Below are positions 1-64,000 of a DNA stretch of 64,000 bases, one piece after another; position 1 is the first letter of the stretch, and each line of letters starts with the position of its first letter. The position numbers and the translations under genes are program-made. This DNA is from Streptomyces sp. NBC_00376 (GTDB lineage: Bacteria; Actinomycetota; Actinomycetes; Streptomycetales; Streptomycetaceae): assembly GCF_036077095.1 (NCBI RefSeq), contig NZ_CP107960.1, positions 8,866,001 through 8,930,000 on the forward strand. The letters are read 5' to 3'. A model generated the notes under the pieces. The model searched no databases, was not told the origin of the DNA, and saw only the letters and a program-made list of their open reading frames with translations.

Positions 1-2
1 GT

Positions 3-371
3 GACCGGTCCGCGCTGCTCTCCGCCAACCCCGAGCACTACCTCGCCGACTCCAGCGGCGGAGTGGTCGAGATCATCGAGACCATAGGATCCGGCCCCCT
101 CCGGTTCTTCCTCACCTTCCACGACGGCGTCGAAATCGCGGACGAGGGCCACGAGGAGTACCCCGTACGCATCGGCGGCACCGGACGCCTCGGTGACGGC
201 ACGGAGATCGCCCGCGTCATGCATGAGTTCGGCGACGGCCCCGACGGCTTGCGCATCCGTCTGACCATCCAGTTCCCGGCCAACGCCCCTGAGCACGTCT
301 TCGTTGGACATCAGTGGCACTTCGCCTGCGAGTTCACCAACTGGCTGGAAGGCGCGCACGCCCAGGCGTGA
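3..371 (+). CDS. Unidentified protein, 5' end outside window
   Basis: The frame is open from the window edge and ends in TGA at 369-371, so only the last 122 residues are visible. I do not recognise the family. The visible part is acidic and rich in beta-type segments (EIIETIGSGPLRFFLTF, DGLRIRLTIQFPA) and ends in a Trp/Phe-rich tail (HQWHFACEFTNWLEG), which suggests a soluble beta-sandwich or barrel. There is no membrane segment or signal peptide in the visible part. A strong hairpin follows directly, so this gene probably ends its transcription unit. Confidence 0.6.
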   Translation, partial: DRSALLSANPEHYLADSSGGVVEIIETIGSGPLRFFLTFHDGVEIADEGHEEYPVRIGGTGRLGDGTEIARVMHEFGDGPDGLRIRLTIQFPANAPEHVFVGHQWHFACEFTNWLEGAHAQA

Positions 372-388
372 GCTCCTTCCGCACGCAG

Positions 389-421
389 GCGGGGATCCCC
401 TGGCGATCAGGGGATCCCCGC
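389..421 (+). terminator. Perfect stem-loop between genes
   Basis: GCGGGGATCCCCTG and its exact reverse complement are separated by GCGAT, giving a 14-bp perfect stem with a 5-nt loop 18 bases after the preceding stop codon. There is no clear T-run, which is usual for actinobacterial terminators. Confidence 0.7.
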
Positions 422-491
422 CGCCAAGGGGGATCCCGCGCCCCGGGCTCTCCTCTGCGCGGCCCGGCGAACAGCGATTTTCGATAGGACC

Positions 492-1268
492 ATGTCCATG
501 GCAATAACAACTCCGGCCGTGCCGGCGCAGGCCGACCCGCCCACCACCGCAGAATCCGGCATCCTGCGTCGCGCAGCCTGCGAATTCGGCCTCACCGGCC
601 TTCTGCTGTTCTTCGTCGTCACCGGCGTGCGCTGGCTTATTGCACCCGACTCACCGATCTCCGTCCATGACATCCACTACGCTCTCGCCATCCTTGGCGT
701 CACCATCGGTGTGCTTCTCATGGTGTTCATGATCTCCCCACCCGGCCGGCGGTCCGGCGGACACCTCAACCCCGCCGTCACCATCGCGCTGTGGCGGCTC
801 GGCGCCTTCCCGGCCCGCGCCGTCGTCCCGTACGTCACGGCCCAACTGGCCGGTTCCGTCGCGGGAACGGCGCTCGGCCGACTGGTCTGGGGACCGGCAG
901 TCTCCCGCGTCCCCGTCGGCTACGCGACCGTCCACGCCGACCCGGCATGGGACGCCACCGCGATCCTCACGGCGGAGACCGGAGTCCTCGTCCTGCTGAC
1001 CATGATGCTCTCCGTGCTCCTGGCACACCCGGCCGGCCACAGACTGCTCCCCTGCGCGGTGGGCCTCGCCACCGCGGTCATCATCGCGACGTTCGGTCCC
1101 CTCAGCGGCGGATCGGCCAACCCGGCACGACAGTTCGGTCCGGCGCTCCTGGCCCAGGACACCACCCACCTGTGGATCTACCTGCTCGCTCCGGTGCTCG
1201 GCGTGGTGCTGGGAGCAGCCCTCGTGGCTCTGGCCAAACCCCTGACCGCACAACGGCCCCGGTGCTGA
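492..1268 (+). CDS. Aquaporin / MIP family channel
   Basis: A 258-residue integral membrane channel of the major intrinsic protein family, expected to carry water, glycerol or another small neutral solute across the cytoplasmic membrane. Both hallmark half-helix motifs are present: GGHLNPAVT (NPA at residues 93-95) and GGSANPARQ (NPA at 210-212, followed by the selectivity-filter Arg 213). Hydrophobic segments alternate through the chain as in the six-helix fold. The N-terminus carries about 25 extra polar residues before the first helix. An alternative ATG lies two codons in. Substrate cannot be told from the sequence. Confidence 0.9.
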   Translation: MSMAITTPAVPAQADPPTTAESGILRRAACEFGLTGLLLFFVVTGVRWLIAPDSPISVHDIHYALAILGVTIGVLLMVFMISPPGRRSGGHLNPAVTIALWRLGAFPARAVVPYVTAQLAGSVAGTALGRLVWGPAVSRVPVGYATVHADPAWDATAILTAETGVLVLLTMMLSVLLAHPAGHRLLPCAVGLATAVIIATFGPLSGGSANPARQFGPALLAQDTTHLWIYLLAPVLGVVLGAALVALAKPLTAQRPRC

Positions 1269-1570
1269 CAAAGAGGGAAATCACCAATCGGCTATCGCGA
1301 CGGACCGGAACGTCGGCCCATGAACCGCCCCGGGTTTGATGGAGAACCTCGGGCCTCGCCGGCAGGCTCGCCCAGGCCGGGCGGCGACGCAGCCCACTCA
1401 TCGAATGGAGCGGCTCGGACGAGACACAGCCGGTGAGTCACGTCGAAGACTGCCTGGGGTTCATCATCCCGATTCTCTGACCCGGCGTGCCCCCGAGGCG
1501 AAGGACCTCGGACGGCCGCCCGCCTCGGCTGTGTTGACCTAGGGTGCGGCCTGACCCCGGTCAGCCACAG

Positions 1571-1602
1571 GCACGGATCCGCCCCGAACAGCGGGTCCGT
1601 GC
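1571..1602 (+). promoter_or_regulatory. Hairpin in the leader of the HXXEE gene
   Basis: GCACGGATCCGC pairs with GCGGGTCCGTGC (one imperfect position) around an 8-nt loop, ending 10 bases before the ribosome-binding AAAGG. It could be a 5' UTR hairpin or a repressor site. The rest of 1269-1570 holds no gene I can support. Confidence 0.35.
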
Positions 1603-1630
1603 CCCAGGCCCCTGAAAGGTGCCTCAAGAC

Positions 1631-2341
1631 ATGTTCTCCACTTTCGATCTCGAGTTCGCCTGGATCGGCCTCGGCGCCGCAGTCGTCCTCACGGTCGTCC
1701 TCCTGGCGACCGACGCGCTGCGCAGCGACCACGCCCTCTCCCGGTGGAAGGACCCCTCCTGCCTGGGCTGGCTCGCCGTCGTGATGTACCTGTTCCACAT
1801 CTTCGAGGAGTACGGTATCGCCGCCGACGGCGCCCGGCACGCCTTCCCCGACTCGCTGTGCACCACGCTCGGCCTGGGCACCTATCCCGACTGCGCGATC
1901 CCGACGGAGTTCTACCTCTTCGTCAACATCGGGCTGACCTGGGTCGTGGCGGTGCTCTGCGCCCTGCTCGCACGCAGGTACGTGATGATGGGGTTCGCCT
2001 TCTACAGCCTCGTCATCGTCAACTGCTTCTTCCACATCGTCCCCGCCCTTGTCACCGGAACGTACAACCCGGGACTGCTGACCTCGGTCGCGATGTTCCT
2101 GCCCGCCTCGGCCTGGGTCGTCAACGTGTTCCTCAAGCACCGGGAACCGACACTCGGCGTGGGGCGCCTCCTGGGCATCGTCGGCGTCGGCCTAGCCGTC
2201 AACGGCTCCCTGCCGCTCACCGGCATCCTGGGACCGACCAGGCCTCTGACCGCAGTACGCCGCACCCCGCAGCGTCAGGGCTGTCGTCGTGAAGTGGTAG
2301 TCGCTGAAGCGGGTGAGTGCTTCCAGCCGTCTGTGCCGTAA
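1631..2341 (+). CDS. HXXEE-domain membrane protein, 3' end rearranged
   Basis: A polytopic membrane protein of about 236 residues. The motif HIFEEYG fits the HXXEE family of small membrane proteins, whose function is unknown. Hydrophobic stretches are seen at the N-terminus (GLGAAVVLTVVLLA), in the centre (YLFVNIGLTWVVAVLCALLA) and near the C-terminus. ATG 1631 was chosen over GTG 1619 because GAAAGG ends 12 bases upstream of it and would overlap the GTG. The last ~35 residues are Arg-rich and unlike a membrane tail, so the 3' end has probably been replaced by foreign DNA next to the IS6 junction. Confidence 0.65.
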   Translation: MFSTFDLEFAWIGLGAAVVLTVVLLATDALRSDHALSRWKDPSCLGWLAVVMYLFHIFEEYGIAADGARHAFPDSLCTTLGLGTYPDCAIPTEFYLFVNIGLTWVVAVLCALLARRYVMMGFAFYSLVIVNCFFHIVPALVTGTYNPGLLTSVAMFLPASAWVVNVFLKHREPTLGVGRLLGIVGVGLAVNGSLPLTGILGPTRPLTAVRRTPQRQGCRREVVVAEAGECFQPSVP

Positions 2342-2490
2342 GCCGCCGGCCGAGGCTTCCCGGCTGCACCAGGTTGTCCAGCGCTGCATGTACGAATTGG
2401 CCCATCCAGCTTGGACAAACGGGCCGTCGGCGACACAGAAACGGCGCCGCACCGGGTGGGGTGCGACGCCGTAGAGGGCAGGCGGGGGAA

Positions 2491-2770
2491 TCAGCGTTTC
2501 CGGCGGGAGGCGAGGTCGATCGGCGGTTCCATTGCACGCTGTCGGCGGGCCGCCTTCTCCTGGCGTTCCTTTTCGTGCTGCGCAACCCGGCGCTCGTAAC
2601 GGTCCTGGAAGTCCGGGTGGTCGAAGCGGTCGTCGTCGTCCATCGCCTCGATCGCAGCCAGCTGGTCCGCTGGAGTGCGGAAGCCGGCGATGAGCGGGCT
2701 CAGGCGGTAGACACCGTTGCCTTCCTTCCACACCATCTGCGCGAAGCCAAGGTGCTGGAGCCCCCGGGAG
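2491..2770 (-). pseudogene. C-terminal fragment of an accessory (possibly plasmid) protein, cut by IS6
   Basis: Directly left of the IS6 end at 2771, the minus strand encodes about 92 residues. It starts RGLQHLGFAQMVWKEGNGVY and ends in a charged, probably coiled-coil tail (FQDRYERRVAQHEKERQEK) before the stop at 2491. The first part looks like the end of a winged-helix domain, as in some plasmid replication or regulatory proteins, but this is only a resemblance. The N-terminus is lost at the IS6 junction. The upstream frame continues into the IS only by chance. Confidence 0.45.
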
Positions 2771-3521
2771 GGCACTGTCACGTTGGCTGGCCGGGTGGGA
2801 TGATCTTCGGGTTGATCATGGTGGAGGGGGTTGTCCGTGGGCAGTACGCCGCCGCCGTATAAGGGGCACCGGTACCCAGTCGAGATCATCGCGCACTGCG
2901 TGTGGCTGTACTTCCGCTTCCCGCTCAGCCTCCGCGAGGTCGAGGAGCTGATGCTGCAGCGCGGCGTGATCGTCTCCCACGAGACCGTCCGCCGCTGGTG
3001 CCTGAAGTTCGGGCAGTCCTACGCCAACGGCCTGCGCCGCCGACGGCCCCGGCCCGGCGACAAGTGGCACCTGGACGAGGTCTTCATCAAGATCAACGGA
3101 GAGCAGAAGTACCTGTGGCGGGCCGTTGACCAGGACGGCAACGTGCTCGACATCCTCGTACAGAACCGGCGGGACACCGCTGCGGCCAGGCGGTTCTTCC
3201 GTCGGCTCCTCAAGGGAATCGGGGCCGTGCCGAGGGTGGTCGTCACGGACAAGCTCCGTTCCTACGGCGCGGCCCACCGCGAGGTCATACCCTCCGTCGA
3301 GCACCGTGCCCACAAGGGCCTCAACAACCGGGCTGAGAACAGCCACCAGCCCACCCGACAACGCGAACGCGCCATGAAAGGCTTCCGCTCCGTCGGCGGA
3401 GCCCAGCAGTTCCTGTCCGCGTTCAGCGGCATCTCACCCCACTTCAGGCCCCGCCGCCACCTGATGACCGCCAGCGAATACCGCACCGAGATGACCATCC
3501 GCTTCGCCAGCTGGGATCAGG
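2771..3521 (+). mobile_element. IS6-family element, copy A, right end missing
   Basis: The left terminal repeat GGCACTGTCACGTTG at 2771 matches the ends of five other copies in the window. The copy runs with normal IS6 sequence to about 3521 and then changes abruptly into IS5-type DNA, so the last ~15 codons and the right terminal repeat are gone. Full copies are about 862 bp. The catalytic-site target used by the IS110 elements is intact here at 3059-3073. Confidence 0.85.
2837..3521 (+). pseudogene. IS6-family DDE transposase, 3' truncated
   Basis: Starts at GTG 2837 after GGAGGGGG. It contains the N-terminal HTH region (SLREVEELMLQRGVIVSHET) and the DDE domain: first Asp in WHLDEVF, second in VVTDKLRSYG, Glu in NNRAENSHQP. 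About 228 of the usual 239 residues are present. After residue ~228 the frame runs on into the adjoining IS5-like DNA in a wrong frame, giving a long but meaningless extension to 4153. The catalytic residues are intact, but loss of the right terminal repeat means the copy cannot move by itself. Confidence 0.85.
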
Positions 3522-4152
3522 AAGATCGCCAAACGGGGCGGCGTGGTCGTCCTGCTCGACGGCACCCTGATCCGCACCCGCCGCCGCACGGGTGCGGAGA
3601 ACCGGAAGAACTACAGCGGGAGACACAAGGCCCATGGTCTGCTGTTTCTCGCTCTCACCGACGAGAAGGGCAACCTGATCTGGATCTCCTCGGCCCGGCC
3701 CGGACGTTCCAGCGAGATCACAGCCGCCCGCCACGACAAGATCACCGAACACCTCCGCGAGGCCGGCCTCGGCGCCCTGGCCGACCTCGGCTTCGTCGGA
3801 CTCGACGACCAGCCCGACGACGACCCGGTGATCATCACCGGCCGCAAAGTCACCCGCAACCACCGCCTTACCGACGCGGAGAAGGAGGCGAACCGCCTCC
3901 TCAGCCGCGAACGCGCCGCCGTCGAGCACGGCTTCGCCAACCTCAAGAACTGGCGCATCCTGACCAAGGTCCGTATGAACACCCGCCACGCGACCACCCT
4001 CCTGCGGGCCCTCCTCGTCCTCGCGAACGCCGAAGTTCAGAGGTGACCGACGATCACCTTGCAACGGTCAAGCTCACGACCGGCACGAGTACGCCATCAC
4101 CGCCTCACACCAGCCCCGTGACCTGCGAGATCAGGGTGAAAACTTCTCAATG
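3522..4152 (+). pseudogene. IS5-type transposase fragment with its right flank
   Basis: From about 3543 to the stop at 4046 a frame encodes 167 residues of a DDE transposase of the IS5 (DDE_Tnp_4-like) type. The first Asp lies in LLDGTLI, the second in LADLGFVGLD and the Glu in RAAVEHGFANLKNWRIL. The N-terminal half, including the HTH, is missing because of the IS6 junction. The DNA between the stop and about 4152, where LysE-coding sequence begins on the other strand, is probably the right end of this IS. Confidence 0.75.
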
Positions 4153-4279
4153 AGGCTCGCAACCCATCGGACCGAGAACCCGCGATCACCTGTTGCGTGA
4201 CCAGCGTGAAGCTCGTGCCGGGAATCAATGTCAAGGGCGTGACTGCGGCCACGAAACCGAGTACGAGATGCCACTGCAC
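4153..4279 (-). pseudogene. LysE-family translocator, N-terminal fragment
   Basis: From GTG at 4279 the minus strand encodes about 43 residues starting VQWHLVLGFVAAVTPLTLIP and continuing with a GTSFTLVTQQ motif. This is the characteristic first transmembrane helix of LysE/RhtB-type exporters (amino-acid or small-molecule efflux). The frame then enters IS5 DNA, so roughly 80% of the gene is gone. It lies just downstream of the TetR gene on the same strand and may have been its partner. Confidence 0.7.
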
Positions 4280-4343
4280 ACTCCCCGGATGGTGCACAGC
4301 CTGCGGCTTGCGCCACGGCGCCAGCGCCGTCGATACCGCCCGG

Positions 4344-4970
4344 TCAACCGCGGACTTGCGGACCGTCTCGACCAGCGGGGGAGCGGTCGAGGGGGCGTAC
4401 GGCGAAGTCGATGGCGCGGTCCGTTCGCGCGCGGTCCCCGGAGACGAGGAGATCGAGCTGCAGGCCCCGCACCTGTGCGAGGACAAGGGTCGACAGAGCG
4501 GAGGCGTCCTCGGGCGGCCAGCCGTCCGCGACAAGCCTGTTGGCGATGATCCCGATCCAGTCGTGGACGATCGACCGGGAGAGTTCCTCATCCTCCCCGG
4601 ACCCTTCCCCGTGATGGCCGACGAATTCGAAAAGCAGGAGGAACTGGCGCTGCTCCTGCGGTTCGCACAGCCGACGCCACAGAGCCCTGACGAGTTCGGC
4701 CGTCGAGTGCGCCTCGCGGAGCTCCGCGTCCGACGTCAGCCATGCTGCCAGATCCGTGCGGACCTTCTCTGCGACGGCCAGGAGCAGCGCGTCCTTCGAG
4801 GAGAAGTGCCGTAGCAGTGTCGCGTGGGTGACACCGAGCGCCTGCGCCACGGGACGCAGGGACAGGCTGCTGATGCCGTGTTCGAGGATGTACTCGGTCG
4901 CCGCGGCCAGCAACTCGGGCCGCCGGTGCTGAAACCGGAGGGTGCGCCCGTCGACGTGGGATGAACTCAT
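4344..4970 (-). CDS. TetR/AcrR-family transcriptional repressor
   Basis: A 208-residue regulator with the N-terminal TetR helix-turn-helix (SLRPVAQALGVTHATLLRHF, residues about 37-56), followed by an all-helical ligand domain that I cannot assign to a ligand. It is transcribed divergently from the serine hydrolase at 5165. The shared intergenic region holds a perfect 15-bp inverted repeat between the two starts, the natural place for this protein to bind and control both genes. The broken LysE exporter gene lies downstream on the same strand. Confidence 0.88.
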   Translation of the reverse strand: MSSSHVDGRTLRFQHRRPELLAAATEYILEHGISSLSLRPVAQALGVTHATLLRHFSSKDALLLAVAEKVRTDLAAWLTSDAELREAHSTAELVRALWRRLCEPQEQRQFLLLFEFVGHHGEGSGEDEELSRSIVHDWIGIIANRLVADGWPPEDASALSTLVLAQVRGLQLDLLVSGDRARTDRAIDFAVRPLDRSPAGRDGPQVRG

Positions 4971-5007
4971 CGCCGCCCTCCGCTGTTCTGCGTTGATGGA
5001 GATTTAA

Positions 5008-5042
5008 CAGTACCACTCGGTTGCCCTAACCGAGTGGTACTG
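5008..5042. promoter_or_regulatory. Palindromic operator between TetR and serine hydrolase genes
   Basis: CAGTACCACTCGGTT and its exact reverse complement AACCGAGTGGTACTG are separated by GCCCT. A perfect 15-bp inverted repeat with a 5-bp spacer, 38 bp from the tetR start, is a typical TetR operator. Binding has not been shown. Confidence 0.75.
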
Positions 5043-5164
5043 CTACTTTTCTAGTCATCGCAGCCGGTCACTCCGGCCCCAGGACGAGCCCGCCCCGGCA
5101 GTGGTGTCGGCTCGCTCACCCTCCATCTCCTTCCGGATCCCCCGTTCCCACTCGAAGGACGGCA

Positions 5165-6325
5165 ATGACTGATCAGAAGCGCATGACCCTGGTCGACCTC
5201 GGCCTCTTCACCGGCGTGCCGCAGCACGAGCACTTCTGCCGGATGAAGGGCCTCCTCGACACCCGTGAGATGGCGCCCTCCGCACACCCCTACGTCTGGC
5301 CACGCAGTGAGGCGGCCCCGCTGCCGGAGAGCTTCGACTACGACGGCACCGCACGAGTGACCAAGGAGTTCCTGGCCCGCACCGACACGTCCGCACTGCT
5401 CGTGCTCGTCGACGGGGTCATCAACCACGAGAGCTACTTCCTGACCGGCGGCCCGGACGTGCAGTGGCTGTCCATGTCGGTCTCCAAGAGCTTTGTCTCC
5501 GCGCTCGTCGGCATAGCGGTCGACGAGGGGCACATCACGGGCATCGACGAGCCCATCAGCTCCTACGTGCCGGTGCGGCCCGGTTCCGCGTACGACGGTG
5601 TGTCCATCAAGGACGTGCTCCAGATGTCCTCCGGCGCCCGGTGGAACGAGGACTACAACGACCCGGCCTCCGACATCTACCAGCTCACCGCCGCGACGGC
5701 GGGCGTCGGCGGCACGCTCGACGACTTCGTCGCCCGCATGGTGCGCGAGACCGGGCCCGGCACCGTCTGCCGCTACAACTCCGGTGAGACCCAGATACTC
5801 GGCGCCCTGATAGCCCGGGCCACCGGCCGCCCGATGGCCGACTACATGCGCGAGAAGCTGTGCGAGCCGCTCGGCATGACATCGGCGGGTTACTGGCTGG
5901 TGGACCCCGCCGGGACGGAACTCGCTTTCGGGGGGCTCAACCTGACCGCCCGCGACTTCGCCAGGCTCGGAGAGCTGTACCGCAACGGGGGTGTGTGGCA
6001 GGGCCGGCAGATCGTGCCCGCACAGTGGGTGCGCGACTCGGTCACCGGGACCGCGCCGCACCTGCAACCCGGCCGCCCCCTCGTCGGCGGCCAGCAAGCC
6101 GATGGAGTCGGCTACGGCTACCAGTGGTGGCTCCCGGCGGGAGACCGTGGCGAGTTCAGCGCAGTCGGCGTCTACAACCAGTTCGTCTATGTCGATCCGG
6201 TCAGCCGGACCACCATCGTGAAGCTCTCGGCCAGCCGCCTGTACGGGACGTCCCTGGACGAAGCCATCAGCGGCGAGGAGGAGACCATCGCTTTCCTGCG
6301 CGCGATCGCCCGGCACGGCCACTGA
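5165..6325 (+). CDS. Serine hydrolase, beta-lactamase / 6-aminohexanoate-dimer hydrolase-like
   Basis: A 386-residue penicillin-binding-protein-fold hydrolase. The nucleophile motif SVSK is at residues 105-108 (Ser105, Lys108) and the YNS motif, which supplies the second general-base Tyr, at 204-206. The SVSKSF context resembles NylB-type amide hydrolases and esterases more than true beta-lactamases. No signal peptide is seen, so a cytoplasmic esterase or amidase is more likely than a secreted beta-lactamase. The gene is divergent from tetR and shares its palindromic operator, suggesting substrate-linked induction. Confidence 0.85.
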   Translation: MTDQKRMTLVDLGLFTGVPQHEHFCRMKGLLDTREMAPSAHPYVWPRSEAAPLPESFDYDGTARVTKEFLARTDTSALLVLVDGVINHESYFLTGGPDVQWLSMSVSKSFVSALVGIAVDEGHITGIDEPISSYVPVRPGSAYDGVSIKDVLQMSSGARWNEDYNDPASDIYQLTAATAGVGGTLDDFVARMVRETGPGTVCRYNSGETQILGALIARATGRPMADYMREKLCEPLGMTSAGYWLVDPAGTELAFGGLNLTARDFARLGELYRNGGVWQGRQIVPAQWVRDSVTGTAPHLQPGRPLVGGQQADGVGYGYQWWLPAGDRGEFSAVGVYNQFVYVDPVSRTTIVKLSASRLYGTSLDEAISGEEETIAFLRAIARHGH

Positions 6326-6342
6326 CCCGCGATTGAACGCGG

Positions 6343-6816
6343 ATGCTGTGCCGCGTGCGTGAGGGGCGGAGCGGGTTTCCACGCGGTGCCCGGCGGGCTC
6401 GGCGACAACATCACCACCCGTCAGCAACAGCCCGCCCCACCCAACCGACGGTGTGCAGCCGCTGGCCACCGGGCGGCGAACGCCAGCGCCTGACCATCGC
6501 CCGCCTGCTGCTGGCCCGCCAGTGCGTCGTCATCCTCGACGAGGCCACCGCCCACCTCGACAACACCTCCGAGGCGGCCGTCCAGGAGGCACTGACCGAG
6601 GCGCTCGCCGGCCGCACCGCCGTCGTGATCGCCCACCGGCTCTCCACCGTACGGGCGGCCGACCTCATCCTGGTCGTGGAGAGCGGGCGGATCGTGGAGC
6701 GGGGCACGCACGAGGAACTCCTCGCGGCGGGCGGCCGGTACGAGGAGCTGTACCGCACCCAGTTCGAGAACCCCGGTACCGAACACGGGCAGCTCGACGT
6801 GCAGCCCTCGGCGTGA
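6343..6816 (+). pseudogene. ABC exporter ATPase, C-terminal remnant
   Basis: Only the end of the nucleotide-binding domain remains: the signature in altered form ([15 protein letters not shown], normally LSGGE), Walker B ([13 protein letters not shown]), the switch His ([16 protein letters not shown]) and the usual tail VERGTHEEL. The Walker A motif and all membrane segments are absent, and the first ~40 codons of the open frame do not resemble an ABC protein. This is the 3' stump of a multidrug or lipid-type half-transporter gene and cannot work alone. Confidence 0.8.
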
Positions 6817-6836
6817 CGGGCGTCTCTGGCGCCCCA

Positions 6837-6855
6837 AAACTAACAGCGCTAGTTT
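6837..6855. promoter_or_regulatory. Inverted repeat upstream of aldehyde dehydrogenase
   Basis: AAACTA and TAGTTT are separated by 7 bases, 45 bp before the dehydrogenase start. It resembles a small dyad operator, though no regulator gene is adjacent. Confidence 0.35.
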
Positions 6856-6899
6856 GGGAGCGGACGCCCAGTCCGCAACCGTGTCCGGGAGGAACAGCG

Positions 6900-8288
6900 A
6901 TGAAGGCCCACGACGGCATGTACATCGACGGAGCCTGGCGGCCCGCCGCGGGACGGGACACGATCGCGGTGGTGAACCCGGCGGACGAACAGGTCATCGC
7001 CGAGGTCCCGGCCGGCGGGGCCGAGGACGTCGACGCCGCGGTACGGGCCGCCCGCGCCGCACTCCCCGCCTGGGCGGCCACCGCCCCCGCCGAGCGGGCC
7101 GCGCGGATCGCCGCCCTGCGCGATGTGCTCGTCGCCCGCAAGGACGAGATCGCCGCGACCGTCACCGCCGAACTCGGCGCGCCGCTGCCGTTCTCGCAGG
7201 CGGTGCACGCGGGCGTGCCGATCCTGGTGGCCGGTTCGTACGCCGAGCTCGCCGCCTCGTACGCCTTCGAGGAGAAGGTCGGCAACTCCACCGTGTACGC
7301 CGAGCCGGTCGGCGTCGTCGGCGCGATCACCCCGTGGAACTACCCGCTGCACCAGATCGTCGCCAAGGTCGCCCCCGCGCTCGCGGCGGGCTGCACGGTC
7401 GTCCTCAAGCCCGCCGAGGACACCCCGCTGACCGCCCAGCTCTTCGCCGAGGCGGTCCATGAAGCGGGCGTCCCCGCAGGCGTGTTCAACCTGGTCACCG
7501 GCCTCGGCCCGGTCGCCGGACAGGCCCTGGCCGAGCACGACGGCGTCGACCTGGTCTCCTTCACCGGCTCCACCGCCGTCGGCAAGCAGATCGGCGCCAC
7601 GGCCGGCGCGGCCGTCAAGCGCGTCGCCCTCGAACTCGGCGGCAAGTCCGCCAACGTCATCCTGCCGAGCGCCGACCTCGCCAGGGCCGTCGCCGTGGGC
7701 GTCGCCAACGTCATGGGCAACTCCGGCCAGACGTGCAGCGCCTGGACCCGGATGCTGGTGCACACCTCCCGGTACGACGAGGCGGTCGCGCTCGCCGCGG
7801 AGGCGGCCGCCAAGTACGGCGACCGCATCGGCCCCCTCGTCAACGCCAAGCAGCACGCACGGGTGCGCGGCTACATCGAGAAGGGCGTGGCGCAGGGCGC
7901 CCGACTGGTCGCCGGCGGCCCCGAAGCCCCGCGCGAACAGGGCTACTTCGTCAGCCCGACCGTGTTCGCCGACGTCACCCCGGAGATGACCGTCGCCCAG
8001 GAGGAGATCTTCGGCCCGGTCGTCTCGCTCATCCGTTACGAGGACGAGGACGACGCCCTGCGCATCGCCAACGGCACCGTGTACGGCCTCGCGGGCGCGG
8101 TCTGGGCGGGCGACGACGCGGAGGCGGTGGCGTTCGCCCGGCGGATGGACACCGGGCAGGTCGACATCAACGGCGGCCGGTTCAACCCGCTCGCCCCGTT
8201 CGGCGGCTACAAGCAGTCCGGCGTCGGCCGCGAGCTCGGCTCCCACGGGCTCGCGGAGTACCTCCAGACCAAGTCCCTCCAGTTCTGA
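6900..8288 (+). CDS. Aldehyde dehydrogenase family protein
   Basis: A 462-residue NAD(P)-dependent aldehyde dehydrogenase that would oxidise an aldehyde to its acid. The start ATG 6900 follows GGGAGGA. Motifs in order: the cofactor-fold PWNYPL segment, the KPAEDTP loop, FTGSTAVGK, the general-base Glu in LELGGKSANV, and the nucleophile Cys in SGQTCSAWTRM; EEIFGPVVS is near the end. The length is normal. The next gene was a zinc alcohol dehydrogenase, now only a stump, so the pair probably formed an alcohol-to-acid oxidation operon. Confidence 0.92.
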   Translation: MKAHDGMYIDGAWRPAAGRDTIAVVNPADEQVIAEVPAGGAEDVDAAVRAARAALPAWAATAPAERAARIAALRDVLVARKDEIAATVTAELGAPLPFSQAVHAGVPILVAGSYAELAASYAFEEKVGNSTVYAEPVGVVGAITPWNYPLHQIVAKVAPALAAGCTVVLKPAEDTPLTAQLFAEAVHEAGVPAGVFNLVTGLGPVAGQALAEHDGVDLVSFTGSTAVGKQIGATAGAAVKRVALELGGKSANVILPSADLARAVAVGVANVMGNSGQTCSAWTRMLVHTSRYDEAVALAAEAAAKYGDRIGPLVNAKQHARVRGYIEKGVAQGARLVAGGPEAPREQGYFVSPTVFADVTPEMTVAQEEIFGPVVSLIRYEDEDDALRIANGTVYGLAGAVWAGDDAEAVAFARRMDTGQVDINGGRFNPLAPFGGYKQSGVGRELGSHGLAEYLQTKSLQF

Positions 8289-8338
8289 CCCCTGAGCACC
8301 GCCCCGTTCCCCGCTGCCGACCCTCAAGGAGCCTGTTC

Positions 8339-8420
8339 GTGGTCCGCGCCGCCGTACTGCCCGCCGTCGGAGCTCCCCTGGAGATCACCGACATCGAACT
8401 CCCGGAGCCCGGCCCTTTGT
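8339..8420 (+). pseudogene. Zinc-type alcohol dehydrogenase, N-terminal stump
   Basis: From GTG 8339, preceded by AAGGAG, the frame reads VRAAVLPAVGAPLEITDIEL followed by PEPGP. This is the standard opening of zinc-dependent medium-chain dehydrogenases. It stops making sense at about 8420, where DNA of an IS1380-type transposase begins on the opposite strand. Only about 27 residues survive. It was probably co-transcribed with the aldehyde dehydrogenase 50 bp upstream. Confidence 0.7.
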
Positions 8421-8800
8421 GTTGGCCGCGAAACAGTTCGGACGGTTGCCCTCGACATTGGTGAAGCGCAACTCGGCGCCGACGTAGGGCACTCTTTGCA
8501 AACGCTCAAGCGCATCCCCGTGGGCCAGGAGGAGCGGTCGGGAATTTCGGTGACCTCTGTCGACCCGGGTGCCGGGTTCGTTCGGTTCCGCCGAGGGCTT
8601 AGGCCGACGTCCACGCCTTCCTCGGGATCTTCAGTGCAGCCTGGTGGATATGGCAACGGTGATAGTCATTCCGAGGAATACGACCGCCACCGGCCCGTCT
8701 CGACAGCCAGTCAAGGAAGGCGTGGGTGCCACCGGCGGAGTCGGGACGGATGAGCTCCTGCCGTCCTCGCCAGAGCTTGAGTAGTTGAGCCGGAGCTAGT
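8420..8800 (-). pseudogene. IS1380-family transposase relic, frameshifted
   Basis: Reading the minus strand, two blocks in different frames fit IS1380 transposases: ELIRPDSAGGTHAFLDWLSR followed by HIHQAALKIPRKAW, and later RVPYVGAELRFTNVEGNRPN. These are the central acidic motif and the downstream segment of that family. Several frame changes and missing ends show a dead copy. It truncates the alcohol dehydrogenase gene at its left edge. Confidence 0.65.
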
Positions 8801-9019
8801 TGGGTGATTCAGGCGTTCATACGCAGCCGGGAAGACATCTTTGGCTCCCGCGTTCTGTTCCTTGGTACGCCGGGAGCCTGACTCCCAGCCGATTTACATG
8901 ATGGTCCGCTGCGGGCAGTCCGGCGTATCGCTGCCCGTACGTCGGTCACCATGCGCCCCTGACCGGCGCGGGCCGGGCCCGCCACACAGGGGCAGCGTTG
9001 TCGTACTCGTGCTGTAGAA

Positions 9020-9034
9020 CGCTGTCTGACAGCG
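9020..9034. promoter_or_regulatory. Dyad upstream of the LAL regulator
   Basis: CGCTGTC and GACAGCG flank a single T, about 80 bp before the regulator start. It is a candidate operator or autoregulatory site. The rest of 8801-9110 has no gene I can support. Confidence 0.3.
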
Positions 9035-9110
9035 ACAGTCGCCCAGCCCCGTGTCGTAGCCACCGGGGCCCTGGTGTGCCGTGGCGGCGTTCGTTCCGAG
9101 GGAGATCGTG

Positions 9111-12044
9111 GTGGTTGAGTTGTACAGGGGGCCGGGCAGGCGCATGAACAGCGTGCCGTTCGTGAGCAGGTCAGCCGAGCTCCGCCGGCTCGATGCGGCC
9201 CTGCAGCACATGGGAGCCGGTGGTCCGGCCCTCGTCGATGTCACTGGTGAGGCCGGTATCGGCAAGAGCCGGTTGCTGGCGGAGTTCAGTACCCTCGCCC
9301 GCCGCCGCGGGGCGGCCGTGTTGCGCGGCCGGGCTACAGAGTTCGAACGGCACAGCCCGTTCCAGCCGTTCGCCGACGCGTTCGCCGACCTCGACCAGCG
9401 CGTGCTCGGGGTGTTCCCGTCGCTGCGGGAGCTCCTTCCGGTGCTGCGGGGAAGGACCGAGCCCTCGGGCGAGCCGTGGAACAGGGACCGTTTCGGCCTC
9501 TACCGGGCCACCTCGGACGCACTGCGCTGCATCCGGGGCGCGCGGCTCGTCGTGGTCCTCGACGACCTGCACTGGGCGGACCCGGCGTCCCTGGAACTCG
9601 TCGACCACCTCGTGCGGCACCCTGTGAAGGCTCCCTTCCTGCTCGTCGTGTCGCGCCGCGACCGCCAGGCCCCGGCGGCGCTCACCACGGCGCTGGCGCG
9701 CGGGGCCGATACCGGCGCGGTGCTGCGGATCTCTCTCGGCCCGCTCGACGAACGGGACTGCGTCGAGGAACTGGCCCGCGACCTGCCGCAGCAGCGGGCG
9801 GCCGAGATGTACGCCGCGAGCGAGGGCAACCCGCTGTACTTCCTGGCACTCCTGACGGCACATCGCACCGCCCGGCTGCCCGGGCCCCCGGTCCGGGACG
9901 GTGGTCCGCCCGCAGGCCTGGAAGCACTGCTGCTCGACGAGCTCGCCCCGCTGGACCCACTGGAGCGCGGCACCGTAGAAGCCGCCGCCGTACTCGGCGA
10001 CCACGCCACGGCCGACCTCATCGCCGCTCTCACCGGCTCACCCGTCCCCGACGTCGTCGAGGCCCTGCGCGGGGTCATGCGCCGCGATCTGATCCGTACG
10101 GACCAGGCCGGACACCGTCTGGCACTGCGCCACCCGCTGATCCGGGCTCTGGTCCACGACAGCACCGACCCCTGGCGGCGGCAGGAGCTCCACCACAGGG
10201 CGGCGGCCGAACTGGCCGAGGCCGGCGCACCCCTCGCCGAGCGGGCGCACCACATCGAGCGTTCACTGACCGGCTGGGACCCGGAGGCCGCCGCGATCCT
10301 GACCAGCGCCGCCGAACAGACCGCCGTGACGGCCCCGGCCGCCTCGGCCCACTGGCTCGGTGTCGTCCTCGCGATCCTGCCCAACACCCCCGGACTCCTC
10401 GACAAACGCCGTGAGCTGATACTGATGCGCGCCGGGGCGCTCGGCACGACCGGGGCGCTGTGGGAGAGCAGAGACCTCTTCCACCGAGTGATCGACATGC
10501 CCGCCGACAACAAGGACGGCGAGGACACGCTCCGTATCTCCGCGGTCGTGCAGTGCGCCGTCATGGAGCGTCAGCTCGGGCGTTACGCCGAGGCCGACGC
10601 GCTGCTGCGCCGCGAACTGGACCGGAGGCCCGGGCCGTCACCGTCCCAGCGGATCGGTCTCGTCATCGAATGGTGCTGCCGCGCGCAGTTCGTCGCCCGC
10701 TTCCCCGAGGTACGGGAAGAACTGGCCGAGGCGTTGCGCGGCGCCCGCGATCTGGGTGACGGACTCGGCGAGATGGGCGCCCTGACGCTGGCCGCCATGA
10801 GCGAGGCGTACGAGGGTGACACGGCCGAGGCCCGTCGGCTCGCCCGGACCGCGGCGGGGCTGGCGGACGCGCTCACCGACGGCGACCTGGCCGGGCTGTG
10901 CGAGCCCCTGGTCAGACTGGGCTGGGCCGAGGTGATGCTCGACCGGTACACGGACGCGGAACGGCACACCGACCGGGGCGTGGACATCGCCCGGCGGACC
11001 GGCCGACTTTACATGCTGTCGCAGCTCCTGCTGTGCAAGGCGTACACCCACTTCCTGACCTGCCGGGTCACCACGGCGCTGGAGCTGGCCGACGAGGCCG
11101 CGACCATCGCCCGTGCCCTGGGCAGCGGCAAACTGCTCGGCCTCACCCTCGCGATCCGGTCCCTGTTCCTCATGCAGGCCCGCCCGCCGGGCGATCCGGA
11201 CGTCCTGGCCGCCGCGGAGGAGGCGGCGGCAGCTGTGGAAGGCGCGGGCCAGAGCTGGTGGTCCACGCTGGCACGGTCCCTGCTCGCCTTCGCCGCGATG
11301 GGCGCCGGTGACCCGCACCGGACACGGGACATCCTGCTGGAGACGGGCGGGAGCAGGGACCTGTCCCGGATTCAGCCCTCACTCCTCCCGGAGTTCCTGG
11401 AACTGCTCGTCGCCGCAGCCCTGGCCGTCGGTGAGACGGAAGAAGCCGAACACGCGGCCGAACGCGCCCTCAAGGAGGCCGAACAGATCGACCTGCCGAC
11501 CCGCCGGGCAGCGGCGCTGCGCGCCCTCGGCCGGATCGAGGCGCACCGCGGGGACCCGGCCGCGGCAGCACGGGCGTTCACCGAAGCCGCCCGGGAGAGC
11601 GCGCTGTCCGGGGCGACCCTCCGGGAGGCCCAGAGCCTGCTGCTCGGCGCCGCGTTCACCAGAGCCGCCGGTGACGGCGCCAGCGCGGCCGCCATGTGGC
11701 GCCGCGCCCGCCAGCAGGCCGCCGAGGGCGGGGCCACGCTGCTGGTCGCCCTGGCCGACCAGCAGCGCCCGGAGGTGCTGGGTGACACGGACGGGGCGGC
11801 GGAGCCGTCCGGACCGGCCGCCGGGCTGGCCCAGCTGACCTCGCGGGAACGGGAGATAGCGGAACTGGTCGCAGAGGGTCTCACCAACCAGGCCGTGGCC
11901 TCCCGGCTCTGCCTCAGTCCGCGCACCGTCGAGAGCCACATCGCCCGCGTCTACCGCAAGACGGGCGTCCCGTCCCGCGCGGCCCTCGCCACCCTGGTGG
12001 CCCGCCACACGGCTACGGCACCGGGCACGCCACCACCCTCGTGA
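9111..12044 (+). CDS. LAL-type (AAA ATPase) LuxR-family regulator
   Basis: A large activator of about 977 residues. An N-terminal STAND-type ATPase has Walker A GEAGIGKSR (about 46-54) and Walker B VVVLDDLHWAD. A long helical, TPR-like middle follows, and a C-terminal LuxR helix-turn-helix closes the chain (LTSREREIAELVAEGLTNQA, then SPRTVESHIARVYRKTG). Such proteins are cytoplasmic, ligand- and ATP-dependent activators, often of secondary-metabolite clusters. GTG 9111 is preferred because GAGGGAG lies 6-7 bases upstream; ATG 9144 is the alternative. No biosynthetic cluster is adjacent, so its target is unclear. Confidence 0.88.
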   Translation: MVELYRGPGRRMNSVPFVSRSAELRRLDAALQHMGAGGPALVDVTGEAGIGKSRLLAEFSTLARRRGAAVLRGRATEFERHSPFQPFADAFADLDQRVLGVFPSLRELLPVLRGRTEPSGEPWNRDRFGLYRATSDALRCIRGARLVVVLDDLHWADPASLELVDHLVRHPVKAPFLLVVSRRDRQAPAALTTALARGADTGAVLRISLGPLDERDCVEELARDLPQQRAAEMYAASEGNPLYFLALLTAHRTARLPGPPVRDGGPPAGLEALLLDELAPLDPLERGTVEAAAVLGDHATADLIAALTGSPVPDVVEALRGVMRRDLIRTDQAGHRLALRHPLIRALVHDSTDPWRRQELHHRAAAELAEAGAPLAERAHHIERSLTGWDPEAAAILTSAAEQTAVTAPAASAHWLGVVLAILPNTPGLLDKRRELILMRAGALGTTGALWESRDLFHRVIDMPADNKDGEDTLRISAVVQCAVMERQLGRYAEADALLRRELDRRPGPSPSQRIGLVIEWCCRAQFVARFPEVREELAEALRGARDLGDGLGEMGALTLAAMSEAYEGDTAEARRLARTAAGLADALTDGDLAGLCEPLVRLGWAEVMLDRYTDAERHTDRGVDIARRTGRLYMLSQLLLCKAYTHFLTCRVTTALELADEAATIARALGSGKLLGLTLAIRSLFLMQARPPGDPDVLAAAEEAAAAVEGAGQSWWSTLARSLLAFAAMGAGDPHRTRDILLETGGSRDLSRIQPSLLPEFLELLVAAALAVGETEEAEHAAERALKEAEQIDLPTRRAAALRALGRIEAHRGDPAAAARAFTEAARESALSGATLREAQSLLLGAAFTRAAGDGASAAAMWRRARQQAAEGGATLLVALADQQRPEVLGDTDGAAEPSGPAAGLAQLTSREREIAELVAEGLTNQAVASRLCLSPRTVESHIARVYRKTGVPSRAALATLVARHTATAPGTPPPS

Positions 12045-12435
12045 CCAAGTGCCGTCGGCCGGACGCGGACCGGAACGCTCCTCGGCCGAGCGTCCCGGAG
12101 GGCCTCCGTGCCGTGGAGTGCGGGTCGAATAACCACCGCCGGTGTCGCCTGGGGCGAGCAGCTCGTCGAATGGCAGCCGGACTGTCTGGACGAGGCGACC
12201 CTCTCCTTCGTGATGTGGCGGGCCTGCGGTGCCGGGCCCATCCGAGCATGGCGCCGTCTCTCCCGTGTGCGTCTCGACCGGCGCCGGTGTCAGTAGAACT
12301 ACGCAATCAGCCACGGAAACCACCGGAACCTTCCTGCTCATGACCAACGGCCTGGTCACATGTTCTACGTTCTGTCAGGTCCGGCGTCCGGCCTGCCGGG
12401 GTCCGTTGTCAGTGCACCGTCCAGGAGTCCTCACC
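12045..12435. other. Gene-free stretch before the ankyrin gene
   Basis: No coding frame here shows family features or a credible start. A short plus-strand frame ending at 12296 (with VEWQPDCLDEATLSFVMWRA) could be a gene remnant. CAGGAG at the right end is the ribosome site of the next gene. Confidence 0.4.
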
Positions 12436-13932
12436 ATGAGCGAAGTCATGAGCAAATCCCTTTTTGCTGCTGTCGCGCCTGACCGTGGCGGTGACCCCGC
12501 CGAGGGTGCCGCACTGGTTCGTTCACTGATCGCTGACGGGGCGGATGTCTCGGCGCACGACGAGCAGGGCGCCACCCCGCTGCACCGGGCGGTGAAGGCC
12601 CCGTACAGCGCCGACGACCCGCTGCCTTCCCTTGAGGTGATACGGGCGCTGCTGGAGTGCGGCGCGGATGTGCACGCCGTCGACAACCACGGTGTCACCC
12701 CCGCCGCGTGGGCCGTGGCCTTGAACGACTCCGAACCGGCGGCCTGGGCGAAGCGTTCCGTGGAGGTGCTGGCCCTGCTCGTCGAGCACGGCGCCCGGCT
12801 GGACGGCAAGATCCGCTCCGCCACCGGCGGGTCCCTCGCCCACGAGAGCTGCGCAGCCGTACCGGTCTACGCCTTCCTGCTCGACCACGGCGCACCGACG
12901 GACGCGGTCGACGATCGCGGAGACACTCCGCTGCACGCGACCGTCGGCTCGGCGCGACCGGGGCTGGTGAAGCTGCTGCTGGAGCGCGGCGCCGACGCCG
13001 CCGCGGTCAACGGCCTCGGCAGGACCCCGCTCGGGATCGCCCTGCGCCTGCCGGATTACAGCGAGAAGCAGCGGCAGGCACGGTCGGAGATCGTGGCTCT
13101 GTTGGAGGCTGCGGGGGCCCCGGCGCATGTGCGGTATCCCGTGGTGGAGGGCGGGCCGCTGCCCATCGACATGGAGGCGCTGCGGCAAGCGGCCGGGGTG
13201 ATGCAGGCCGAGCTGGCCGAGGTGTGTGAGGCCGCCGGGATCCCGGACGACAGCGGCTGGCTCACCAGGCGGGTGGAGCCGGACTTCGACAGCTACCAGG
13301 ACTTCGTGGCCGGACTGGGCTACGGCTGCGATCCCGACCATCTGCCGCATCTTCCCGAGTTGTGCGCCAGGGTGCTCGGCGGGACGGGTGCGACGCGCAC
13401 CCTGGTCGGCGACCAGTCGGTGGACACGCCGTTCTTTCATCACGGCGACCTGGTGGTGAAGGGCGGCCTGGATGTGGTGGCCCCCTTCGTGGTCACCGGC
13501 TCCCTGGCGGTCGAAGACGTGCTGGCGGACGGCGGCCCGGATTCGGTGGTGGCCATCCGCGGCGGGGTGACGGCCCGAGGGGTGTTCACCGACGGCGAGA
13601 TGTCCGTCGACGGAGACATCGAGGCCGACGTCGTCTATGGCTACTACAACGACAACACGCTCCAGGCGGGCACCATCCGCGCCCGCCTGGTCATCGAGGA
13701 CGAGCACGCCACGATCGCGACCGTGGAAGCCGACCTCCACTTCGACCTGGACGACTTCCAGCAGGGGCACGGCGACGGCGTCCAGGAGCAGTTGCGCGAG
13801 CTGCTGGTGGACGAGGTCTTCGCCGTCGACGAGGACGGGGGCAGGGAAATGATGGACCGGGGTCTGCTGTTCGCCCGGCTCCGCGAGGGTCTGCCGGTCT
13901 TCCGCGCGGACTCGCAAGCCGAGGCCCACTGA
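12436..13932 (+). CDS. Ankyrin-repeat protein with polymer-forming-like C-terminal domain
   Basis: About 498 residues, starting at ATG 12436 after CAGGAG. The first ~230 residues carry ankyrin repeats with typical units (DEQGATPLHRAV, DNHGVTPAAWAV, DDRGDTPLHATV, NGLGRTPLGIAL). The second half contains a run of short beta-turn units (GDLVVKGGLDVVAPFVVTGS and on), as in bactofilin-like or polymer-forming beta-helices. No signal or membrane segment is present, so it is probably a cytoplasmic scaffold or binding protein. The next gene has a related beta-helix block, so the two probably act together; their function is unknown. Confidence 0.8.
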   Translation: MSEVMSKSLFAAVAPDRGGDPAEGAALVRSLIADGADVSAHDEQGATPLHRAVKAPYSADDPLPSLEVIRALLECGADVHAVDNHGVTPAAWAVALNDSEPAAWAKRSVEVLALLVEHGARLDGKIRSATGGSLAHESCAAVPVYAFLLDHGAPTDAVDDRGDTPLHATVGSARPGLVKLLLERGADAAAVNGLGRTPLGIALRLPDYSEKQRQARSEIVALLEAAGAPAHVRYPVVEGGPLPIDMEALRQAAGVMQAELAEVCEAAGIPDDSGWLTRRVEPDFDSYQDFVAGLGYGCDPDHLPHLPELCARVLGGTGATRTLVGDQSVDTPFFHHGDLVVKGGLDVVAPFVVTGSLAVEDVLADGGPDSVVAIRGGVTARGVFTDGEMSVDGDIEADVVYGYYNDNTLQAGTIRARLVIEDEHATIATVEADLHFDLDDFQQGHGDGVQEQLRELLVDEVFAVDEDGGREMMDRGLLFARLREGLPVFRADSQAEAH

Positions 13933-14037
13933 GCGCATGTACCCGTCGGCCTGGCGGCCCGCCCCAGCCGACCGCGCCTCGCACTTCCCCCACCGAATCC
14001 GCCTTACCGGGCACTTCACCCCACGGAGCAACCACAG

Positions 14038-16380
14038 ATGACCGATGACGAATCCCAGAGCGGCCCGTCAGTACCCCCCGCCCTCACAACGGTGCACTCA
14101 CCGGTGGGGTACCGCCTCATCAGCGCCCAGGAGGCGGAGGAGCGGTTCCGGGTCTCCGCCGATGTCGGCTACCCGTACGCCGAGTTCGCCGACGAGCAGG
14201 AGATCCGCTTGTACGAGGGCGGTCTGCATGTCGCGGGCCATCTGGAGCCGGAGGGCGACAGCGACTGGGTGCCGTACAACACCGTCGTGGACGGTGATCT
14301 GACCGTCGACGGTGACCTGGACTGGTGGGACGACTGCGACGGCAACTTCCTCATGGTGACGGGCAGTCTGCGGGCCCGCAACGTGTTCCTGTCCGGCTGC
14401 CCCAACGTGGTGGTGCGCGGGGACCTGGAAGTGACCGGCGGCATCTGCGGCTCATACGGGGACGGCGGTTGGCTCGTGGTGTGCGGGCGGACCCGCGCCC
14501 GGATCGTCATCAGCGTGTCGTACTTCGGCATGACCTTCGCCGAGCAGCCGCAGGCACTGCTCGTCGCCGAGAACGGGCCGTCCAACTGCCCGGTGGACTT
14601 CACCGACGAGGAACTGGACACCGTCCTGCTGCCCGAACTCCTCGACGATGACGGCACGGCCGACGAGGGGAAGATCGCGGAGGCCTTGCGCGAGGGGCGG
14701 CAGGTGCTGCGCGCCGGGGTCCGGCCGAGCCATCTGGCCGCCCTGGAGGAGCTGGACGCGCTGCTGGTGCGTGCGGAGGAGGTGACAGGACTCGACCTGT
14801 CCGGACGCAAGCTGAGGCACTTCCCCGAGCAGCTCCTCTCCTTCCCCAACCTGCGGGTCCTCTCCCTGGAGGGCAACGCCGAGCTCAAGACAATCGACCC
14901 GCGCATCGGCGAGCTGGCCGCCCTCGAAGAACTCCACCTGGCCGGGACACAGCTGACCGGGCTGCCCGAGTCCATCGGCCGGCTGCGGAACCTGCGGCTG
15001 CTGGACATCTCCGACAACGCCTTCACAGCCCTGCCGGACTCCCTCGGCGACCTGGACCGCCTGGAGGTGCTGCGCGCCGCATGGCTGACCTGCCCGCTCC
15101 CCGACACGCTCGCCCGGCTGCACACGCTGCGCGAACTGGACCTGTCCCGCCAGCACCAGGGCCGCTACCACTGCGACACCCTGGTCGACTTCCCCCCGAT
15201 CGTCACCCGCCTGACCGGACTGAGGACACTCGACCTGTCGTACGTCTGGCTGGCCTCCGTCCCCGACGAGCTGCTGAACCTGACCGAACTGGAGGAACTC
15301 AACCTGAGCAACTCCCTGTCCGCCCGACTGACGCGGCTGCCCGACCTGGCCCGGCTGCCCCGGCTGCGCGTCCTGCGCCTGAACGGCAGAGCCCCGGGCT
15401 CCAACCAGCCCCCGCCCAGCCGCGACCTGCTCTCCGGAATCTGGGACATCACCACCCTCGAACACCTGGAGATCGACCGCTGGGGCAAGAAAACGTTCGA
15501 CGGCCGGAAGGCGCGCACCGCCTTCCGCGCGCTGCCCGACGACGCGTTCACCCACCTGTCGAACCTGCGGCACATCGACCTGTCGTTCAACGAACTCACC
15601 ACCCTCCCAGAGTCGTTCTTCGGACTGCGCCGGCTCGAGTTCGCGGGCCTGCGGTACACCAAGCTCGACCGGCCCACGCTGGAGCGGCTGCGCGCGATGT
15701 TTCCGCGGACCCGGCTCGACCTGCGAGACACCGGCACCAAGGAGGTCGTCCACGACCCGAACTGGCAGTCCGTGCACGCCCTGGTCAGGACCGGCGCCGA
15801 GAAGCAGGCCGCACAGGACCACGCGGCGGCCGTCACCGCCTTCGAGGAAGCCGTCGCGCTCTGCGTTCCGGGCGCGTGCTACTCCGACCACGACCGGCTC
15901 TACGCCCACTACGGCCTGGTCAACGCCCTCGGCCAACTCGCCGACAACGCCCCGGACGCCGACCGCCCCGAACCGGCCACGAAGCTCATCCGTTACGCCG
16001 AGCAGACACTCTCCCTGATACCCGGCACGATCTGGCACTTCACCGACGAGGGCGCCTTCCAGGAAGAGGTCAAACGCCGCACCGGCAACGCCCTCGCCTG
16101 GCATCTGCTGCACAGCGGCGAACCCGAGCGCGCGCTCGCCGCCGTCGAGCAGGCACTGACCGTCGCCGACGCCCCGGAGTACGACTTCGTCCGCGACACC
16201 CAGGTCCGCGTCCTGCTCGCCCTCGGCCGCACCGACGACGCCTACCGGGTCGCCGACCAGATCCTCACCCGCGACCCCTCCTTCGGCGACCTCACCGACA
16301 TCGCCGCCCTACCCGAATTCCAGTCGTGGCGGCAGACCCAGCGCACCGCCGCACCCGAGGCCCCGGGGAGCGCCCGGTGA
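14038..16380 (+). CDS. Leucine-rich-repeat protein with beta-helix and TPR-like parts
   Basis: 780 residues in three parts. Residues about 60-180 form a polymer-forming-like beta-helix block (NTVVDGDLTVDGDLDWWDDC, VVVRGDLEVTGGI) like that in the preceding gene. The middle (about 245-560) is a leucine-rich-repeat array (LRLLDISDNAFTALPDSLGD, LRHIDLSFNELTTLPES). The last ~200 residues are helical and TPR-like (QAAQDHAAAVTAFEEAVALC, ALAAVEQALTVAD). No secretion signal is evident. The gene follows the ankyrin gene after about 105 bp and overlaps the next gene by 4 bp, so the three form an operon of repeat proteins. Confidence 0.82.
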   Translation: MTDDESQSGPSVPPALTTVHSPVGYRLISAQEAEERFRVSADVGYPYAEFADEQEIRLYEGGLHVAGHLEPEGDSDWVPYNTVVDGDLTVDGDLDWWDDCDGNFLMVTGSLRARNVFLSGCPNVVVRGDLEVTGGICGSYGDGGWLVVCGRTRARIVISVSYFGMTFAEQPQALLVAENGPSNCPVDFTDEELDTVLLPELLDDDGTADEGKIAEALREGRQVLRAGVRPSHLAALEELDALLVRAEEVTGLDLSGRKLRHFPEQLLSFPNLRVLSLEGNAELKTIDPRIGELAALEELHLAGTQLTGLPESIGRLRNLRLLDISDNAFTALPDSLGDLDRLEVLRAAWLTCPLPDTLARLHTLRELDLSRQHQGRYHCDTLVDFPPIVTRLTGLRTLDLSYVWLASVPDELLNLTELEELNLSNSLSARLTRLPDLARLPRLRVLRLNGRAPGSNQPPPSRDLLSGIWDITTLEHLEIDRWGKKTFDGRKARTAFRALPDDAFTHLSNLRHIDLSFNELTTLPESFFGLRRLEFAGLRYTKLDRPTLERLRAMFPRTRLDLRDTGTKEVVHDPNWQSVHALVRTGAEKQAAQDHAAAVTAFEEAVALCVPGACYSDHDRLYAHYGLVNALGQLADNAPDADRPEPATKLIRYAEQTLSLIPGTIWHFTDEGAFQEEVKRRTGNALAWHLLHSGEPERALAAVEQALTVADAPEYDFVRDTQVRVLLALGRTDDAYRVADQILTRDPSFGDLTDIAALPEFQSWRQTQRTAAPEAPGSAR

Positions 16381-16735
16381 GACCCGACCGCGCCGTACCG
16401 TCGCCCGGCACCCGCCCACTCGACGAACTCGACCAGGCGCCCTGGGCCGAACTCCGCCACGCCTACGGCCCGGCGACCGACGTCCCGGAGCAGCTGCGCG
16501 CTCTGGTCTGCGGCGACGGGGAACACCGGACCCAGGCGTGGGACCGTATGTGGTCCGCCCTCTATCACCAGGGAAGCGTCTACGAGGCCACGCTCCACGC
16601 CGTGCCGTTCCTGTTGCACATGCTCGCCGAGGAGACCACACCTCACCCGGCCCGCGTCCTCGTCTCCCCGCCTTCGTCGCCGAATGCCGAGCACGGCTTC
16701 AGGCAATCCTCGCCGACGCCGCTACGCGTTGAGCG
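16377..16735 (+). pseudogene. HEAT-like repeat protein, truncated and frameshifted
   Basis: A GTG start at 16377 overlaps the preceding stop (GTGA). The first ~85 residues (LDELDQAPWAELRHAYGPAT, then YHQGSVYEATLHAVPFLLHM) match the opening of HEAT-type repeat proteins found in streptomycetes. Near 16660 the sense frame shifts: the tail FVAECRARLQAILADAATR with its stop is in another frame. The body of the gene seems deleted. It was the third member of the ankyrin/LRR operon. Confidence 0.6.
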
Positions 16736-17099
16736 GTATCCCCGGCACACGAGGAAGCGCAACACAGCGCAGGTTCCATGACACACAGCGGAACGCCGCA
16801 CGGAATGAAGCACCTTCACCGACACGCTCTCCACTCAGTTCGTCTCACCGAAACTGCACCGCCCAGGTCGCACGTCATCCACAGGCACTCCGGTCTGACT
16901 TACCTCGGTGAGGCCGGGGCGATCCTCCTGGCCGCGGAGATGCAATTCGTCCGCGAGAGCGTCCCGCGCATCCGCAGCTACGCCACCGCCAAGATGGGGT
17001 CCAGCCAAGGTGAGGCCAAAAGCCACAACGGCTCTGCCGTGACCTACGAGGTACTGCCTTCGAGCTGGCGCGGAACGCGGGAGGCACGCAGTTCGCGCA

Positions 17100-17290
17100 G
17101 TCGGGGATGTGGTTGCAGAGGGTATCGTCGGAGACGCCGAGGAGTTTCGCGATGGACTCGATGCTGTTCTCCGGGTTGGGCAGCATGTCGCGAGCCGCGC
17201 GCAAGAGCTCGGGCGTGATGACCGAGGGGCGCCCGCCGGTCCGGCCGCGGGCGCGGGCGGCGGCCAGGCCCTCGTTCGGTTTGTTATCCG
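17100..17290 (-). pseudogene. Serine recombinase, C-terminal DNA-binding fragment
   Basis: The minus strand encodes GLAAARARGRTGGRPSVITP followed by ELLRAARDMLPNPENSIESI and AKLLGVSDDTL. This is the linker and C-terminal helix-turn-helix of Tn3-resolvase/invertase-type recombinases. The catalytic domain is absent. The stretch 16736-17099 to its left holds no gene I can identify. Confidence 0.6.
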
Positions 17291-17301
17291 GTGTCTCGCA
17301 A

Positions 17302-17710
17302 TCAGTCCCGTTCAAAGCAGTGAGAGCGGCCGATGACGGAGAAGCCGCGGCGCTCGTACCAGTGCCGTGGCCAGTCCGTCGCATCCGCGGTCAGGAACCG
17401 GGTATCGCAGTCCTTGTCGGCGGCCAGGCGCAAGGCGGTGGTCAGGACGGCATCGGCGTAGCCGCGCCTGAGGTGGGCCTCCGAGGTGACCAGGTCCTCG
17501 ATCTGGGCGGTGCCAGTTGCCGGGTCCAGATAGAGGTCGGCCCATGAGGCGACCTCGCCCTCCTCCGTGCGGGCACCGAGGAAGTGAACGACATCGGCCC
17601 CGCGGCGGCGAGCCTCGCGGCGGTCGACGAGGTGGCGTATGACCTCGTCGTCGACATCCGGGAGGAGGCCCCGCCATCGCCGGGCGAGTGGGATACGTAT
17701 CGCGCCGTGC
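17302..17710 (-). pseudogene. GNAT acetyltransferase, 5' truncated
   Basis: The minus strand reads without a stop from about 17710 to TGA at 17302-17304. It contains IEDLVTSEAHLRRGYADAVL, the acetyl-CoA-binding region, and the usual end of the fold, HWYERRGFSVIGRSHCFERD. No start codon precedes it; the open frame runs up to the junction with the MocR-type fragment at about 17710. The catalytic core is partly present but the first strands are missing. Confidence 0.6.
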
Positions 17711-17714
17711 CAAA

Positions 17715-18405
17715 GTGATCAGCCCTCCGGAGGGCGCTGTCCCTGCTGACCCCCGCGCACCAGTTCCCGACGGGCGTGCCGTTCCACCCCGACCGGCGGG
17801 CGGCGGTCGACTGGGCGCGCGGCACTGGCGGGCTGATTCTGGAGGACGACTACGAGGGGAGTTCCGCTACGACCGGCAGCCGGTCGGCGCGCTCAGGGGC
17901 TCGACCCAGAAGGCGTCGTCCACCTGGGGACGACGAGCAAATCCCTGGCGCCGGGCTGCGGCTGGGGTGGATGGTGCTGCCGGAGAGCCTGGTGGAGGAG
18001 GTGATCGAGGCGAAAGGGCTGAGCGACTGGTCGTCGAGCGCGCTGGAGCACCTGACGCTCACGGACTTCATCGCGTCGGGCGCGTACGACCGCCATGTGC
18101 GGGCGATGCGGCTGCGCTACCGCCGCCGACGCGACCAACTCGTCGCGGTACTCGCGGAACGGGCCCCCGGTGTCCGGGGCAGCGGTATCGCCGCCGGCCT
18201 GCATGCCGTGCTCGAACTCCCGGAGGGCGGCGAGGAGGCCGCGCTCCGGGCGGAGGCCTGGCAGGGGCTCGCGCTGGACGGGATCTCGCGCTTCCGGCAC
18301 CCGCAGGCGCCGCCGGGGCGCGACGCACTGGTCGTCGGCTACGGGACACCGACCGACAGCGCGTGGGCGGGAGCGCTGGAGGCTCTCTGCCGGGCGCTCT
18401 CCTGA
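17715..18405 (+). pseudogene. MocR-type PLP regulator, aminotransferase part, three frameshifts
   Basis: The coding sense runs LTPAHQFPTGVPF, then GGLILEDDYEGEFRYDRQPV, VVHLGTTSKSLAPGLRLGW and on to TAA-like end ...EALCRALS with TGA at 18403-18405. This is the fold-type-I aminotransferase half of a GntR/MocR regulator with the PLP Lys in TSKSLAPG. The sense jumps frame three times between about 17857 and 17960, each fitting the loss of one base, after which the frame is restored. The N-terminal GntR domain and part of the aminotransferase domain are absent. Confidence 0.7.
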
Positions 18406-18685
18406 GGCCGGGTACCGCGGAACCCCGGGTACGGATCACTTCTCCGAGAGGGGGCGTCCGGCCGCTCCGTCCCGCGTCTGCGGCCTCCCGGTGGCCGCGG
18501 TGGCTGGACGGGAACGAGTGATGGTGCGGCCAAAAGAGCGGGCCGTCATGTGCGGCGCCCGCAGCCCTCCGATCCGCAGACCGGACCGGAAGAGCCGGCT
18601 CAAGGATCCGACGGTGATACCGGAAGCGGCGGCCGGCAGGGGGCGCCGGCGCCCGGTACGGGCGTCCGGCGAGGGTTCCGGATGA

Positions 18686-19174
18686 TCACGTGTCCGTCGG
18701 CGACGGTGCGCCGGGGGAGTCTGCCGCGGAGCGCTGGGGGACGCCACCGATGCGGACCGCGCGGGCGCTGTCGGGAGGGACGGGCCGGCTGCAGGCGTCG
18801 CAGACGGTGCGCGGATGGAGGACCGCGCCGCAGTCGTGCCGGAACACCGTCGGGGCCTCTCCCTCGGTCACGTAGTGGTCGCCCCACTCCTTGAGGGCGA
18901 GCAGGACCGGGTGCAGCGCGAGTCCGGCCTCGGTCAGCGTGTACTCGTAGCGCGGCGGGTGGGCCTGGTAGAGCTCCTTGGCCAGGACGCCGTTCTCCAC
19001 GAGCTTCTTCAGCCGGGCGGTGAGGATGTCCCGGCTGGCGCCGGTGTTCGCGGCGATCCGGTCGAAGCGGCGCACCCCGAAGAACACCTCCCGCAGCGCG
19101 AGCAGGCTCCAGCGCTCGCCGATGACGGCGAGCGAGTTCGCGATGGAACAGGGGCGCGGGTGGGCGACGGTCAT
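18686..19174 (-). CDS. HxlR-family regulator with zinc-ribbon-like tail
   Basis: A 162-residue winged-helix regulator. The start ATG at 19174 has CGGAGG 9 bases upstream. CSIANSLAVIGERWSLLALR and EVFFGVRRFDRIAANTGAS are classic HxlR signatures, followed by the wing (RYEYTLTEAGLAL). The C-terminal DCGAVLHPRTVCDAC holds Cys residues that could bind zinc or sense thiol/redox state. It is divergent from the thioesterase-fusion/exporter operon at 19498, and repeats of a GTTGGAAAA type lie between them, so it most likely controls that operon. Confidence 0.9.
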   Translation of the reverse strand: MTVAHPRPCSIANSLAVIGERWSLLALREVFFGVRRFDRIAANTGASRDILTARLKKLVENGVLAKELYQAHPPRYEYTLTEAGLALHPVLLALKEWGDHYVTEGEAPTVFRHDCGAVLHPRTVCDACSRPVPPDSARAVRIGGVPQRSAADSPGAPSPTDT

Positions 19175-19349
19175 GGGTGTGGACCTCCGGGGAGTGGGCG
19201 CCGTGCCGGGGCGGCACGGCGCATGCGGGCGTCGCTCCGGGTGCGGAGCTCGTCGGCCGCCGGGAGGTTCCGGGCTCACCTGCCGCCCCGCAGTACGTCG
19301 TCCATCGTCTGCCTCCCGGGCCGGTTGACCTCTCATCCTAGACCAGTGG

Positions 19350-19450
19350 GTTGGAAAAAAAGACCCATGAGGCGGAGCCTGGGGGCGGTCCGGATCAGAG
19401 TGCATTTGTTTTTCAAACTAACTCCCTTATAGTGAGTCCTGTTTTCCAAC
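19350..19450 (+). promoter_or_regulatory. Promoter and probable HxlR operator
   Basis: An AT-rich island in GC-rich DNA. GTTGGAAAA (19350-19358) and its reverse complement TTTTCCAAC (19442-19450) flank a similar TTTTTCAAAC at about 19409. A -35-like TTGTTT (19406-19411) and -10-like TATAGT (19428-19433) are 16 bases apart, pointing towards the operon at 19498. Site assignment is by inspection only. Confidence 0.55.
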
Positions 19451-19497
19451 TATCTGGCTCGGGCATTCCTCGGGCCCGACCGAACGAGGAGACCGGA

Positions 19498-20745
19498 ATG
19501 AGGACTTCACCACCCGGCAGCACGTCTGTCACCGATGAGGCGGTGGCCCGGATCGACCCCCTGTGGAGGTCCTGGGCGGGCGCGCACGGGGGGCATGTCG
19601 CAGCGGCGGCGCTCACCGCCATGCGGGAACAGGGCGTCGGGCAAGGCCGCCCGCTCCGCGCCCTGACCGCGCACTTCCTCGCCCCTGTCGAGACCCGTCC
19701 GCTCGGCCTGTCCCTGACCGGACCCCGTAGGGGACGTCGGGCCTCCACCTGTCTCTTCACGGCCCATCAGGACGGAGCCGCGGTGCTCGCGGGGTCGGCG
19801 CTGTTTGGCTCCGGCCACCCGGGGCCCGGCTATGACGGGCGGGCCTTCCCCCAGGTACCGGGTCCGGCCGACTGCGTGCCCCTCGACCTGCCCGGCGGAT
19901 TCGTGGCCTTCGCCCAGCAGGTGGAAGTGCGACCCGCCACCGAGGCGCTGCCCCTCGCCGGGGGCGAGCTGGCCGAGCTGGTGGCCTGGGTGCGATTCAC
20001 CGACGGGCGGCCGCTGGACGAGGCCGCGGTCGTCACCCTCACCGATGTCCTCCCGCCCGCCCTGTTCGCGTGCTGGCGCACCCCGCGTCCGGTGCCGACC
20101 GCCGAGCTGACCATCCACTTCGCCGACACGCCGGCCTCCGAGGTACTCACGGACCGGGCCCTCGTCCGGATCCGTACCGAACAGGCCGGCGGCGGCTGGG
20201 CGGTCGACGACAGCGAGGTGTGGTCGGCCGACGGCCGACTGCTGGCCCTCGCCCGGCAGGCCCGCGTCGTCCAGGACGCCCCCCCCGGAGAACGCCCCCT
20301 CGCCCTCGGCAGCCCCCCGGGAGACCTCGTGAACACCGGCGGAGCCATCGCGCTCGTCACCGAAGCAGGCCGCGGACCGGGCCGCGCCGTCGCCCCCGTC
20401 CCCGGAAGGAACGGTGGCGGGGCCCCGGCCGACGTACTCCCCGTGCTCTCCCGGCACACGCTGCCGCAGACCGGCTCGTACGGCACCTTTGAGTCGGCGG
20501 CCCGGCCGATGACCAACGCGGTGCGCGAGGAGCTGCGTGCGCAGGGCACCCGCACCGTCGCCGTGTACCCGGAGTTCATCGACACCGACATGGCCGCCCA
20601 CGTCGACCGGGCCGGGATCATCCCTGCCGACGTGGTCGACCAGGTCCTCGACGCCGTCGAGGCCGCCCGCGAGGAACTCCTCGCCGACGACGTCCCCCGC
20701 CAGGCCGGGGCCATGCTGTCCGGAGGAGCGAACCATGACCACTGA
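19498..20745 (+). CDS. Thioesterase-like protein fused to a decayed SDR
   Basis: 415 residues, start ATG 19498 after GAGGAG. Residues 1 to about 265 look like a double-hotdog acyl-CoA thioesterase (HGGHVAAAALTAMREQ, LRALTAHFLAPVETRPLGLS, later PTAELTIHFADTP). After about residue 275 the chain becomes a short-chain dehydrogenase remnant: GGAIALVTEAGRGPGRAVA stands where TGxxxGIG is expected, and QTGSYGTFESAARPMTNAVR lacks the catalytic Lys of YxxxK. About 100 residues of the SDR fold are missing. The thioesterase part may be active; the SDR part cannot be. It overlaps the exporter gene by 11 bp. Confidence 0.75.
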   Translation: MRTSPPGSTSVTDEAVARIDPLWRSWAGAHGGHVAAAALTAMREQGVGQGRPLRALTAHFLAPVETRPLGLSLTGPRRGRRASTCLFTAHQDGAAVLAGSALFGSGHPGPGYDGRAFPQVPGPADCVPLDLPGGFVAFAQQVEVRPATEALPLAGGELAELVAWVRFTDGRPLDEAAVVTLTDVLPPALFACWRTPRPVPTAELTIHFADTPASEVLTDRALVRIRTEQAGGGWAVDDSEVWSADGRLLALARQARVVQDAPPGERPLALGSPPGDLVNTGGAIALVTEAGRGPGRAVAPVPGRNGGGAPADVLPVLSRHTLPQTGSYGTFESAARPMTNAVREELRAQGTRTVAVYPEFIDTDMAAHVDRAGIIPADVVDQVLDAVEAAREELLADDVPRQAGAMLSGGANHDH

Positions 20746-22180
20746 GCTGCGTGACACAACGGCCGAGGAGCGCGACGACGCCCGCGGCAACCGCCCCGGG
20801 CCGGTCCTCGTCGCCGCGTGCCTGGGACTGTTCACGGTGTTCCTCCAGACCACCCAGACCATCGGCACGCTCGGCGCCGTCCAGGCCGATCTGCGCCTCG
20901 CCCCGGCCGACATGGTGTGGGTGCCGAGCATGTACACCCTGGTCGTGGCATCCTGCGTACTCGGCGCGGGCGCCCTGGCCGACCGGTGGGGTCGCAAGCG
21001 CGTCTTCCTGACCGGGACCGCGGCGATGGCCGCAGGCGCTCTGGTTCTGGTCCTCGCCGACAACCTGGCCACCCTCCTCGTCGGCCAGGCGATCGCCGGT
21101 CTGGGCGGTGCCCTGATCACCCCCAGCTCTCTCGCGCTGATCACCCACGCCGTCCGCGACCCGCGCCGCCGTGCCGGGGCGATCGCCGCATGGGCGGCCA
21201 CCTCCGGGCTGGGCCTGGCCGTCGGCCCCCTTGTCGCGGGCCTCGCACTGCGCTGGTGGACCTGGCACGCGGCCTTCTGGCTCAACCTCGTCATGGCGGG
21301 CCTCGCAGCGATCGTCGCGCTCGGCCGGGTCGCCGAGTCCCGCAATCCGGCCCAGCGCCTGGACTGGGCGGGACAGTTCACCGCGATCGCAGGTCTCGCG
21401 CTCCTGGTCTTCTGGCTGATCGACGGCGGTCACCACGGCTACGGCTCCGCACGGGCCCTGGCCGCCGTTGTGGCAGCGGTCCTTCTGCTGGCCGCCTTCG
21501 CTCTGGTAGAACTGCGCCGTACCGCCCCCATGGTCGACCTGCGGCTGATGCGTGATCCCTCCTACAGCGTCTCCCTCCTGCTGGCCGGGACCGTCCTGTT
21601 CGGCTTCGTCGGCCTCAGCCTTCTCCAAGTGCTGTGGCTGCAGCGGGTACGGGGCCTGACCGCCCTGCAGGTGGGCGTTCAACTTCTTGCGGAATTCGGT
21701 GCGTTCATCGCCGCCTCGGTCCTGGCTGGCATACTGGTGCGTCGGCTCGGGCCGCGCGTCCTGATCACGGCGGGCCTGCTGTTCGCGGCCGTCGGCGCCG
21801 TCCTCTTCGCGCAGGTCGGACCGGGCACCGCGTTCGCCGGGTACGCCGCTGCGTTTGTCCTGTTCGGCTTCGGCTGCGGTCTCGCCAACGCCCCGTCCAC
21901 CGCCCTCGCCGTCGGCCACGTCCCACCGGGCCGCGAGGGCGAGGCGGGCGGCACCGTCAACGCCGCCCGTCAGATCGGCGCCGTCCTCGGCACCAGTATC
22001 CTCGGCACACTGGTCACCACCCGCTTCGAGGACCGCGTCGCCCACGTCCGCGACCCGCGCATCGCCTTCACCGACGCGGTCACCCACACCACCTGGGTCG
22101 CGGTCGCGGTCCTCGGCGCCGGCGCCGTATTGGCACTCGGACTGTCGGCCTGGTCCCGCCGCAGGGCAACCGCCGGGTGA
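20735..22180 (+). CDS. DHA2-type MFS multidrug exporter
   Basis: A 481-residue, probably 14-helix drug:proton antiporter in the cytoplasmic membrane. ATG 20735 has GGAGGAG upstream. It shows the family motifs between helices 2 and 3 (GALADRWGRKRVFLTGTAAM) and in helix 5 (SGLGLAVGPLVAGL), plus a late GGTVNAARQIGAVLGTSILG segment. It is translationally coupled to the thioesterase-SDR gene and probably under HxlR control, so it may export a substrate that the regulator senses. Confidence 0.9.
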   Translation: MTTELRDTTAEERDDARGNRPGPVLVAACLGLFTVFLQTTQTIGTLGAVQADLRLAPADMVWVPSMYTLVVASCVLGAGALADRWGRKRVFLTGTAAMAAGALVLVLADNLATLLVGQAIAGLGGALITPSSLALITHAVRDPRRRAGAIAAWAATSGLGLAVGPLVAGLALRWWTWHAAFWLNLVMAGLAAIVALGRVAESRNPAQRLDWAGQFTAIAGLALLVFWLIDGGHHGYGSARALAAVVAAVLLLAAFALVELRRTAPMVDLRLMRDPSYSVSLLLAGTVLFGFVGLSLLQVLWLQRVRGLTALQVGVQLLAEFGAFIAASVLAGILVRRLGPRVLITAGLLFAAVGAVLFAQVGPGTAFAGYAAAFVLFGFGCGLANAPSTALAVGHVPPGREGEAGGTVNAARQIGAVLGTSILGTLVTTRFEDRVAHVRDPRIAFTDAVTHTTWVAVAVLGAGAVLALGLSAWSRRRATAG

Positions 22181-22317
22181 CCGGGGCGAACGAGGCAGGG
22201 CGGGAAGCTGAACGCCACCCGGGCCGACGAACCTGAACCGCCTGCCCGCCTGTTTGCCCGCCTGCCCGTCCGGCGCGGTTCGCGAGGGCGGGCGGTTCAG
22301 GCGCGGGCGGGGCGGGT

Positions 22318-22440
22318 TCAGACCGGTTCGGGGGTGTCCTGCGGCGCCTCGCCGAACCGGGCCAGGGCCAGCGCGCCCGCCACCGCCACCACGAAGCCGA
22401 CGACGGGCCGCGCCGTCGCCAGCAGTCGTGCCACCCCGTC
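22318..22440 (-). pseudogene. C-terminal helix of a membrane protein
   Basis: On the minus strand a frame ends ARLLATARPVVGFVVAVAGA and a few polar residues before TGA at 22318-22320, looking like the last helix and tail of a transporter. It abuts the IS3 fragment. The origin cannot be decided. Confidence 0.3.
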
Positions 22441-22442
22441 GG

Positions 22443-22525
22443 CACAACCCGACAATCTCGGCCTTGAACTCCGGCGTGAATGAACGGCGAGGGCGGCGAG
22501 GCTTTTTCTTCCCCATGCTCTCCAT
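22443..22525 (-). pseudogene. IS3-family OrfA, N-terminal fragment
   Basis: Starting at ATG 22525 (or 22516) the minus strand encodes MESMGKKKPRRPRRSFTPEF then KAEIVGLCRRG. This is the usual opening of an IS3-type OrfA helix-turn-helix. It breaks off after about 28 residues. Confidence 0.65.
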
Positions 22526-22601
22526 GAACAGAGCCGAGCCTGCCAGTTGATCATGCTGCCCCGCCGGGGATCCCCAAGATCCCCGACTGTGAGGATGAGG
22601 C

Positions 22602-22684
22602 GGCACCGCTCGAGGGTCTGACCCGATCCCCGATTGACGCTTCGGCTGTCCTCACTCTGAATCGTCGGCCTTCCGAGCGGTGCC
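22602..22684. other. Long-range stem upstream of the second IS110-type transposase
   Basis: GGCACCGCTCG (22602-22612) pairs exactly with CGAGCGGTGCC (22674-22684) around a 61-nt internal part. It lies in non-coding DNA 130 bp before the transposase start and could belong to a structured RNA of the element or to whatever it inserted into. Confidence 0.3.
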
Positions 22685-22715
22685 AATGCGTGTACCGGCC
22701 GGAGATCGTGACCTC

Positions 22716-23893
22716 ATAGAAGCTTGACCCAAGCGGTCCCATCACAGTCGTGTCCGTCTGCCGGCCAGTGCGCGCGAACCCACTCGCCGCGCACGGAAGG
22801 AACCCGGCCACCATGTCACAGCCGATCGAGGTGATCGGCGGGATCGACACCCACACCGATCTCCACCAGGCCGCCGTCATCGACACCATCGGCCGACACC
22901 TGGCCACCGAGGCGTTCCCCACAACGCCCACGGGCTACCGAGACCTGCTGGAATGGCTGCACTCCCACGGCCAAGTACTGGTCGTGGGCATGGAGGGCAC
23001 AGGCTCCTTCGGTGCCGAACTTTCCCGCTATCTCCATACCAACCAGATCACTGTCATCGAGGTGGACCGACCCGACCGTCGTGCTCGTCGCGCGGCTGGG
23101 AAGTCCGACCCCATTGATGCCTACGCCGCCGCCACCGCGGTACTCGCCGGCCGCGCCACAGGCACCCCGAAGCACCGCGATGGTGCGGTCGAGGCAATCC
23201 GCGGACTGCGCGTGGTACGCGCCAGCGCCGTCAAGGCCCGCACTCAGACCATCAACCAGATCAAATCACTGATCATCACCGCGCCCGCTGCGGTACGCGA
23301 AGCACTGCGCTCGCTGACCACCACCGAGCTGGTCCGACGGCTCGCCGCCAGCCGTCCGGGCACCGACCTGGCTGCCCCGGCCACAGCCGTCAAACTGGCC
23401 CTCAAGCGTCTGGCCAAGCGCTACCGGCATTTGAGCGAGGAGATAGCAGACGCGGACGCCGACCTGCGCGTCCTGATCACTCGCACCGCCCCCGGCCTGC
23501 TCGCGCTGCCGGGCGTCGGGACCGAGACCGCCGGGCAGCTACTGGTCACCGCCGGCGACAACCCCGACAGGCTCGCTTCAGAGGCCTCATTCGCCCACCT
23601 GTGCGCCGCCTCACCCGTGCCAGCCTCATCCGGGCGCACAGACCGCCACCGACTCAACCGTGGTGGAGACCGCCAGGCCAACCGCGCGCTGCACACAATC
23701 GTGCTGGTCCGCATGCGTCACGACCCGCGCACCCGCGACTACGTCGCACGACGCACCCTCGAAGGACTCAAGACGAAGGACATCTTCAGATGCCTCAAGC
23801 GCTTCGTCGCGCGAGAGGTCTACCGCCACCTCACCAGCGCATTCACCGGCGCACCCGGGCCGTCTCCTGCAGCTTGACGATCTATAGAAGCTT
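22716..23893 (+). mobile_element. IS110-family element, second type, ends uncertain
   Basis: ATAGAAGCTT occurs at 22716-22725 and again at 23884-23893, closely bracketing the transposase gene. Just inside and outside these are inverted copies of an AGCTTGAC sequence (22721 and 23898). The ends therefore lie near these positions, but I cannot fix them to the base. The non-coding space inside these limits is only 87 bp before and about 6 bp after the gene, less than the other IS110 type here. Confidence 0.55.
22813..23877 (+). CDS. IS110-family transposase (second type)
   Basis: About 354 residues from ATG 22813. It has the RuvC-like DEDD nuclease N-terminus (GGIDTHTDLHQAAVIDTIG, with the first Asp in GID; GMEGTGSFG; then GKSDPIDAYAAA with the closing Asp residues). 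The C-terminal Tnp20 domain has LLALPGVGTETAGQLLVTAG and ASSGRTDRHRLNRGGDR. It is unrelated in detail to the three identical IS110 copies of the window. Upstream the frame stays open to 22750, but the domain begins at MSQPIEV. It appears intact. Confidence 0.9.
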   Translation: MSQPIEVIGGIDTHTDLHQAAVIDTIGRHLATEAFPTTPTGYRDLLEWLHSHGQVLVVGMEGTGSFGAELSRYLHTNQITVIEVDRPDRRARRAAGKSDPIDAYAAATAVLAGRATGTPKHRDGAVEAIRGLRVVRASAVKARTQTINQIKSLIITAPAAVREALRSLTTTELVRRLAASRPGTDLAAPATAVKLALKRLAKRYRHLSEEIADADADLRVLITRTAPGLLALPGVGTETAGQLLVTAGDNPDRLASEASFAHLCAASPVPASSGRTDRHRLNRGGDRQANRALHTIVLVRMRHDPRTRDYVARRTLEGLKTKDIFRCLKRFVAREVYRHLTSAFTGAPGPSPAA

Positions 23894-24037
23894 CAGAGTC
23901 AAGCTCAGGAGCTGAGGAGGATCGGTCGGTCCACGCGAGCTGTGGTCGCACACATCTGGGCCGTTCTTGAGGGCCAAGACCGCAGACGAATTCGTCGAAG
24001 GCCGTCGCTCGTAGTGTCGGCGCCTCTTCGGCTCAGG

Positions 24038-24733
24038 TCACTCCCCCCGCGCCCGCATGCCCCGGGCGCGGGCGGCCTTTGATGCCGTATCGGACCCCAG
24101 GAGATCGAGGACTTCGCGGGCACGGACCGGCTGAGTGGAGGAGGCAAGTACGCCCCCGCTGAAGAGCGAGGTGATCGCGGTGTCGCCCGGCAGCGGTCCG
24201 ACGACAACGACACCTGGCAGGTCCATCAGCTCGCTGTGCTGCTGAAAGGCCAGGTCGGCCTGTCCGGACGACAACAGGCTGCCGGCAGGCACACCTGGTG
24301 CTGCCTGAACAAGTCGGTCCCGAAGCGTGTCGGTGAGATCCAGCCTGCTGATCAGATCGATGAGTGCCGTCCCGCTCGGGCCTGTGGAGTAGGCGATCCT
24401 CTTCGCGGACAGGAGAGCGGCCCGCAGGTCGGATTCCGAGCCGAGTGCTGGAACCGGCGTTCCCTCCGGCACGGCGGTGACGACCTGGGAGATCCACAGC
24501 GGGCGCACCGTGTCCGCCAGGAGGTGCCCGTCCTTCCCCAGCGCAGCCAACGCTCCATCTGCGAGCACAAGAAGGTCGGCCTCAGCGCCTTCTCGTACTC
24601 GCCGTGCGGTCTCGACCCCGCCGGCGGCCTCGAATCGCACCGGAATGCCGTGGGCGAGTCGGATGTGCTCGGAAAGCTCGGCCAGTATCGGCCGCGTCGC
24701 CATCGAGGACAGCCCAGAGATCTCTCGGTTCAC
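24038..24733 (-). CDS. ModA-like substrate-binding protein without signal peptide
   Basis: 231 residues from GTG 24733, with AAGGAGG 5 bases upstream. The fold signatures fit molybdate-type periplasmic binding proteins: VRFEAAGGVETARRVREGAE, LLVLADGALAALG, the hinge AYSTGPSGTALIDLI, and GQADLAFQQHSELMDLPGV. A lipoprotein or Sec signal is missing, so it probably stays in the cytoplasm as a ligand sensor or enzyme rather than a transport component. It is divergent from the IclR gene at 24809, with only 75 bp between, so it is likely regulated by it. No ABC permease is nearby. Confidence 0.75.
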   Translation of the reverse strand: MNREISGLSSMATRPILAELSEHIRLAHGIPVRFEAAGGVETARRVREGAEADLLVLADGALAALGKDGHLLADTVRPLWISQVVTAVPEGTPVPALGSESDLRAALLSAKRIAYSTGPSGTALIDLISRLDLTDTLRDRLVQAAPGVPAGSLLSSGQADLAFQQHSELMDLPGVVVVGPLPGDTAITSLFSGGVLASSTQPVRAREVLDLLGSDTASKAARARGMRARGE

Positions 24734-24808
24734 ATAGCCTCCTTGGTGTGCGGCAGATGGTACGGCCCGCAGTCGGGCTGCTCAACGCCGGTCTGCGAGA
24801 CTGGCCGC

Positions 24809-25576
24809 GTGAGTACAACCCAGATCTCGGCGGCAGGAAAAGTCCTCAAAGTCCTCTCGGCCTTCGACCGTGAGCACCCGTCGCAGACTCTGTCGGAGGT
24901 CGCTCAGCGTACGGGTCTGGCCCTGAGCACCACGCACAGGGTGGTCGCGGAGCTGGCGGGCTGGGGCGCGCTGGAACGCGGAGAGGACGGGGCGTGGCAT
25001 GTCGGGCTGAGGCTCTGGGAGATCGCCTCGGGGTGCCCGCGCACTCAGATTTTGCGTGATGTGGCACTGCCTTTCATGCAGGACCTCTATGAGGTGACCC
25101 ACGAGAACATCCAGCTCGCGGTGCGCGAGGGCACAGAGCTCGTGTTCATCGAACGGATCGCCGGGCATCGGTCGGTGGAACTGCTGACCATGGTCGGGAC
25201 TCGTTTCCCGATCGCCTCCACCGGGATGGGCCGGGTGTTGCTGGCACACGCACCGCAGGAGATCCAGGAGGAGGTCCTCGATTCGCCACTGCGGGCCTGG
25301 ACCCCGCACACCGTCATCGACCCGAAGGCGCTGCGCACGCAGCTGGACCGTATCCGCCGCGAACAGGTCTTCATCAGCGACCGGCAGCTCTCGGAGAGCA
25401 CGGTCGCGGTTGCCGCGCCTGTACGGATCGGCCGGGCCGGGCCTGTCAGTGCCGCCCTGGGGATCGTGATCACAGCGCGTGGCGCGAGCCGTGCACGCAG
25501 GCTACGGGAGCCGCTTTTGAGGGCCACGCACGGGATCTCCGACGAGCTCGGCCGGCGTACCCGCGCGACTGCCTGA
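24809..25576 (+). CDS. IclR-family transcriptional regulator
   Basis: 255 residues, the normal family length. The N-terminal winged helix (AAGKVLKVLSAFDREHPSQT, LSEVAQRTGLALSTTHRVVA) is followed by the GAF-like effector domain (VFIERIAGHRSVELLTMVGT, PIASTGMGRVLLAH). GTG 24809 was chosen because it opens the domain; the frame upstream lacks any family likeness. It is divergent from the ModA-like gene. IclR proteins often respond to small organic acids, but no catabolic operon remains beside it. Confidence 0.9.
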   Translation: MSTTQISAAGKVLKVLSAFDREHPSQTLSEVAQRTGLALSTTHRVVAELAGWGALERGEDGAWHVGLRLWEIASGCPRTQILRDVALPFMQDLYEVTHENIQLAVREGTELVFIERIAGHRSVELLTMVGTRFPIASTGMGRVLLAHAPQEIQEEVLDSPLRAWTPHTVIDPKALRTQLDRIRREQVFISDRQLSESTVAVAAPVRIGRAGPVSAALGIVITARGASRARRLREPLLRATHGISDELGRRTRATA

Positions 25577-25579
25577 GAT

Positions 25580-25601
25580 CCGTCAGGCTTCCGCCTGACG
25601 G
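25580..25601 (+). terminator. Terminator hairpin after the IclR gene
   Basis: CCGTCAGGC, TTCC, GCCTGACGG: a perfect 9-bp stem with a 4-base loop, three bases after the stop codon. Confidence 0.8.
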
Positions 25602-26235
25602 AAACGCCGGCGACTGGCTGCGGCCGTGGGTGCCAACGTTCGAGGTGTTCGGAAGGCGCTGTCACGTTGTTGGGTGTGTGAGTGCCTGATGGTGTGTCGG
25701 GTGTGGTGGGGTCGGGTTCCGGCTCCGTGCTCAGGCCGTGGTGGGCCGGCTTGCAGCGCCGGTGATCTGGTCCCAGATGGCGAAGCGGGTGGTCATCTCG
25801 GTGCGGTATTCGGGGGCGGTCATCAGGTGGCGGCGTGGTCGGAAGTGGGGTGAGATGCCGCTGAACGCGGACAGGAACTGCTGGGCTCCGCCGACGCTAC
25901 GGAAGCCTTTCATGGCGTGTTCGCGCTGGCGGGTGGGCTGGTGGCTGTTCTCCGCCCGGTTGTTGAGGCCCTTGTGGGCGCGGTGTTCTACGGAGGGCAT
26001 GACCTCGCGGTGGGCCGCGCCGTAGGAGCGGAGCTTGTCGGTGACGATCACCCTCGGCACCGAGCAGGTTCTCTTGAGCAGTTTGCGGAAGAAGCGCCGG
26101 GCCGCGGCCTTGTCCCGGCGGGACCGGACCAGGATGTCGAGCACGTTGCCGTCGGCGTCAACGGCCCGCCAGAGGTACTTCTGCTCTCCGTTGATCTTCA
26201 CGAAGACCTCGTCCAGGTGCTTCCCAATGCCGATG

Positions 26236-27432
26236 TCAAGCCGCCGTCGTCACTGAGGGTATGACCTGGTAGCACCGTCGGTCACGGATCAGAGCCCACA
26301 GGACGTTGACGCGACGGCGTGCGAGCGCGAGGACGGCCTGGACGTGCCGTTTCCCCTCGGCGCGCTTGCGGTCGTAAAACTTCCGTGAGTTGGGGTCTCG
26401 TTGGACGCTGACCAGCGCGGAGATGTAGAAGACGCGCTGCAGGCGACGGTGGTATCTCGTCGGTCGGTGGTCGTTACCGCTGACCTGGCCGGAGTCGCGT
26501 GGGGCGGGGACCACGCCGGCGAAGGCCGCGAGCCGGTCGGCCGTGGGGAAGGCGTCCAGGCTGCCGCCGACGGCGACGAGGAACTCGGCACCGAGGATCG
26601 TGCCGATGCCGGGCATGGACTGGATCACGTCGGCCAGTTCGTGTTCGCGAAACCGGCCCTCGATGAGTTTGTCGGTCTCGGTGATCTTCTCGTTGAGGAC
26701 CATCACCTCCTTGGCGAGGGTGTGCACCATCTTCGCGATGGCCTTCTCACCCACGACGGCGGTGTGCTGGCGCTCGGCGGCCTCAACCACCTTCTCGGCG
26801 AGGGCAGCAGCGTTGCAGACCTTGCGGTTGCGCAGCCAGGCGGTCAGCCGCCGACTGCCCGCGCGGCGGATCGCTGCCGGTGTCTGGTAACCGGTTAGCA
26901 GCACCAGCGGGCCGACGTTACCCAGGTCGAGGGCCCGTTCCAGGGCCGGAAACATGCTGTTCAGCAGGGCCTTGAGCCGGTTGGTGGTGCGGGTGCGGTC
27001 GGCGACCAGATCGACGCGGTGGTCGGTCAGCAGCCGCAGCTCGAGCGTGGCTTCGTCGCCGGGGCGGATCGGCTGGAGGTCGCGGCGCATCCGGGCCTGG
27101 TCGGCGATCACGCGGGCGTCACGGGCGTCCGTCTTGCCCTGGCCGCGGTAGCTGTCGGTGGCCCGGTTGACCGCGATACCGGGGATGTAGACGAGCTCCT
27201 GGCCATGGTTGACCAGAAGGGCGATCAGCAGGCCGGGCTCGCCGCCGGTCATGTCAAGCGCCCAGGTCGTCTTGCCGCCGTCGGCGAGGTCCAGGACGTC
27301 ACCGATCAGCTTCAGCAGTTCCGGCTCGTCGTTGGCCACCCGACGCGACAGCAGCGTGTCGCCCTCGCTGTCCAGGACCAGGCAGTGGTGGTGGGTCTTG
27401 CCGCAGTCGGTTCCCGCCCATATCCGGCTCAT
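26236..27432 (-). CDS. IS110-family transposase (bridge-RNA type), copy 1
   Basis: 398 residues from ATG 27432 (GGAG 4 bases upstream). Identical protein to the copies at 40325 and 53571; motifs are described at 40325-41521. An upstream GTG would add 54 residues, but these come from the guide-RNA region and have no domain likeness. The gene ends 15 bp before the right end of the element. Confidence 0.92.
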   Translation of the reverse strand: MSRIWAGTDCGKTHHHCLVLDSEGDTLLSRRVANDEPELLKLIGDVLDLADGGKTTWALDMTGGEPGLLIALLVNHGQELVYIPGIAVNRATDSYRGQGKTDARDARVIADQARMRRDLQPIRPGDEATLELRLLTDHRVDLVADRTRTTNRLKALLNSMFPALERALDLGNVGPLVLLTGYQTPAAIRRAGSRRLTAWLRNRKVCNAAALAEKVVEAAERQHTAVVGEKAIAKMVHTLAKEVMVLNEKITETDKLIEGRFREHELADVIQSMPGIGTILGAEFLVAVGGSLDAFPTADRLAAFAGVVPAPRDSGQVSGNDHRPTRYHRRLQRVFYISALVSVQRDPNSRKFYDRKRAEGKRHVQAVLALARRRVNVLWALIRDRRCYQVIPSVTTAA

Positions 27433-27466
27433 CGTGCTCCATTCGGTCGTACATGCCTTGCGTACC

Positions 27467-27652
27467 ACGGACGACCTCGCCGGCATTGCTCTACACAGCG
27501 ACTTGTTCGCACTTCCCAATCGGCGGCCGAGTCGTCGTGGGGAGCCAGGCGGCCAAGCACCTGAAGCCACGAACGGCAGCCACTTGTCAGCCACACCCAG
27601 CTCCCCTGGGTGTCCTCACCCTACGAACGGGAGGACCAACCCGTTCAAGAAG
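27467..27652 (-). ncRNA. Predicted bridge RNA, copy 1
   Basis: Same RNA as at 40105-40290, on the minus strand. Target guides: GACAAGTGGC at 27579-27588 and CAGGTGC at 27557-27563. Donor guides: ATTGGGAAG at 27512-27520 and GTAGAGC at 27488-27494. RNA ends are estimates. Confidence 0.82.
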
Positions 27653-27956
27653 GTAGAGCCACTTGTCGCCGGGCCGGGGCCGCCTCCGGCGCAGGCCGTT
27701 GGCGTAGGCCTGCCCGAACTTCGCACACCAGCGGCGGACCGTCTCGTGGGAGACGACCACGCCGCGCTCGAGCATCAGCTCCTCGACCTCGCGGAACGAC
27801 AGCGGGAAGCGGTGGTACAGCCACACACAGTGGGCAATGACCTCGACCGGGTACCGGTGCCCCTTGTACGACGGCGATGCGCTGTCCACGGACGACCCCT
27901 CCCAGCATGACCAACCAGAAGATCATCCCACCCGGTCAGTCAACGTGACAGTGCCC

Positions 27957-28118
27957 TCCGGCCGCCTGGGTCGGCATCGCTGGGTGGTGGAACGCACGAT
28001 GTCCTGGCTGAACGGCTGCCGACGACTCCATCGACGCTATGAGCGCAAGGCCGAACACTTCCTCGCTTTCGTCGGAATCGCCGCAGCCCTCATCTGCTTC
28101 CGCCGACTCCCCAACTGA
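27957..28118 (+). pseudogene. IS5-type transposase, C-terminal fragment
   Basis: Directly right of the IS6 end the plus strand encodes LGRHRWVVERTMSWLNGCRR, LHRRYERKAEHFLAFVGIAA and ALICFRRLPN, then stops at 28118. It contains the catalytic Glu motif (VVERTMSWL) and end of an IS427-like IS5 transposase. The rest was removed at the IS6 junction. A second fragment of the same kind lies right of IS6 copy C (35792). Confidence 0.75.
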
Positions 28119-28153
28119 GCCCAGCCACCTCTGTGGCCCGGAGTGGTGGCGGC

Positions 28154-28714
28154 CTATGAGTGGTGCCAGACCTCTCCCGGAGCAATGTCCCAGGAGGTGC
28201 CAGCGATCCCTCCAGTGTTGAAGAAGAGAGCCCAGCTCACGACAACGTCACCTGCACGCTGCGCACCCCGCTCAAAATCGAAGCCGGGCCAGCACAGGTC
28301 GCCCGTCAGGCTGAACTGAATGCCCACGTCTCGCTCCAGCGCATGGCCCTCCATCTCAGTGGACAACTCCGACGGCACACGGCCGATCAACCGGATTCCC
28401 TCACAGATGACCTGAGGGCCACGCAACCCATCGACGAGCACGCAGGTCAGCCCCACCCCTTCGACGAAGTAGCACTTCACGGCCGGCCACTGCTCGTCCG
28501 AAGCAGCCCGGCGAAAGTCGACCCGCCACTGGGTGCGCAACGAGTTCCAGCGCTCTATTTCTCTCTCCTCGGCGACGAAGCCGTGCCCTGCCATAGCTGT
28601 GATGGCGCCGTGCCGATCGATCCCGAAGGCCAGCGGCCCGACAGTCTCGGCGGGCGCGTACCCCCACTGCTCCCGCTCGGAGTCCGCGAGCACTGTCCAG
28701 TAGTCCGTGTTCAT
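28154..28714 (-). CDS. Uncharacterised protein
   Basis: 186 residues from ATG 28714. No family recognised. It is acidic and Trp-rich (YWTVLADSEREQWGYAPAET, then AITAMAGHGFVAEEREIERW), with a predicted mixed alpha/beta soluble fold and no membrane segment. Its composition resembles small immunity-type or SUKH-like proteins, but I see no decisive motif. It stands alone between an IS5 fragment and an MFS gene on the opposite strand. Confidence 0.6.
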   Translation of the reverse strand: MNTDYWTVLADSEREQWGYAPAETVGPLAFGIDRHGAITAMAGHGFVAEEREIERWNSLRTQWRVDFRRAASDEQWPAVKCYFVEGVGLTCVLVDGLRGPQVICEGIRLIGRVPSELSTEMEGHALERDVGIQFSLTGDLCWPGFDFERGAQRAGDVVVSWALFFNTGGIAGTSWDIAPGEVWHHS

Positions 28715-29035
28715 GGCCCGATGATCATCCACCTGGCTCCGCCGACATAATCGGCCCGGAAGATCCAGAGGAGGCACTGTGCCCCCAGCTTGCCATTTCT
28801 ACTTCTTGACTGCCCCAAATGAGACGCCGTCTAAATCCGGCATCTACTGCGGCAGATGAAAACACGCCACCCGCATCAACGGCCTCGTTCAAGGAATCTT
28901 CGTCCTGCCCCTCAACGTCGCCGTGCGGCGAGGCGCACACTGCACGGCCGCTTGTTGCAACTCTGTTGCAATTACAAGTAATAAGCGGAAAGCTATATCA
29001 GCCCTTACTATCGCCCCTGGATGAGGAGCCGCTCC

Positions 29036-30313
29036 ATGCCCCTGATGCCGGAATCTGGACCACAGCGCGTCATCGCCGCCTCGAACTTCGTCTACACCGT
29101 CGGCAGCGGCCTCTATCTGACCGCTGGAGTCCTGTACTTCACCGAGGCCGTCCGCCTTCCGGCAACCCAGGTGGGCCTCGGACTTGGTATCGCCGGTGTT
29201 CTCTCACTGGCCGTGGGTATCGCTGTCGGTCATCTCGCGGACCGGCACGGAGCACGCGGTATCTATGCGCTCACCCTCGTCGTCCAGGCGCTGGCAACTG
29301 CCGGCTTCTTACTGGCAGACAGCTTCTGGCTGTTCGCCCTCGCGGTAGGCACGGCAATGGGCGCCAAAGCGGCCGGATTGGCCGCACGCAGTCCGCTCAT
29401 CAGGCACTACGGAGGGGACCGACCGCAGGCATTTCGCGCCTATCTCCGCGCCGTGACCAACGTGGGCATCTCCCTCGGCGCTCTGCTGGCGGGCTGGGCC
29501 GTCCAGGTGGGCACCGTCCCCGCCTACCGACTCCTGGTCATCGGCAACGCGGTCGCCTTCGCGGCTTCCGCAGCGATCCTGATCTACCTGCCGCCGATCA
29601 AACCTGTCCCTGCCACCGGCGGCCCCCGCTGGATCGCCCTGCGGGACCGCCCCTACCTCTTACTCACCGCCCTCGACGGCATCATGGCCGTCCAGTTCAA
29701 AGTGCTCACGGTGGCCGTCCCGCTCTGGCTGGTCACAGCCACCACCGCCCCGCGCTGGCTCATCTCGGGCACCATGCTCATCAACACCGTCATCGTCATT
29801 GCGTTCCAGATACGAGCCAGCCGCGGCATCGATTCCCCAGCAGCCGGCGGAGCCGCTTACCGCCGGGCAGGCGTGGCCTTCCTCGTTTCCTGCTCGTTGG
29901 TCTCCCTGTCCGCGGGGATCCCGGCGTGGGCCGCCGCCACACTGCTCATGACTGCGATGGTGATCCACACGATCGGCGAGCTGTGGCACTCCGCCGCAGG
30001 CTTCGAAGTGTCCTTCGCCCTCGCCCCACAGCACGCCACGGGCCAGTACCTCGGTGTGTTCGGCCTCGGCGCCGGACTGGCCGAGGCCCTCGGCCCGGCC
30101 CTGCTCATCTCGCTCTGCATCACCTGGGGCCGACCCGGATGGTACGTCGTAGGGGCTCTGTTCACCGTGACGGGCCTGGTAGCACCACTTGCCGTCCGCT
30201 GGGCACAACGCCACCAGCACGCTCGGCAGGTACACCCACAGGTCGCGTGGAAGGAAGCAGTCACCCTGAAAGCTCCGGAGGCGGTTCAACATCCCCGACT
30301 GCCGCAGGGCTGA
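29036..30313 (+). CDS. MFS transporter
   Basis: 425 residues and about 12 predicted helices. ATG 29036 was preferred to ATG 29021 because GAGGAG sits 7 bases before it. The motif after helix 2 (GHLADRHGARGIYALTLVVQ) fits the major facilitator signature GxLaDrxGrr. The closest general type is a sugar- or drug-efflux MFS; the substrate is unknown. The cytoplasmic tail is long (about 35 residues) and may include foreign sequence at its end. The AT-rich stretch 28960-29010 is a likely promoter region. Confidence 0.85.
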   Translation: MPLMPESGPQRVIAASNFVYTVGSGLYLTAGVLYFTEAVRLPATQVGLGLGIAGVLSLAVGIAVGHLADRHGARGIYALTLVVQALATAGFLLADSFWLFALAVGTAMGAKAAGLAARSPLIRHYGGDRPQAFRAYLRAVTNVGISLGALLAGWAVQVGTVPAYRLLVIGNAVAFAASAAILIYLPPIKPVPATGGPRWIALRDRPYLLLTALDGIMAVQFKVLTVAVPLWLVTATTAPRWLISGTMLINTVIVIAFQIRASRGIDSPAAGGAAYRRAGVAFLVSCSLVSLSAGIPAWAAATLLMTAMVIHTIGELWHSAAGFEVSFALAPQHATGQYLGVFGLGAGLAEALGPALLISLCITWGRPGWYVVGALFTVTGLVAPLAVRWAQRHQHARQVHPQVAWKEAVTLKAPEAVQHPRLPQG

Positions 30314-30329
30314 TGCCGGGGCCTGTCGG

Positions 30330-30584
30330 TGCGCCGGCATCGCCTCCGCGACCGTCAACACCGCCCAGCAGACGGGCGCCTCGATCGGCACCGCACTGCT
30401 CAACACCATCGCGGCCAGCGCCACCAGCACCTACCTGGCCGACCACCACGGCGAAGACGTCCTTCGGGACGCCACCGTGCACGGCTACACCACCGCCGCG
30501 ACCTGGGCACTGGGCATCATGCTCGGCACCGCGGTCCTGGTAGCCCTGTTCATCACCGCAGACCCGCGCAAGACCGCGCCGTGA
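30330..30584 (+). pseudogene. DHA2-type exporter, C-terminal fragment
   Basis: A frame with no start encodes GIASATVNTAQQTGASIGTA, then a loop (YLADHHGEDVLRDATVHGYT) and a final helix (WALGIMLGTAVLVALFITAD). This is the last ~85 residues of an EmrB/QacA-type transporter. It begins a few bases after the preceding MFS stop, where two unrelated transporter genes were apparently joined by deletion. Confidence 0.75.
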
Positions 30585-30719
30585 CCCGCAGCAAAACCGC
30601 CATGGGCAGCCGCGCAGACCGGCGACCCGAGCAACGCATCCGGACCGTGTCGTCCCGAAGGGGCGTCGCAGGACACGAGCCACCGGGGTCTTGATCCCAC
30701 CAACACCAAGGAGCACGCC

Positions 30720-30766
30720 ATGACCGCCAGTGCGAACCTCTTCAGCTCAACCCCGATGTTCTCGGT
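30720..30766 (+). pseudogene. Start of an unknown gene, cut after ~15 codons
   Basis: ATG 30720 follows AAGGAG with good spacing and reads MTASANLFSSTPMFS before the sense is lost at the left edge of the resolvase region. The ribosome site and codon use suggest a real gene start; its identity is unknown. Confidence 0.35.
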
Positions 30767-30769
30767 TAG

Positions 30770-30890
30770 GTCGACGTTTCATAGGTGATCGCTCGTGAAA
30801 CAGCCACCCGTCCGGCGGACCACCTGCGGCGATCACGTTTCATGAGTCGTTGCAAACAACTGGACTGCTGAAACACCCTCATGAAACGCT
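30770..30890. promoter_or_regulatory. Candidate resolution (res) site
   Basis: Three GTTTCAT-type motifs occur before the resolvase gene, including the inverted pair GTTTCATGAG (30837-30846) and CTCATGAAAC (30878-30887). Serine resolvases act on such clustered dyads upstream of their own gene. Confidence 0.45.
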
Positions 30891-31077
30891 CCTGGGCGTG
30901 AGTGACGACTTCAAGCGCCTGGAATTGCGCGACTGCCCGATGTCCACCTGCGCCGCGCCAGCGGGCTCCCGGTGCCGGACCGGCAAGGGTAAGGTGGCCA
31001 TCCAGTAGCACACCGCTCGCTTCCGCCTCGTGCCCCAACTAGCCAAGGCACTCAGCGTGCCGACCCCGGCCGTACGC

Positions 31078-31740
31078 ATGCCGGGATCTGTGTGGACCGA
31101 GCTGCCCCGGCCCGTGAGTGCCGGCACCGAACCGGTCGGGCACGTTCGCCTCGGCTACGCGCGGGCCTCGACTGCCCGGCAGTCCCTCGATGCGCAACTC
31201 GACTCCCTCGCCGAGGCCGGGGTGACGCGGGTCTTCTCGGAGAAGATCTCCACCCGCGCCACCCGGCGCCCCGAGCTGGAGGCCGCCGTGAAACTCACCG
31301 GGGAGATCCGGTCCTCCGGCGTCGCCGTCACCCTCGTCGTCCACGAGCACAAGCGGCTCGGCCGCGGCATCGAACTCGCCATGCTCGCCAAGGAACTGAA
31401 AGCGAGCGACGTCGGCCTGGAGTTCCTGACCGGGGAGCTGAAGGGTTCGCACGACCCTTCCGGGATCGTGTTCACCGTGCTCGCCGCCATGTCCGGGATG
31501 GAGCGCGAGTACATCCGCGACCGCACCCTCGAAGGACACGAGTCCGCCCGCAAGCGCGGCAAGACCATCGGCGGCGCCGGAGTCACCGACGACGACATGC
31601 TGTCCATGGCCCTCCACCTGCGCGACCAGGAGATGAGCCTGCGCGACATCGCCAAGCGCCTCGTCATCACCATCGGCGCCAAGAAGGGCCAACACCCCTC
31701 GCCCGCCACCGTCATGCGGCGCTCTGGCAGCGAGGGCTGA
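31078..31740 (+). CDS. Serine resolvase/invertase family recombinase
   Basis: About 220 residues. The catalytic domain opens VRLGYARASTARQSLDAQLD with the nucleophile Ser in RAST, continues with VVHEHKRLGRGIELAMLAKE and GMEREYIRDRTLEGHESARK, and ends in a HTH region (SLRDIAKRLVITIGAKKGQH). The start is uncertain: ATG 31078 or GTG 31114, as the family usually begins only a few residues before the domain. The last few residues (MRRSGSEG) look shortened compared with relatives. It probably served a Tn3-like transposon or plasmid now lost. Confidence 0.8.
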   Translation: MPGSVWTELPRPVSAGTEPVGHVRLGYARASTARQSLDAQLDSLAEAGVTRVFSEKISTRATRRPELEAAVKLTGEIRSSGVAVTLVVHEHKRLGRGIELAMLAKELKASDVGLEFLTGELKGSHDPSGIVFTVLAAMSGMEREYIRDRTLEGHESARKRGKTIGGAGVTDDDMLSMALHLRDQEMSLRDIAKRLVITIGAKKGQHPSPATVMRRSGSEG

Positions 31741-31854
31741 CCTCCTGGCCGACCAAGTAGTCCGCGGACCTTGAGCTTCCCGGTCAGGCGAGGGGGCAGC
31801 GTCCCGTGGGTTCGTCCCGGCTGCCGTGCGGTGGCTGATCTCGGCCAGGAGGAT

Positions 31855-32537
31855 TCAGCGGGCGAGGGTGACGGTGATTTCAGTGTCGTCGCAGCCGGCC
31901 GCGATCTGCTCGATCGCAGCGTGTTCGGCCGGGTCCGTGGTCAGGGTCCAGCGGGTTTTGACGATGACCCAGTCCTTCAGGTAGCGGCAGGTCGCGGATT
32001 TGGCCGGGGGCATCCATTGGGCCGGGTCACGGTCGGCCTTGGACTGATTGGCACTGTCGTGGACCGCGAGGAGGGAGCGTTCGTCGTCGAGGTCGTTGGC
32101 ATAGGCCTGGCGTTCGGCGGGGGTCCAGGCCGCGGCGCCGGGGTCCCAGGCTTCGCCGAGGGGGACCATGTGATCGATGTCGACGTCGTCCTTGGTGGTC
32201 TGGGTGGTCTCGTCGTACCAGGACCGCCATTCGCCCGTGCCGACGGTGATGGTGCAGCGGCCGGTGATCAGCGGCGTGCGACCGCGTTCCGGAGCAGCAC
32301 CTCGTTGCGGGTGTTGCAGCCGTCCCGGTCGGCGTCGATCCAGTGCTTGAACTGCTCGCGGGAGTACCCGGCGCGGGGCCCCTCGTCCTCGACGGGAAGG
32401 GAAGCGATCAGTTCCGACAGCGGGGCGGTCACCACGTCGCCCGGCACGGCCTCGGCCGTGCCGGAGGGCAGGAGCAGGAGAGCGGGCGTGGCGGCGAGCG
32501 AAGTAACAGCAGCGAGCACTGTGCGCAGGAGCTTCAT
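31855..32537 (-). pseudogene. Secreted HNH endonuclease with one frameshift
   Basis: From ATG 32537 the minus strand has a clear Sec signal peptide (LLRTVLAAVTSLAATPALLL, cleavage near AEAVP), then EQFKHWIDADRDGCNTRNEV. At about 32272-32278 the sense shifts one frame. The other frame continues TPLITGRCTITVGTGEWRSW, the active-site motif VDIDHMVPLGEAWDPG and ANQSKADRDPAQWMPP, and stops at 31855. This matches secreted HNH nucleases common in actinobacteria. A single indel, or a sequencing error, separates it from an intact 227-residue gene. Confidence 0.8.
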
Positions 32538-32885
32538 GCCGGATCTACGGGTCAGGGACAGTCCGGGTGACGGTCTGACCTTGCGGTTCATCCGAACGTG
32601 CGCCCCGGCCGGTCTCGTGCATGCTCTGCCTCGCCCACCGCCCCGAAAGCGCCCGCTTCTGGTGGAGATTCGCGGTCGGCGCGGGCACTCCGCCGTGCAG
32701 GTCGCCGCCGAGCTGGCGCGGACGGCGCGGACGGCGCGGGTGAGTCTTGCCGGCTGCGCCCCGGTGAAGTGGTTCAGGCAGCGGCCCCTCGGTGGGCGGG
32801 ATCTGTACTTCTGGCTGGGGGCACGGGTCTGGACGTCGCCCTGCTCGGCCGTTTCCGGCGCGGTCCGGCGACAGGACCTCTGGAG

Positions 32886-33110
32886 AACCGAGAGGCGGCG
32901 CTCGCCGCGCTGGAGCCTGGCGGGATTGGCGCGGCCTCCGTACTCACCGCGGTCAGCACGGCGTACCTGGTGCTCACCCACGAGCGCCGGGAACTGATGC
33001 GCGAGTGGGTTGTCCCGCTGCACGAAGCCATCGCCGGACTGCTCGGGCTGGCGGAGCAGACCGGCCCGCGGCGCTACCTCCGCGAACCTGCCTCAGGCCG
33101 CTGCTCCTCT
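32886..33110 (+). other. Possible fragment of a plasmid-transfer type gene
   Basis: A frame reads GIGAASVLTAVSTAYLVLTH, then ERRELMREWVVPLHEAIAGL and LGLAEQTGPRRYL. It suggests a membrane-anchored protein start such as those of actinobacterial conjugation proteins, but this is recollection of style, not a motif match. There is no clear start or stop. The rest of 32538-33246 shows nothing I can name. Confidence 0.25.
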
Positions 33111-33249
33111 GGAGCCGTTGGGAGATGGCGCGCCGTGATTCACCGCAGCCCGGTCAGAGGAATCGGCTTGCTGGCCTCAGCCGCAGGCCCGTGGCCACCC
33201 GTAAAAACCTTCGCGCGTGCCGCCGTCCGGATGATGAGGTGACACGGTG

Positions 33250-34206
33250 ATGAACAACGATGAGGCGGCGGCTGTCCGGCCGTTGACACTGGCTTGGGTG
33301 AGCCGGCATCTGGAGGCCGGCGAGCGGATCGTCAAGGCCACGGCGCTGCACGGCGGCATCACCGCCGAGATGCGGCGGCTGACCATCGGGACGCGGGACG
33401 GAGGCACCCGTGACCTGGTGCTGCGGACCTACGTCGACCCGTTCTACGTGGAGCACGCCGAGGGCGGGCTGAATGGGGAGGCCGGCGCCCTGACCCTGCT
33501 CACGGGGACCGGCGTGCCGGCTCCTTCACTGGTCGCGGTTGATCCGACCGCCACGCAGTGCGAGTTTCCGTCGCTCCTGATGACACATCTGGCGGGCCGG
33601 ACGGTCCTCGACGATCAGGGAGTGGAGACGCGTGTTCGCCTGCTGGCCCGCCAACTCGTGGCGATCCACGCGTTACGACCCGCCGAGCGGCCCCGAAAAT
33701 ATGTGACGTTGACGACCGCCGACACCGTAGTCGTCCCGAAGGGCGCCGACGCGGCCGTATGGACCGCGGCGATCGACGTGATCCGCAAGCCCGCGCCGCC
33801 CTGTGAAGGGCGCTTCCTGCACCGGGACTTCCAGCCCGGCAACGTGCTGTTCGACGTACCGCCTTCAAACCCGGAAGATGCCCGCATCACCGGCGTCGTC
33901 GACTGGGCACCCTCCTGGGGTCCGGCGGATCTCGATGTGGCGCACTGCTCCGTCAATCTCGCGCTGCTGCACGGCCCGGCGTGGGGTATGCGGTTCGCCG
34001 AGGCGTACGAGGAGGCCGGCGGGGTATTGGCCGCGACCGCGAGCGAGCGGCTGTACTGGCGGGTGCGGGACGCGCTGGCCGTCTCGGAAGAAGTGCGGTC
34101 GGTGTCGCAGCCATGGCGGGAGGCCGGTAGGGCGGAGCTGACGACGCGAGCCGTGGAGGAGCGGCTGGATGCCTATGTCACCGCCTTGATGGACGCGCCG
34201 GGCTGA
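33250..34206 (+). CDS. Aminoglycoside phosphotransferase-like kinase
   Basis: 318 residues from ATG 33250, with GAGGTGA 8 bases upstream. The protein-kinase-like fold is shown by the Brenner motif FLHRDFQPGNVLF (catalytic Asp and Asn) and the metal-binding Asp in GVVDWAPSWG. The N-lobe has VLRTYVDPFY with the ATP-anchoring region. Relatives phosphorylate aminoglycosides, choline, homoserine or other small alcohols; the substrate cannot be told here, so resistance should not be assumed. It is followed within about 35 bp by a LexA-like winged-helix gene on the same strand. Confidence 0.85.
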   Translation: MNNDEAAAVRPLTLAWVSRHLEAGERIVKATALHGGITAEMRRLTIGTRDGGTRDLVLRTYVDPFYVEHAEGGLNGEAGALTLLTGTGVPAPSLVAVDPTATQCEFPSLLMTHLAGRTVLDDQGVETRVRLLARQLVAIHALRPAERPRKYVTLTTADTVVVPKGADAAVWTAAIDVIRKPAPPCEGRFLHRDFQPGNVLFDVPPSNPEDARITGVVDWAPSWGPADLDVAHCSVNLALLHGPAWGMRFAEAYEEAGGVLAATASERLYWRVRDALAVSEEVRSVSQPWREAGRAELTTRAVEERLDAYVTALMDAPG

Positions 34207-34240
34207 CACTGGGACCCAGCAGCAGATGCCTGAGAGCGGC

Positions 34241-34462
34241 ATGACCCGGCCCGATGCCCTGTCCTGTCGGCAGGAGGCGATCCTGTCCGTGATCCGGGAC
34301 TGGATCACGGAGACCGGCGAGAGCCCTACCGTCCGGCAGATCGGCGCCCGGGTCGGTCTGTCCAGCACCAGCTCGGTCGCCTACCAGCTCGGCCGCCTCG
34401 AAGCCCGGGGGCTGATCAGCCGCACCGGCCACCGCTGGCGGTCCTGCCGCCTGAGTACCTGA
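34241..34462 (+). CDS. Stand-alone LexA-type winged-helix protein
   Basis: 73 residues from ATG 34241. LSCRQEAILSVIRDWITETG, then ESPTVRQIGARVGLSSTSSV and AYQLGRLEARGLI match the LexA DNA-binding domain. The peptidase domain (Ser-Lys) is absent. The chain ends naturally with WRSCRLST and a stop, so it is not obviously truncated. Such short proteins occur in streptomycetes and may compete with LexA or act as a separate regulator. It may be co-transcribed with the kinase gene. Confidence 0.75.
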   Translation: MTRPDALSCRQEAILSVIRDWITETGESPTVRQIGARVGLSSTSSVAYQLGRLEARGLISRTGHRWRSCRLST

Positions 34463-34468
34463 CCCCGT

Positions 34469-34530
34469 TCAGGGGCTGGTGAAGATGTCGTGCCCGCCGA
34501 TACGGCGCCAGACGATGTGCGCGCCGCCTT
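34469..34530 (-). pseudogene. 3' end of an unidentified gene
   Basis: The minus strand reads GGAHIVWRRIGGHDIFTSP followed by TGA at 34469-34471, a plausible protein C-terminus, but no start or longer sense frame precedes it. Confidence 0.3.
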
Positions 34531-34614
34531 CTCTGAACTAACGACTCGGAGGTCACTACTGTAGGGGAGGACCGGGCTGGAGGGAGTGTTGGTCCGACTC
34601 GGTAGCATCGGGCC

Positions 34615-34830
34615 ATGCCTACGGGACCTTTGCATGACCGTGTCGTCAACAGCCTCGTCAACGGTGAACCCTCACAGGAGGTCTTTCCCTGCCGGTGCAC
34701 GAACGGTGAGGATCACTTCGAGGGTCCGGACTTCCTTGATCATGAGGAGGAGCCTGAGGGCCACTCGTTCGCTGGAGCCGAGGAGATTTGGCTGTCCAGC
34801 GGCATGGATGAGGACTACGACTTCCGCTAA
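34615..34830 (+). CDS. Small acidic protein, unknown
   Basis: 71 residues from ATG 34615. The chain is strongly acidic (DHFEGPDFLDHEEEPEGHSF, ending WLSSGMDEDYDFR) and has a single CRC pair. The ribosome site is weak. No family recognised; it is included because composition and codon pattern look coding and it is not a shadow of another gene. Confidence 0.45.
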   Translation: MPTGPLHDRVVNSLVNGEPSQEVFPCRCTNGEDHFEGPDFLDHEEEPEGHSFAGAEEIWLSSGMDEDYDFR

Positions 34831-34929
34831 CAACCTCGACGGTCGGCCGGTGGTGTGACACGGACCGGGGCTTCGCTGCTGCGTGCGGTGAGCTGGGAGA
34901 GGCTGGGCAGGCCCAGGAAGACTGGGGAC

Positions 34930-35791
34930 GGCGCTGTCACGTTGTTGGGTGTGTGAGTGCCTGATGGTGTGTCGGGTGTGGTGGGGTCGGGTTCCGGCTC
35001 CGTGCTCAGGCCGTGGTGGGCCGGCTTGCAGCGCCGGTGATCTGGTCCCAGATGGCGAAGCGGGTGGTCATCTCGGTGCGGTATTCGGGGGCGGTCATCA
35101 GGTGGCGGCGTGGTCGGAAGTGGGGTGAGATGCCGCTGAACGCGGACAGGAACTGCTGGGCTCCGCCGACGCTACGGAAGCCTTTCATGGCGTGTTCGCG
35201 CTGGCGGGTGGGCTGGTGGCTGTTCTCCGCCCGGTTGTTGAGGCCCTTGTGGGCGCGGTGTTCTACGGAGGGCATGACCTCGCGGTGGGCCGCGCCGTAG
35301 GAGCGGAGCTTGTCGGTGACGATCACCCTCGGCACCGAGCAGGTTCTCTTGAGCAGTTTGCGGAAGAAGCGCCGGGCCGCGGCCTTGTCCCGGCGGGACC
35401 GGACCAGGATGTCGAGCACGTTGCCGTCGGCGTCAACGGCCCGCCACAGGTACTTCTGCTCTCCGTTGATCTTCACGAAGACCTCGTCCAGGTGCCACTT
35501 GTCGCCGGGCCGGGGCCGCCTCCGGCGCAGGCCGTTGGCGTAGGACTGCCCGAACTTCGCACACCAGCGGCGGACCGTCTCGTGGGAGACGACCACGCCG
35601 CGCTCGAGCATCAGCTCCTCGACCTCGCGGAACGACAGCGGGAAGCGGTGGTACAGCCACACACAGTGGGCAATGACCTCGACCGGGTACCGGTGCCCCT
35701 TGTACGACGGCGATGCGCTGTCCACGGACGACCCCTCCCAGCATGACCAACCAGAAGATCATCCCACCCGGTCAGTCAACGTGACAGTGCC
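34930..35791 (-). mobile_element. IS6-family element, copy C, intact
   Basis: 862 bp from GGCGCTGTCACGTTG (34930) to CAACGTGACAGTGCC (35791). It is the empty-site form of copies B and D: the same sequence without the IS110 insert. The flanking octamers CTGGGGAC and CTTCCTCG differ. The target of the IS110 guide RNA is intact at 35489-35503. Confidence 0.92.
35006..35725 (-). CDS. IS6-family DDE transposase
   Basis: 239 residues, complete, from a GTG start. HTH: SFREVEELMLERGVVVSHET. The DDE triad: WHLDEVFVKI, IVTDKLRSYGAA and NNRAENSHQPTRQ. IS6 enzymes insert by a replicative route that fuses replicons and creates adjacent deletions and inversions, which fits the scrambled flanks of all copies here. 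This is one of two intact IS6 genes in the window; the other is at 49529-50248. Confidence 0.93.
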   Translation of the reverse strand: MDSASPSYKGHRYPVEVIAHCVWLYHRFPLSFREVEELMLERGVVVSHETVRRWCAKFGQSYANGLRRRRPRPGDKWHLDEVFVKINGEQKYLWRAVDADGNVLDILVRSRRDKAAARRFFRKLLKRTCSVPRVIVTDKLRSYGAAHREVMPSVEHRAHKGLNNRAENSHQPTRQREHAMKGFRSVGGAQQFLSAFSGISPHFRPRRHLMTAPEYRTEMTTRFAIWDQITGAASRPTTA

Positions 35792-35851
35792 CTTCCTCGC
35801 CTTCACCAGCATCGCCTGCACCCTCATCTGCTACCGCAGGCTCGCCCAATG
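35792..35851 (+). pseudogene. IS5-type transposase, last 19 residues
   Basis: Directly after the IS6 end the plus strand encodes FLAFTSIACTLICYRRLAQ and stops. This equals the end of the IS5-type fragment at 28118 in pattern, showing a second copy of that IS cut by IS6. Confidence 0.65.
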
Positions 35852-35999
35852 AGATGACTTCCCATGGGCGGTCATGGGTGTCACTTGGGAGTTCTCCGCC
35901 CGGGCGAAGTTCGTGGGATCGTCCCCTGGGCACCCCGATTGCCACTGCGGCCCCGTCCGTTCTGGCACGGATGTGGTACGAGCCTTGGCGATCTTCCGG

Positions 36000-36494
36000 T
36001 CAGTGAGGGCCGCGCCGCGGTGGACGCAACAGGGCCCACATGGCGAGTGTCTGGGCAGAGTATTTGAATCGCTCGACGAGTCGCTCGACAGTGGAGCGGC
36101 GCAGGGTACACAGCCACACGTAGCTGCTCAGGGAGACACAGAGACATCCCAAGGTCTGCCCCCAAAAGGCTTGCGCCGCTGGCTCTTGCCCAGTGCACAG
36201 GTAGAGCATCCATGTGGCTGCCGTGGCTACTCCCAGTGCGACCAGGCCAGCTTTGGCTACCTGGCCGCGGACTGCCCAACGGGAGGCAAGAAGGCCAGCG
36301 GGAATCTGGATAGCGAGGTGGAGCATCAGCACCGAGATCATCATCTCGAACGTTTGGGCATAGGTTTCCGCGGACGCAGCTGGAATCCAGCAGAAGCCGA
36401 TGTACAGCAGAACGCCACTCACGTGCATGGCGGCAACGTTCAACGGAACGTGCCACAGGCTGACCCAGTGGCGCTCGTTGTCGCTCGCCCGCAC
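36000..36494 (-). CDS. Small integral membrane protein, unknown
   Basis: 164 residues from GTG 36494, with AGGGAGG 6 bases upstream. About four hydrophobic helices are seen (VAAMHVSGVLLYIGFCW, MMISVLMLHLAIQIPAGLLA, AGLVALGVATAATWMLYLC, TLGCLCVSLSSYVWL). The topology suggests a small membrane protein of unknown role. GC content is lower than in neighbours. Nothing else is resolved in 35852-35999 or 36495-36716. Confidence 0.65.
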   Translation of the reverse strand: MRASDNERHWVSLWHVPLNVAAMHVSGVLLYIGFCWIPAASAETYAQTFEMMISVLMLHLAIQIPAGLLASRWAVRGQVAKAGLVALGVATAATWMLYLCTGQEPAAQAFWGQTLGCLCVSLSSYVWLCTLRRSTVERLVERFKYSAQTLAMWALLRPPRRGPH

Positions 36495-36774
36495 GACGCC
36501 CTCCCTCTGAGGGCTGGAGCCCCCACTCCTGGCGGGCAGTCTACGTCCAAGGGCAGCATGCGAGGCGTTCTAGCCGCTTCGATCCCCGCGACGAACGACA
36601 GCCTACCGAGCTCACCAAATGAGATGACTTCTACAGTAAGACCGTGTCCTATGTGGTGATCACTCGTTGAGCTGTTCATGGGGCGGGATACGTGGAGTTG
36701 GGGGCCTTCACCCCTGATCTTGGACACTCGAGATAGTGGATCTTGAGGATCTGAGAGATGGACGTGTCGTGGTC

Positions 36775-37083
36775 ATGAAGCACTATCCGCCGGAGTTCAA
36801 GGCGGACGCGGTCGCGCTGTACGATTCGCGGCCCGAGGCGACGATCAAGCAGATCGCCGCCGACCTGGGGGTGAACCCGGAGACGCTGCGCAACTGGATC
36901 CGGGCGGCCGGAGCCGGTCGTCCGCGCGGCCGTCGGGCGGCCATGCCGCCGACGGTTCCGGTGGCGCCGTCGGCTCTGGAGGCCGAGGTCGCCGCCTTGA
37001 GGCGGGAGAACGCCGAGCTGAAGAAGGAACGGGAGATCCTGCGCAAGGCGGCCCGCTATTTCGCCTCGGAGACGGGCTGGTGA
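36775..37083 (+). CDS. IS3-family OrfA
   Basis: 102 residues from ATG 36775. HTH (MKHYPPEFKADAVALYDSRP, IKQIAADLGVNPETLRNWIR) and a leucine-zipper tail (LEAEVAALRRENAELKKERE). Its stop overlaps the start of orfB (GTGA), the arrangement in which IS3 elements usually make an OrfAB fusion by frameshifting; I do not see a clear slippery run. Confidence 0.88.
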   Translation: MKHYPPEFKADAVALYDSRPEATIKQIAADLGVNPETLRNWIRAAGAGRPRGRRAAMPPTVPVAPSALEAEVAALRRENAELKKEREILRKAARYFASETGW

Positions 37084-37682
37084 ACCGCTGCCAGTTCGTT
37101 GAGGACCACCAGCGCCGTTACGGCGTGAAGCGGTTGTGCCGCATCCTGGGCATCGCCCGCTCGAGCTTCTACCACTGGCGCCGCAGTGCACCGCTGCGGG
37201 CAGCCCGCCAGGCTGCCGACGCCCAGCTCGCCGCCCGGATACGCGTGATCCACCGGGCCTCGGACGGCACCTACGGCGCCCCCAGGATCACCGCTGAACT
37301 CCGCGAGGACGGCGAGCGCGTGAACCACGAGCGGGTCGCCCGCATCATGCAGGCGATCGGGCTGGCCGGCCTCCGCCTGCGCAGGAAGCATCGCACCACC
37401 ATCCCGGACCCCGCCGCGGCGAAGGTGCCGGACCTGATCGGCCGTAACTTCACCGTGGACGAGGTGAACCGAAAGTACGTCGGCGACATCACATGCCTGC
37501 CGCTGGCAGGCGGGACGTTCCGCTATCTCGCGACCGTGATCGATCTCTGCTCACGGCGCCTGGCCGGGTGGGCGATCGCCGACCATATGCGCGCCGACCT
37601 CGTCGTCGACGCCCTGAAAGCAGCCGAGCGGACCCGCGGCAGCCTCGCCGGCGCCGTGATGCACACCGATCACGGGGCCCAG
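37080..37682 (+). pseudogene. IS3-family OrfB, truncated in the catalytic domain
   Basis: From GTG 37080: HTH_21 region (RASDGTYGAPRITAELREDG), then the rve integrase core with first Asp in KYVGDITCLPLAGG and second Asp in AVMHTDHGAQ. The sense ends at GAQ, before the third catalytic residue (Glu), where IS30 sequence begins, so the enzyme is dead. Confidence 0.85.
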
Positions 37683-37689
37683 GACGGAT

Positions 37690-38207
37690 TCAATCGGTCG
37701 TCGCAACGCTGGCTGGTGGGAGCGATCGTAGCTGCTTGGTGAACACTTCAGCCGGGGTTCGCCACCCGAGTGTTTTCCGGGGCCGGTTGTTGAAGACCGC
37801 CGCGACGGCCTGGAGCTCTTCGCTGTTCCAGCGGGACAAGTCGGTGCCCTTGGGGAAGTACTGACGCAGTAGGCCGTTGGTGTTCTCGTTGGTCCCGCGT
37901 TGCCAGGGGCTGTGGGGGTCAGCGAAGTAGACAGGGATGCCGGTCTCGACCGTGAAGGCGGCGTGCGCGGACAACTCCTTGCCGCGGTCCCAGGTGAGAG
38001 ACCGCCGGAGTTGCTCAGGCAGTGTGGTCATCGTCCTGGCCAGGGCGTTCTTCATCGTGCTGGCACCGTATCCGGCCAGAGCGGGTCCGTTCTTCGTGCG
38101 CGGGACCACACCGTAGCCCTCCTCGCGCGGCAGGTGGACCAGCATGGTGAACCTGGTGGTGCGCTCGACGAGAGTCCCGATCGCCGAGCGCTTCAGCCCG
38201 ATGATGA
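37690..38207 (-). pseudogene. IS30-family transposase, 3' exon after a group II intron
   Basis: Reading the minus strand from 38207: IIGLKRSAIGTLVERTTRFT, then TWDRGKELSAHAAFTVETGI (second Asp) and ENTNGLLRQYFPKGTDLSRW (Glu), to the stop at 37690. This is the C-terminal half of an IS30 transposase. The first Asp and HTH lie upstream of the intron and are not in this window. The intron junction splits a CTC codon of the GDLIIGL motif. Confidence 0.8.
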
Positions 38208-38563
38208 GTCGGGTAGCGGGGACGCATTGCTGCGTCCCCGCCCCCTCAGAACCGTGCAAGCAGCTGTTCACCGCACACGGCTCAAGCAAGCCCCAAGGGC
38301 TCGCGGTCAGGAGAAGGTGCGGGGCTTGTCGGATCGGCGGCTCCATTCCGCCGTTGACAGTGGGTGTGGAGGAGACGGATTCGTTGATCGCCCGGTGAGG
38401 CCCCTCCTGGGAAGGCGACATACTGCTTGGAGATTGCCTTCCTGAGGACGGCCCGCCACGCTTCCCACTCCTGCGGGTTTTGGGGCGGGTGATCGGCGTG
38501 CAACAGGAGCCCTCCGCAGATCGGGCAGCGACCCTGTTGCGCCTGAAGCAGGCGCACGGTCAT
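38208..38563 (-). ncRNA. Group II intron, 3' part with maturase end and domains V-VI
   Basis: On the minus strand, the last ~80 residues of an intron-encoded reverse transcriptase/maturase are seen: the HNH-like zinc motif (QQGRCPICGGLLLHADHPPQ) and RIRLLHTHCQRRN, near 38563-38300. Then comes a domain V-like hairpin (38247-38283) opening GAGCCGTGTGCGGTGAA and closing GCACGGTTCT. A domain VI-like stem with perfect 11-bp arms GCGGGGACGCA / TGCGTCCCCGC follows (38216-38241). The intron ends ...CCCGAC at 38208 and IS30 coding sequence resumes. The 5' half and reverse transcriptase core are missing. Confidence 0.75.
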
Positions 38564-38856
38564 GCCGTCGACCGGCGGGGGTGGCCCCGGCGGCCCTCTG
38601 CAGGTCAGCGAGCGACTATTTGTTAGATGCGCTGCAGCAGGACAAGCGGCTCACCGCCAACCCCGCCGAGGCCGCAGTTCGCCCTTGACCTTGGCGATGC
38701 GGACGTCATAGTTATTGACGCGCGTGACGATGCGGGGGCTCCACAGAGCATCGAAGGAGGCCAGAGCCTTGCTGAGGGGGATGGAGGCGCATCCTCGGGA
38801 CGGTCACTTACCGTTGTTGTTCTACCGGTCGTAGCGGTCGGCGGTTTCCGCTTGTT

Positions 38857-39705
38857 TCATGTGCACTGGATGCGCAGCCCGGTGTGCTGGGTGTGTATTC
38901 GGCACATGAACAGATACAAGGTTCCGACGTCACCCCACATCGCGTCGGTGAGTTCGCTTGGCGGGATCTGCAGCAGCAACTCCATCGGCTGTGTGCACTC
39001 CGTGCAGAATGGCGTTTCATCCCCGCCGTTCGCCCAGTACGGGTATCCGCCGATCGCCACCGCCCCATTGCGCATGTGCGGCGCTCGGGCGCGCTCTTGC
39101 GTCAGACCGAGCGCGGCGCGGTCGACGACGTGCCAGTTCGCCCACGCCTCGTGGGAGCCGCTGTCGCCCGGCACAAGGTCCCAGAGTTCAGGGCAGTGCA
39201 GGCGCATTCCCGCCGCGTCGGGCAGGGACTTCTCCAGGCGTGGTACCGCGTGGCGTTCCTCGAAGTCGGGCTCGGTGCCGTGCACGAGAACCTTGGGGCG
39301 CCGCAGTGCGGTGTAGGAACGCACAAGCCATCCGCCCCGTTCGCGTTTTCGTCCCCACGGGCGGCACTTCCAGCAGTAGAAGAATGTGAAGAACGAGATG
39401 GGGAGCCTGTCGTGCAGGCCGTCGCGGGAGTGGTCGACCTGCGCGACGAACGTGAGGTCGTCGGCACAGCCGTTGCACAGGGGCCAGGTCTCGCCCTCCT
39501 CCACCGTCGGGAACCCGCCGAACCGCGTGGCGGCGAACTCCCGGGCCACATGGGGCTGCGCAGGAACGGGCGGAGGAGCGGCGTACTGTCGCCGACGTCC
39601 ACGCACACGTGTCTCGGGCGAGCCTTGGACTGGCTCGAGCACGGTGCGCGTCCGCATCAGCGGCCGCAACAACTGCACCACGTGTTCCTTCTGAAGTGCG
39701 GGCAC
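38857..39705 (-). CDS. DUF1963-like protein with CxxC pairs
   Basis: 282 residues from a GTG start. The pattern FGGFPTVEEGETWPLCNGCA with DDLTFVAQVDHS, and later IGGYPYWANGGDETPFCTEC and MELLLQIP, resembles the DUF1963/YwqG fold in which a half-domain is repeated. Three CxxC pairs (CNGC, CWKC, CTEC) suggest bound zinc. Function unknown. About 95 bp separate its start from the IS6 end at 39801. The stretch 38564-38856 shows only short remnants. Confidence 0.7.
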   Translation of the reverse strand: MPALQKEHVVQLLRPLMRTRTVLEPVQGSPETRVRGRRRQYAAPPPVPAQPHVAREFAATRFGGFPTVEEGETWPLCNGCADDLTFVAQVDHSRDGLHDRLPISFFTFFYCWKCRPWGRKRERGGWLVRSYTALRRPKVLVHGTEPDFEERHAVPRLEKSLPDAAGMRLHCPELWDLVPGDSGSHEAWANWHVVDRAALGLTQERARAPHMRNGAVAIGGYPYWANGGDETPFCTECTQPMELLLQIPPSELTDAMWGDVGTLYLFMCRIHTQHTGLRIQCT

Positions 39706-40104
39706 GCACGCATCGTATGCGGCGGATCAGCAGCCGCGTCGATCGCGTGTTCCAGGCCCGGCCCGAGACCTGGCCGACGTGGTGCGCCCGCACGTCAGCG
39801 GGCACTGTCACGTTGGCGAATGGCGTGGGAGGATCTTCGAGTTGATCACGGTGGAGGGGGGTCGTCCGTGGGGAGCGCGTCGCCGTCGTACAAGGGGCAC
39901 CGGTACCCGGTCGAGGTCATTGCCCACTGTGTGTGGCTGTACCACCGCTTCCCGCTGTCGTTCCGCGAGGTCGAGGAGCTGATGCTCGAGCGCGGCGTGG
40001 TCGTCTCCCACGAGACGGTCCGCCGCTGGTGTGCGAAGTTCGGGCAGGCCTACGCCAACGGCCTGCGCCGGAGGCGGCCCCGGCCTGGTGACAAGTGGCT
40101 CTAC

Positions 40105-40290
40105 CTTCTTGAACGGGTTGGTCCTCCCGTTCGTAGGGTGAGGACACCCAGGGGAGCTGGGTGTGGCTGACAAGTGGCTGCCGTTCGTGGCTTCAGGTGC
40201 TTGGCCGCCTGGCTCCCCACGACGACTCGGCCGCCGATTGGGAAGTGCGAACAAGTCGCTGTGTAGAGCAATGCCGGCGAGGTCGTCCGT
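40105..40290 (+). ncRNA. Predicted bridge RNA of the IS110 element, copy 2
   Basis: Elements in order: 7-bp hairpin GAACGGG/CCCGTTC (40111-40132); 7-bp hairpin ACACCCA/TGGGTGT (40144-40164); target loop with left guide GACAAGTGGC (40169-40178, equal to the target's left side plus core) and right guide CAGGTGC (40194-40200, complement of GCACCTG); donor loop closed by CGCCG/CGGCG and GACGAC/GTCGTC, with left guide ATTGGGAAG (40237-40245, equal to the element's right end) and right guide GTAGAGC (40263-40269, complement of GCTCTAC at the left end). Order and location agree with IS110-group bridge RNAs such as that of IS621. RNA ends are estimates. Confidence 0.85.
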
Positions 40291-40324
40291 GGTACGCAAG
40301 GCATGTACGACCGAATGGAGCACG

Positions 40325-41521
40325 ATGAGCCGGATATGGGCGGGAACCGACTGCGGCAAGACCCACCACCACTGCCTGGTCCTGGACAGCGAGGGCGACA
40401 CGCTGCTGTCGCGTCGGGTGGCCAACGACGAGCCGGAACTGCTGAAGCTGATCGGTGACGTCCTGGACCTCGCCGACGGCGGCAAGACGACCTGGGCGCT
40501 TGACATGACCGGCGGCGAGCCCGGCCTGCTGATCGCCCTTCTGGTCAACCATGGCCAGGAGCTCGTCTACATCCCCGGTATCGCGGTCAACCGGGCCACC
40601 GACAGCTACCGCGGCCAGGGCAAGACGGACGCCCGTGACGCCCGCGTGATCGCCGACCAGGCCCGGATGCGCCGCGACCTCCAGCCGATCCGCCCCGGCG
40701 ACGAAGCCACGCTCGAGCTGCGGCTGCTGACCGACCACCGCGTCGATCTGGTCGCCGACCGCACCCGCACCACCAACCGGCTCAAGGCCCTGCTGAACAG
40801 CATGTTTCCGGCCCTGGAACGGGCCCTCGACCTGGGTAACGTCGGCCCGCTGGTGCTGCTAACCGGTTACCAGACACCGGCAGCGATCCGCCGCGCGGGC
40901 AGTCGGCGGCTGACCGCCTGGCTGCGCAACCGCAAGGTCTGCAACGCTGCTGCCCTCGCCGAGAAGGTGGTTGAGGCCGCCGAGCGCCAGCACACCGCCG
41001 TCGTGGGTGAGAAGGCCATCGCGAAGATGGTGCACACCCTCGCCAAGGAGGTGATGGTCCTCAACGAGAAGATCACCGAGACCGACAAACTCATCGAGGG
41101 CCGGTTTCGCGAACACGAACTGGCCGACGTGATCCAGTCCATGCCCGGCATCGGCACGATCCTCGGTGCCGAGTTCCTCGTCGCCGTCGGCGGCAGCCTG
41201 GACGCCTTCCCCACGGCCGACCGGCTCGCGGCCTTCGCCGGCGTGGTCCCCGCCCCACGCGACTCCGGCCAGGTCAGCGGTAACGACCACCGACCGACGA
41301 GATACCACCGTCGCCTGCAGCGCGTCTTCTACATCTCCGCGCTGGTCAGCGTCCAACGAGACCCCAACTCACGGAAGTTTTACGACCGCAAGCGCGCCGA
41401 GGGGAAACGGCACGTCCAGGCCGTCCTCGCGCTCGCACGCCGTCGCGTCAACGTCCTGTGGGCTCTGATCCGTGACCGACGGTGCTACCAGGTCATACCC
41501 TCAGTGACGACGGCGGCTTGA
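40325..41521 (+). CDS. IS110-family transposase (bridge-RNA type), copy 2
   Basis: 398 residues. The RuvC-like DEDD domain has Asp9 in WAGTDCGKTHHH, an acidic residue near 60-65 (ALDMTGGEPG), and Asp102/Asp105 in GKTDARDARV. A helical linker follows, then the Tnp20 domain with SMPGIGTILGAEFLVAVGG and the Ser-containing PRDSGQVSGN (311-320), where the family's catalytic Ser lies. Such recombinases join donor and target DNA held by a bridge RNA. ATG 40325 (GGAG 4 bases upstream) opens the domain; the GTG at 40163 lies inside the guide RNA. Confidence 0.93.
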   Translation: MSRIWAGTDCGKTHHHCLVLDSEGDTLLSRRVANDEPELLKLIGDVLDLADGGKTTWALDMTGGEPGLLIALLVNHGQELVYIPGIAVNRATDSYRGQGKTDARDARVIADQARMRRDLQPIRPGDEATLELRLLTDHRVDLVADRTRTTNRLKALLNSMFPALERALDLGNVGPLVLLTGYQTPAAIRRAGSRRLTAWLRNRKVCNAAALAEKVVEAAERQHTAVVGEKAIAKMVHTLAKEVMVLNEKITETDKLIEGRFREHELADVIQSMPGIGTILGAEFLVAVGGSLDAFPTADRLAAFAGVVPAPRDSGQVSGNDHRPTRYHRRLQRVFYISALVSVQRDPNSRKFYDRKRAEGKRHVQAVLALARRRVNVLWALIRDRRCYQVIPSVTTAA

Positions 41522-42134
41522 CATCGGCATTGGGAAGCACCTGGACGAGGTCTTCGTGAAGATCAACGGAGAGCAGAAGTACCTGTGGCGGGCCGTTGAC
41601 GCCGACGGCAACGTGCTCGACATCCTGGTCCGGTCCCGCCGGGACAAGGCCGCGGCCCGGCGCTTCTTCCGCAAACTGCTCAAGAGAACCTGCTCGGTGC
41701 CGAGGGTGATCGTCACCGACAAGCTCCGCTCCTACGGCGCGGCCCACCGCGAGGTCATGCCCTCCGTAGAACACCGCGCCCACAAGGGCCTCAACAACCG
41801 GGCGGAGAACAGCCACCAGCCCACCCGCCAGCGCGAACACGCCATGAAAGGCTTCCGTAGCGTCGGCGGAGCCCAGCAGTTCCTGTCCGCGTTCAGCGGC
41901 ATCTCACCCCACTTCCGACCACGCCGCCACCTGATGACCGCCCCCGAATACCGCACCGAGATGACCACCCGCTTCGCCATCTGGGACCAGATCACCGGCG
42001 CTGCAAGCCGGCCCACCACGGCCTGAGCACGGAGCCGGAACCCGACCCCACCACACCCGACACACCATCAGGCACTCACACACCCAACAACGTGACAGCG
42101 CCCGCTGAAGTAATACGCGCCAGCGACCTCTCTT

Positions 42135-42248
42135 CGCCCCGGCCGCCGGCCGAGCCCGTCGGACCGTACGCGTCTCGGACGTCGCCCAACTCACCGGACT
42201 CGGCTCCTCCACCACCTCCCGCATCATGTCCACCCTCGAGCGCCTCGA
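42135..42248 (+). pseudogene. IclR-type regulator, helix-turn-helix fragment
   Basis: In one frame right of the IS6 end: TVRVSDVAQLTGLGSSTTSR followed by IMSTLERLEC, the HTH of an IclR-like protein. It is cut on both sides. Right of it (42249-42463) a frame with ADTWLRTHGKVWGSVATCHC may be another remnant, not identified. Confidence 0.5.
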
Positions 42249-42463
42249 GTGCCTTTATCTGGCCAGATTGACCGTGCTGACACGTGGCTGCGCACCCACG
42301 GCAAGGTCTGGGGCTCCGTCGCTACCTGTCACTGCGGTGAGCAGCGCAGCACTGCGCGGTCGCCGCTCGGCCGGGCCACGGACGCCAAGCGGCGCTGTGA
42401 CCTTGCTGGGGAGTTCGAGGCGCTGGTCGGTGGGCATCGCGCGTTGACCGCCGTGGTACCCGT

Positions 42464-42730
42464 TCACCTTCGCCGCCTCCGGCGCCTGCGCGGTCTTTCC
42501 GGGTGCTCCTCGGCAGCCGTTGCGGTCAGGTCGGCCCGGGCGTGGTCCTGCCCGGTCTCGCCCGCCGGGGCCAGCACCTCACCGACCCGCGAGCGGGCGG
42601 TGAACCACTCCCATTCCCGCTCGGCCACGGCCAACTCGGCCTGGATACGGTCAGCATCCTCCCGTAGCCCGTCCACGCGGCGGCGAGCACCCAGCTCACG
42701 CTGTTCTAACAGCCCAACCACCGACGGCAT
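42464..42730 (-). CDS. Small coiled-coil protein
   Basis: About 88 residues from ATG 42730: VVGLLEQRELGARRRVDGLR and EDADRIQAELAVAEREWEWF form a long charged helix, ending in an Arg-rich tail. Small proteins of this style are found beside transposase genes in streptomycetes, which is all I can offer. The stretch 42731-43047 has no gene I can support. Confidence 0.45.
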   Translation of the reverse strand: MPSVVGLLEQRELGARRRVDGLREDADRIQAELAVAEREWEWFTARSRVGEVLAPAGETGQDHARADLTATAAEEHPERPRRRRRRRR

Positions 42731-43047
42731 CCGCAACCTCCCGGGAAACGACTCAACGACAGGCCGCTACTCCCACAGGACCTACCGCGCTACGCCCGAC
42801 CAGCGGAAACGCAGCCCTCAGGTCCGGAAAGACAACAGCTTCTGAGGATGCCGCGTGGCATATGACCGCCGCTCTCCCGGCCGAGAGGTCTGCTGGGCCT
42901 GGGCCGGGACGACCTCGCCGAGGCTGTCCCACCGTGCGGTCATGTCGAATGATCTCCGGTGCGTTGAGCGTAATGGCGAAGGGGCCGAGGTTCGCTGCTG
43001 TGACGGCCATGCCGTCCGCGAGGGAGGGGAGGTGGGGGACCATCGCG

Positions 43048-46000
43048 TCACTTCCATGGTGGCGGGACGGGCTCGCCCCTGCCGGTTGGCCACGGAGTGG
43101 AGGTACGCATCGGGGCTGCTGGTTGGCTGTGGGGTCCGTCCGTGGAGCGGGTGCCGGCTGTGTCCTGTGGCTGAGTGGGGAAGGCCGGCAGGGTGGGGAA
43201 GGCTGGCAGGGAGGGGACTCGGACGGCCTGGGGAAAGTCGAGCACCTGGCCGGGGTCGTAGGTCGCCTTGACCCTTTGCAGGCGGGGGTAGTTGTCGGCG
43301 TAATAGGCGTGTTCCCAGCCCAGGAGTTCGGGGTCGGTGTCGTTGACGTAGGCCCCGGGGCCCAGGTGCATCTGCATGGCGGCGTGGGTGTTTCGCATCG
43401 AATCCAGCCGGGCGGCGGAGTCGGAGGGCGGGCATGTCCGGGGCCATGTGGTGATGTATTGAAGGACTGCCAGGGCGTTTCGGTGTGGAAACGCCGTCGC
43501 GCTGCTGGTGATGTCGGCCACGGCGCCTCCCAGGGAGTCGAGGTAGAAGCCGCCGGTGGCGCCGAGCCCGTGGAGGTCGTTGATGCCTGCGATCAGGATG
43601 GCGGTGGCGGCTTCGGTCATGGGTGCACGCACGATGTGCGACTTCCCGGCCCAGGCCATCCGGTCATCGCCGCCGGGGGTGTCACCCGAGTCGTTGCAGG
43701 CCCCCGGATCTGTGAAGGCAGGGGCGGGCCAGGCGGATTCGGAGTGCGTCGCGCTGTCGCGCAGGGGGTGGTCGGTGACCATGGCGGACTCGACGTAGCT
43801 GCCGGGTGTGATGTTGATCCGTTTCGGCGGGCGTCCAACGGCTGCGATCAGGCGGTCGATCACGCGGAGAAGCGAGGCGGTGCCGCCGATCCAGGCGCCG
43901 TGCACGATGGGTTGGGAGGGCCCGCTGCCATCGAGCAGGATCCGTACATCGCAGGAGACCTCGCGCGGTGTACGGGGGTCGGTGATCCAGTGCTGCCATC
44001 CGCACAGCGCGCTCGCCATGTCGGCGTGCGCCCACTGGATCTGGAAGTGCGCGAACGACCGGCCGGTGATGTCGACCGGTTGGAAGTCCAGGGCCGTGAC
44101 GACGCCGAAGTTGCCTCCGCCTGCGCCACGCAGGGCCCAGAACAGTTCGCGGTCGGGATCCTCGGGCGCGCAGGTGAGGTGGCGTGTGCGTCCGTCCGGG
44201 GTGACGATGGTCGCTCCGGTGAGCCGGTCGCAGGAAAGTCCCCAAGCGCGGGAGAAGGCACTCTTGCCGCCACCGAGGGTCAAGCCGGCGACCCCGACCG
44301 ATCCCCACCGTCCTGCTGCAATCGCCAGGTTGGAGCGTGCGAGGGTCTGTCCGGCGCTCGTGCTGCTGACACCGGCGCCCAGGCGCACCCTGTCGCGTGA
44401 GACGGTGATGCTGTTCAGGGCGGCGACATCGATCACCAGCCCTGGGGTGGTGGAGAAGCCTGCGTAGTTGTGGCCACCCGCGCGGACAGCGGTCGCTGTG
44501 CCGGTCTCGGCGGCGTAGGCCAGGCACGCCGCGGCGTCGTCCTCGTCTGCGATGCGGGCGATGGCTGCGGGCATGACGATGTCGTAGCGCTGGTTGTGCA
44601 GCACCCGGGCTTTGTCGTAGTCCGGGTCCCCCGGGCGCAGGAGCCGCCCGTGAAGCCTTCGTGCCAGCCGGGTGAGCTCCGCGTCGGAGCGGTGCCCGTG
44701 GGCCCGGACGGTGGGGCGTGATCCGGTGTGCGTCGTGACCGTACCGGTGGAAGGTGTCTTGACGGGGGTGATGGCCTGGGGCTGGGTGAAGAACTGGTCC
44801 GGGTCCACTGCGGCCTTGACGCGTTGCAGGCGGGGGTGGTTGTCGCCGTGATAGGCGGTTTCCCAGTCGTCGAGTTCGGGGTCCATGCCGTTCACGTAGC
44901 CGCCGGTGCCCAGGTGGGGGTGCATGGTGGTGTGGATGTCGCGGAGCCACTGCATGCGCTGTTCGATGTGGGGCTGCGGGGTGAACTCGTGCCAGTAGGA
45001 GTGGTATTGGACGACACCGACGGCCGACCGGTGGGGGAAGGCGGTGGCGTCCGGTGCCACGTCGTTGACCGCCCCGCCCATGGAGTCGATGAGCAGCCCT
45101 CCGGCTCCGGTGACGCCGTTGAGCCGGTGGAGCCGGTTGACCGCGGCGACCATGTCGTCGGCTGCCACCGGGGTCATGGGCCGGCGGACGATCTGCGACT
45201 TGGCTGCGAAGGCAACGCGGGGCCCGATGGTTCCCCCGCCCCAGCGCTCCGGTTCGGCCGCCGCCTGGACGTAGCTGACGGGGTGGGTGACGCGGTCGCT
45301 CTCGGGCCTGCCGACGGCGGTGACCAGGCTGTCGAGGAGCGGCTGGACTTGGCGGGGGGTGCCGATGAAGGTTCCGGTGACAACGAGTTCGGAGGGTGCG
45401 CCTCTGTCGCTGAGCTGTTCGATGGCGGTGCACAGTTCGCGCGGCAGGTTCGGGTCGGCGTTCCAGGCTGTCCAGCCTTGGATGAGGGCGGACATGTCCT
45501 TCATGGGCCAGCGCATGACGATGCGGGTGAAGGCCATGTCGCTGATGTCGACGGTGGTGTAGTCCAGTGCGGTGACCACGCCGAAGTTGCCTCCGCCACC
45601 GCCCAGCATGGCCCAGTGGAGATCGCGGTCGGCACCCAGGGAATGAGCGTTGACGCTGCGGAGTTGTCCGTCCGCGGTGACGATGTCCACACCCGTGAGG
45701 TGGTCGATGGCCAGGCCCCAGGACCGGGTGAAGGCGCTCAGGCCGCCACCCAGGGTCGCTCCGGCCACCCCGATGGAGGGGCAGCGCCCCAGCGGCAGGC
45801 CCGCTCCGGATGCGGCCAGTGCCGTGTGGGCCGCCATCCCCAGCGTTCCCGCACCCAGCCTGACCCGGCCGTCGCCCACCGTGATCGAGTTCAGTTCGCG
45901 CAGGTGGACCACGAGGCCGGGACCGGTGGAGTACCCCGCGTAGCTGTGGCCGCCGGAGCGGATCGTCAGTTGCACGCCGCGCTCTCGCGCGAAGGTCACG

Positions 46001-48735
46001 CACGCGGCAACGTCCTCGGCGGTGGCCGGGTAGGCCACGGCTTGCGGGTGCACGTCGTCGTAGCGCTGGTTGACCACGAGCCGTGCCTGCTCGTAGCCGG
46101 CGTCGTGAGGCTCCAGCAGTGTTCCGCTCATCCTGACGTCGAGGGCCGACCAGTCCACGGTGCTCGGGGTTCGGCTGCTGGACCGGATTCTTCGGTGGGT
46201 CGCGGAGCACGGCGACGGGGTGGCCGGGTCCTGGGTGAGCGAGGCGGAGGTGAGGAGGGCCGGCAGGGTGTGGAGGGAGGCCAGGACCGGAAAGTCGAAC
46301 GGCAGCGGGCGGGGGCCCGTCTGGTCGGGTACGGAGGTGAATCCGCCGTCGGAGTCCTGGTGGGCCAGGAGGTAGCTGATGCCACGGCGGGCGCACGCGT
46401 GGTTGCCGTGGCGGGCCAGGACGGGCACGGCCTGTGCCGTGGACAGCACGTCGCTGGAGTCGTTGTTCTGCCGGCCCCAGCCTCCGTCGGCGTTCTGCAC
46501 GGCAGTCAGGTGTGACACTGCTCGCGCGGTCGCCTCGGCGATCCGGGCGGCGAGGGAAGCGGAAGGCTGCGGCACCGCGTGCAGGGCGTTGAGCGTGCGG
46601 AGGATCCCGCTGGACTCGCTGATCGTCCAGCTGCGCTCGAAGGTTCCGTCAGGTCGCTGGGCGTCGAGGACGAACCCGGCGGACCTGGTGAGCAATGCGT
46701 GGTGCCGCCCGGTGGGGGCGAGTGCGAGGAGGGCCCCGGCGGTCATGTCCAGGTCGGGCGCATCGCTGCTGACCCAGGTTGGGAAGCCGCCGTCCGGCCC
46801 GGCCATGGCTTCCAGGTATCGGGTGGCCCGTCGCAGGTGGGAGGCGTAGCGCTCGGGGGCACTGGCCTCGAGGAACTCCATGCAGCGGGTGGTGGTGTCG
46901 AGGTCTGTCTGGGACATGGCGCTGGCGAACGGCCAGCCACCGTCGGGCGCCTGCCAGGAGGCGACGAACTCGCCCATCCGGCCCGTGAGCGGGCGCAGCC
47001 GGTCATCGGCAAGGAAGGCCAGTCCGGCGACGGCTGCGAGCCAGAGGTCCTGGCTGTCGAGAAACGGCAGCCCTCCGTCGCGGTTCTGAGCCAGCGTCAT
47101 CCTCAGAATGCCGTCGTCCACCACCGGGTGGCCGGGGCGGAAGCCGCGAACGGCGTGCAGGGCGAGCAGGTGGGTGGTGGCGCCGGCCTCCCAGAACAGC
47201 CGGTTGCGGCCGGTGTCCAGCGAGTCGACCAGCCGGTTGCGTTCGGCTCCGGTCACCATGTGCGGGTGGCCGGTCGCCCGGGCGCAGATCACCCGGATGG
47301 CGAGGAGATTGACATCGGTGTACGTCGTGATCCGGTCCGGCGGCATCGACGGCAGGAGGTCGTCGTCCGTCATGAGGGCGTCGCACAGCAGGTGAAGCAC
47401 TGCCCGCATCATGGCGGCCTTGAACCGGCCGCGCCCACCGGTTCCGCGGTTCAGCTGTCCGGCGAGCTCCACGACAGCCTGGCCTGCCCGTCCCGCTGTT
47501 TCGGCGGGGTGGAGACAGGCATCGATCAAAAGGGCGTCGACGGGATCCGCGCCCACCCGACGTGAGCGCAGAAACAAGGTCAGCTGTTCCTGCTGGGGCT
47601 CGTGTGTCCGTGCGGCGCGCAGGAGGGCGAGGAACAGTGCCGATTCCAATACCCGGCTGGCACACCGGTCGGTCACCGCTCCTCCGGGCGAGACGGCCAA
47701 CGACAGATGCCGGGTGAGGCGGTCGATGCTCCTCGGCACGTCTGTCGGTGCCTGCCAGGGGCCGGGCGATCCGGTGGCCGGACCAAAGGGCGGAGGATTG
47801 TTGCCGGCCCGCTCTGGCTCTGCCAGCCGGGCGGCGTCGGGGCCTGCTGCCTCGGGGTCGTTGCGTCGCGTTTCTCCCTGCCAGGCCAGGGCCCCGTCGA
47901 GGAAGGAGCGGATCCGATCGACTCGTACGCTCAGACCTGCACTGTGCGGTCCTTGAGCGAGCGCGGTTGCCGCTGCCGCGTCGAAGGCGTCCATGCGTTC
48001 GCTGATCATCGTGCGGGCGATCGCGGCAGCCTCGTGGTGGGTGCACCGGCGTTCACGCGCGAGGATCGAGACGAGGTTGTCCGTTCCTTCAGCGGATTCC
48101 CGTCCCGCCGATGCCAGGTCGTTGGTCCACGCGACGAGATCCGCGGTGGCCTCGCGCAGACTCTCCAGGTCGCTCTCCTCGCCGGACAACCCGCGCTCCA
48201 CCAAAGCGAGCATCGGCAGCACCGTGATGGTGTGCCGGCGCATCTCCACGTAGCGGGACAGCGCAAGGGGAGTGCGCCTGGTGCGCAGCAGGGATTCTTC
48301 ACAGGTGGCGTCGGCAAAGTCGCGGTAGCGGGCGGCGAACCGCCTTGCCCATTGCGGGCTGGTGGCCGGTGTCGAGCGGTTCCACAGGTTCACGATCGCC
48401 CGCACCGCGGGGATGGACAGATCAGATGTGGTGGCCGACCCGTCCACCACGGAGACCAGGGAGTCCATGAGGGCCCGTACGTGCGAGGGACTGCCGTTGC
48501 CCGGTCCACGGTCGAGGCTGTCGTCGACCAGCGCGATGAAGGCACCCCACTGTGCCAGGAGTTCGAGTTCGGCCGGGTCCGCTCGGGGAGCGACGAAGCC
48601 GGCCATCCTTCCCTGCCCCATCCTCTCCAGACGCCGCTTCTCGTCCGGGGTCGTGAGCAGTCCCATGCGGTCGGCCCAGGCGCGTGCACGGCGTTCTGCC
48701 CGGTCCCACTGCCGGTTGCAGGTGGTCGGTTGGTT
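43048..48735 (-). CDS. Four-part fusion: class I terpene synthase, class II-like cyclase, two FAD oxidases
   Basis: 1,895 residues from ATG 48735, one uninterrupted frame. Residues 1-290: class I terpene synthase with Asp-rich DDSLD (72-76) and the Mg-binding triad NDLASAGRE (206-214). Residues 300-840: alpha/alpha-barrel terpenoid cyclase/prenyltransferase repeats (QAPDGGWPF, QNADGGWGRQ, QDSDGGFTS) with DLDTT (612-616) at the class II general-acid position. Residues 863-1325: berberine-bridge-type FAD oxidase with His931 (RSGGHSYAG) and Cys986 (GRCPSIGVAG), both expected flavin-linking residues. Residues 1350-1850: a second such oxidase with His1423 (RAGGHNYAG) but Trp1478 instead of Cys. 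Each ends with the BBE motif PRLQRVKA. The tail is Pro-rich. No signal peptide. Confidence 0.88.
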   Translation of the reverse strand, partial: NQPTTCNRQWDRAERRARAWADRMGLLTTPDEKRRLERMGQGRMAGFVAPRADPAELELLAQWGAFIALVDDSLDRGPGNGSPSHVRALMDSLVSVVDGSATTSDLSIPAVRAIVNLWNRSTPATSPQWARRFAARYRDFADATCEESLLRTRRTPLALSRYVEMRRHTITVLPMLALVERGLSGEESDLESLREATADLVAWTNDLASAGRESAEGTDNLVSILARERRCTHHEAAAIARTMISERMDAFDAAAATALAQGPHSAGLSVRVDRIRSFLDGALAWQGETRRNDPEAAGPDAARLAEPERAGNNPPPFGPATGSPGPWQAPTDVPRSIDRLTRHLSLAVSPGGAVTDRCASRVLESALFLALLRAARTHEPQQEQLTLFLRSRRVGADPVDALLIDACLHPAETAGRAGQAVVELAGQLNRGTGGRGRFKAAMMRAVLHLLCDALMTDDDLLPSMPPDRITTYTDVNLLAIRVICARATGHPHMVTGAERNRLVDSLDTGRNRLFWEAGATTHLLALHAVRGFRPGHPVVDDGILRMTLAQNRDGGLPFLDSQDLWLAAVAGLAFLADDRLRPLTGRMGEFVASWQAPDGGWPFASAMSQTDLDTTTRCMEFLEASAPERYASHLRRATRYLEAMAGPDGGFPTWVSSDAPDLDMTAGALLALAPTGRHHALLTRSAGFVLDAQRPDGTFERSWTISESSGILRTLNALHAVPQPSASLAARIAEATARAVSHLTAVQNADGGWGRQNNDSSDVLSTAQAVPVLARHGNHACARRGISYLLAHQDSDGGFTSVPDQTGPRPLPFDFPVLASLHTLPALLTSASLTQDPATPSPCSATHRRIRSSSRTPSTVDWSALDVRMSGTLLEPHDAGYEQARLVVNQRYDDVHPQAVAYPATAEDVAACVTFARERGVQLTIRSGGHSYAGYSTGPGLVVHLRELNSITVGDGRVRLGAGTLGMAAHTALAASGAGLPLGRCPSIGVAGATLGGGLSAFTRSWGLAIDHLTGVDIVTADGQLRSVNAHSLGADRDLHWAMLGGGGGNFGVVTALDYTTVDISDMAFTRIVMRWPMKDMSALIQGWTAWNADPNLPRELCTAIEQLSDRGAPSELVVTGTFIGTPRQVQPLLDSLVTAVGRPESDRVTHPVSYVQAAAEPERWGGGTIGPRVAFAAKSQIVRRPMTPVAADDMVAAVNRLHRLNGVTGAGGLLIDSMGGAVNDVAPDATAFPHRSAVGVVQYHSYWHEFTPQPHIEQRMQWLRDIHTTMHPHLGTGGYVNGMDPELDDWETAYHGDNHPRLQRVKAAVDPDQFFTQPQAITPVKTPSTGTVTTHTGSRPTVRAHGHRSDAELTRLARRLHGRLLRPGDPDYDKARVLHNQRYDIVMPAAIARIADEDDAAACLAYAAETGTATAVRAGGHNYAGFSTTPGLVIDVAALNSITVSRDRVRLGAGVSSTSAGQTLARSNLAIAAGRWGSVGVAGLTLGGGKSAFSRAWGLSCDRLTGATIVTPDGRTRHLTCAPEDPDRELFWALRGAGGGNFGVVTALDFQPVDITGRSFAHFQIQWAHADMASALCGWQHWITDPRTPREVSCDVRILLDGSGPSQPIVHGAWIGGTASLLRVIDRLIAAVGRPPKRINITPGSYVESAMVTDHPLRDSATHSESAWPAPAFTDPGACNDSGDTPGGDDRMAWAGKSHIVRAPMTEAATAILIAGINDLHGLGATGGFYLDSLGGAVADITSSATAFPHRNALAVLQYITTWPRTCPPSDSAARLDSMRNTHAAMQMHLGPGAYVNDTDPELLGWEHAYYADNYPRLQRVKATYDPGQVLDFPQAVRVPSLPAFPTLPAFPTQPQDTAGTRSTDGPHSQPAAPMRTSTPWPTGRGEPVPPPWK

Positions 48736-48849
48736 CATGGTTCGCTCGCCCTTGGTGGAAGTTCGTGTGCGGCTGGACAGCGGCGGGACGGGCCGCGTTC
48801 GAGGGGCTGGTGACCGACCTCGTTCCGCGAGCTCATCCGTAGGGAGGCG

Positions 48850-49302
48850 GCCGGGATGCGGCTGGCTCCGAGCAGGGGGCCACGCCGAACCGGCGGTGCG
48901 GGCCCGCCGGTTCATACGGACCGATACCGGGCTCCGCGGCGCTCCTGGGCCGGGCTTCCTGGAGGCGGATCGTGACCCGCTGGTGCTTGCCGGCGGCCCG
49001 GTGCTCCGACGTTCTCTTCGGCGGCGCGACCGGTGCCTCGCCCACCAACGTCGTGAACGTACGGCGGCCCGGCCCGGCCTCCTTCGATATCTCCCGCAGG
49101 CTCATCGCACCGCACTCGACAGACCTCGAACGGCCTCAACTCCAGCCGCCGATGCGGGTCCAAAGCCATCGTCAGTCGCCCCTCCGCCACCCCGAAGCCG
49201 ACCACAGCAGACTTGCGGCACCCACCCGTCACCGCATCAACTTTGGTGCACTCTCCTCCGTACGAGGTGATGCACGATCACTTGTACGGCGCCGACTGTC
49301 GG
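48850..49302 (-). pseudogene. IS21 relic: left end and broken istA
   Basis: The minus strand carries pieces of an IstA like that at 59551, in changing frames: MALDPHRRLELRPFEVC, then MSLREISKEAGPGRRT and VAPPKRTSEHRAAGKH, then a deletion and QRVTIRLQEARPRSA. Upstream DNA to about 49302 matches the left terminal region of IS21 (CACTTGTACG...GCCGAC). Several indels mark a dead copy. Confidence 0.7.
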
Positions 49303-49340
49303 CGTACTCCTGTGTAAGACCCCGCACGAATAGGCGGGTG

Positions 49341-49450
49341 TCATGGTCGGTGGTGGGGGCGTGTATCCCAGCGGTGGGTGGTCCAGACCCGGCGGATCAG
49401 ACTACGGATGGTGATGATGGCGTCGGCGAGGTCGAAGAAGGCGTCGATGA
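49341..49450 (-). pseudogene. IS5-type transposase, C-terminal fragment
   Basis: Immediately left of IS6 copy E the minus strand encodes LIDAFFDLADAIITIRSLIR and RVWTTHRWDTRPHHRP, then stops at 49341-49343. This is the characteristic end of a streptomycete IS5-type transposase; the rest was lost at the IS6 junction. Confidence 0.65.
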
Positions 49451-50314
49451 GGAGCTGTCACGTTGTTGGGTGTGTGAGTGCCTGATGGTGCGTCGGGGCG
49501 TGGCGGGGGTCGGGTTTCGGGCCGGTGCTCAGGCTGCGGCGGGCTGGCCGGCAGCGCCGGTGACCTGGTCCCAGATGGCGAAGCGGATGGTCATCTCGGC
49601 TCGGTAGCCGGGAGCGGTCATCAGGTGGCGGCGGGGTCGGAAGTGCGGTGAGATGCCGCTGAACGCGGCCAGGAACCGCTGGGCTGCGCCGACGCTGAGG
49701 AAGCCTTTCATGGCGCGTTCGCGTTGCCGGGTCGGCTGGTGGCTGTTCTCCGCCCGGTTGTTCAGGCCCTTGTGGGAACGGTGCTCGACCGAGGGCATCA
49801 GCTCCCGGTGGGCGGTGCCGTAGGAGCGGAGCTTGTCGGTGACCATGACTCTGGGCACCCGCTGCTGCTTCTTCATGAGCTTGGTCAGGAACCGCTTGGC
49901 GGCCTTTGCGTTCCGCCTCGACTGGACCAGGATGTCCAGGACGTTGCCGTCCTGGTCGACGGCCCGCCACAGATACTGCCGCACACCGTTGATCTTGACG
50001 AACACTTCGTCGAGATGCCACTTGTCGCCAGGCCGGGGCCGTCGGCGGCGCAGTCCGTCGGCGTAGGCCTGGCCGAACTTGGCGCACCAACGGCGCACGG
50101 TCTCGTGGGAGACGAGGACGCCGCGCTGGAGCATGAGCTCTTCGACCTCGCGGAACGACAGCGGGAAGCGGTGGTACAGCCACACGCAGTGGGAGATGAT
50201 CTCGGCCGGGTACCGGTGCCCCTTGTACGACGGCGGCGTACTGTCCACGGACGACCCCTCCCCGCATGACCAACCAGAAGATCATCCCACTTGGTCAGCC
50301 AACGTGACAGTCCC
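49451..50314 (-). mobile_element. IS6-family element, copy E, different subtype
   Basis: About 864 bp, ends GGAGCTGTCACGTTG (49451) and CAACGTGACAGTCCC (50314). It is clearly diverged from copies B-D (for instance QRRVPRVMVTDK in the protein). Flanks GTCGATGA and CTTCCCCG do not match. The guide-RNA target region here reads GACAAGTGGCATCTC, with one mismatch and one wobble to the right guide. Confidence 0.88.
49529..50248 (-). CDS. IS6-family DDE transposase, subtype E
   Basis: 239 residues, complete, GTG start. Catalytic motifs WHLDEVFVKI, VMVTDKLRSYG and NNRAENSHQP are intact, and the HTH SFREVEELMLQRGVLVSHET is present. About 85% similar by eye to the copy at 35006. It probably is an active gene. 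Confidence 0.92.
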   Translation of the reverse strand: MDSTPPSYKGHRYPAEIISHCVWLYHRFPLSFREVEELMLQRGVLVSHETVRRWCAKFGQAYADGLRRRRPRPGDKWHLDEVFVKINGVRQYLWRAVDQDGNVLDILVQSRRNAKAAKRFLTKLMKKQQRVPRVMVTDKLRSYGTAHRELMPSVEHRSHKGLNNRAENSHQPTRQRERAMKGFLSVGAAQRFLAAFSGISPHFRPRRHLMTAPGYRAEMTIRFAIWDQVTGAAGQPAAA

Positions 50315-51074
50315 CTTCCCCGGCATCATCCCGCGCCACCTGTTCCTGCAGCGCACCGGGAACCGGCAGGGCGACAAGCCCTACCCGTCGGGCACCTACA
50401 GCTGGATGCTCCGCGAGTTCAGCAAGATCGTGAAGATCACCGACAGCAAGGGCAAGCCCGTCGGGCTCAGCCACACCCACCGCTTCCGTCACACCAAGCT
50501 GACCCGGCTCGCCGAACTCGGCCTGCCCGTCCACGTGCTGATGCGCTATGCCGGGCACGCGACCCCGTCGATGACGATGCACTACGTCGCTGCCCGCCAG
50601 GAACACGCCGAGCAGGCGTTCCTGGCCACCGCGAAACTCCGCGCGGACGGCACCCAGGTCGCCTTCTCCCGCGACGACCACGACAGCCTCCACCTGTTCA
50701 ACCGGGCCGACCGGTTCCTGCCCCACGGCTGGTGCCTACTGCCGCCACTGCAGACCTGCGACAAGGGAAACGCCTGCCTGACCTGCTCGGTCTTCGTCAC
50801 CGACGCCTCTCATCAGAGTGCTCTGGAACGGCAGTTGGCCGAGACCGAGGCCCTGTTCAACCGCAGCACCACCGCATTCCAGGAACGGCACGGCCGCCCG
50901 ATGCCCGAGGACAACGTCTGGCTACTGCAACGGCCGGCCGAGCGCGCGGCCCTCACCAAGCTCCTGGACACCATCCGCTCCAAGCCCGGACGCGCCGTCC
51001 AGGGCGCCGGCTGCGGCGCAGCCCCCACCGGCCCTGTCCCGCCTCGACCTCGACCGTCACCGAAGGACCCGCCC
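50315..51074 (+). pseudogene. Tyrosine site-specific integrase, 5' truncated, 3' frameshifted
   Basis: Begins at the IS6 edge without a start. The catalytic C-terminal part holds [20 protein letters not shown] (HxxR), [16 protein letters not shown] (GH and nucleophile Tyr) and a zinc-like Cys cluster [14 protein letters not shown], as in Tn554-type TnpA/B recombinases. The first catalytic Arg is lost. Another frame ends [13 protein letters not shown] with TGA overlapping the next ATG (ATGA). An indel near 50990-51040 seems to have joined the gene to the following one. Confidence 0.75.
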
Positions 51075-51524
51075 ATGACCGACGACGCTCGCGCCAAGCG
51101 CACCCAGACACTTTCCACCGCCGCGAAGGCCAAGTCCCAGGCCAAGACCGCCGCGGCAGAGAAGGCGATCCGCACCCTGGTCAAACGCGGTGAGCCGATC
51201 ACCTTCCAGGCCGTCCAGCGCGAGGCCGGCGTCTCCCACGCCTTCCTCTATAACCACCCCGACCTGCGAGGACGCATCGAACGACTCCGGGCCCAAGCCC
51301 GTCCCGCCCCCGCACCGGCCGCTCCGGCCGACGAGCAGAGCACCCTCGTCCTCGCGCTGACCGGCCAGATCACCCGCCTCAAGAAGCAGCACCGAGAAGA
51401 ATCACAGGCACTGCGGGATGCCCTGGAGCAGGCACACGGCGAGAATCTCGACCTCCGCCGCGAACTCGCTCGCCGCGGCGGAGACACCCCACCGCCACAA
51501 GCCCGAGTCATCGGACCCTGCTGA
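51075..51524 (+). CDS. DUF6262-type transposon accessory protein (TnpC-like)
   Basis: 149 residues from ATG 51075 with AAGGA upstream. The N-terminal HTH-like part ([40 protein letters not shown]) and C-terminal coiled coil ([20 protein letters not shown]) match the small protein that follows integrases in Tn554-like actinobacterial transposons, where it is thought to aid recombination. In this copy it is in frame with the upstream integrase. Confidence 0.75.
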
Positions 51525-51526
51525 CC

Positions 51527-51898
51527 TCACCCAGCGGTCATCAGGCCGATGAGCTCGGCATCCGTGCTCCCGGAGCGCAGCCGGACGTCGAAGTTGTAGC
51601 CCTCGTCGCAATACACCAGGTCAAAGCCCGCCGGAGCGAGCCTGCGGAATACCGCCGCCAACCTCACAGCGTCAGCCTCCGGGACATCCAAGTACAGACA
51701 CGTCCCGTCTTGATGCAGATATGCCTCGCCAGCGCCGTCTTGCACCTCGAAAGACCAGCAATAACTCCGTGCCTCGCTGCGAGGTGTCGCATCGATCTCC
51801 ACACCAGCCCACCCGGCTCGGATCGCCGCGGTCAGAGCGTCACGATCGACCTGCCACCCACCCGCGTCTCCAACGACCATCACCATGAACGTCGCCAC
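51527..51898 (-). CDS. Uncharacterised small protein
   Basis: 123 residues from GTG 51898 (or ATG 51886). Mixed alpha/beta, no membrane segment: GWAGVEIDATPRSEARSYCW, SFEVQDGAGEAYLHQDGTCL, RLAPAGFDLVYCDEGYNFDV. No family recognised. It converges on the DUF6262 gene with two bases between the stops. Confidence 0.6.
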   Translation of the reverse strand: MATFMVMVVGDAGGWQVDRDALTAAIRAGWAGVEIDATPRSEARSYCWSFEVQDGAGEAYLHQDGTCLYLDVPEADAVRLAAVFRRLAPAGFDLVYCDEGYNFDVRLRSGSTDAELIGLMTAG

Positions 51899-52017
51899 AG
51901 CGACTGTCTATCACTACCGCCCAGGCACGGGACCGCTTCTCACACTCCATCGATCGCAGAAGCGACCTGATCTGGAATGTCAGCCAGAAACAGAAACGAA
52001 ACCGGGGATAACAGGCG

Positions 52018-52414
52018 GGCCGACGACGCAGAGGTTCTCCCGGCGGCCGACCCACTCCAGGGTCCGTAGCGCCGACTGGGTGGGGACCGGGATGGAGGAG
52101 GCGTCCTCGTTCCAGATGTGGAAGGTCTTGCCGGTGGGGAACGCCGCGCGTTGGCGGCGGGTGCGCAGGTTGGAGGCATCGCGCCCGGCGGCTTCCTCCG
52201 CGAGCAGGGCCCGGACGATCTCGGCGGGGTCCCAGCGCTGGGCTTTGGCGACCGGGACGATCTCGCTCAGGGCGCGTCGGATGTGCGGGAGTTTGAGCTT
52301 GCGCGTCAGCGCGATCGCCTCGTCCAGAGCGGCGCCGGAGGTCGCGGCGACCGCGGAGGCCGGGGCTTGGGCTCGAGGACGCGGGAGGGAAAGGGTGCTG
52401 CTGGTGTCGGTCAT
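52018..52414 (-). pseudogene. IstB-like ATPase of another IS21-type element, N-terminal part
   Basis: From ATG 52414: AIALTRKLKLPHIRRALSEI, then AQRWDPAEIVRALLAEEAAG and SALRTLEWVGRRENLCVVGP, the N-terminal domain of IstB-type helper ATPases. The sense ends just where Walker A (GPPGTGKS) should start, at about 52018. It is unlike the IstB at 60963, so a second IS21 lineage was present. Confidence 0.7.
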
Positions 52415-52465
52415 GGGCAGGGGTCTTCCTGATCGGTGCGGACAGCCCTCGGCTAGGGTGCCGGG

Positions 52466-52951
52466 ATGCTGGAGAAGGCGGGTGCTGAGGTTGTGGCCGA
52501 GCGTGAGCGCATCGCGGCCCGGGTGCGGGACGAACTGGTGGCCGCCGGCTTGCCGGTCGTGGCATCAGGGCTGAATCGGGTGCTGTCACAAGGCGTTGAG
52601 GTGACCGTCGACCCGTTCGACGACGACGCCGGCGGGGTTTCCGTGGCCTGGAGTTCCAGCCCACGGCTGCAGAGCTGTGTGATGCGTGCAGCCAGACACA
52701 ACCTCCTGGACGATCCGGCGCTCGCCCATCAACAGGTCGTGCTGGAGGCGATGCTTGCGGCGATCACCGCGATTCTGGTGTCGGCCGGGTTCACGGTGCG
52801 CGACAGCCTCAACGACTACGCGCCCTTCACGTTGGAGGTGCTGGCCGGGCCCGGTGGCCCCCCGTCGTGGGGATTGCGTGAGGAAGAGGTGGCTGTGGCG
52901 GGCCGGTCGGCCGGTGCCGGCGGGGCATCAGCCGATGGATCCGAATCCTGA
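52466..52951 (+). CDS. Uncharacterised protein
   Basis: 161 residues from ATG 52466. N-terminal helix with charged residues (AEVVAERERIAARVRDELVA), centre VTVDPFDDDAGGVSVAWSSS, later QQVVLEAMLAAITAILVSAG. The last ~30 residues are Gly/Ala-rich and probably disordered. No family recognised. It overlaps the start of the next frame at 52935. Confidence 0.6.
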   Translation: MLEKAGAEVVAERERIAARVRDELVAAGLPVVASGLNRVLSQGVEVTVDPFDDDAGGVSVAWSSSPRLQSCVMRAARHNLLDDPALAHQQVVLEAMLAAITAILVSAGFTVRDSLNDYAPFTLEVLAGPGGPPSWGLREEEVAVAGRSAGAGGASADGSES

Positions 52952-53047
52952 CCAGGCCGAGGTGCCCGGTTGCAGGCTGTGCTGTTCTCCGGGCCTGGTC
53001 GGTTCCGGCGTCGTCGTGCTCGACCTGGTGGGCCAGGGGACCGCTGG
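52935..53047 (+). pseudogene. Start of an unknown gene, cut by IS6 copy F
   Basis: From ATG 52935: MDPNPDQAEVPGCRLCCSPG followed by VVVLDLVGQG, then IS6. A CxxCC pattern suggests metal binding. It was coupled to the upstream gene (17-bp overlap). Confidence 0.4.
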
Positions 53048-53350
53048 GGCGCTGTCACGTTGGCTGACAGGGTGGGAGGATCCTCGGGCTGATCACGGTG
53101 GAGGGGGTCGTCCGTGGAGGGCATGTCGCCGTCGTACAAGGGGCACCGGTATCCGGTCGAGGTGATCTCGCACTGCGTGTGGCTGTACTTCCGGTTCCCG
53201 CTCAGTTTCCGTGAGGTCGAGGAGCTGATGCTGGAACGCGGCGTGATCGTCTCGTACGAGACGGTCCGCCGCTGGTGCCTGAAGTTCGGTCAGCAGTACG
53301 CCAACGGACTGCGCCGCCGGCGGCCCCAGCCCGGCGACAAGTGGCTCTAC

Positions 53351-53536
53351 CTTCTTGAACGGGTTGGTCCTCCCGTTCGTAGGGTGAGGACACCCAGGGG
53401 AGCTGGGTGTGGCTGACAAGTGGCTGCCGTTCGTGGCTTCAGGTGCTTGGCCGCCTGGCTCCCCACGACGACTCGGCCGCCGATTGGGAAGTGCGAACAA
53501 GTCGCTGTGTAGAGCAATGCCGGCGAGGTCGTCCGT
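53351..53536 (+). ncRNA. Predicted bridge RNA, copy 3
   Basis: Same sequence as at 40105-40290. Target guides 53415-53424 (GACAAGTGGC) and 53440-53446 (CAGGTGC); donor guides 53483-53491 and 53509-53515. Against the F-type target the right guide forms one G-T wobble, otherwise full pairing. Confidence 0.82.
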
Positions 53537-53570
53537 GGTACGCAAGGCATGTACGACCGAATGGAGCACG

Positions 53571-54767
53571 ATGAGCCGGATATGGGCGGGAACCGACTGC
53601 GGCAAGACCCACCACCACTGCCTGGTCCTGGACAGCGAGGGCGACACGCTGCTGTCGCGTCGGGTGGCCAACGACGAGCCGGAACTGCTGAAGCTGATCG
53701 GTGACGTCCTGGACCTCGCCGACGGCGGCAAGACGACCTGGGCGCTTGACATGACCGGCGGCGAGCCCGGCCTGCTGATCGCCCTTCTGGTCAACCATGG
53801 CCAGGAGCTCGTCTACATCCCCGGTATCGCGGTCAACCGGGCCACCGACAGCTACCGCGGCCAGGGCAAGACGGACGCCCGTGACGCCCGCGTGATCGCC
53901 GACCAGGCCCGGATGCGCCGCGACCTCCAGCCGATCCGCCCCGGCGACGAAGCCACGCTCGAGCTGCGGCTGCTGACCGACCACCGCGTCGATCTGGTCG
54001 CCGACCGCACCCGCACCACCAACCGGCTCAAGGCCCTGCTGAACAGCATGTTTCCGGCCCTGGAACGGGCCCTCGACCTGGGTAACGTCGGCCCGCTGGT
54101 GCTGCTAACCGGTTACCAGACACCGGCAGCGATCCGCCGCGCGGGCAGTCGGCGGCTGACCGCCTGGCTGCGCAACCGCAAGGTCTGCAACGCTGCTGCC
54201 CTCGCCGAGAAGGTGGTTGAGGCCGCCGAGCGCCAGCACACCGCCGTCGTGGGTGAGAAGGCCATCGCGAAGATGGTGCACACCCTCGCCAAGGAGGTGA
54301 TGGTCCTCAACGAGAAGATCACCGAGACCGACAAACTCATCGAGGGCCGGTTTCGCGAACACGAACTGGCCGACGTGATCCAGTCCATGCCCGGCATCGG
54401 CACGATCCTCGGTGCCGAGTTCCTCGTCGCCGTCGGCGGCAGCCTGGACGCCTTCCCCACGGCCGACCGGCTCGCGGCCTTCGCCGGCGTGGTCCCCGCC
54501 CCACGCGACTCCGGCCAGGTCAGCGGTAACGACCACCGACCGACGAGATACCACCGTCGCCTGCAGCGCGTCTTCTACATCTCCGCGCTGGTCAGCGTCC
54601 AACGAGACCCCAACTCACGGAAGTTTTACGACCGCAAGCGCGCCGAGGGGAAACGGCACGTCCAGGCCGTCCTCGCGCTCGCACGCCGTCGCGTCAACGT
54701 CCTGTGGGCTCTGATCCGTGACCGACGGTGCTACCAGGTCATACCCTCAGTGACGACGGCGGCTTGA
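53571..54767 (+). CDS. IS110-family transposase (bridge-RNA type), copy 3
   Basis: Identical 398-residue protein to those at 26236-27432 and 40325-41521; ATG 53571 with GGAG upstream. Identity of three copies implies recent movement or gene conversion. Confidence 0.92.
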   Translation: MSRIWAGTDCGKTHHHCLVLDSEGDTLLSRRVANDEPELLKLIGDVLDLADGGKTTWALDMTGGEPGLLIALLVNHGQELVYIPGIAVNRATDSYRGQGKTDARDARVIADQARMRRDLQPIRPGDEATLELRLLTDHRVDLVADRTRTTNRLKALLNSMFPALERALDLGNVGPLVLLTGYQTPAAIRRAGSRRLTAWLRNRKVCNAAALAEKVVEAAERQHTAVVGEKAIAKMVHTLAKEVMVLNEKITETDKLIEGRFREHELADVIQSMPGIGTILGAEFLVAVGGSLDAFPTADRLAAFAGVVPAPRDSGQVSGNDHRPTRYHRRLQRVFYISALVSVQRDPNSRKFYDRKRAEGKRHVQAVLALARRRVNVLWALIRDRRCYQVIPSVTTAA

Positions 54768-55314
54768 CATCGGCATTGGGAAGCATCTGGACGAGGTCTT
54801 CATCAAGATCAACGGTGAGCAGAAGTACCTGTGGCGGGCTGTCGACCAGGACGGCAACGTGCTGGACATCCTGGTGCAGAGCCGCCGGGACATGGCTGCG
54901 GCCAGGCGCTTCTTCCGCACGCTGCTGACCAAGACGGGCGGGGTGCCGCGGGTGATCGTCACGGACAAGCTCCGCTCCTACGGCGCGGCCCACCGCGAGG
55001 TCATGCCCTCCGTCGAGCACCGTTCCCACAAGGGCCTGAACAACCGGGCCGAGAACAGTCATCAGCCCACCCGGCAACGCGAACGGGCGATGAAAGGCTT
55101 CCGCAGCGTGGGCGCCGCGCAGCGTTTCCTGTCCGCGTTCAGCGGCATCTCACCCCACTTCCGGCCCCGCCGCCACCTGATGACCGGCACCCAACACCCC
55201 GCCGAAATGACCGTCCGCTTCACCATCTGGGAGCAGATCACCGGCGTCACCGGCCGGCCTGCCGCCGCCTGAGCCCAGGGCCGGCACCCGGCCCCACCAC
55301 ACCTCGACACACCG

Positions 55315-55554
55315 TCAGACACCCGCACACCCAACAACGTGACAACGCCCCCCATGACGAACGGCGCCAGGTAACAGCGGTGGGGCGTTGGCCGCCCGGC
55401 ACCGGGACCGGGAACGGTCGTTGTACTCCGTGGCGCCCGGCTGGCCGGTACGGGCCGGCCGGGGAGGACGCCAGAACTGGTAGGCCAAAAGGGACCATGA
55501 GATGATCTTGAAGCTCTGAAAACCCGGCCGGATCTGCCACTCCGCCTCCGCCAT
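55315..55554 (-). other. Possible small gene start, running into IS6
   Basis: From ATG 55554 the minus strand reads MAEAEWQIRPGFQSFKIISW and SLLAYQFWRPPRPARTGQPG before entering the IS6 end at 55349. It could be the start of a truncated gene, or chance; no family. Confidence 0.25.
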
Positions 55555-55616
55555 GTCGGAGCAGTAACACCACCAGATGGCTTCTGAACGGGTCGGTCTC
55601 AGGGTGGGCTGGGTTG

Positions 55617-56714
55617 TCAGCCCGTCTGGGCCGCTCGGGCGCGGTCGGAGAGGAGTCGGGTGAGGCTTTCGAGGTCTGCGCTGCTGTAGCTGCGGCTCTC
55701 GTTGTCGTTGCCGACGACGCTGGTGAGGACCGTTCCGGTGCGGACCACGGTGCTGCGGGTGGTGTGGGTGACGTAGGCGTCTCCCTGGCTCGTCGAGATC
55801 GAGAATGCTGCGACCTGGTCCCCGATCTGCGCCATGGTCAGTGAACTCGCTCCTTCTTTCCGCGCCTTGGAGGTCATCGCGTCGAAGGCCGTCTGTGCCG
55901 TGTCCTCGTCCGGGTAGGAGCGAACCAGGAACTGGGTCTCCATGCTGTAGCGCCCCAGATACTCGGCCTCGCCTTCGAAGGTGGAGCCGTCATCCTGCGA
56001 GGAGACGTCTGCGGTGGGTGCTGAGCTCTCGGTCCAGCCCGACGGCAGGCTTTTCGCGTCCGGCAGTACGTTGCGGACGGCCTCTTCATCGGCGAGTGGC
56101 ATCGCACGGTCCGCATTGCCGATGCCTGCTGTGTCGTTGCCCGTTTCGTTGCTGTCGGTCCCGGTCTTCTGTTGGCCCTGCCCCGGCTCCGACCCGCCTC
56201 TGGCCTGGGAGCCTGGAGAGTCACCGTCCAGGGCTTGGATACTGCCGTAGACCAAGAGCGCCACCAAGGTCGCCAGCGCGACGCAGATCGCACCGAAGGT
56301 GGTGCGTCCCGCAGGAGTGTTGTTGAAGGTCACCGGCCCGAGCGAAATGGTGTTGCCGCGCACCCGCGACCCACCGTCGATCACCACACTGTTCTTGATG
56401 GTCTGCATGGGCGGCTCCTCGGGCGGCGGCCCGGCAAGGACCGGAGCAAGGGCCGCAGTCAACGCGTCGGCAAAGTCCTGGTCGGCCGTGACCCCGGCGT
56501 TGAGCTCGTTGTGCAGCCCTGCGACGGCAGCCGGGTCATCAGGCTGCGCGTCCACAGCTGCCAAGGCCGCCTGTCCCGATGGCGTACCGCTGAGCCGCTG
56601 CCGTACGAGGTCGGAGACGGCCTGCCCGACTCCGGTGGCCGCCGCGGTGGCTGCGCCCCCGGCAAACTCTGTTAATACTCGCACGGTCTGTGACACGAGC
56701 TCCGTTGGATCCAT
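55617..56714 (-). CDS. Single-span membrane protein, unknown
   Basis: 365 residues from ATG 56714 (GGGGGA 5 bases upstream; ATG 56726 is an alternative). N-terminal helical part (VRVLTEFAGGAATAAATGVG), then a short beta-like motif NSVVIDGGSRVRGNTISLGP, one membrane helix (AICVALATLVALLVYGSIQA), a Gly/Ser/Gln-rich linker, and an extracytoplasmic C-terminal domain (LPSGWTESSAPTADVSSQDD onward). The layout of a cytoplasmic part, beta motif and outside domain suggests a sensor or envelope protein. No family recognised. Confidence 0.65.
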   Translation of the reverse strand: MDPTELVSQTVRVLTEFAGGAATAAATGVGQAVSDLVRQRLSGTPSGQAALAAVDAQPDDPAAVAGLHNELNAGVTADQDFADALTAALAPVLAGPPPEEPPMQTIKNSVVIDGGSRVRGNTISLGPVTFNNTPAGRTTFGAICVALATLVALLVYGSIQALDGDSPGSQARGGSEPGQGQQKTGTDSNETGNDTAGIGNADRAMPLADEEAVRNVLPDAKSLPSGWTESSAPTADVSSQDDGSTFEGEAEYLGRYSMETQFLVRSYPDEDTAQTAFDAMTSKARKEGASSLTMAQIGDQVAAFSISTSQGDAYVTHTTRSTVVRTGTVLTSVVGNDNESRSYSSADLESLTRLLSDRARAAQTG

Positions 56715-56849
56715 CGTTTCCCCCATGAGTCAGCTGTGTACATGCTAAGACCGGAGGTGGCCTCCTGTAAGTCAACTTACTGAGAAGCAAGGCGAGTTAG
56801 CTGAATCGAGCCCCTGGAATGCGTTGCCCCAGATCCTCACGGACACCGA

Positions 56850-57334
56850 GCGAGCACAGATTCCACGTCTACCGGCTCGCCAACGACTACGACCCGGCCA
56901 GCTACCCCGCCGCCCTGCGCAAGCCGGTCCCGCCGGTGCGCTGGCGAGGGCCGGTCACCGAGATGACCGACCTGGTCCTCTCCCGCATCGATGCCGAACG
57001 TGATCACAGGCGGCACGCTGTCGTGGCACAGGTGATCGCGGACTTGAAGAACGGCCCGTTCGCCCACGCCCCCTCCGGGCACTTCCAGGCGAACGCCGCC
57101 TGGTTCGCGCTGGCCGCTCTCGCGCACAATCTGACCCGCGCCGCCGGCGCCCTGGCGTCCGCCTTCCACGCCAAGGCCAGCACCGCAACGATCCGCGACC
57201 ACCTGATCAACGTGCCGGCCCGCCTGGCCCGTTCGGCCCGGCGCCTCATCCTCCACCTGCCCGAACACTGGCCCTGGGCCAACGACTTCAACCACCTCTT
57301 CGACCTGGTGCACGCGCCACCACCCACCACCTGA
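56850..57334 (+). pseudogene. IS1380-family transposase, C-terminal fragment
   Basis: The frame holds VAQVIADLKNGPFAHAPSGH, FQANAAWFALAALAHNLTRA and RRLILHLPEHWPWANDFNHL, then the stop at 57334. These are the closing motifs of IS1380 transposases, with the catalytic Glu expected in the VIADLK region replaced or lost. The beginning of the frame does not fit the family, so the 5' part is missing. Confidence 0.75.
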
Positions 57335-57475
57335 GAAGCCCTGGCCACCCCGCCCGCAAGGGCCCGAGACCGCCGAACACGTGGAAGAGCTGGACAGACC
57401 AGCGGGTACTCCCTGCCCGAACGGCCAGATCATCTCGCCGACCGCCAGGACAACCCCGAAACGATCACTCCGAAA

Positions 57476-57949
57476 TCAAGCCGGTGGATCCAGGTTCAGT
57501 CCGCCCGCACGCGACATCCTGTAGAAAGTCTTGTCCATGTATTTCCGGAGCTCTTCCGGTTTCTTCTTCAGCTCCTTGTGCTCCTCCTTCTCTTTCAGCG
57601 CATCTTCTTCCAGTTCCTTCAGTTCCTGGATCTTCTTCTTTCCTACGGCTTTCTTCCAGAACCAGTTGTCCCCCTCTTCTGCCCAAGGGAAGGCGTAGCG
57701 AGGATTTCCCAGGATGGAGAACCCCTTCTCGTCGACCTTGAAGAGGGAGAAGTCTGCCTTGATCACGGTCAGTCCCGTGGCCACGCCGGCCAATGCGACC
57801 TTCATGAGGTCCGTTGTATGGTCCAGGGCTGCGACCTTCATCACCAGAGTGTTCGCTTCTTCCTTCCTGAAGTACAGGCGAGCGAAATCTGGGGTGTCCC
57901 AATCCCAGGCATGCGGTGAATCGGGTCCTGGCTTTCCGGTGCCGGCCAT
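57476..57949 (-). CDS. Uncharacterised Lys/Glu-rich protein
   Basis: 157 residues from ATG 57949. N-terminal part HAWDWDTPDFARLYFRKEEA, a central hydrophobic stretch (VALAGVATGLTVIKADFSLF), WAEEGDNWFWKKAVGKKKI, and a strongly charged coiled coil (LKELEEDALKEKEEHKELKK). Base composition is clearly lower in GC than the surroundings, which suggests recent acquisition. Function unknown. It is divergent from the gene at 58009. Confidence 0.6.
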   Translation of the reverse strand: MAGTGKPGPDSPHAWDWDTPDFARLYFRKEEANTLVMKVAALDHTTDLMKVALAGVATGLTVIKADFSLFKVDEKGFSILGNPRYAFPWAEEGDNWFWKKAVGKKKIQELKELEEDALKEKEEHKELKKKPEELRKYMDKTFYRMSRAGGLNLDPPA

Positions 57950-58008
57950 GGCGGGCTCGCTTTCAGGTGCGGGACTTCATCGTGGCCCATTGCGCACGAC
58001 GCCGTCAG

Positions 58009-58707
58009 ATGGAAGACTCGGAGCGAATTTCGGTCAGGCGATCAGGGGCGGGGTGCGTTGTGAACGTTGCGATCGGAATATCAGCCTTCGGTACGACGGC
58101 GGGGATTCCTGCTGTGGAGAAGGGGGCGGCATGTTTCGCTATTGAATTATCCGAGCGATATTTTGGTGGGCCTAATGTGGGTGTATGGATGTTCACCAAT
58201 AGGCCGGTGGGTATACCTGTCCCAGAGGCTGGGAAGGCAGGAAATTGGGCGAATGAATGGCTGACCCTCGAAACATTCCATGAGTTGTCGAGAGGGGAGG
58301 AGAAGGACAACGGCCTCGCGCGATTGAGGGGAGACGGTCGGCTCTTCTCCGGTACGGATGATCTGGCGCCCGTACTGAACAGGATCGCCAAGTCTTCCAG
58401 CGGGCTCAGCGGCCACACACTGGCCATGGTGATTCTGACCGGCCCGCCGCACGATGGCGCTGACTTCATACGAACGGTACGGAGGGCCGCCAGGTATCCA
58501 GTCTTTTGGGTCTTCATCGGAACCGGGCCGTCCGTCAAACCTCTGGTCCACCTCGGTGCTGTGGACACGCTCGGATCGGAGCCCGGTGACCCGGACAATT
58601 TCGTCATCGTGAAGACAAGGGACTGGTCCGCATTCACCAAGTGGCGCACGGGCCGCCGCATTCGCCGTGCTGTGACGCGTTGGCAGAAGCGGACGCCCAC
58701 GGGCTGA
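58009..58707 (+). CDS. Uncharacterised protein, possibly VWA-like
   Basis: About 232 residues if ATG 58009 is used; GTG 58060 is also possible and neither has a strong ribosome site. Alternating strands and helices (GHTLAMVILTGPPHDGADFI, RTVRRAARYPVFWVFIGTGP, DNFVIVKTRDWSAFTKWRTG) recall the end of von Willebrand A-like domains of tellurite-resistance proteins, but the MIDAS DxSxS motif is not seen. The first half is rich in Gly/Val and of lower GC. It may form a pair with the divergent gene at 57476. Confidence 0.5.
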   Translation: MEDSERISVRRSGAGCVVNVAIGISAFGTTAGIPAVEKGAACFAIELSERYFGGPNVGVWMFTNRPVGIPVPEAGKAGNWANEWLTLETFHELSRGEEKDNGLARLRGDGRLFSGTDDLAPVLNRIAKSSSGLSGHTLAMVILTGPPHDGADFIRTVRRAARYPVFWVFIGTGPSVKPLVHLGAVDTLGSEPGDPDNFVIVKTRDWSAFTKWRTGRRIRRAVTRWQKRTPTG

Positions 58708-58763
58708 GCGCGGGCGGTGCCGGACTGGGTTCCGCCCGCAACGGAGACGGGGGCGTCGGGCGG

Positions 58764-59135
58764 TCAGGAGAAGAAGGCGCTGAGTTCTGCCGGTGTGGGC
58801 ATGCCGTTCTCCGTGACGATGGTGTCTTGCGGGGCGGTGGAATCGGCGTCCGAGGTGGTGCCGGGCCGGGGGGTCGGTTCCGGATAGTCGAGGGCTTCGG
58901 AGTCCTCGTCGCGGTTGACGGTGGCGAACATCCAGTTCGCCACCGTGAGGTGGTCGACGGCGTTTGCCAGGAGGTGGTCGGTCACCGACCATTCGGCGGC
59001 CTCGCCGTGGGTCCCGCGGACGAGGGCGCTGTCGCGTGGCAGGTGCTGGACGAGCACCGCGAGTCGGCGGGAGGAGAGCCGGCCGCGGTGCCAGTCGAGC
59101 AGGTCGACGCCATAGTGGCGGAGTGCTTCCGCGCC
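58764..59135 (-). pseudogene. Phage tail-assembly type protein (DUF5361-like), N-terminus missing
   Basis: The minus strand reads AEALRHYGVDLLDWHRGRLS, RRLAVLVQHLPRDSALVRGT and LLANAVDHLTVANWMFATVN, then a disordered tail to the stop at 58764. This fits small proteins found near tail genes of actinophages. An in-frame stop precedes it at about 59137 and there is no good start; GTG 59057 would give only a part. It is the only phage trace in the window. Confidence 0.55.
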
Positions 59136-59232
59136 TCATATCTTGCCTCTCTGCGGGATATTTTCGAAATGTAATTCGATCACCCTAATGGCCGCTGGCC
59201 AACATAGCAGCACCCGGGGAAAGGTCAATGTC

Positions 59233-59373
59233 ATGTTGACGCACGACCGTTCCCCGGGTACCTCACGCCAGCCCACCCAAGAGGAGTGCTGGGCTAACTT
59301 CTGGCGCATCGTCGGCGAGGAGGCTTACCGCATCTGGCTCGCCAAGCAGCCCACCGAAGACCGAGCCGACTAG
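59233..59373 (+). CDS. Small protein, 46 residues
   Basis: ATG 59233 has AAAGG 8 bases upstream. MLTHDRSPGTSRQPTQEECW then ANFWRIVGEEAYRIWLAKQP form one Trp-rich helix. A terminator hairpin follows 18 bases after the stop, which supports a real short gene. Function unknown. Confidence 0.55.
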   Translation: MLTHDRSPGTSRQPTQEECWANFWRIVGEEAYRIWLAKQPTEDRAD

Positions 59374-59391
59374 CCTCGATCTTTCTTGATG

Positions 59392-59420
59392 GGCCGTCGA
59401 CGAAGTCGGCGGCCTGTTTC
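59392..59420 (+). terminator. Terminator hairpin
   Basis: GGCCGTCGAC, GAA, GTCGGCGGCC with one weak pair, followed by TGTTTC; 18 bases after the small gene and just before the IS21 end. Confidence 0.6.
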
Positions 59421-59550
59421 GTTGGGTGTCGGCGTACAAGTGAACGTGCACCACCACGTACGGATGAGAGTGCACCATTCTTGATGCGTTGAAAGGCCGT
59501 GGCCGGGAGCCTGCTGTCGTCGGTTGAGGATCGGCGGAGGGCGGCTTGCA

Positions 59551-60966
59551 GTGGTGTTAGATCCGCATCGGTGGCTGGAGCTGAGGCGGTTTCGCGGGCT
59601 GTACGAGTCCGGTGCGATGAGCCTGCGGGAGATCGCGAAGGAGACCGGGCTGAACCGTCGCACGGTCGCCAAGTACCTGTCGGGTGAGGTGCCGGTTGCG
59701 CCGCCGAAGAGGGCGGCGAACGGTCAGCCGCGTCAGCGGGTGGTGGACGAGGTCGCGCCGCTGATCGATGCGATGCTGCGGGCGGAGATCCTGCTCAAGG
59801 GGGCGGTGATCCACGAGCGGCTGGTGGCGGAGTACGGGTTCACCGGCAACTACCAGCGCGTGAAGATGTACTTGCAGGAGGCCAGGCCGCGGGTCGCGGA
59901 GGAACTGGGCATCAGCCCGCGTGAGCTGGCCGGGCTGCACCGCCGGTTCGAGGTGGTGCCCGGAGCTCAGGCCCAGGTGGACTGAGGTGACGAGGGCAAG
60001 ATCCTCGCCCATGTCGGGACCCCGAAGGTCTACTCGTTCCACATGACGCTGTCCTACTCGCGGGACCCGTTCTGCTGCTTCACCACCAGCCAGGACCTGG
60101 CCACGTTCTTCGACTGCCACCGTCAGGCGTTTGCCCACTTCGGCGGTGTCCCGATGTCGATCGTCTACGACCGGACCAAGACCGTGGTCCGTCGGCATGT
60201 CGCCCCTGGTGAGGCCGTTCCTCTGCATCCGGAGGCGGTCGCATTCGCCGGTCACTACGACTTCGATCCCGATGTCCTGGCCGCATACAGGCCCACTGGA
60301 AAGGGCCGGGTCGAGCGCCAGGTCCTGATCGTCCGCGACCACGTCCTGGCCGGACGCGCCTTCTCCTCCACCGAGGAACTGGACTCCGCGTTCACTGCCT
60401 GGGTTCCGCTGCGGCGGGCCAAGGTCCACGGCACCCACGGCGAGGTCATCGGTCTGCGAGCGGTCCGTGATCACATGGCTCTCCGCCCACTGCCGGCTAC
60501 TCCATATGTGGTCGCCCAGCGGCATCTCCGCTACGTCGGCAAGGACTGCCTCGTCGCTTTCGAAGCGAACCTCTACTCGGTGCCAGCTCTACGGATCCGC
60601 CCGTGGCAGCTGGTCGAGGTCAGGGCCACGAAGTCCCAGGTCACCCTCCATGCCACCACACCCGACCGCCAGGGAGAGACCCTGCTGGCCACCCACCCGC
60701 GGGCAGTTGGCCGCGGTGCCAGGGTCGTGGACGAGCGGCACTGGGATGGTCTGCCCACCGGAGCCGGCCGCCGCGTCACGGCGGGCGGAGACTTGCCCGC
60801 ACCCCGCCAGCAGAACCGCGGGTCGGAGGCGGGATCGCTGTTGGCCTTGCTGAACCGGGCGGCGGCCACCCAGGTCGAGGTCGGCCGACGGCCGTTGTCG
60901 GTCTATGACGAGCTGACCGGCACCCGCCCCTTCACCACCCACCCAAGCACGAAGGAATCGTCTTGA
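59551..60966 (+). pseudogene. istA: istA transposase with an in-frame stop
   Basis: From GTG 59551: VVLDPHRWLELRRFRGLYES, HTH MSLREIAKETGLNRRTVAKY, then AQVD followed by TGA (59983-59985) where the family has Trp (QVDWGDE), then GDEGKILAHVGTPKVYSFHM and the rest of the rve domain (DLATFFDCHRQAFAHFGGVP, MSIVYDRTKTVVRRH) to 60966 in the same frame. A single TGG-to-TGA change next to the first catalytic Asp accounts for it. Without it the protein would have 471 residues. Confidence 0.88.
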
Positions 60967-61736
60967 GCGAGCTGGTCTCCACCCGCATCCGCAACACGGC
61001 CGGCAAGCTGGGCCTGCCCCACCTGGCCGAGGCTCTGACCCAGTACGCGCAGCGGGCCGATGAGGCCAAGATGGGCTACCTCGACTTCATCGACCTGGTT
61101 TTGTCCGAAGAACTCGCCGTCCGGGACGACCGCCGCTTCCGCCAGGGCCTGCGGCTGTCGAAGCTGCCGCATCACAAAACGCTCGATGATTATGATTTCT
61201 CGTTCCAGCCCGAGCTCGACCCCCGCAAGGTCAAGGACCTTGCCACCCTCTCGTTCGTCGAGGCCAAGGCCAACGCTGCCCTGCTCGGGCCGCCGGGGGT
61301 GGGCAAGACACACATCGCCGTCGCTCTCGCGGTCGCGGCCTGCCGGGCCGGCTACTCGATCTACTTCACCAGCCTCGACGACATGGTCCGCAACCTCACC
61401 GCCGCCGAATCCGCAGGGCGCCTGACCAGCAAACTCGGCAGCTACCTGCGGCCAGCCGTCCTTGTTCTGGACGAGGTCGGCTACCAGCCCCTCGCTCGCG
61501 CCGAGGCGAACTTGGTCTTCCAGGTGATCTCTAAGCGCTACGAAAAGGGCTCGATCATCCTGACCTCGGACAAGACCTTCAGCGAATGGGGACAGGTGTT
61601 CGGCGACGAGGTCTTGGCCACGGCCATCCTCGACCGGCTCCTCCACCACTGCGGAGTCATCTCAATCAACGGCCCAAGCTACCGCCTCAAGAACCGACTT
61701 GCCGCGATCGAACGAGAGCGAGACGACTCAGCCTGA
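60963..61736 (+). CDS. istB: IstB helper ATPase
   Basis: 257 residues. TTG start overlaps the istA stop (TTGA), with AAGGA upstream, so translation is coupled. N-terminal domain ALTQYAQRADEAKMGYLDFI; AAA+ core with Walker A GPPGVGKTH (109-117), Walker B AVLVLDEVGYQPL and sensor IILTSDKTFSEWGQVFGDEV. It acts with IstA by loading on target DNA. Intact; it could help an intact IstA elsewhere in the genome. Confidence 0.92.
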   Translation: MSELVSTRIRNTAGKLGLPHLAEALTQYAQRADEAKMGYLDFIDLVLSEELAVRDDRRFRQGLRLSKLPHHKTLDDYDFSFQPELDPRKVKDLATLSFVEAKANAALLGPPGVGKTHIAVALAVAACRAGYSIYFTSLDDMVRNLTAAESAGRLTSKLGSYLRPAVLVLDEVGYQPLARAEANLVFQVISKRYEKGSIILTSDKTFSEWGQVFGDEVLATAILDRLLHHCGVISINGPSYRLKNRLAAIERERDDSA

Positions 61737-61836
61737 AGATCCCGCCACCGGACCGGCCTTGACCTGCCAAGATGCCGAACTGGGCATCTCGGACGCCCTC
61801 GTCATCGGCCACCCTGGCCCCGCAGCCTCCAACCGA

Positions 61837-61989
61837 TCAGACGCCGTGCTCTTCATCGGCCCTCTCCAGAGCGCTGATCGTCCGGCGGCGCCAACGTGTG
61901 ACGGCAGCAATGGCGATCACCCCGCCCAGCAAGCTCACCAGCGGAACACCCCAGGCTGCGGCCATGAACAACGTCCCGAGCGATTCCAT
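61837..61989 (-). CDS. 50-residue membrane protein inside IS21
   Basis: From ATG 61989, with GGAGGGGG a few bases upstream, the minus strand encodes MESLGTLFMAAAWGVPLVSL, the rest of one membrane helix (LGGVIAIAAVTRW) and a charged tail (RRRTISALERADEEHGV). Single-pass, N-out or N-in not clear. It lies in the otherwise empty 375 bp between istB and the right terminal repeat and is not part of known IS21 gene sets. Confidence 0.5.
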   Translation of the reverse strand: MESLGTLFMAAAWGVPLVSLLGGVIAIAAVTRWRRRTISALERADEEHGV

Positions 61990-62111
61990 GACACCCCCTC
62001 CACTCCAAGGGAGCGTACTCGGCCTCGGAACGGCTTTGGGCTGGACCAGGTAGGCAAGACTGGTGCACAGATCTCCGTACCTGGTGGAGCACTCTCACGA
62101 GTACGCCGACA

Positions 62112-62526
62112 GGGAGCAAAGAAGGCCCTGCAGGAGATCTACAACACCGAAGACCGGGCCCACGCCGAACAGGCGGCGAAGCAGTTCGCGAAGGACTACG
62201 GGGCGAAGTGGCCCAAGGCCGCGGAGAAGATCACCAGCGACCTGGACGAACTGCTGGCGTTCTACGACTTCCCGGCCGAGCACTGGATCCATCTGCGGAC
62301 CACGAACCCGATCGAGTCCACGTTCGCCACCGTCCGGCTGCGGACCAAGGTCACCCGCGGTGCCGGCAGCCCGGCCGCCGCCCTGGCGATGGTGTTCAAG
62401 CTCGTCGAGTCCGCCCAGGAACGCTGGCGCGCGGTCACCGGAGCCCACCTGGTCGCCCTGGTCCGCTCCGGCGCGAAGTTCGAGAACGGCGTCCTGGTCG
62501 AGCGTTCTGAGAGGATCGCAGCATGA
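62112..62526 (+). pseudogene. IS256-family transposase, C-terminal fragment
   Basis: Starts at the IS21 edge: AKKALQEIYNTEDRAHAEQA, then HWIHLRTTNPIESTFATVRL with the catalytic Glu (PIESTF) and ALAMVFKLVESAQERWRAVT, to the stop. It is the last third of a mutator-type transposase cut by IS21. Confidence 0.85.
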
Positions 62527-63053
62527 CCGGCCAACGCCACGCCGCCACCGAATCCCACCGGCCCTTTGCTGAACCGGTCCGGCTCGACCTGTCCGATCCC
62601 GACACCCTGCGTCATCTGTGGGACCTTCAGCGGGCCTCCTACGCGGTCGAAGCCCGGCTCACCGGCTTCGACGGCATCCCGCCCCTGCACGAGTCCCTTG
62701 AGCAGTTGCGCGCGTGTGACGAGTCCTTCCTCGGGGTTCGCGACGAGTTGAGACTTGTCGGAGCGGTCGCCTGGACCCGCTTGTCGAATGGTGCTCTGGA
62801 CATCTGCCGCCTCGTGGTCCATCCCGTCGCGCATCGCCGCGGCGTCGCAACGGCACTGCTCGACGCTCTGGACTCGATCGAGCCTGCGGAACTGACCGTC
62901 GTCTCCACCGGAACCGCCAACCTGCCTGCGGTCGCGCTCTATCGTCAGCGCGGATTCATACCAGTCGGCGAGCGCCAAGTCGCGCCCGGCGTCACGGTCA
63001 CACTGCTGGAACGTAAGAACGCATCAGCATCTCAGTCAATCCACAACTCTTGA
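62523..63053 (+). CDS. GNAT-family acetyltransferase
   Basis: 176 residues, ATG 62523 overlapping the IS256 stop (ATGA). The acetyl-CoA loop is ICRLVVHPVAHRRGVATALL and the closing motif ANLPAVALYRQRGFIPVGER. Such enzymes acetylate amines of small molecules, peptides or toxins; substrate unknown. The coupled start suggests that it travelled with, or was fused to, the IS256 copy as a passenger gene. Confidence 0.85.
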   Translation: MTGQRHAATESHRPFAEPVRLDLSDPDTLRHLWDLQRASYAVEARLTGFDGIPPLHESLEQLRACDESFLGVRDELRLVGAVAWTRLSNGALDICRLVVHPVAHRRGVATALLDALDSIEPAELTVVSTGTANLPAVALYRQRGFIPVGERQVAPGVTVTLLERKNASASQSIHNS

Positions 63054-63461
63054 CAATTGCTCCCCGCTTGACCGTGGTGTTCATGCTCGGCACAAGCGTC
63101 GGACTCACCGGACTGCTCGCCAAGGACACCTCCGGCGCGACCGGCCTGCCGTCGGCGCTGGGCTGGGATGATTACCTGCCTGGCAAGCGTCGTCGCGGTG
63201 GCACTGCTGTGGGGAAGGCCGCGAGGCAGACTTCTAGCGGTATGCGACGCGGCCGCGCACCGATCGCCCCCGCGGTGCTCCCCCCATCCTCCGGATCGGT
63301 AGAGGGCACGGCGTGACGTGCTGATCACGGGGTCCGTTTCTGCGTCGCTGTCTCCAGCGCCTTCCTCAGCTCAACCTGTCCCGTCGTCAGTCCGGCCAGA
63401 GCAGTCGCTGGAAGCACTGAACAGCTCAGACGGATGGGCAGTGGGGCACGCTGACACAGGG
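63054..63461. other. Stretch without a supported gene
   Basis: A plus frame to 63316 begins RLTVVFMLGTSVGLTGLLAK and may be a membrane-protein remnant, but no start, stop or family supports it. Nothing else seen. Confidence 0.4.
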
Positions 63462-64000
63462 TCAGGCGCGGCGTGACGGCGCCAGGCCGGCCTCGTACGC
63501 GACGATGGCCGCCTCTACTCGGTTGCGCGCGCCCAGCTTCGAGAGCACTGCGCTGACGTGGGCCTTCACCGTGCCTTCGACCAGGTGCAGACTGCTTGCG
63601 ATCTCTGCGTTGGACTGCCCGGCCCCGAGTCCGGCCAGTACCTGGCGCTCCCGTTCCGTGAGCCGTTCCAGCGAGCGGTGGGGGTGTGCCGCCCTGTGGG
63701 CGCGCATCCCGGTGATGACGCGGCCGGCGACTCTGGGGGACAGGCAGGCGCCACCGGCGCCCACCGCCCGCACGCCGTTGAGGAGTTCCCTCGGGTCGTC
63801 GGCCTTCAGCAGGAAGCCGTCGGCGCCTTCCTCCAGGGCGCGGGTGATGTACTCGTCCTGGCCGAAGGTGGTCAGCATGATCACACCCACCGTGGCCAGC
63901 TCCCGGTGGAGCCGCGCGACCGCCGTCAGCCCGTCCATGCCGGGCATCTGGATGTCCAACAGGACCACGTCCGGCCGGTGCCGGCGAGTGAGCGCGATGG
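63462..64000 (-). CDS. NarL/FixJ-type response regulator, N-terminus outside window
   Basis: The frame is open to the window edge, giving the last ~179 residues. Receiver domain: phosphoacceptor Asp in VVLLDIQMPGMDG, switch Thr in VIMLTTFGQDEY, and Lys in GFLLKADDP. C-terminal LuxR HTH: RLTERERQVLAGLGAGQSNA, EIASSLHLVEGTVKAHVSAV. It controls transcription after phosphorylation by a sensor kinase, whose gene is probably just outside on the right. Confidence 0.92.
   Translation of the reverse strand, partial: IALTRRHRPDVVLLDIQMPGMDGLTAVARLHRELATVGVIMLTTFGQDEYITRALEEGADGFLLKADDPRELLNGVRAVGAGGACLSPRVAGRVITGMRAHRAAHPHRSLERLTERERQVLAGLGAGQSNAEIASSLHLVEGTVKAHVSAVLSKLGARNRVEAAIVAYEAGLAPSRRA

What the first reader, a model, noticed from the sequence alone, without database searches (positions are those of the whole stretch)
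43048..48735. One gene encodes a class I terpene synthase, a class II-like cyclase and two flavin oxidases
A single 1,895-codon frame joins DDSLD plus NDxxSxxxE (class I), QW-like repeats plus DLDTT (class II-like barrel), and two berberine-bridge-type FAD oxidases. I know of fusions of two terpenoid domains, but not of one with tandem BBE-type oxidases. The protein could cyclise a prenyl diphosphate, ionise it and oxidise the product in one assembly.
Basis: partly seen in the sequence, partly recalled or inferred. Interest (0 to 1): 0.95.

Follow-up and report, generated by a model that had tools for sequence, protein, structure and literature searches.

The report
One-gene terpenoid pathway: cyclases plus oxidases
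A single bacterial gene, likely from a Streptomyces, encodes in one unbroken protein two different terpene-forming enzymes and two flavin oxidases that are usually separate proteins; it likely builds and oxidises a terpenoid on its own, which would make it a portable one-gene pathway.

Summary
A 1,896-codon gene (minus strand, 48738-43048) encodes a class I terpene synthase (DDSLD, NDLASAGRE), a class II cyclase (DLDTT) closest in fold to drimenyl diphosphate synthase, and two BBE-type FAD oxidases. It is not an assembly accident: five other proteins share the order in one frame, two with a fifth, SDR, domain, and 32 carry one oxidase. All four domains are under purifying selection (dN/dS 0.20-0.29). 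BBE2 is an old paralogue lacking the flavin-linking Cys in 6 of 6 copies. No neighbouring gene family is shared by more than two of 16 loci compared; the gene lies 24 kb from the end of its 8.94-Mb contig among IS6/IS110 elements. Domain order is alpha-first, unlike the reported gamma-beta-alpha bacterial fusions; unfused relatives include adjacent class II/class I gene pairs. Several relatives are broken or lack the oxidase. Products are unknown: serial class II then class I cyclisation of GGPP followed by two oxidations is favoured; an FPP/drimane route is the main rival. Eight literature searches aimed at such fusions, in an open-licence library, listed none. New variant of a known kind (fused bifunctional terpene synthases), with an architecture apparently not described before.

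The parts
43048..48738 (-). whole gene: class I TS - class II TC - BBE1 - BBE2, 1,896 aa + stop
   Evidence: same order in P0001, P0002, P0003, P0005 (= L017) and L009
47851..48738 (-). alpha (class I) terpene synthase domain, aa 1-296
48511..48525 (-). DDSLD metal motif, aa 72-76
   Evidence: each of the three Asp is D in 56 of 56 letters at its column
48097..48123 (-). NSE metal motif NDLASAGRE, aa 206-214
   Evidence: DDxxD and NSE intact in 39 of 40 BBE-carrying rows
47752..47850 (-). linker 1, aa 297-329, mostly disordered in the model
   Evidence: pLDDT under 50 over 296-327 of the model; dN/dS 1.06 over a slightly longer stretch
46231..47751 (-). class II terpene cyclase, aa 330-836
46891..46905 (-). 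DLDTT motif, aa 612-616; D614 is the expected general acid
   Evidence: aligned with D303 of SsDMS; second Asp D in 54 of 54 and next Thr in 54 of 54 letters
44752..46158 (-). BBE1, BBE-type FAD oxidase, aa 861-1329; H931 and C986 expected to link FAD twice, I989 at the O2-gatekeeper position
   Evidence: dN/dS 0.196
43201..44652 (-). BBE2, second BBE-type FAD oxidase, aa 1363-1846; H1423 kept, W1478 in place of Cys, V1481 at the gatekeeper position
   Evidence: 6 of 6 copies; dN/dS 0.217
48739..49298 (-). upstream stretch alignable to L009 (93% over the whole match); the only flank shared with it
39858..42109 (+). IS6/IS240-type element interrupted by an IS110 element, downstream side of the gene
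49449..50315 (-). IS6/IS240-type copy on the upstream side, inverted relative to the other
   Evidence: repeats D1, D2, I5, I6, I8, I10

Best explanation
One gene encodes, in a single frame, a class I terpene synthase, a class II terpene cyclase and two BBE-type flavin oxidases, and this protein likely makes an oxidised terpenoid by itself: a prenyl diphosphate, most likely C20 GGPP, would be cyclised by protonation at the class II site (D614), then ionised at the Mg-dependent class I site (DDSLD/NSE), and the product would be oxidised in turn by BBE1 and BBE2. SHOWN: the frame, the four domains, the kept motifs, same-order homologues, purifying selection on all four domains, and no gene neighbourhood shared by more than two of the 16 loci compared. 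INFERRED: that all four sites are active, the order of reactions, the substrate length, hydride abstraction from an alcohol or activated C-H by the oxidases, and hand-over between tethered domains. BBE1 is expected to hold FAD by His and Cys; BBE2 by His alone, with the Val gatekeeper found in oxidases, so it would probably perform a different oxidation step. The N-to-C order class II, BBE1, BBE2 (and SDR in relatives) is at least consistent with successive steps.
For: Profiles and motifs. Class II fold and general acid as in SsDMS. TS-TC model pLDDT 89.3, pTM 0.90. Four of 39 hits share the tandem order; L009 is a fifth, seen as DNA. dN/dS against L009: TS 0.286, TC 0.248, BBE1 0.196, BBE2 0.217; linker 1, linker 2 and tail 1.06, 1.73, 0.96, linker 3 0.33, from few changes. 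Class I motifs intact in 39 of 40 BBE-carrying rows, against 0 of 8 rows without BBE in the separate TS-TC clade (tree; largely one clade, so few events). No neighbour family shared by more than two of 16 loci. For GGPP: best PDB sequence match of the alpha domain is a type I diterpene synthase; unfused class II relatives stand beside class I genes in at least 5 of 8 genomes, one with polyprenyl synthetase and GcpE; reported bacterial fused enzymes are diterpene cyclases/synthases (PMC11469919, parts 1-2 of 5 read); and, from general terpene chemistry (recalled), a bicyclised FPP no longer has an allylic diphosphate for a class I site.
Against: No product, substrate or expression data. The nearest solved class II enzyme uses FPP, and NCBIfam's best match for the alpha domain, below cut-off, is a sesquiterpene synthase (isoafricanol synthase 3.8e-34). 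The Tyr of the class I RY pair (motif recalled) is Asn here. The near-copy P0004 (99% over its matched part) is frameshifted inside BBE1 and another tandem copy is probably in two pieces (P0056/P0058). The BBE1-BBE2 arrangement is not confidently predicted (pTM 0.52). No sigma-70-type promoter or terminator match was found by the consensus scan of 42100-49460.
Confidence: 0.5

Rival explanations
1. Drimane route: the class II site turns FPP into a drimenyl- or monocyclofarnesyl-type diphosphate, the class I domain removes or ionises the diphosphate, and the oxidases convert the alcohol to aldehyde and acid.
For: SsDMS is the closest solved structure by sequence and fold; Phe248 of SsDMS is kept, Tyr505 is Phe; known drimenol enzymes pair a class II site with a phosphate-removing partner (Nudix in cav, PMC11035983 parts 1-2 of 3; HAD domain with DxDTT in AsDMS, PMC9128629 passages); the best alpha-domain profile is a sesquiterpene synthase.
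Against: SsDMS is also the best solved match of the unfused relatives L107 and L110, so the match does not discriminate; drimenyl diphosphate is not allylic (recalled chemistry); no HAD or Nudix domain among the Pfam matches.
Confidence: 0.27
2. The class I and class II domains work on separate substrates and fusion only keeps them co-expressed.
For: About 30-residue disordered linker; two bacterial fused enzymes could be split into working halves (PMC11469919).
Against: Class I/class II gene pairing in at least 5 of 8 unfused relatives suggests a shared pathway.
Confidence: 0.1
3. BBE2 is not a catalyst but a fixed structural or regulatory domain.
For: Cys replaced by Trp and the next Pro by Gly in 6 of 6 BBE2 copies; long BBE2 stem branch; absent from the 33 single-BBE rows.
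Against: His, YxN motif and a Val gatekeeper kept in 6 of 6 copies; dN/dS 0.217; monocovalent BBE-like enzymes such as EncM are active (PMC11375781, PMC12632287 passages).
Confidence: 0.1
4. The fusion is a dead or accidental reading frame (assembly error or pseudogene).
For: Broken copies exist: P0004, probably P0056/P0058, L020, L022, L023; the gene sits among transposon debris near a contig end.
Against: Same order in one frame in P0001, P0002, P0003, P0005 and L009; purifying selection in every domain; gaps against L009 lie only in linker 1 and the tail.
Confidence: 0.03

Closest known systems
Bacterial bifunctional diterpene cyclases/synthases (CseDCS, ChjDCS, StrDCS; PMC11469919)
   Same: Class I and class II terpene sites in one bacterial polypeptide.
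   Different: The five reported have order gamma-beta-alpha with DxDD and no oxidase is described; here alpha comes first, the motif is DxDTT, and one or two flavin oxidases (in some relatives SDR or GXWXG/DUF4334) follow.
Drimenyl diphosphate synthase SsDMS (PDB 7XQ4 and relatives) and CavC
   Same: Same class II fold over 488 residues, general acid kept.
   Different: SsDMS is stand-alone, DxDD, with a separate Nudix hydrolase gene; about 35% identity.
HAD-like terpene cyclases (AsDMS, AstC, AacA)
   Same: DxDT[T] motif; a class II cyclase fused to a second domain.
   Different: The partner is a HAD-like domain and the cyclase a single beta domain; no class I synthase fold and no flavin oxidase.
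BBE-like flavoprotein oxidases (Tcz9/Clz9 9P1O/9P1P, EncM, Physcomitrella BBE-like 1)
   Different: The solved members listed carry one oxidase unit; here two are joined in tandem to terpene cyclases.
Unfused class II/class I gene pairs in the window's genus (L105-L108, L110)
   Same: About 41% identical class II protein beside a class I synthase gene.
   Different: Separate genes, class II first in four and class I first in L110; no BBE gene among the called ORFs of those stretches (blastp 1e-5).

Membership tests
Fused bifunctional class I/II terpene synthase | class I metal motifs DDxxD and NSE in an alpha domain | tested here: met
   DDSLD 72-76, NDLASAGRE 206-214; Terpene_syn_C_2
Fused bifunctional class I/II terpene synthase | class II domain with catalytic Asp motif | tested here: met
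   DLDTT 612-616, D614 aligned to D303 of SsDMS; variant of DxDD
Fused bifunctional class I/II terpene synthase | gamma-beta-alpha order as in the five reported bacterial enzymes | tested here: not met
   alpha is N-terminal; compared with PMC11469919
Fused bifunctional class I/II terpene synthase | sequential class II then class I catalysis | not testable with these tools
   needs enzyme assays
SsDMS-type drimenyl diphosphate synthase | class II fold of SsDMS | tested here: met
SsDMS-type drimenyl diphosphate synthase | DxDD motif | tested here: not met
   DLDTT; fourth position Thr
SsDMS-type drimenyl diphosphate synthase | FPP to drimenyl diphosphate | not testable with these tools
   no assay
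HAD-like terpene cyclase | N-terminal HAD phosphatase-like domain | tested here: not met
   no HAD family among the six Pfam matches at E up to 1; the N-terminus is Terpene_syn_C_2
BBE-like flavoprotein (BBE1) | FAD_binding_4 + BBE, His and Cys for bicovalent FAD | tested here: met
   H931, C986; the bonds themselves are not shown
BBE-like flavoprotein (BBE2) | FAD_binding_4 + BBE and linking His | tested here: met
   H1423
BBE-like flavoprotein (BBE2) | Cys for bicovalent FAD (typical, not universal) | tested here: not met
   W1478 in place of Cys in 6 of 6 BBE2 copies
EncM-type flavin-N5-oxide oxygenase (BBE2) | EncM oxygen-pocket residues | tested here: inconclusive
   V1481 aligns with position 139 of EncM (one search shows the T139V chain 6fyd); its meaning for the N5-oxide is recalled, not tested

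The most novel reading that the evidence does not exclude
A terpenoid 'megasynthase': a complete scaffold-forming and oxidative pathway packed into one polypeptide and one transferable gene, with five catalytic domains in its largest relatives, built from an unfused class II/class I gene pair by stepwise domain gain and spread across phyla without any gene cluster.
Probability: 0.5. Interest if true: 0.9.

Novelty: new variant of a known kind. Interest (0 to 1): 0.8.

Why it matters
Terpenoid pathways are normally gene clusters with separate cyclases and oxidases. A gene that carries cyclisation and two oxidations in one chain would be a ready-made, clonable pathway, a natural test of whether covalent tethering channels reactive terpene intermediates, and a differently ordered (alpha-first) fusion of class I and class II synthases to set against the origin of plant terpene synthases. 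Genome mining that selects terpene genes by neighbouring tailoring genes could pass over it.

Tried and rejected
Recent tandem duplication of the oxidase: rejected (the grouping was suggested by the tree, which the test's own note counts as a weakness). Assembly artefact: rejected. A hidden gene cluster: 20 ORFs that I picked between 26 and 62 kb gave transposases, recombinase and integrase-like frames, a DUF1963 protein, an APH-type phosphotransferase and frames without a family; no P450 or prenyl synthase among them; the other ORFs of the window were not scanned. An SDR remnant in the window: none at E 1e-8. Plasmid copies: no tblastn match at E 1e-100 in 72,556 plasmid records. RNA families at 42000-50000: none. 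Promoter/terminator consensus: none. FPP versus GGPP could not be decided from the tree: SsDMS is the only characterised class II sequence in it and the root is weak. Literature: ten library searches, eight aimed at such fusions or at bacterial class II/fused terpene synthases and two at flavin gatekeepers and SsDMS residues; no listed title or abstract describes a terpene synthase fused to a BBE-type oxidase. Some listings were capped (20 of 23; 15 of 38), the library holds only open-licence papers, and the SsDMS paper and two reviews were not held, so absence from print is not established.

Full report
OBSERVATION. The minus-strand frame runs from ATG at 48738 to the stop at 43048 and gives 1,896 aa. 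My tool queries used 43051-48735 and so count residues one lower than the numbers given here. Pfam finds Terpene_syn_C_2, SQHop_cyclase_C, and FAD_binding_4 and BBE in two stretches each.

NOT AN ARTEFACT. Of 39 proteins (7,991 candidates scored), four share the tandem order (P0001, P0002, P0003, P0005), one is a frameshifted near-copy (P0004), 32 have one oxidase (P0006-P0037), one has one oxidase plus GXWXG/DUF4334 (P0038), and P0039 matches 7% of the query only. P0003 and P0005 carry an SDR domain as well. L009 is a further tandem gene seen as DNA in one frame; L017 is the DNA of P0005. Against L009, dN/dS is 0.286 (TS), 0.248 (TC), 0.196 (BBE1), 0.217 (BBE2); linkers 1 and 2 and the tail are 1.06, 1.73 and 0.96, linker 3 is 0.33, from few changes; the alignment gaps lie in linker 1 and the tail.

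RESULTS AGAINST A TIDY STORY. P0004 is frameshifted in BBE1; P0056 and P0058, from contigs of the same length, are probably two pieces of one tandem gene; L020, L022 and L023 are truncated or change frame; L021 and P0066 are lone BBEs that nest inside the family; in L109 the TS lies in another frame from TC-BBE. Fourteen rows have TS-TC without BBE: eight fall in a separate TS-TC clade; five lie within the BBE-bearing clade and P0047 near the family's base; one of these (P0044) is labelled partial and P0045 departs at its end, but why their oxidase is missing was not checked.

ORIGIN. In the class II tree (66 rows, quick method, SH-aLRT only) the fused family is one clade (100), the tandem members are one branch (90), and the 11 unfused cyclases and SsDMS lie outside. 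In 392 genomes of the window's genus 13 had a class II match at E 1e-90: five (the window's genome, G190, G378, G270, G166) are family members at 53% identity or more, eight are unfused at 41-44%. In at least five of those eight a class I synthase gene is adjacent; one also has polyprenyl synthetase and GcpE; the other three were searched over shorter stretches or without a profile scan of the neighbours. In a phylum-wide draw of 396 genomes only the window's own matched. The oxidase tree (83 rows) puts the family's BBEs apart from the outside ones (100) except P0066, with P0038's BBE branching first (a long branch, flagged), then BBE2 as sister to BBE1 plus the remaining singles. A smaller careful tree (35 rows) agrees (100/100), and holding BBE2 with the tandem BBE1 is rejected (AU p 0.00027; the question arose). 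So the second oxidase looks old: either single-oxidase members lost it or it was recruited from a sister line. P0037 has a class II domain of the TS-TC clade but an oxidase nested among the single BBEs; L109, whose class II part is 71% identical to L104, shows the same. This suggests domain exchange. Class I motifs are intact in 6 of 6 tandem, 32 of 33 single-BBE, 1 of 1 BBE+DUF4334, 6 of 14 no-BBE and 3 of 3 fragment rows; the nine failures are the TS-TC clade with P0037. That is largely one clade, hence few events.

CONTEXT. Comparing called ORFs around 16 loci (14 relatives, L048 and the window), only the gene itself recurs widely (15 loci); other shared families link two loci at most (ORFs picked by a codon-position GC rule, so genes may be missed). 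L009 and the window share only one match, 49298-43193. The gene ends 24 kb from the end of contig C1 (8,939,048 bases); in G166 two copies lie about 55 kb from either contig end, in G270 one about 34 kb from an end. It stands between IS6/IS240-type copies, one interrupted by IS110. Relatives occur in Nannocystis (L010, L016) as well as in actinomycetes, so transfer between phyla is likely. I infer a self-contained gene; that no other gene is needed is untested.

MECHANISM. Best reading: class II protonation, class I ionisation, two flavin oxidations. GGPP is favoured because serial class II/class I use needs an allylic diphosphate after the first step (general chemistry, recalled), because reported bacterial fusions are diterpene enzymes (PMC11469919, parts 1-2 of 5 read), and because of the unfused relatives' surroundings. 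FPP remains possible through SsDMS likeness. The order of domains does not fix the order of steps.

NOVELTY. PMC11469919 reports five putative bacterial fusions among 15,498 species, all gamma-beta-alpha, three of them active. Here alpha is first and oxidases follow. The BBE review PMC11375781 has no word beginning with 'terpen' or 'fusion' in its main text. The searches named under Tried and rejected listed no such fusion; the library is limited to open-licence papers. I class it as a new variant of fused terpene synthases, with an architecture apparently undescribed.

Noticed in passing
window 25648-27899, 39858-42109, 53047-55303: Three IS6/IS240-type elements each interrupted by an IS110 element; the first two are a 2,252-nt exact inverted pair, the third is 94% complementary to the first.
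   Followed up: partly
L017 (= P0005), P0003: Five-domain relatives of about 2,140 aa: TS-TC-BBE-BBE-SDR in one frame; they branch first within the tandem clade of the class II tree, so the window lineage may have lost the SDR.
   Followed up: partly
L018 10001-14494 (= P0038): Relative with GXWXG and DUF4334 domains after a single BBE; its BBE branches at the base of the family (long branch).
   Followed up: partly
L104 (G166 C1) and the second copy at C1 9068001: A TS-TC gene without oxidase in two copies about 55 kb from either contig end, as expected for terminal inverted repeats; its class I NSE motif is altered.
   Followed up: partly
L024 10085-12991: Two BBE-type domains in tandem (about 30% identical to the query) in a Pseudonocardiaceae genome; no TS or TC match in the 23-kb stretch.
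   Followed up: no
L105 2545-13287: Two class I synthases, a class II cyclase, polyprenyl synthetase and GcpE together: a likely diterpenoid cluster.
   Followed up: no
window 33247-34206; 31030-31740; 50079-51524; 60043-61736: APH-type phosphotransferase, serine recombinase, integrase-like/DUF6262 frame and an IS21-type pair in the same stretch near the contig end.
   Followed up: no
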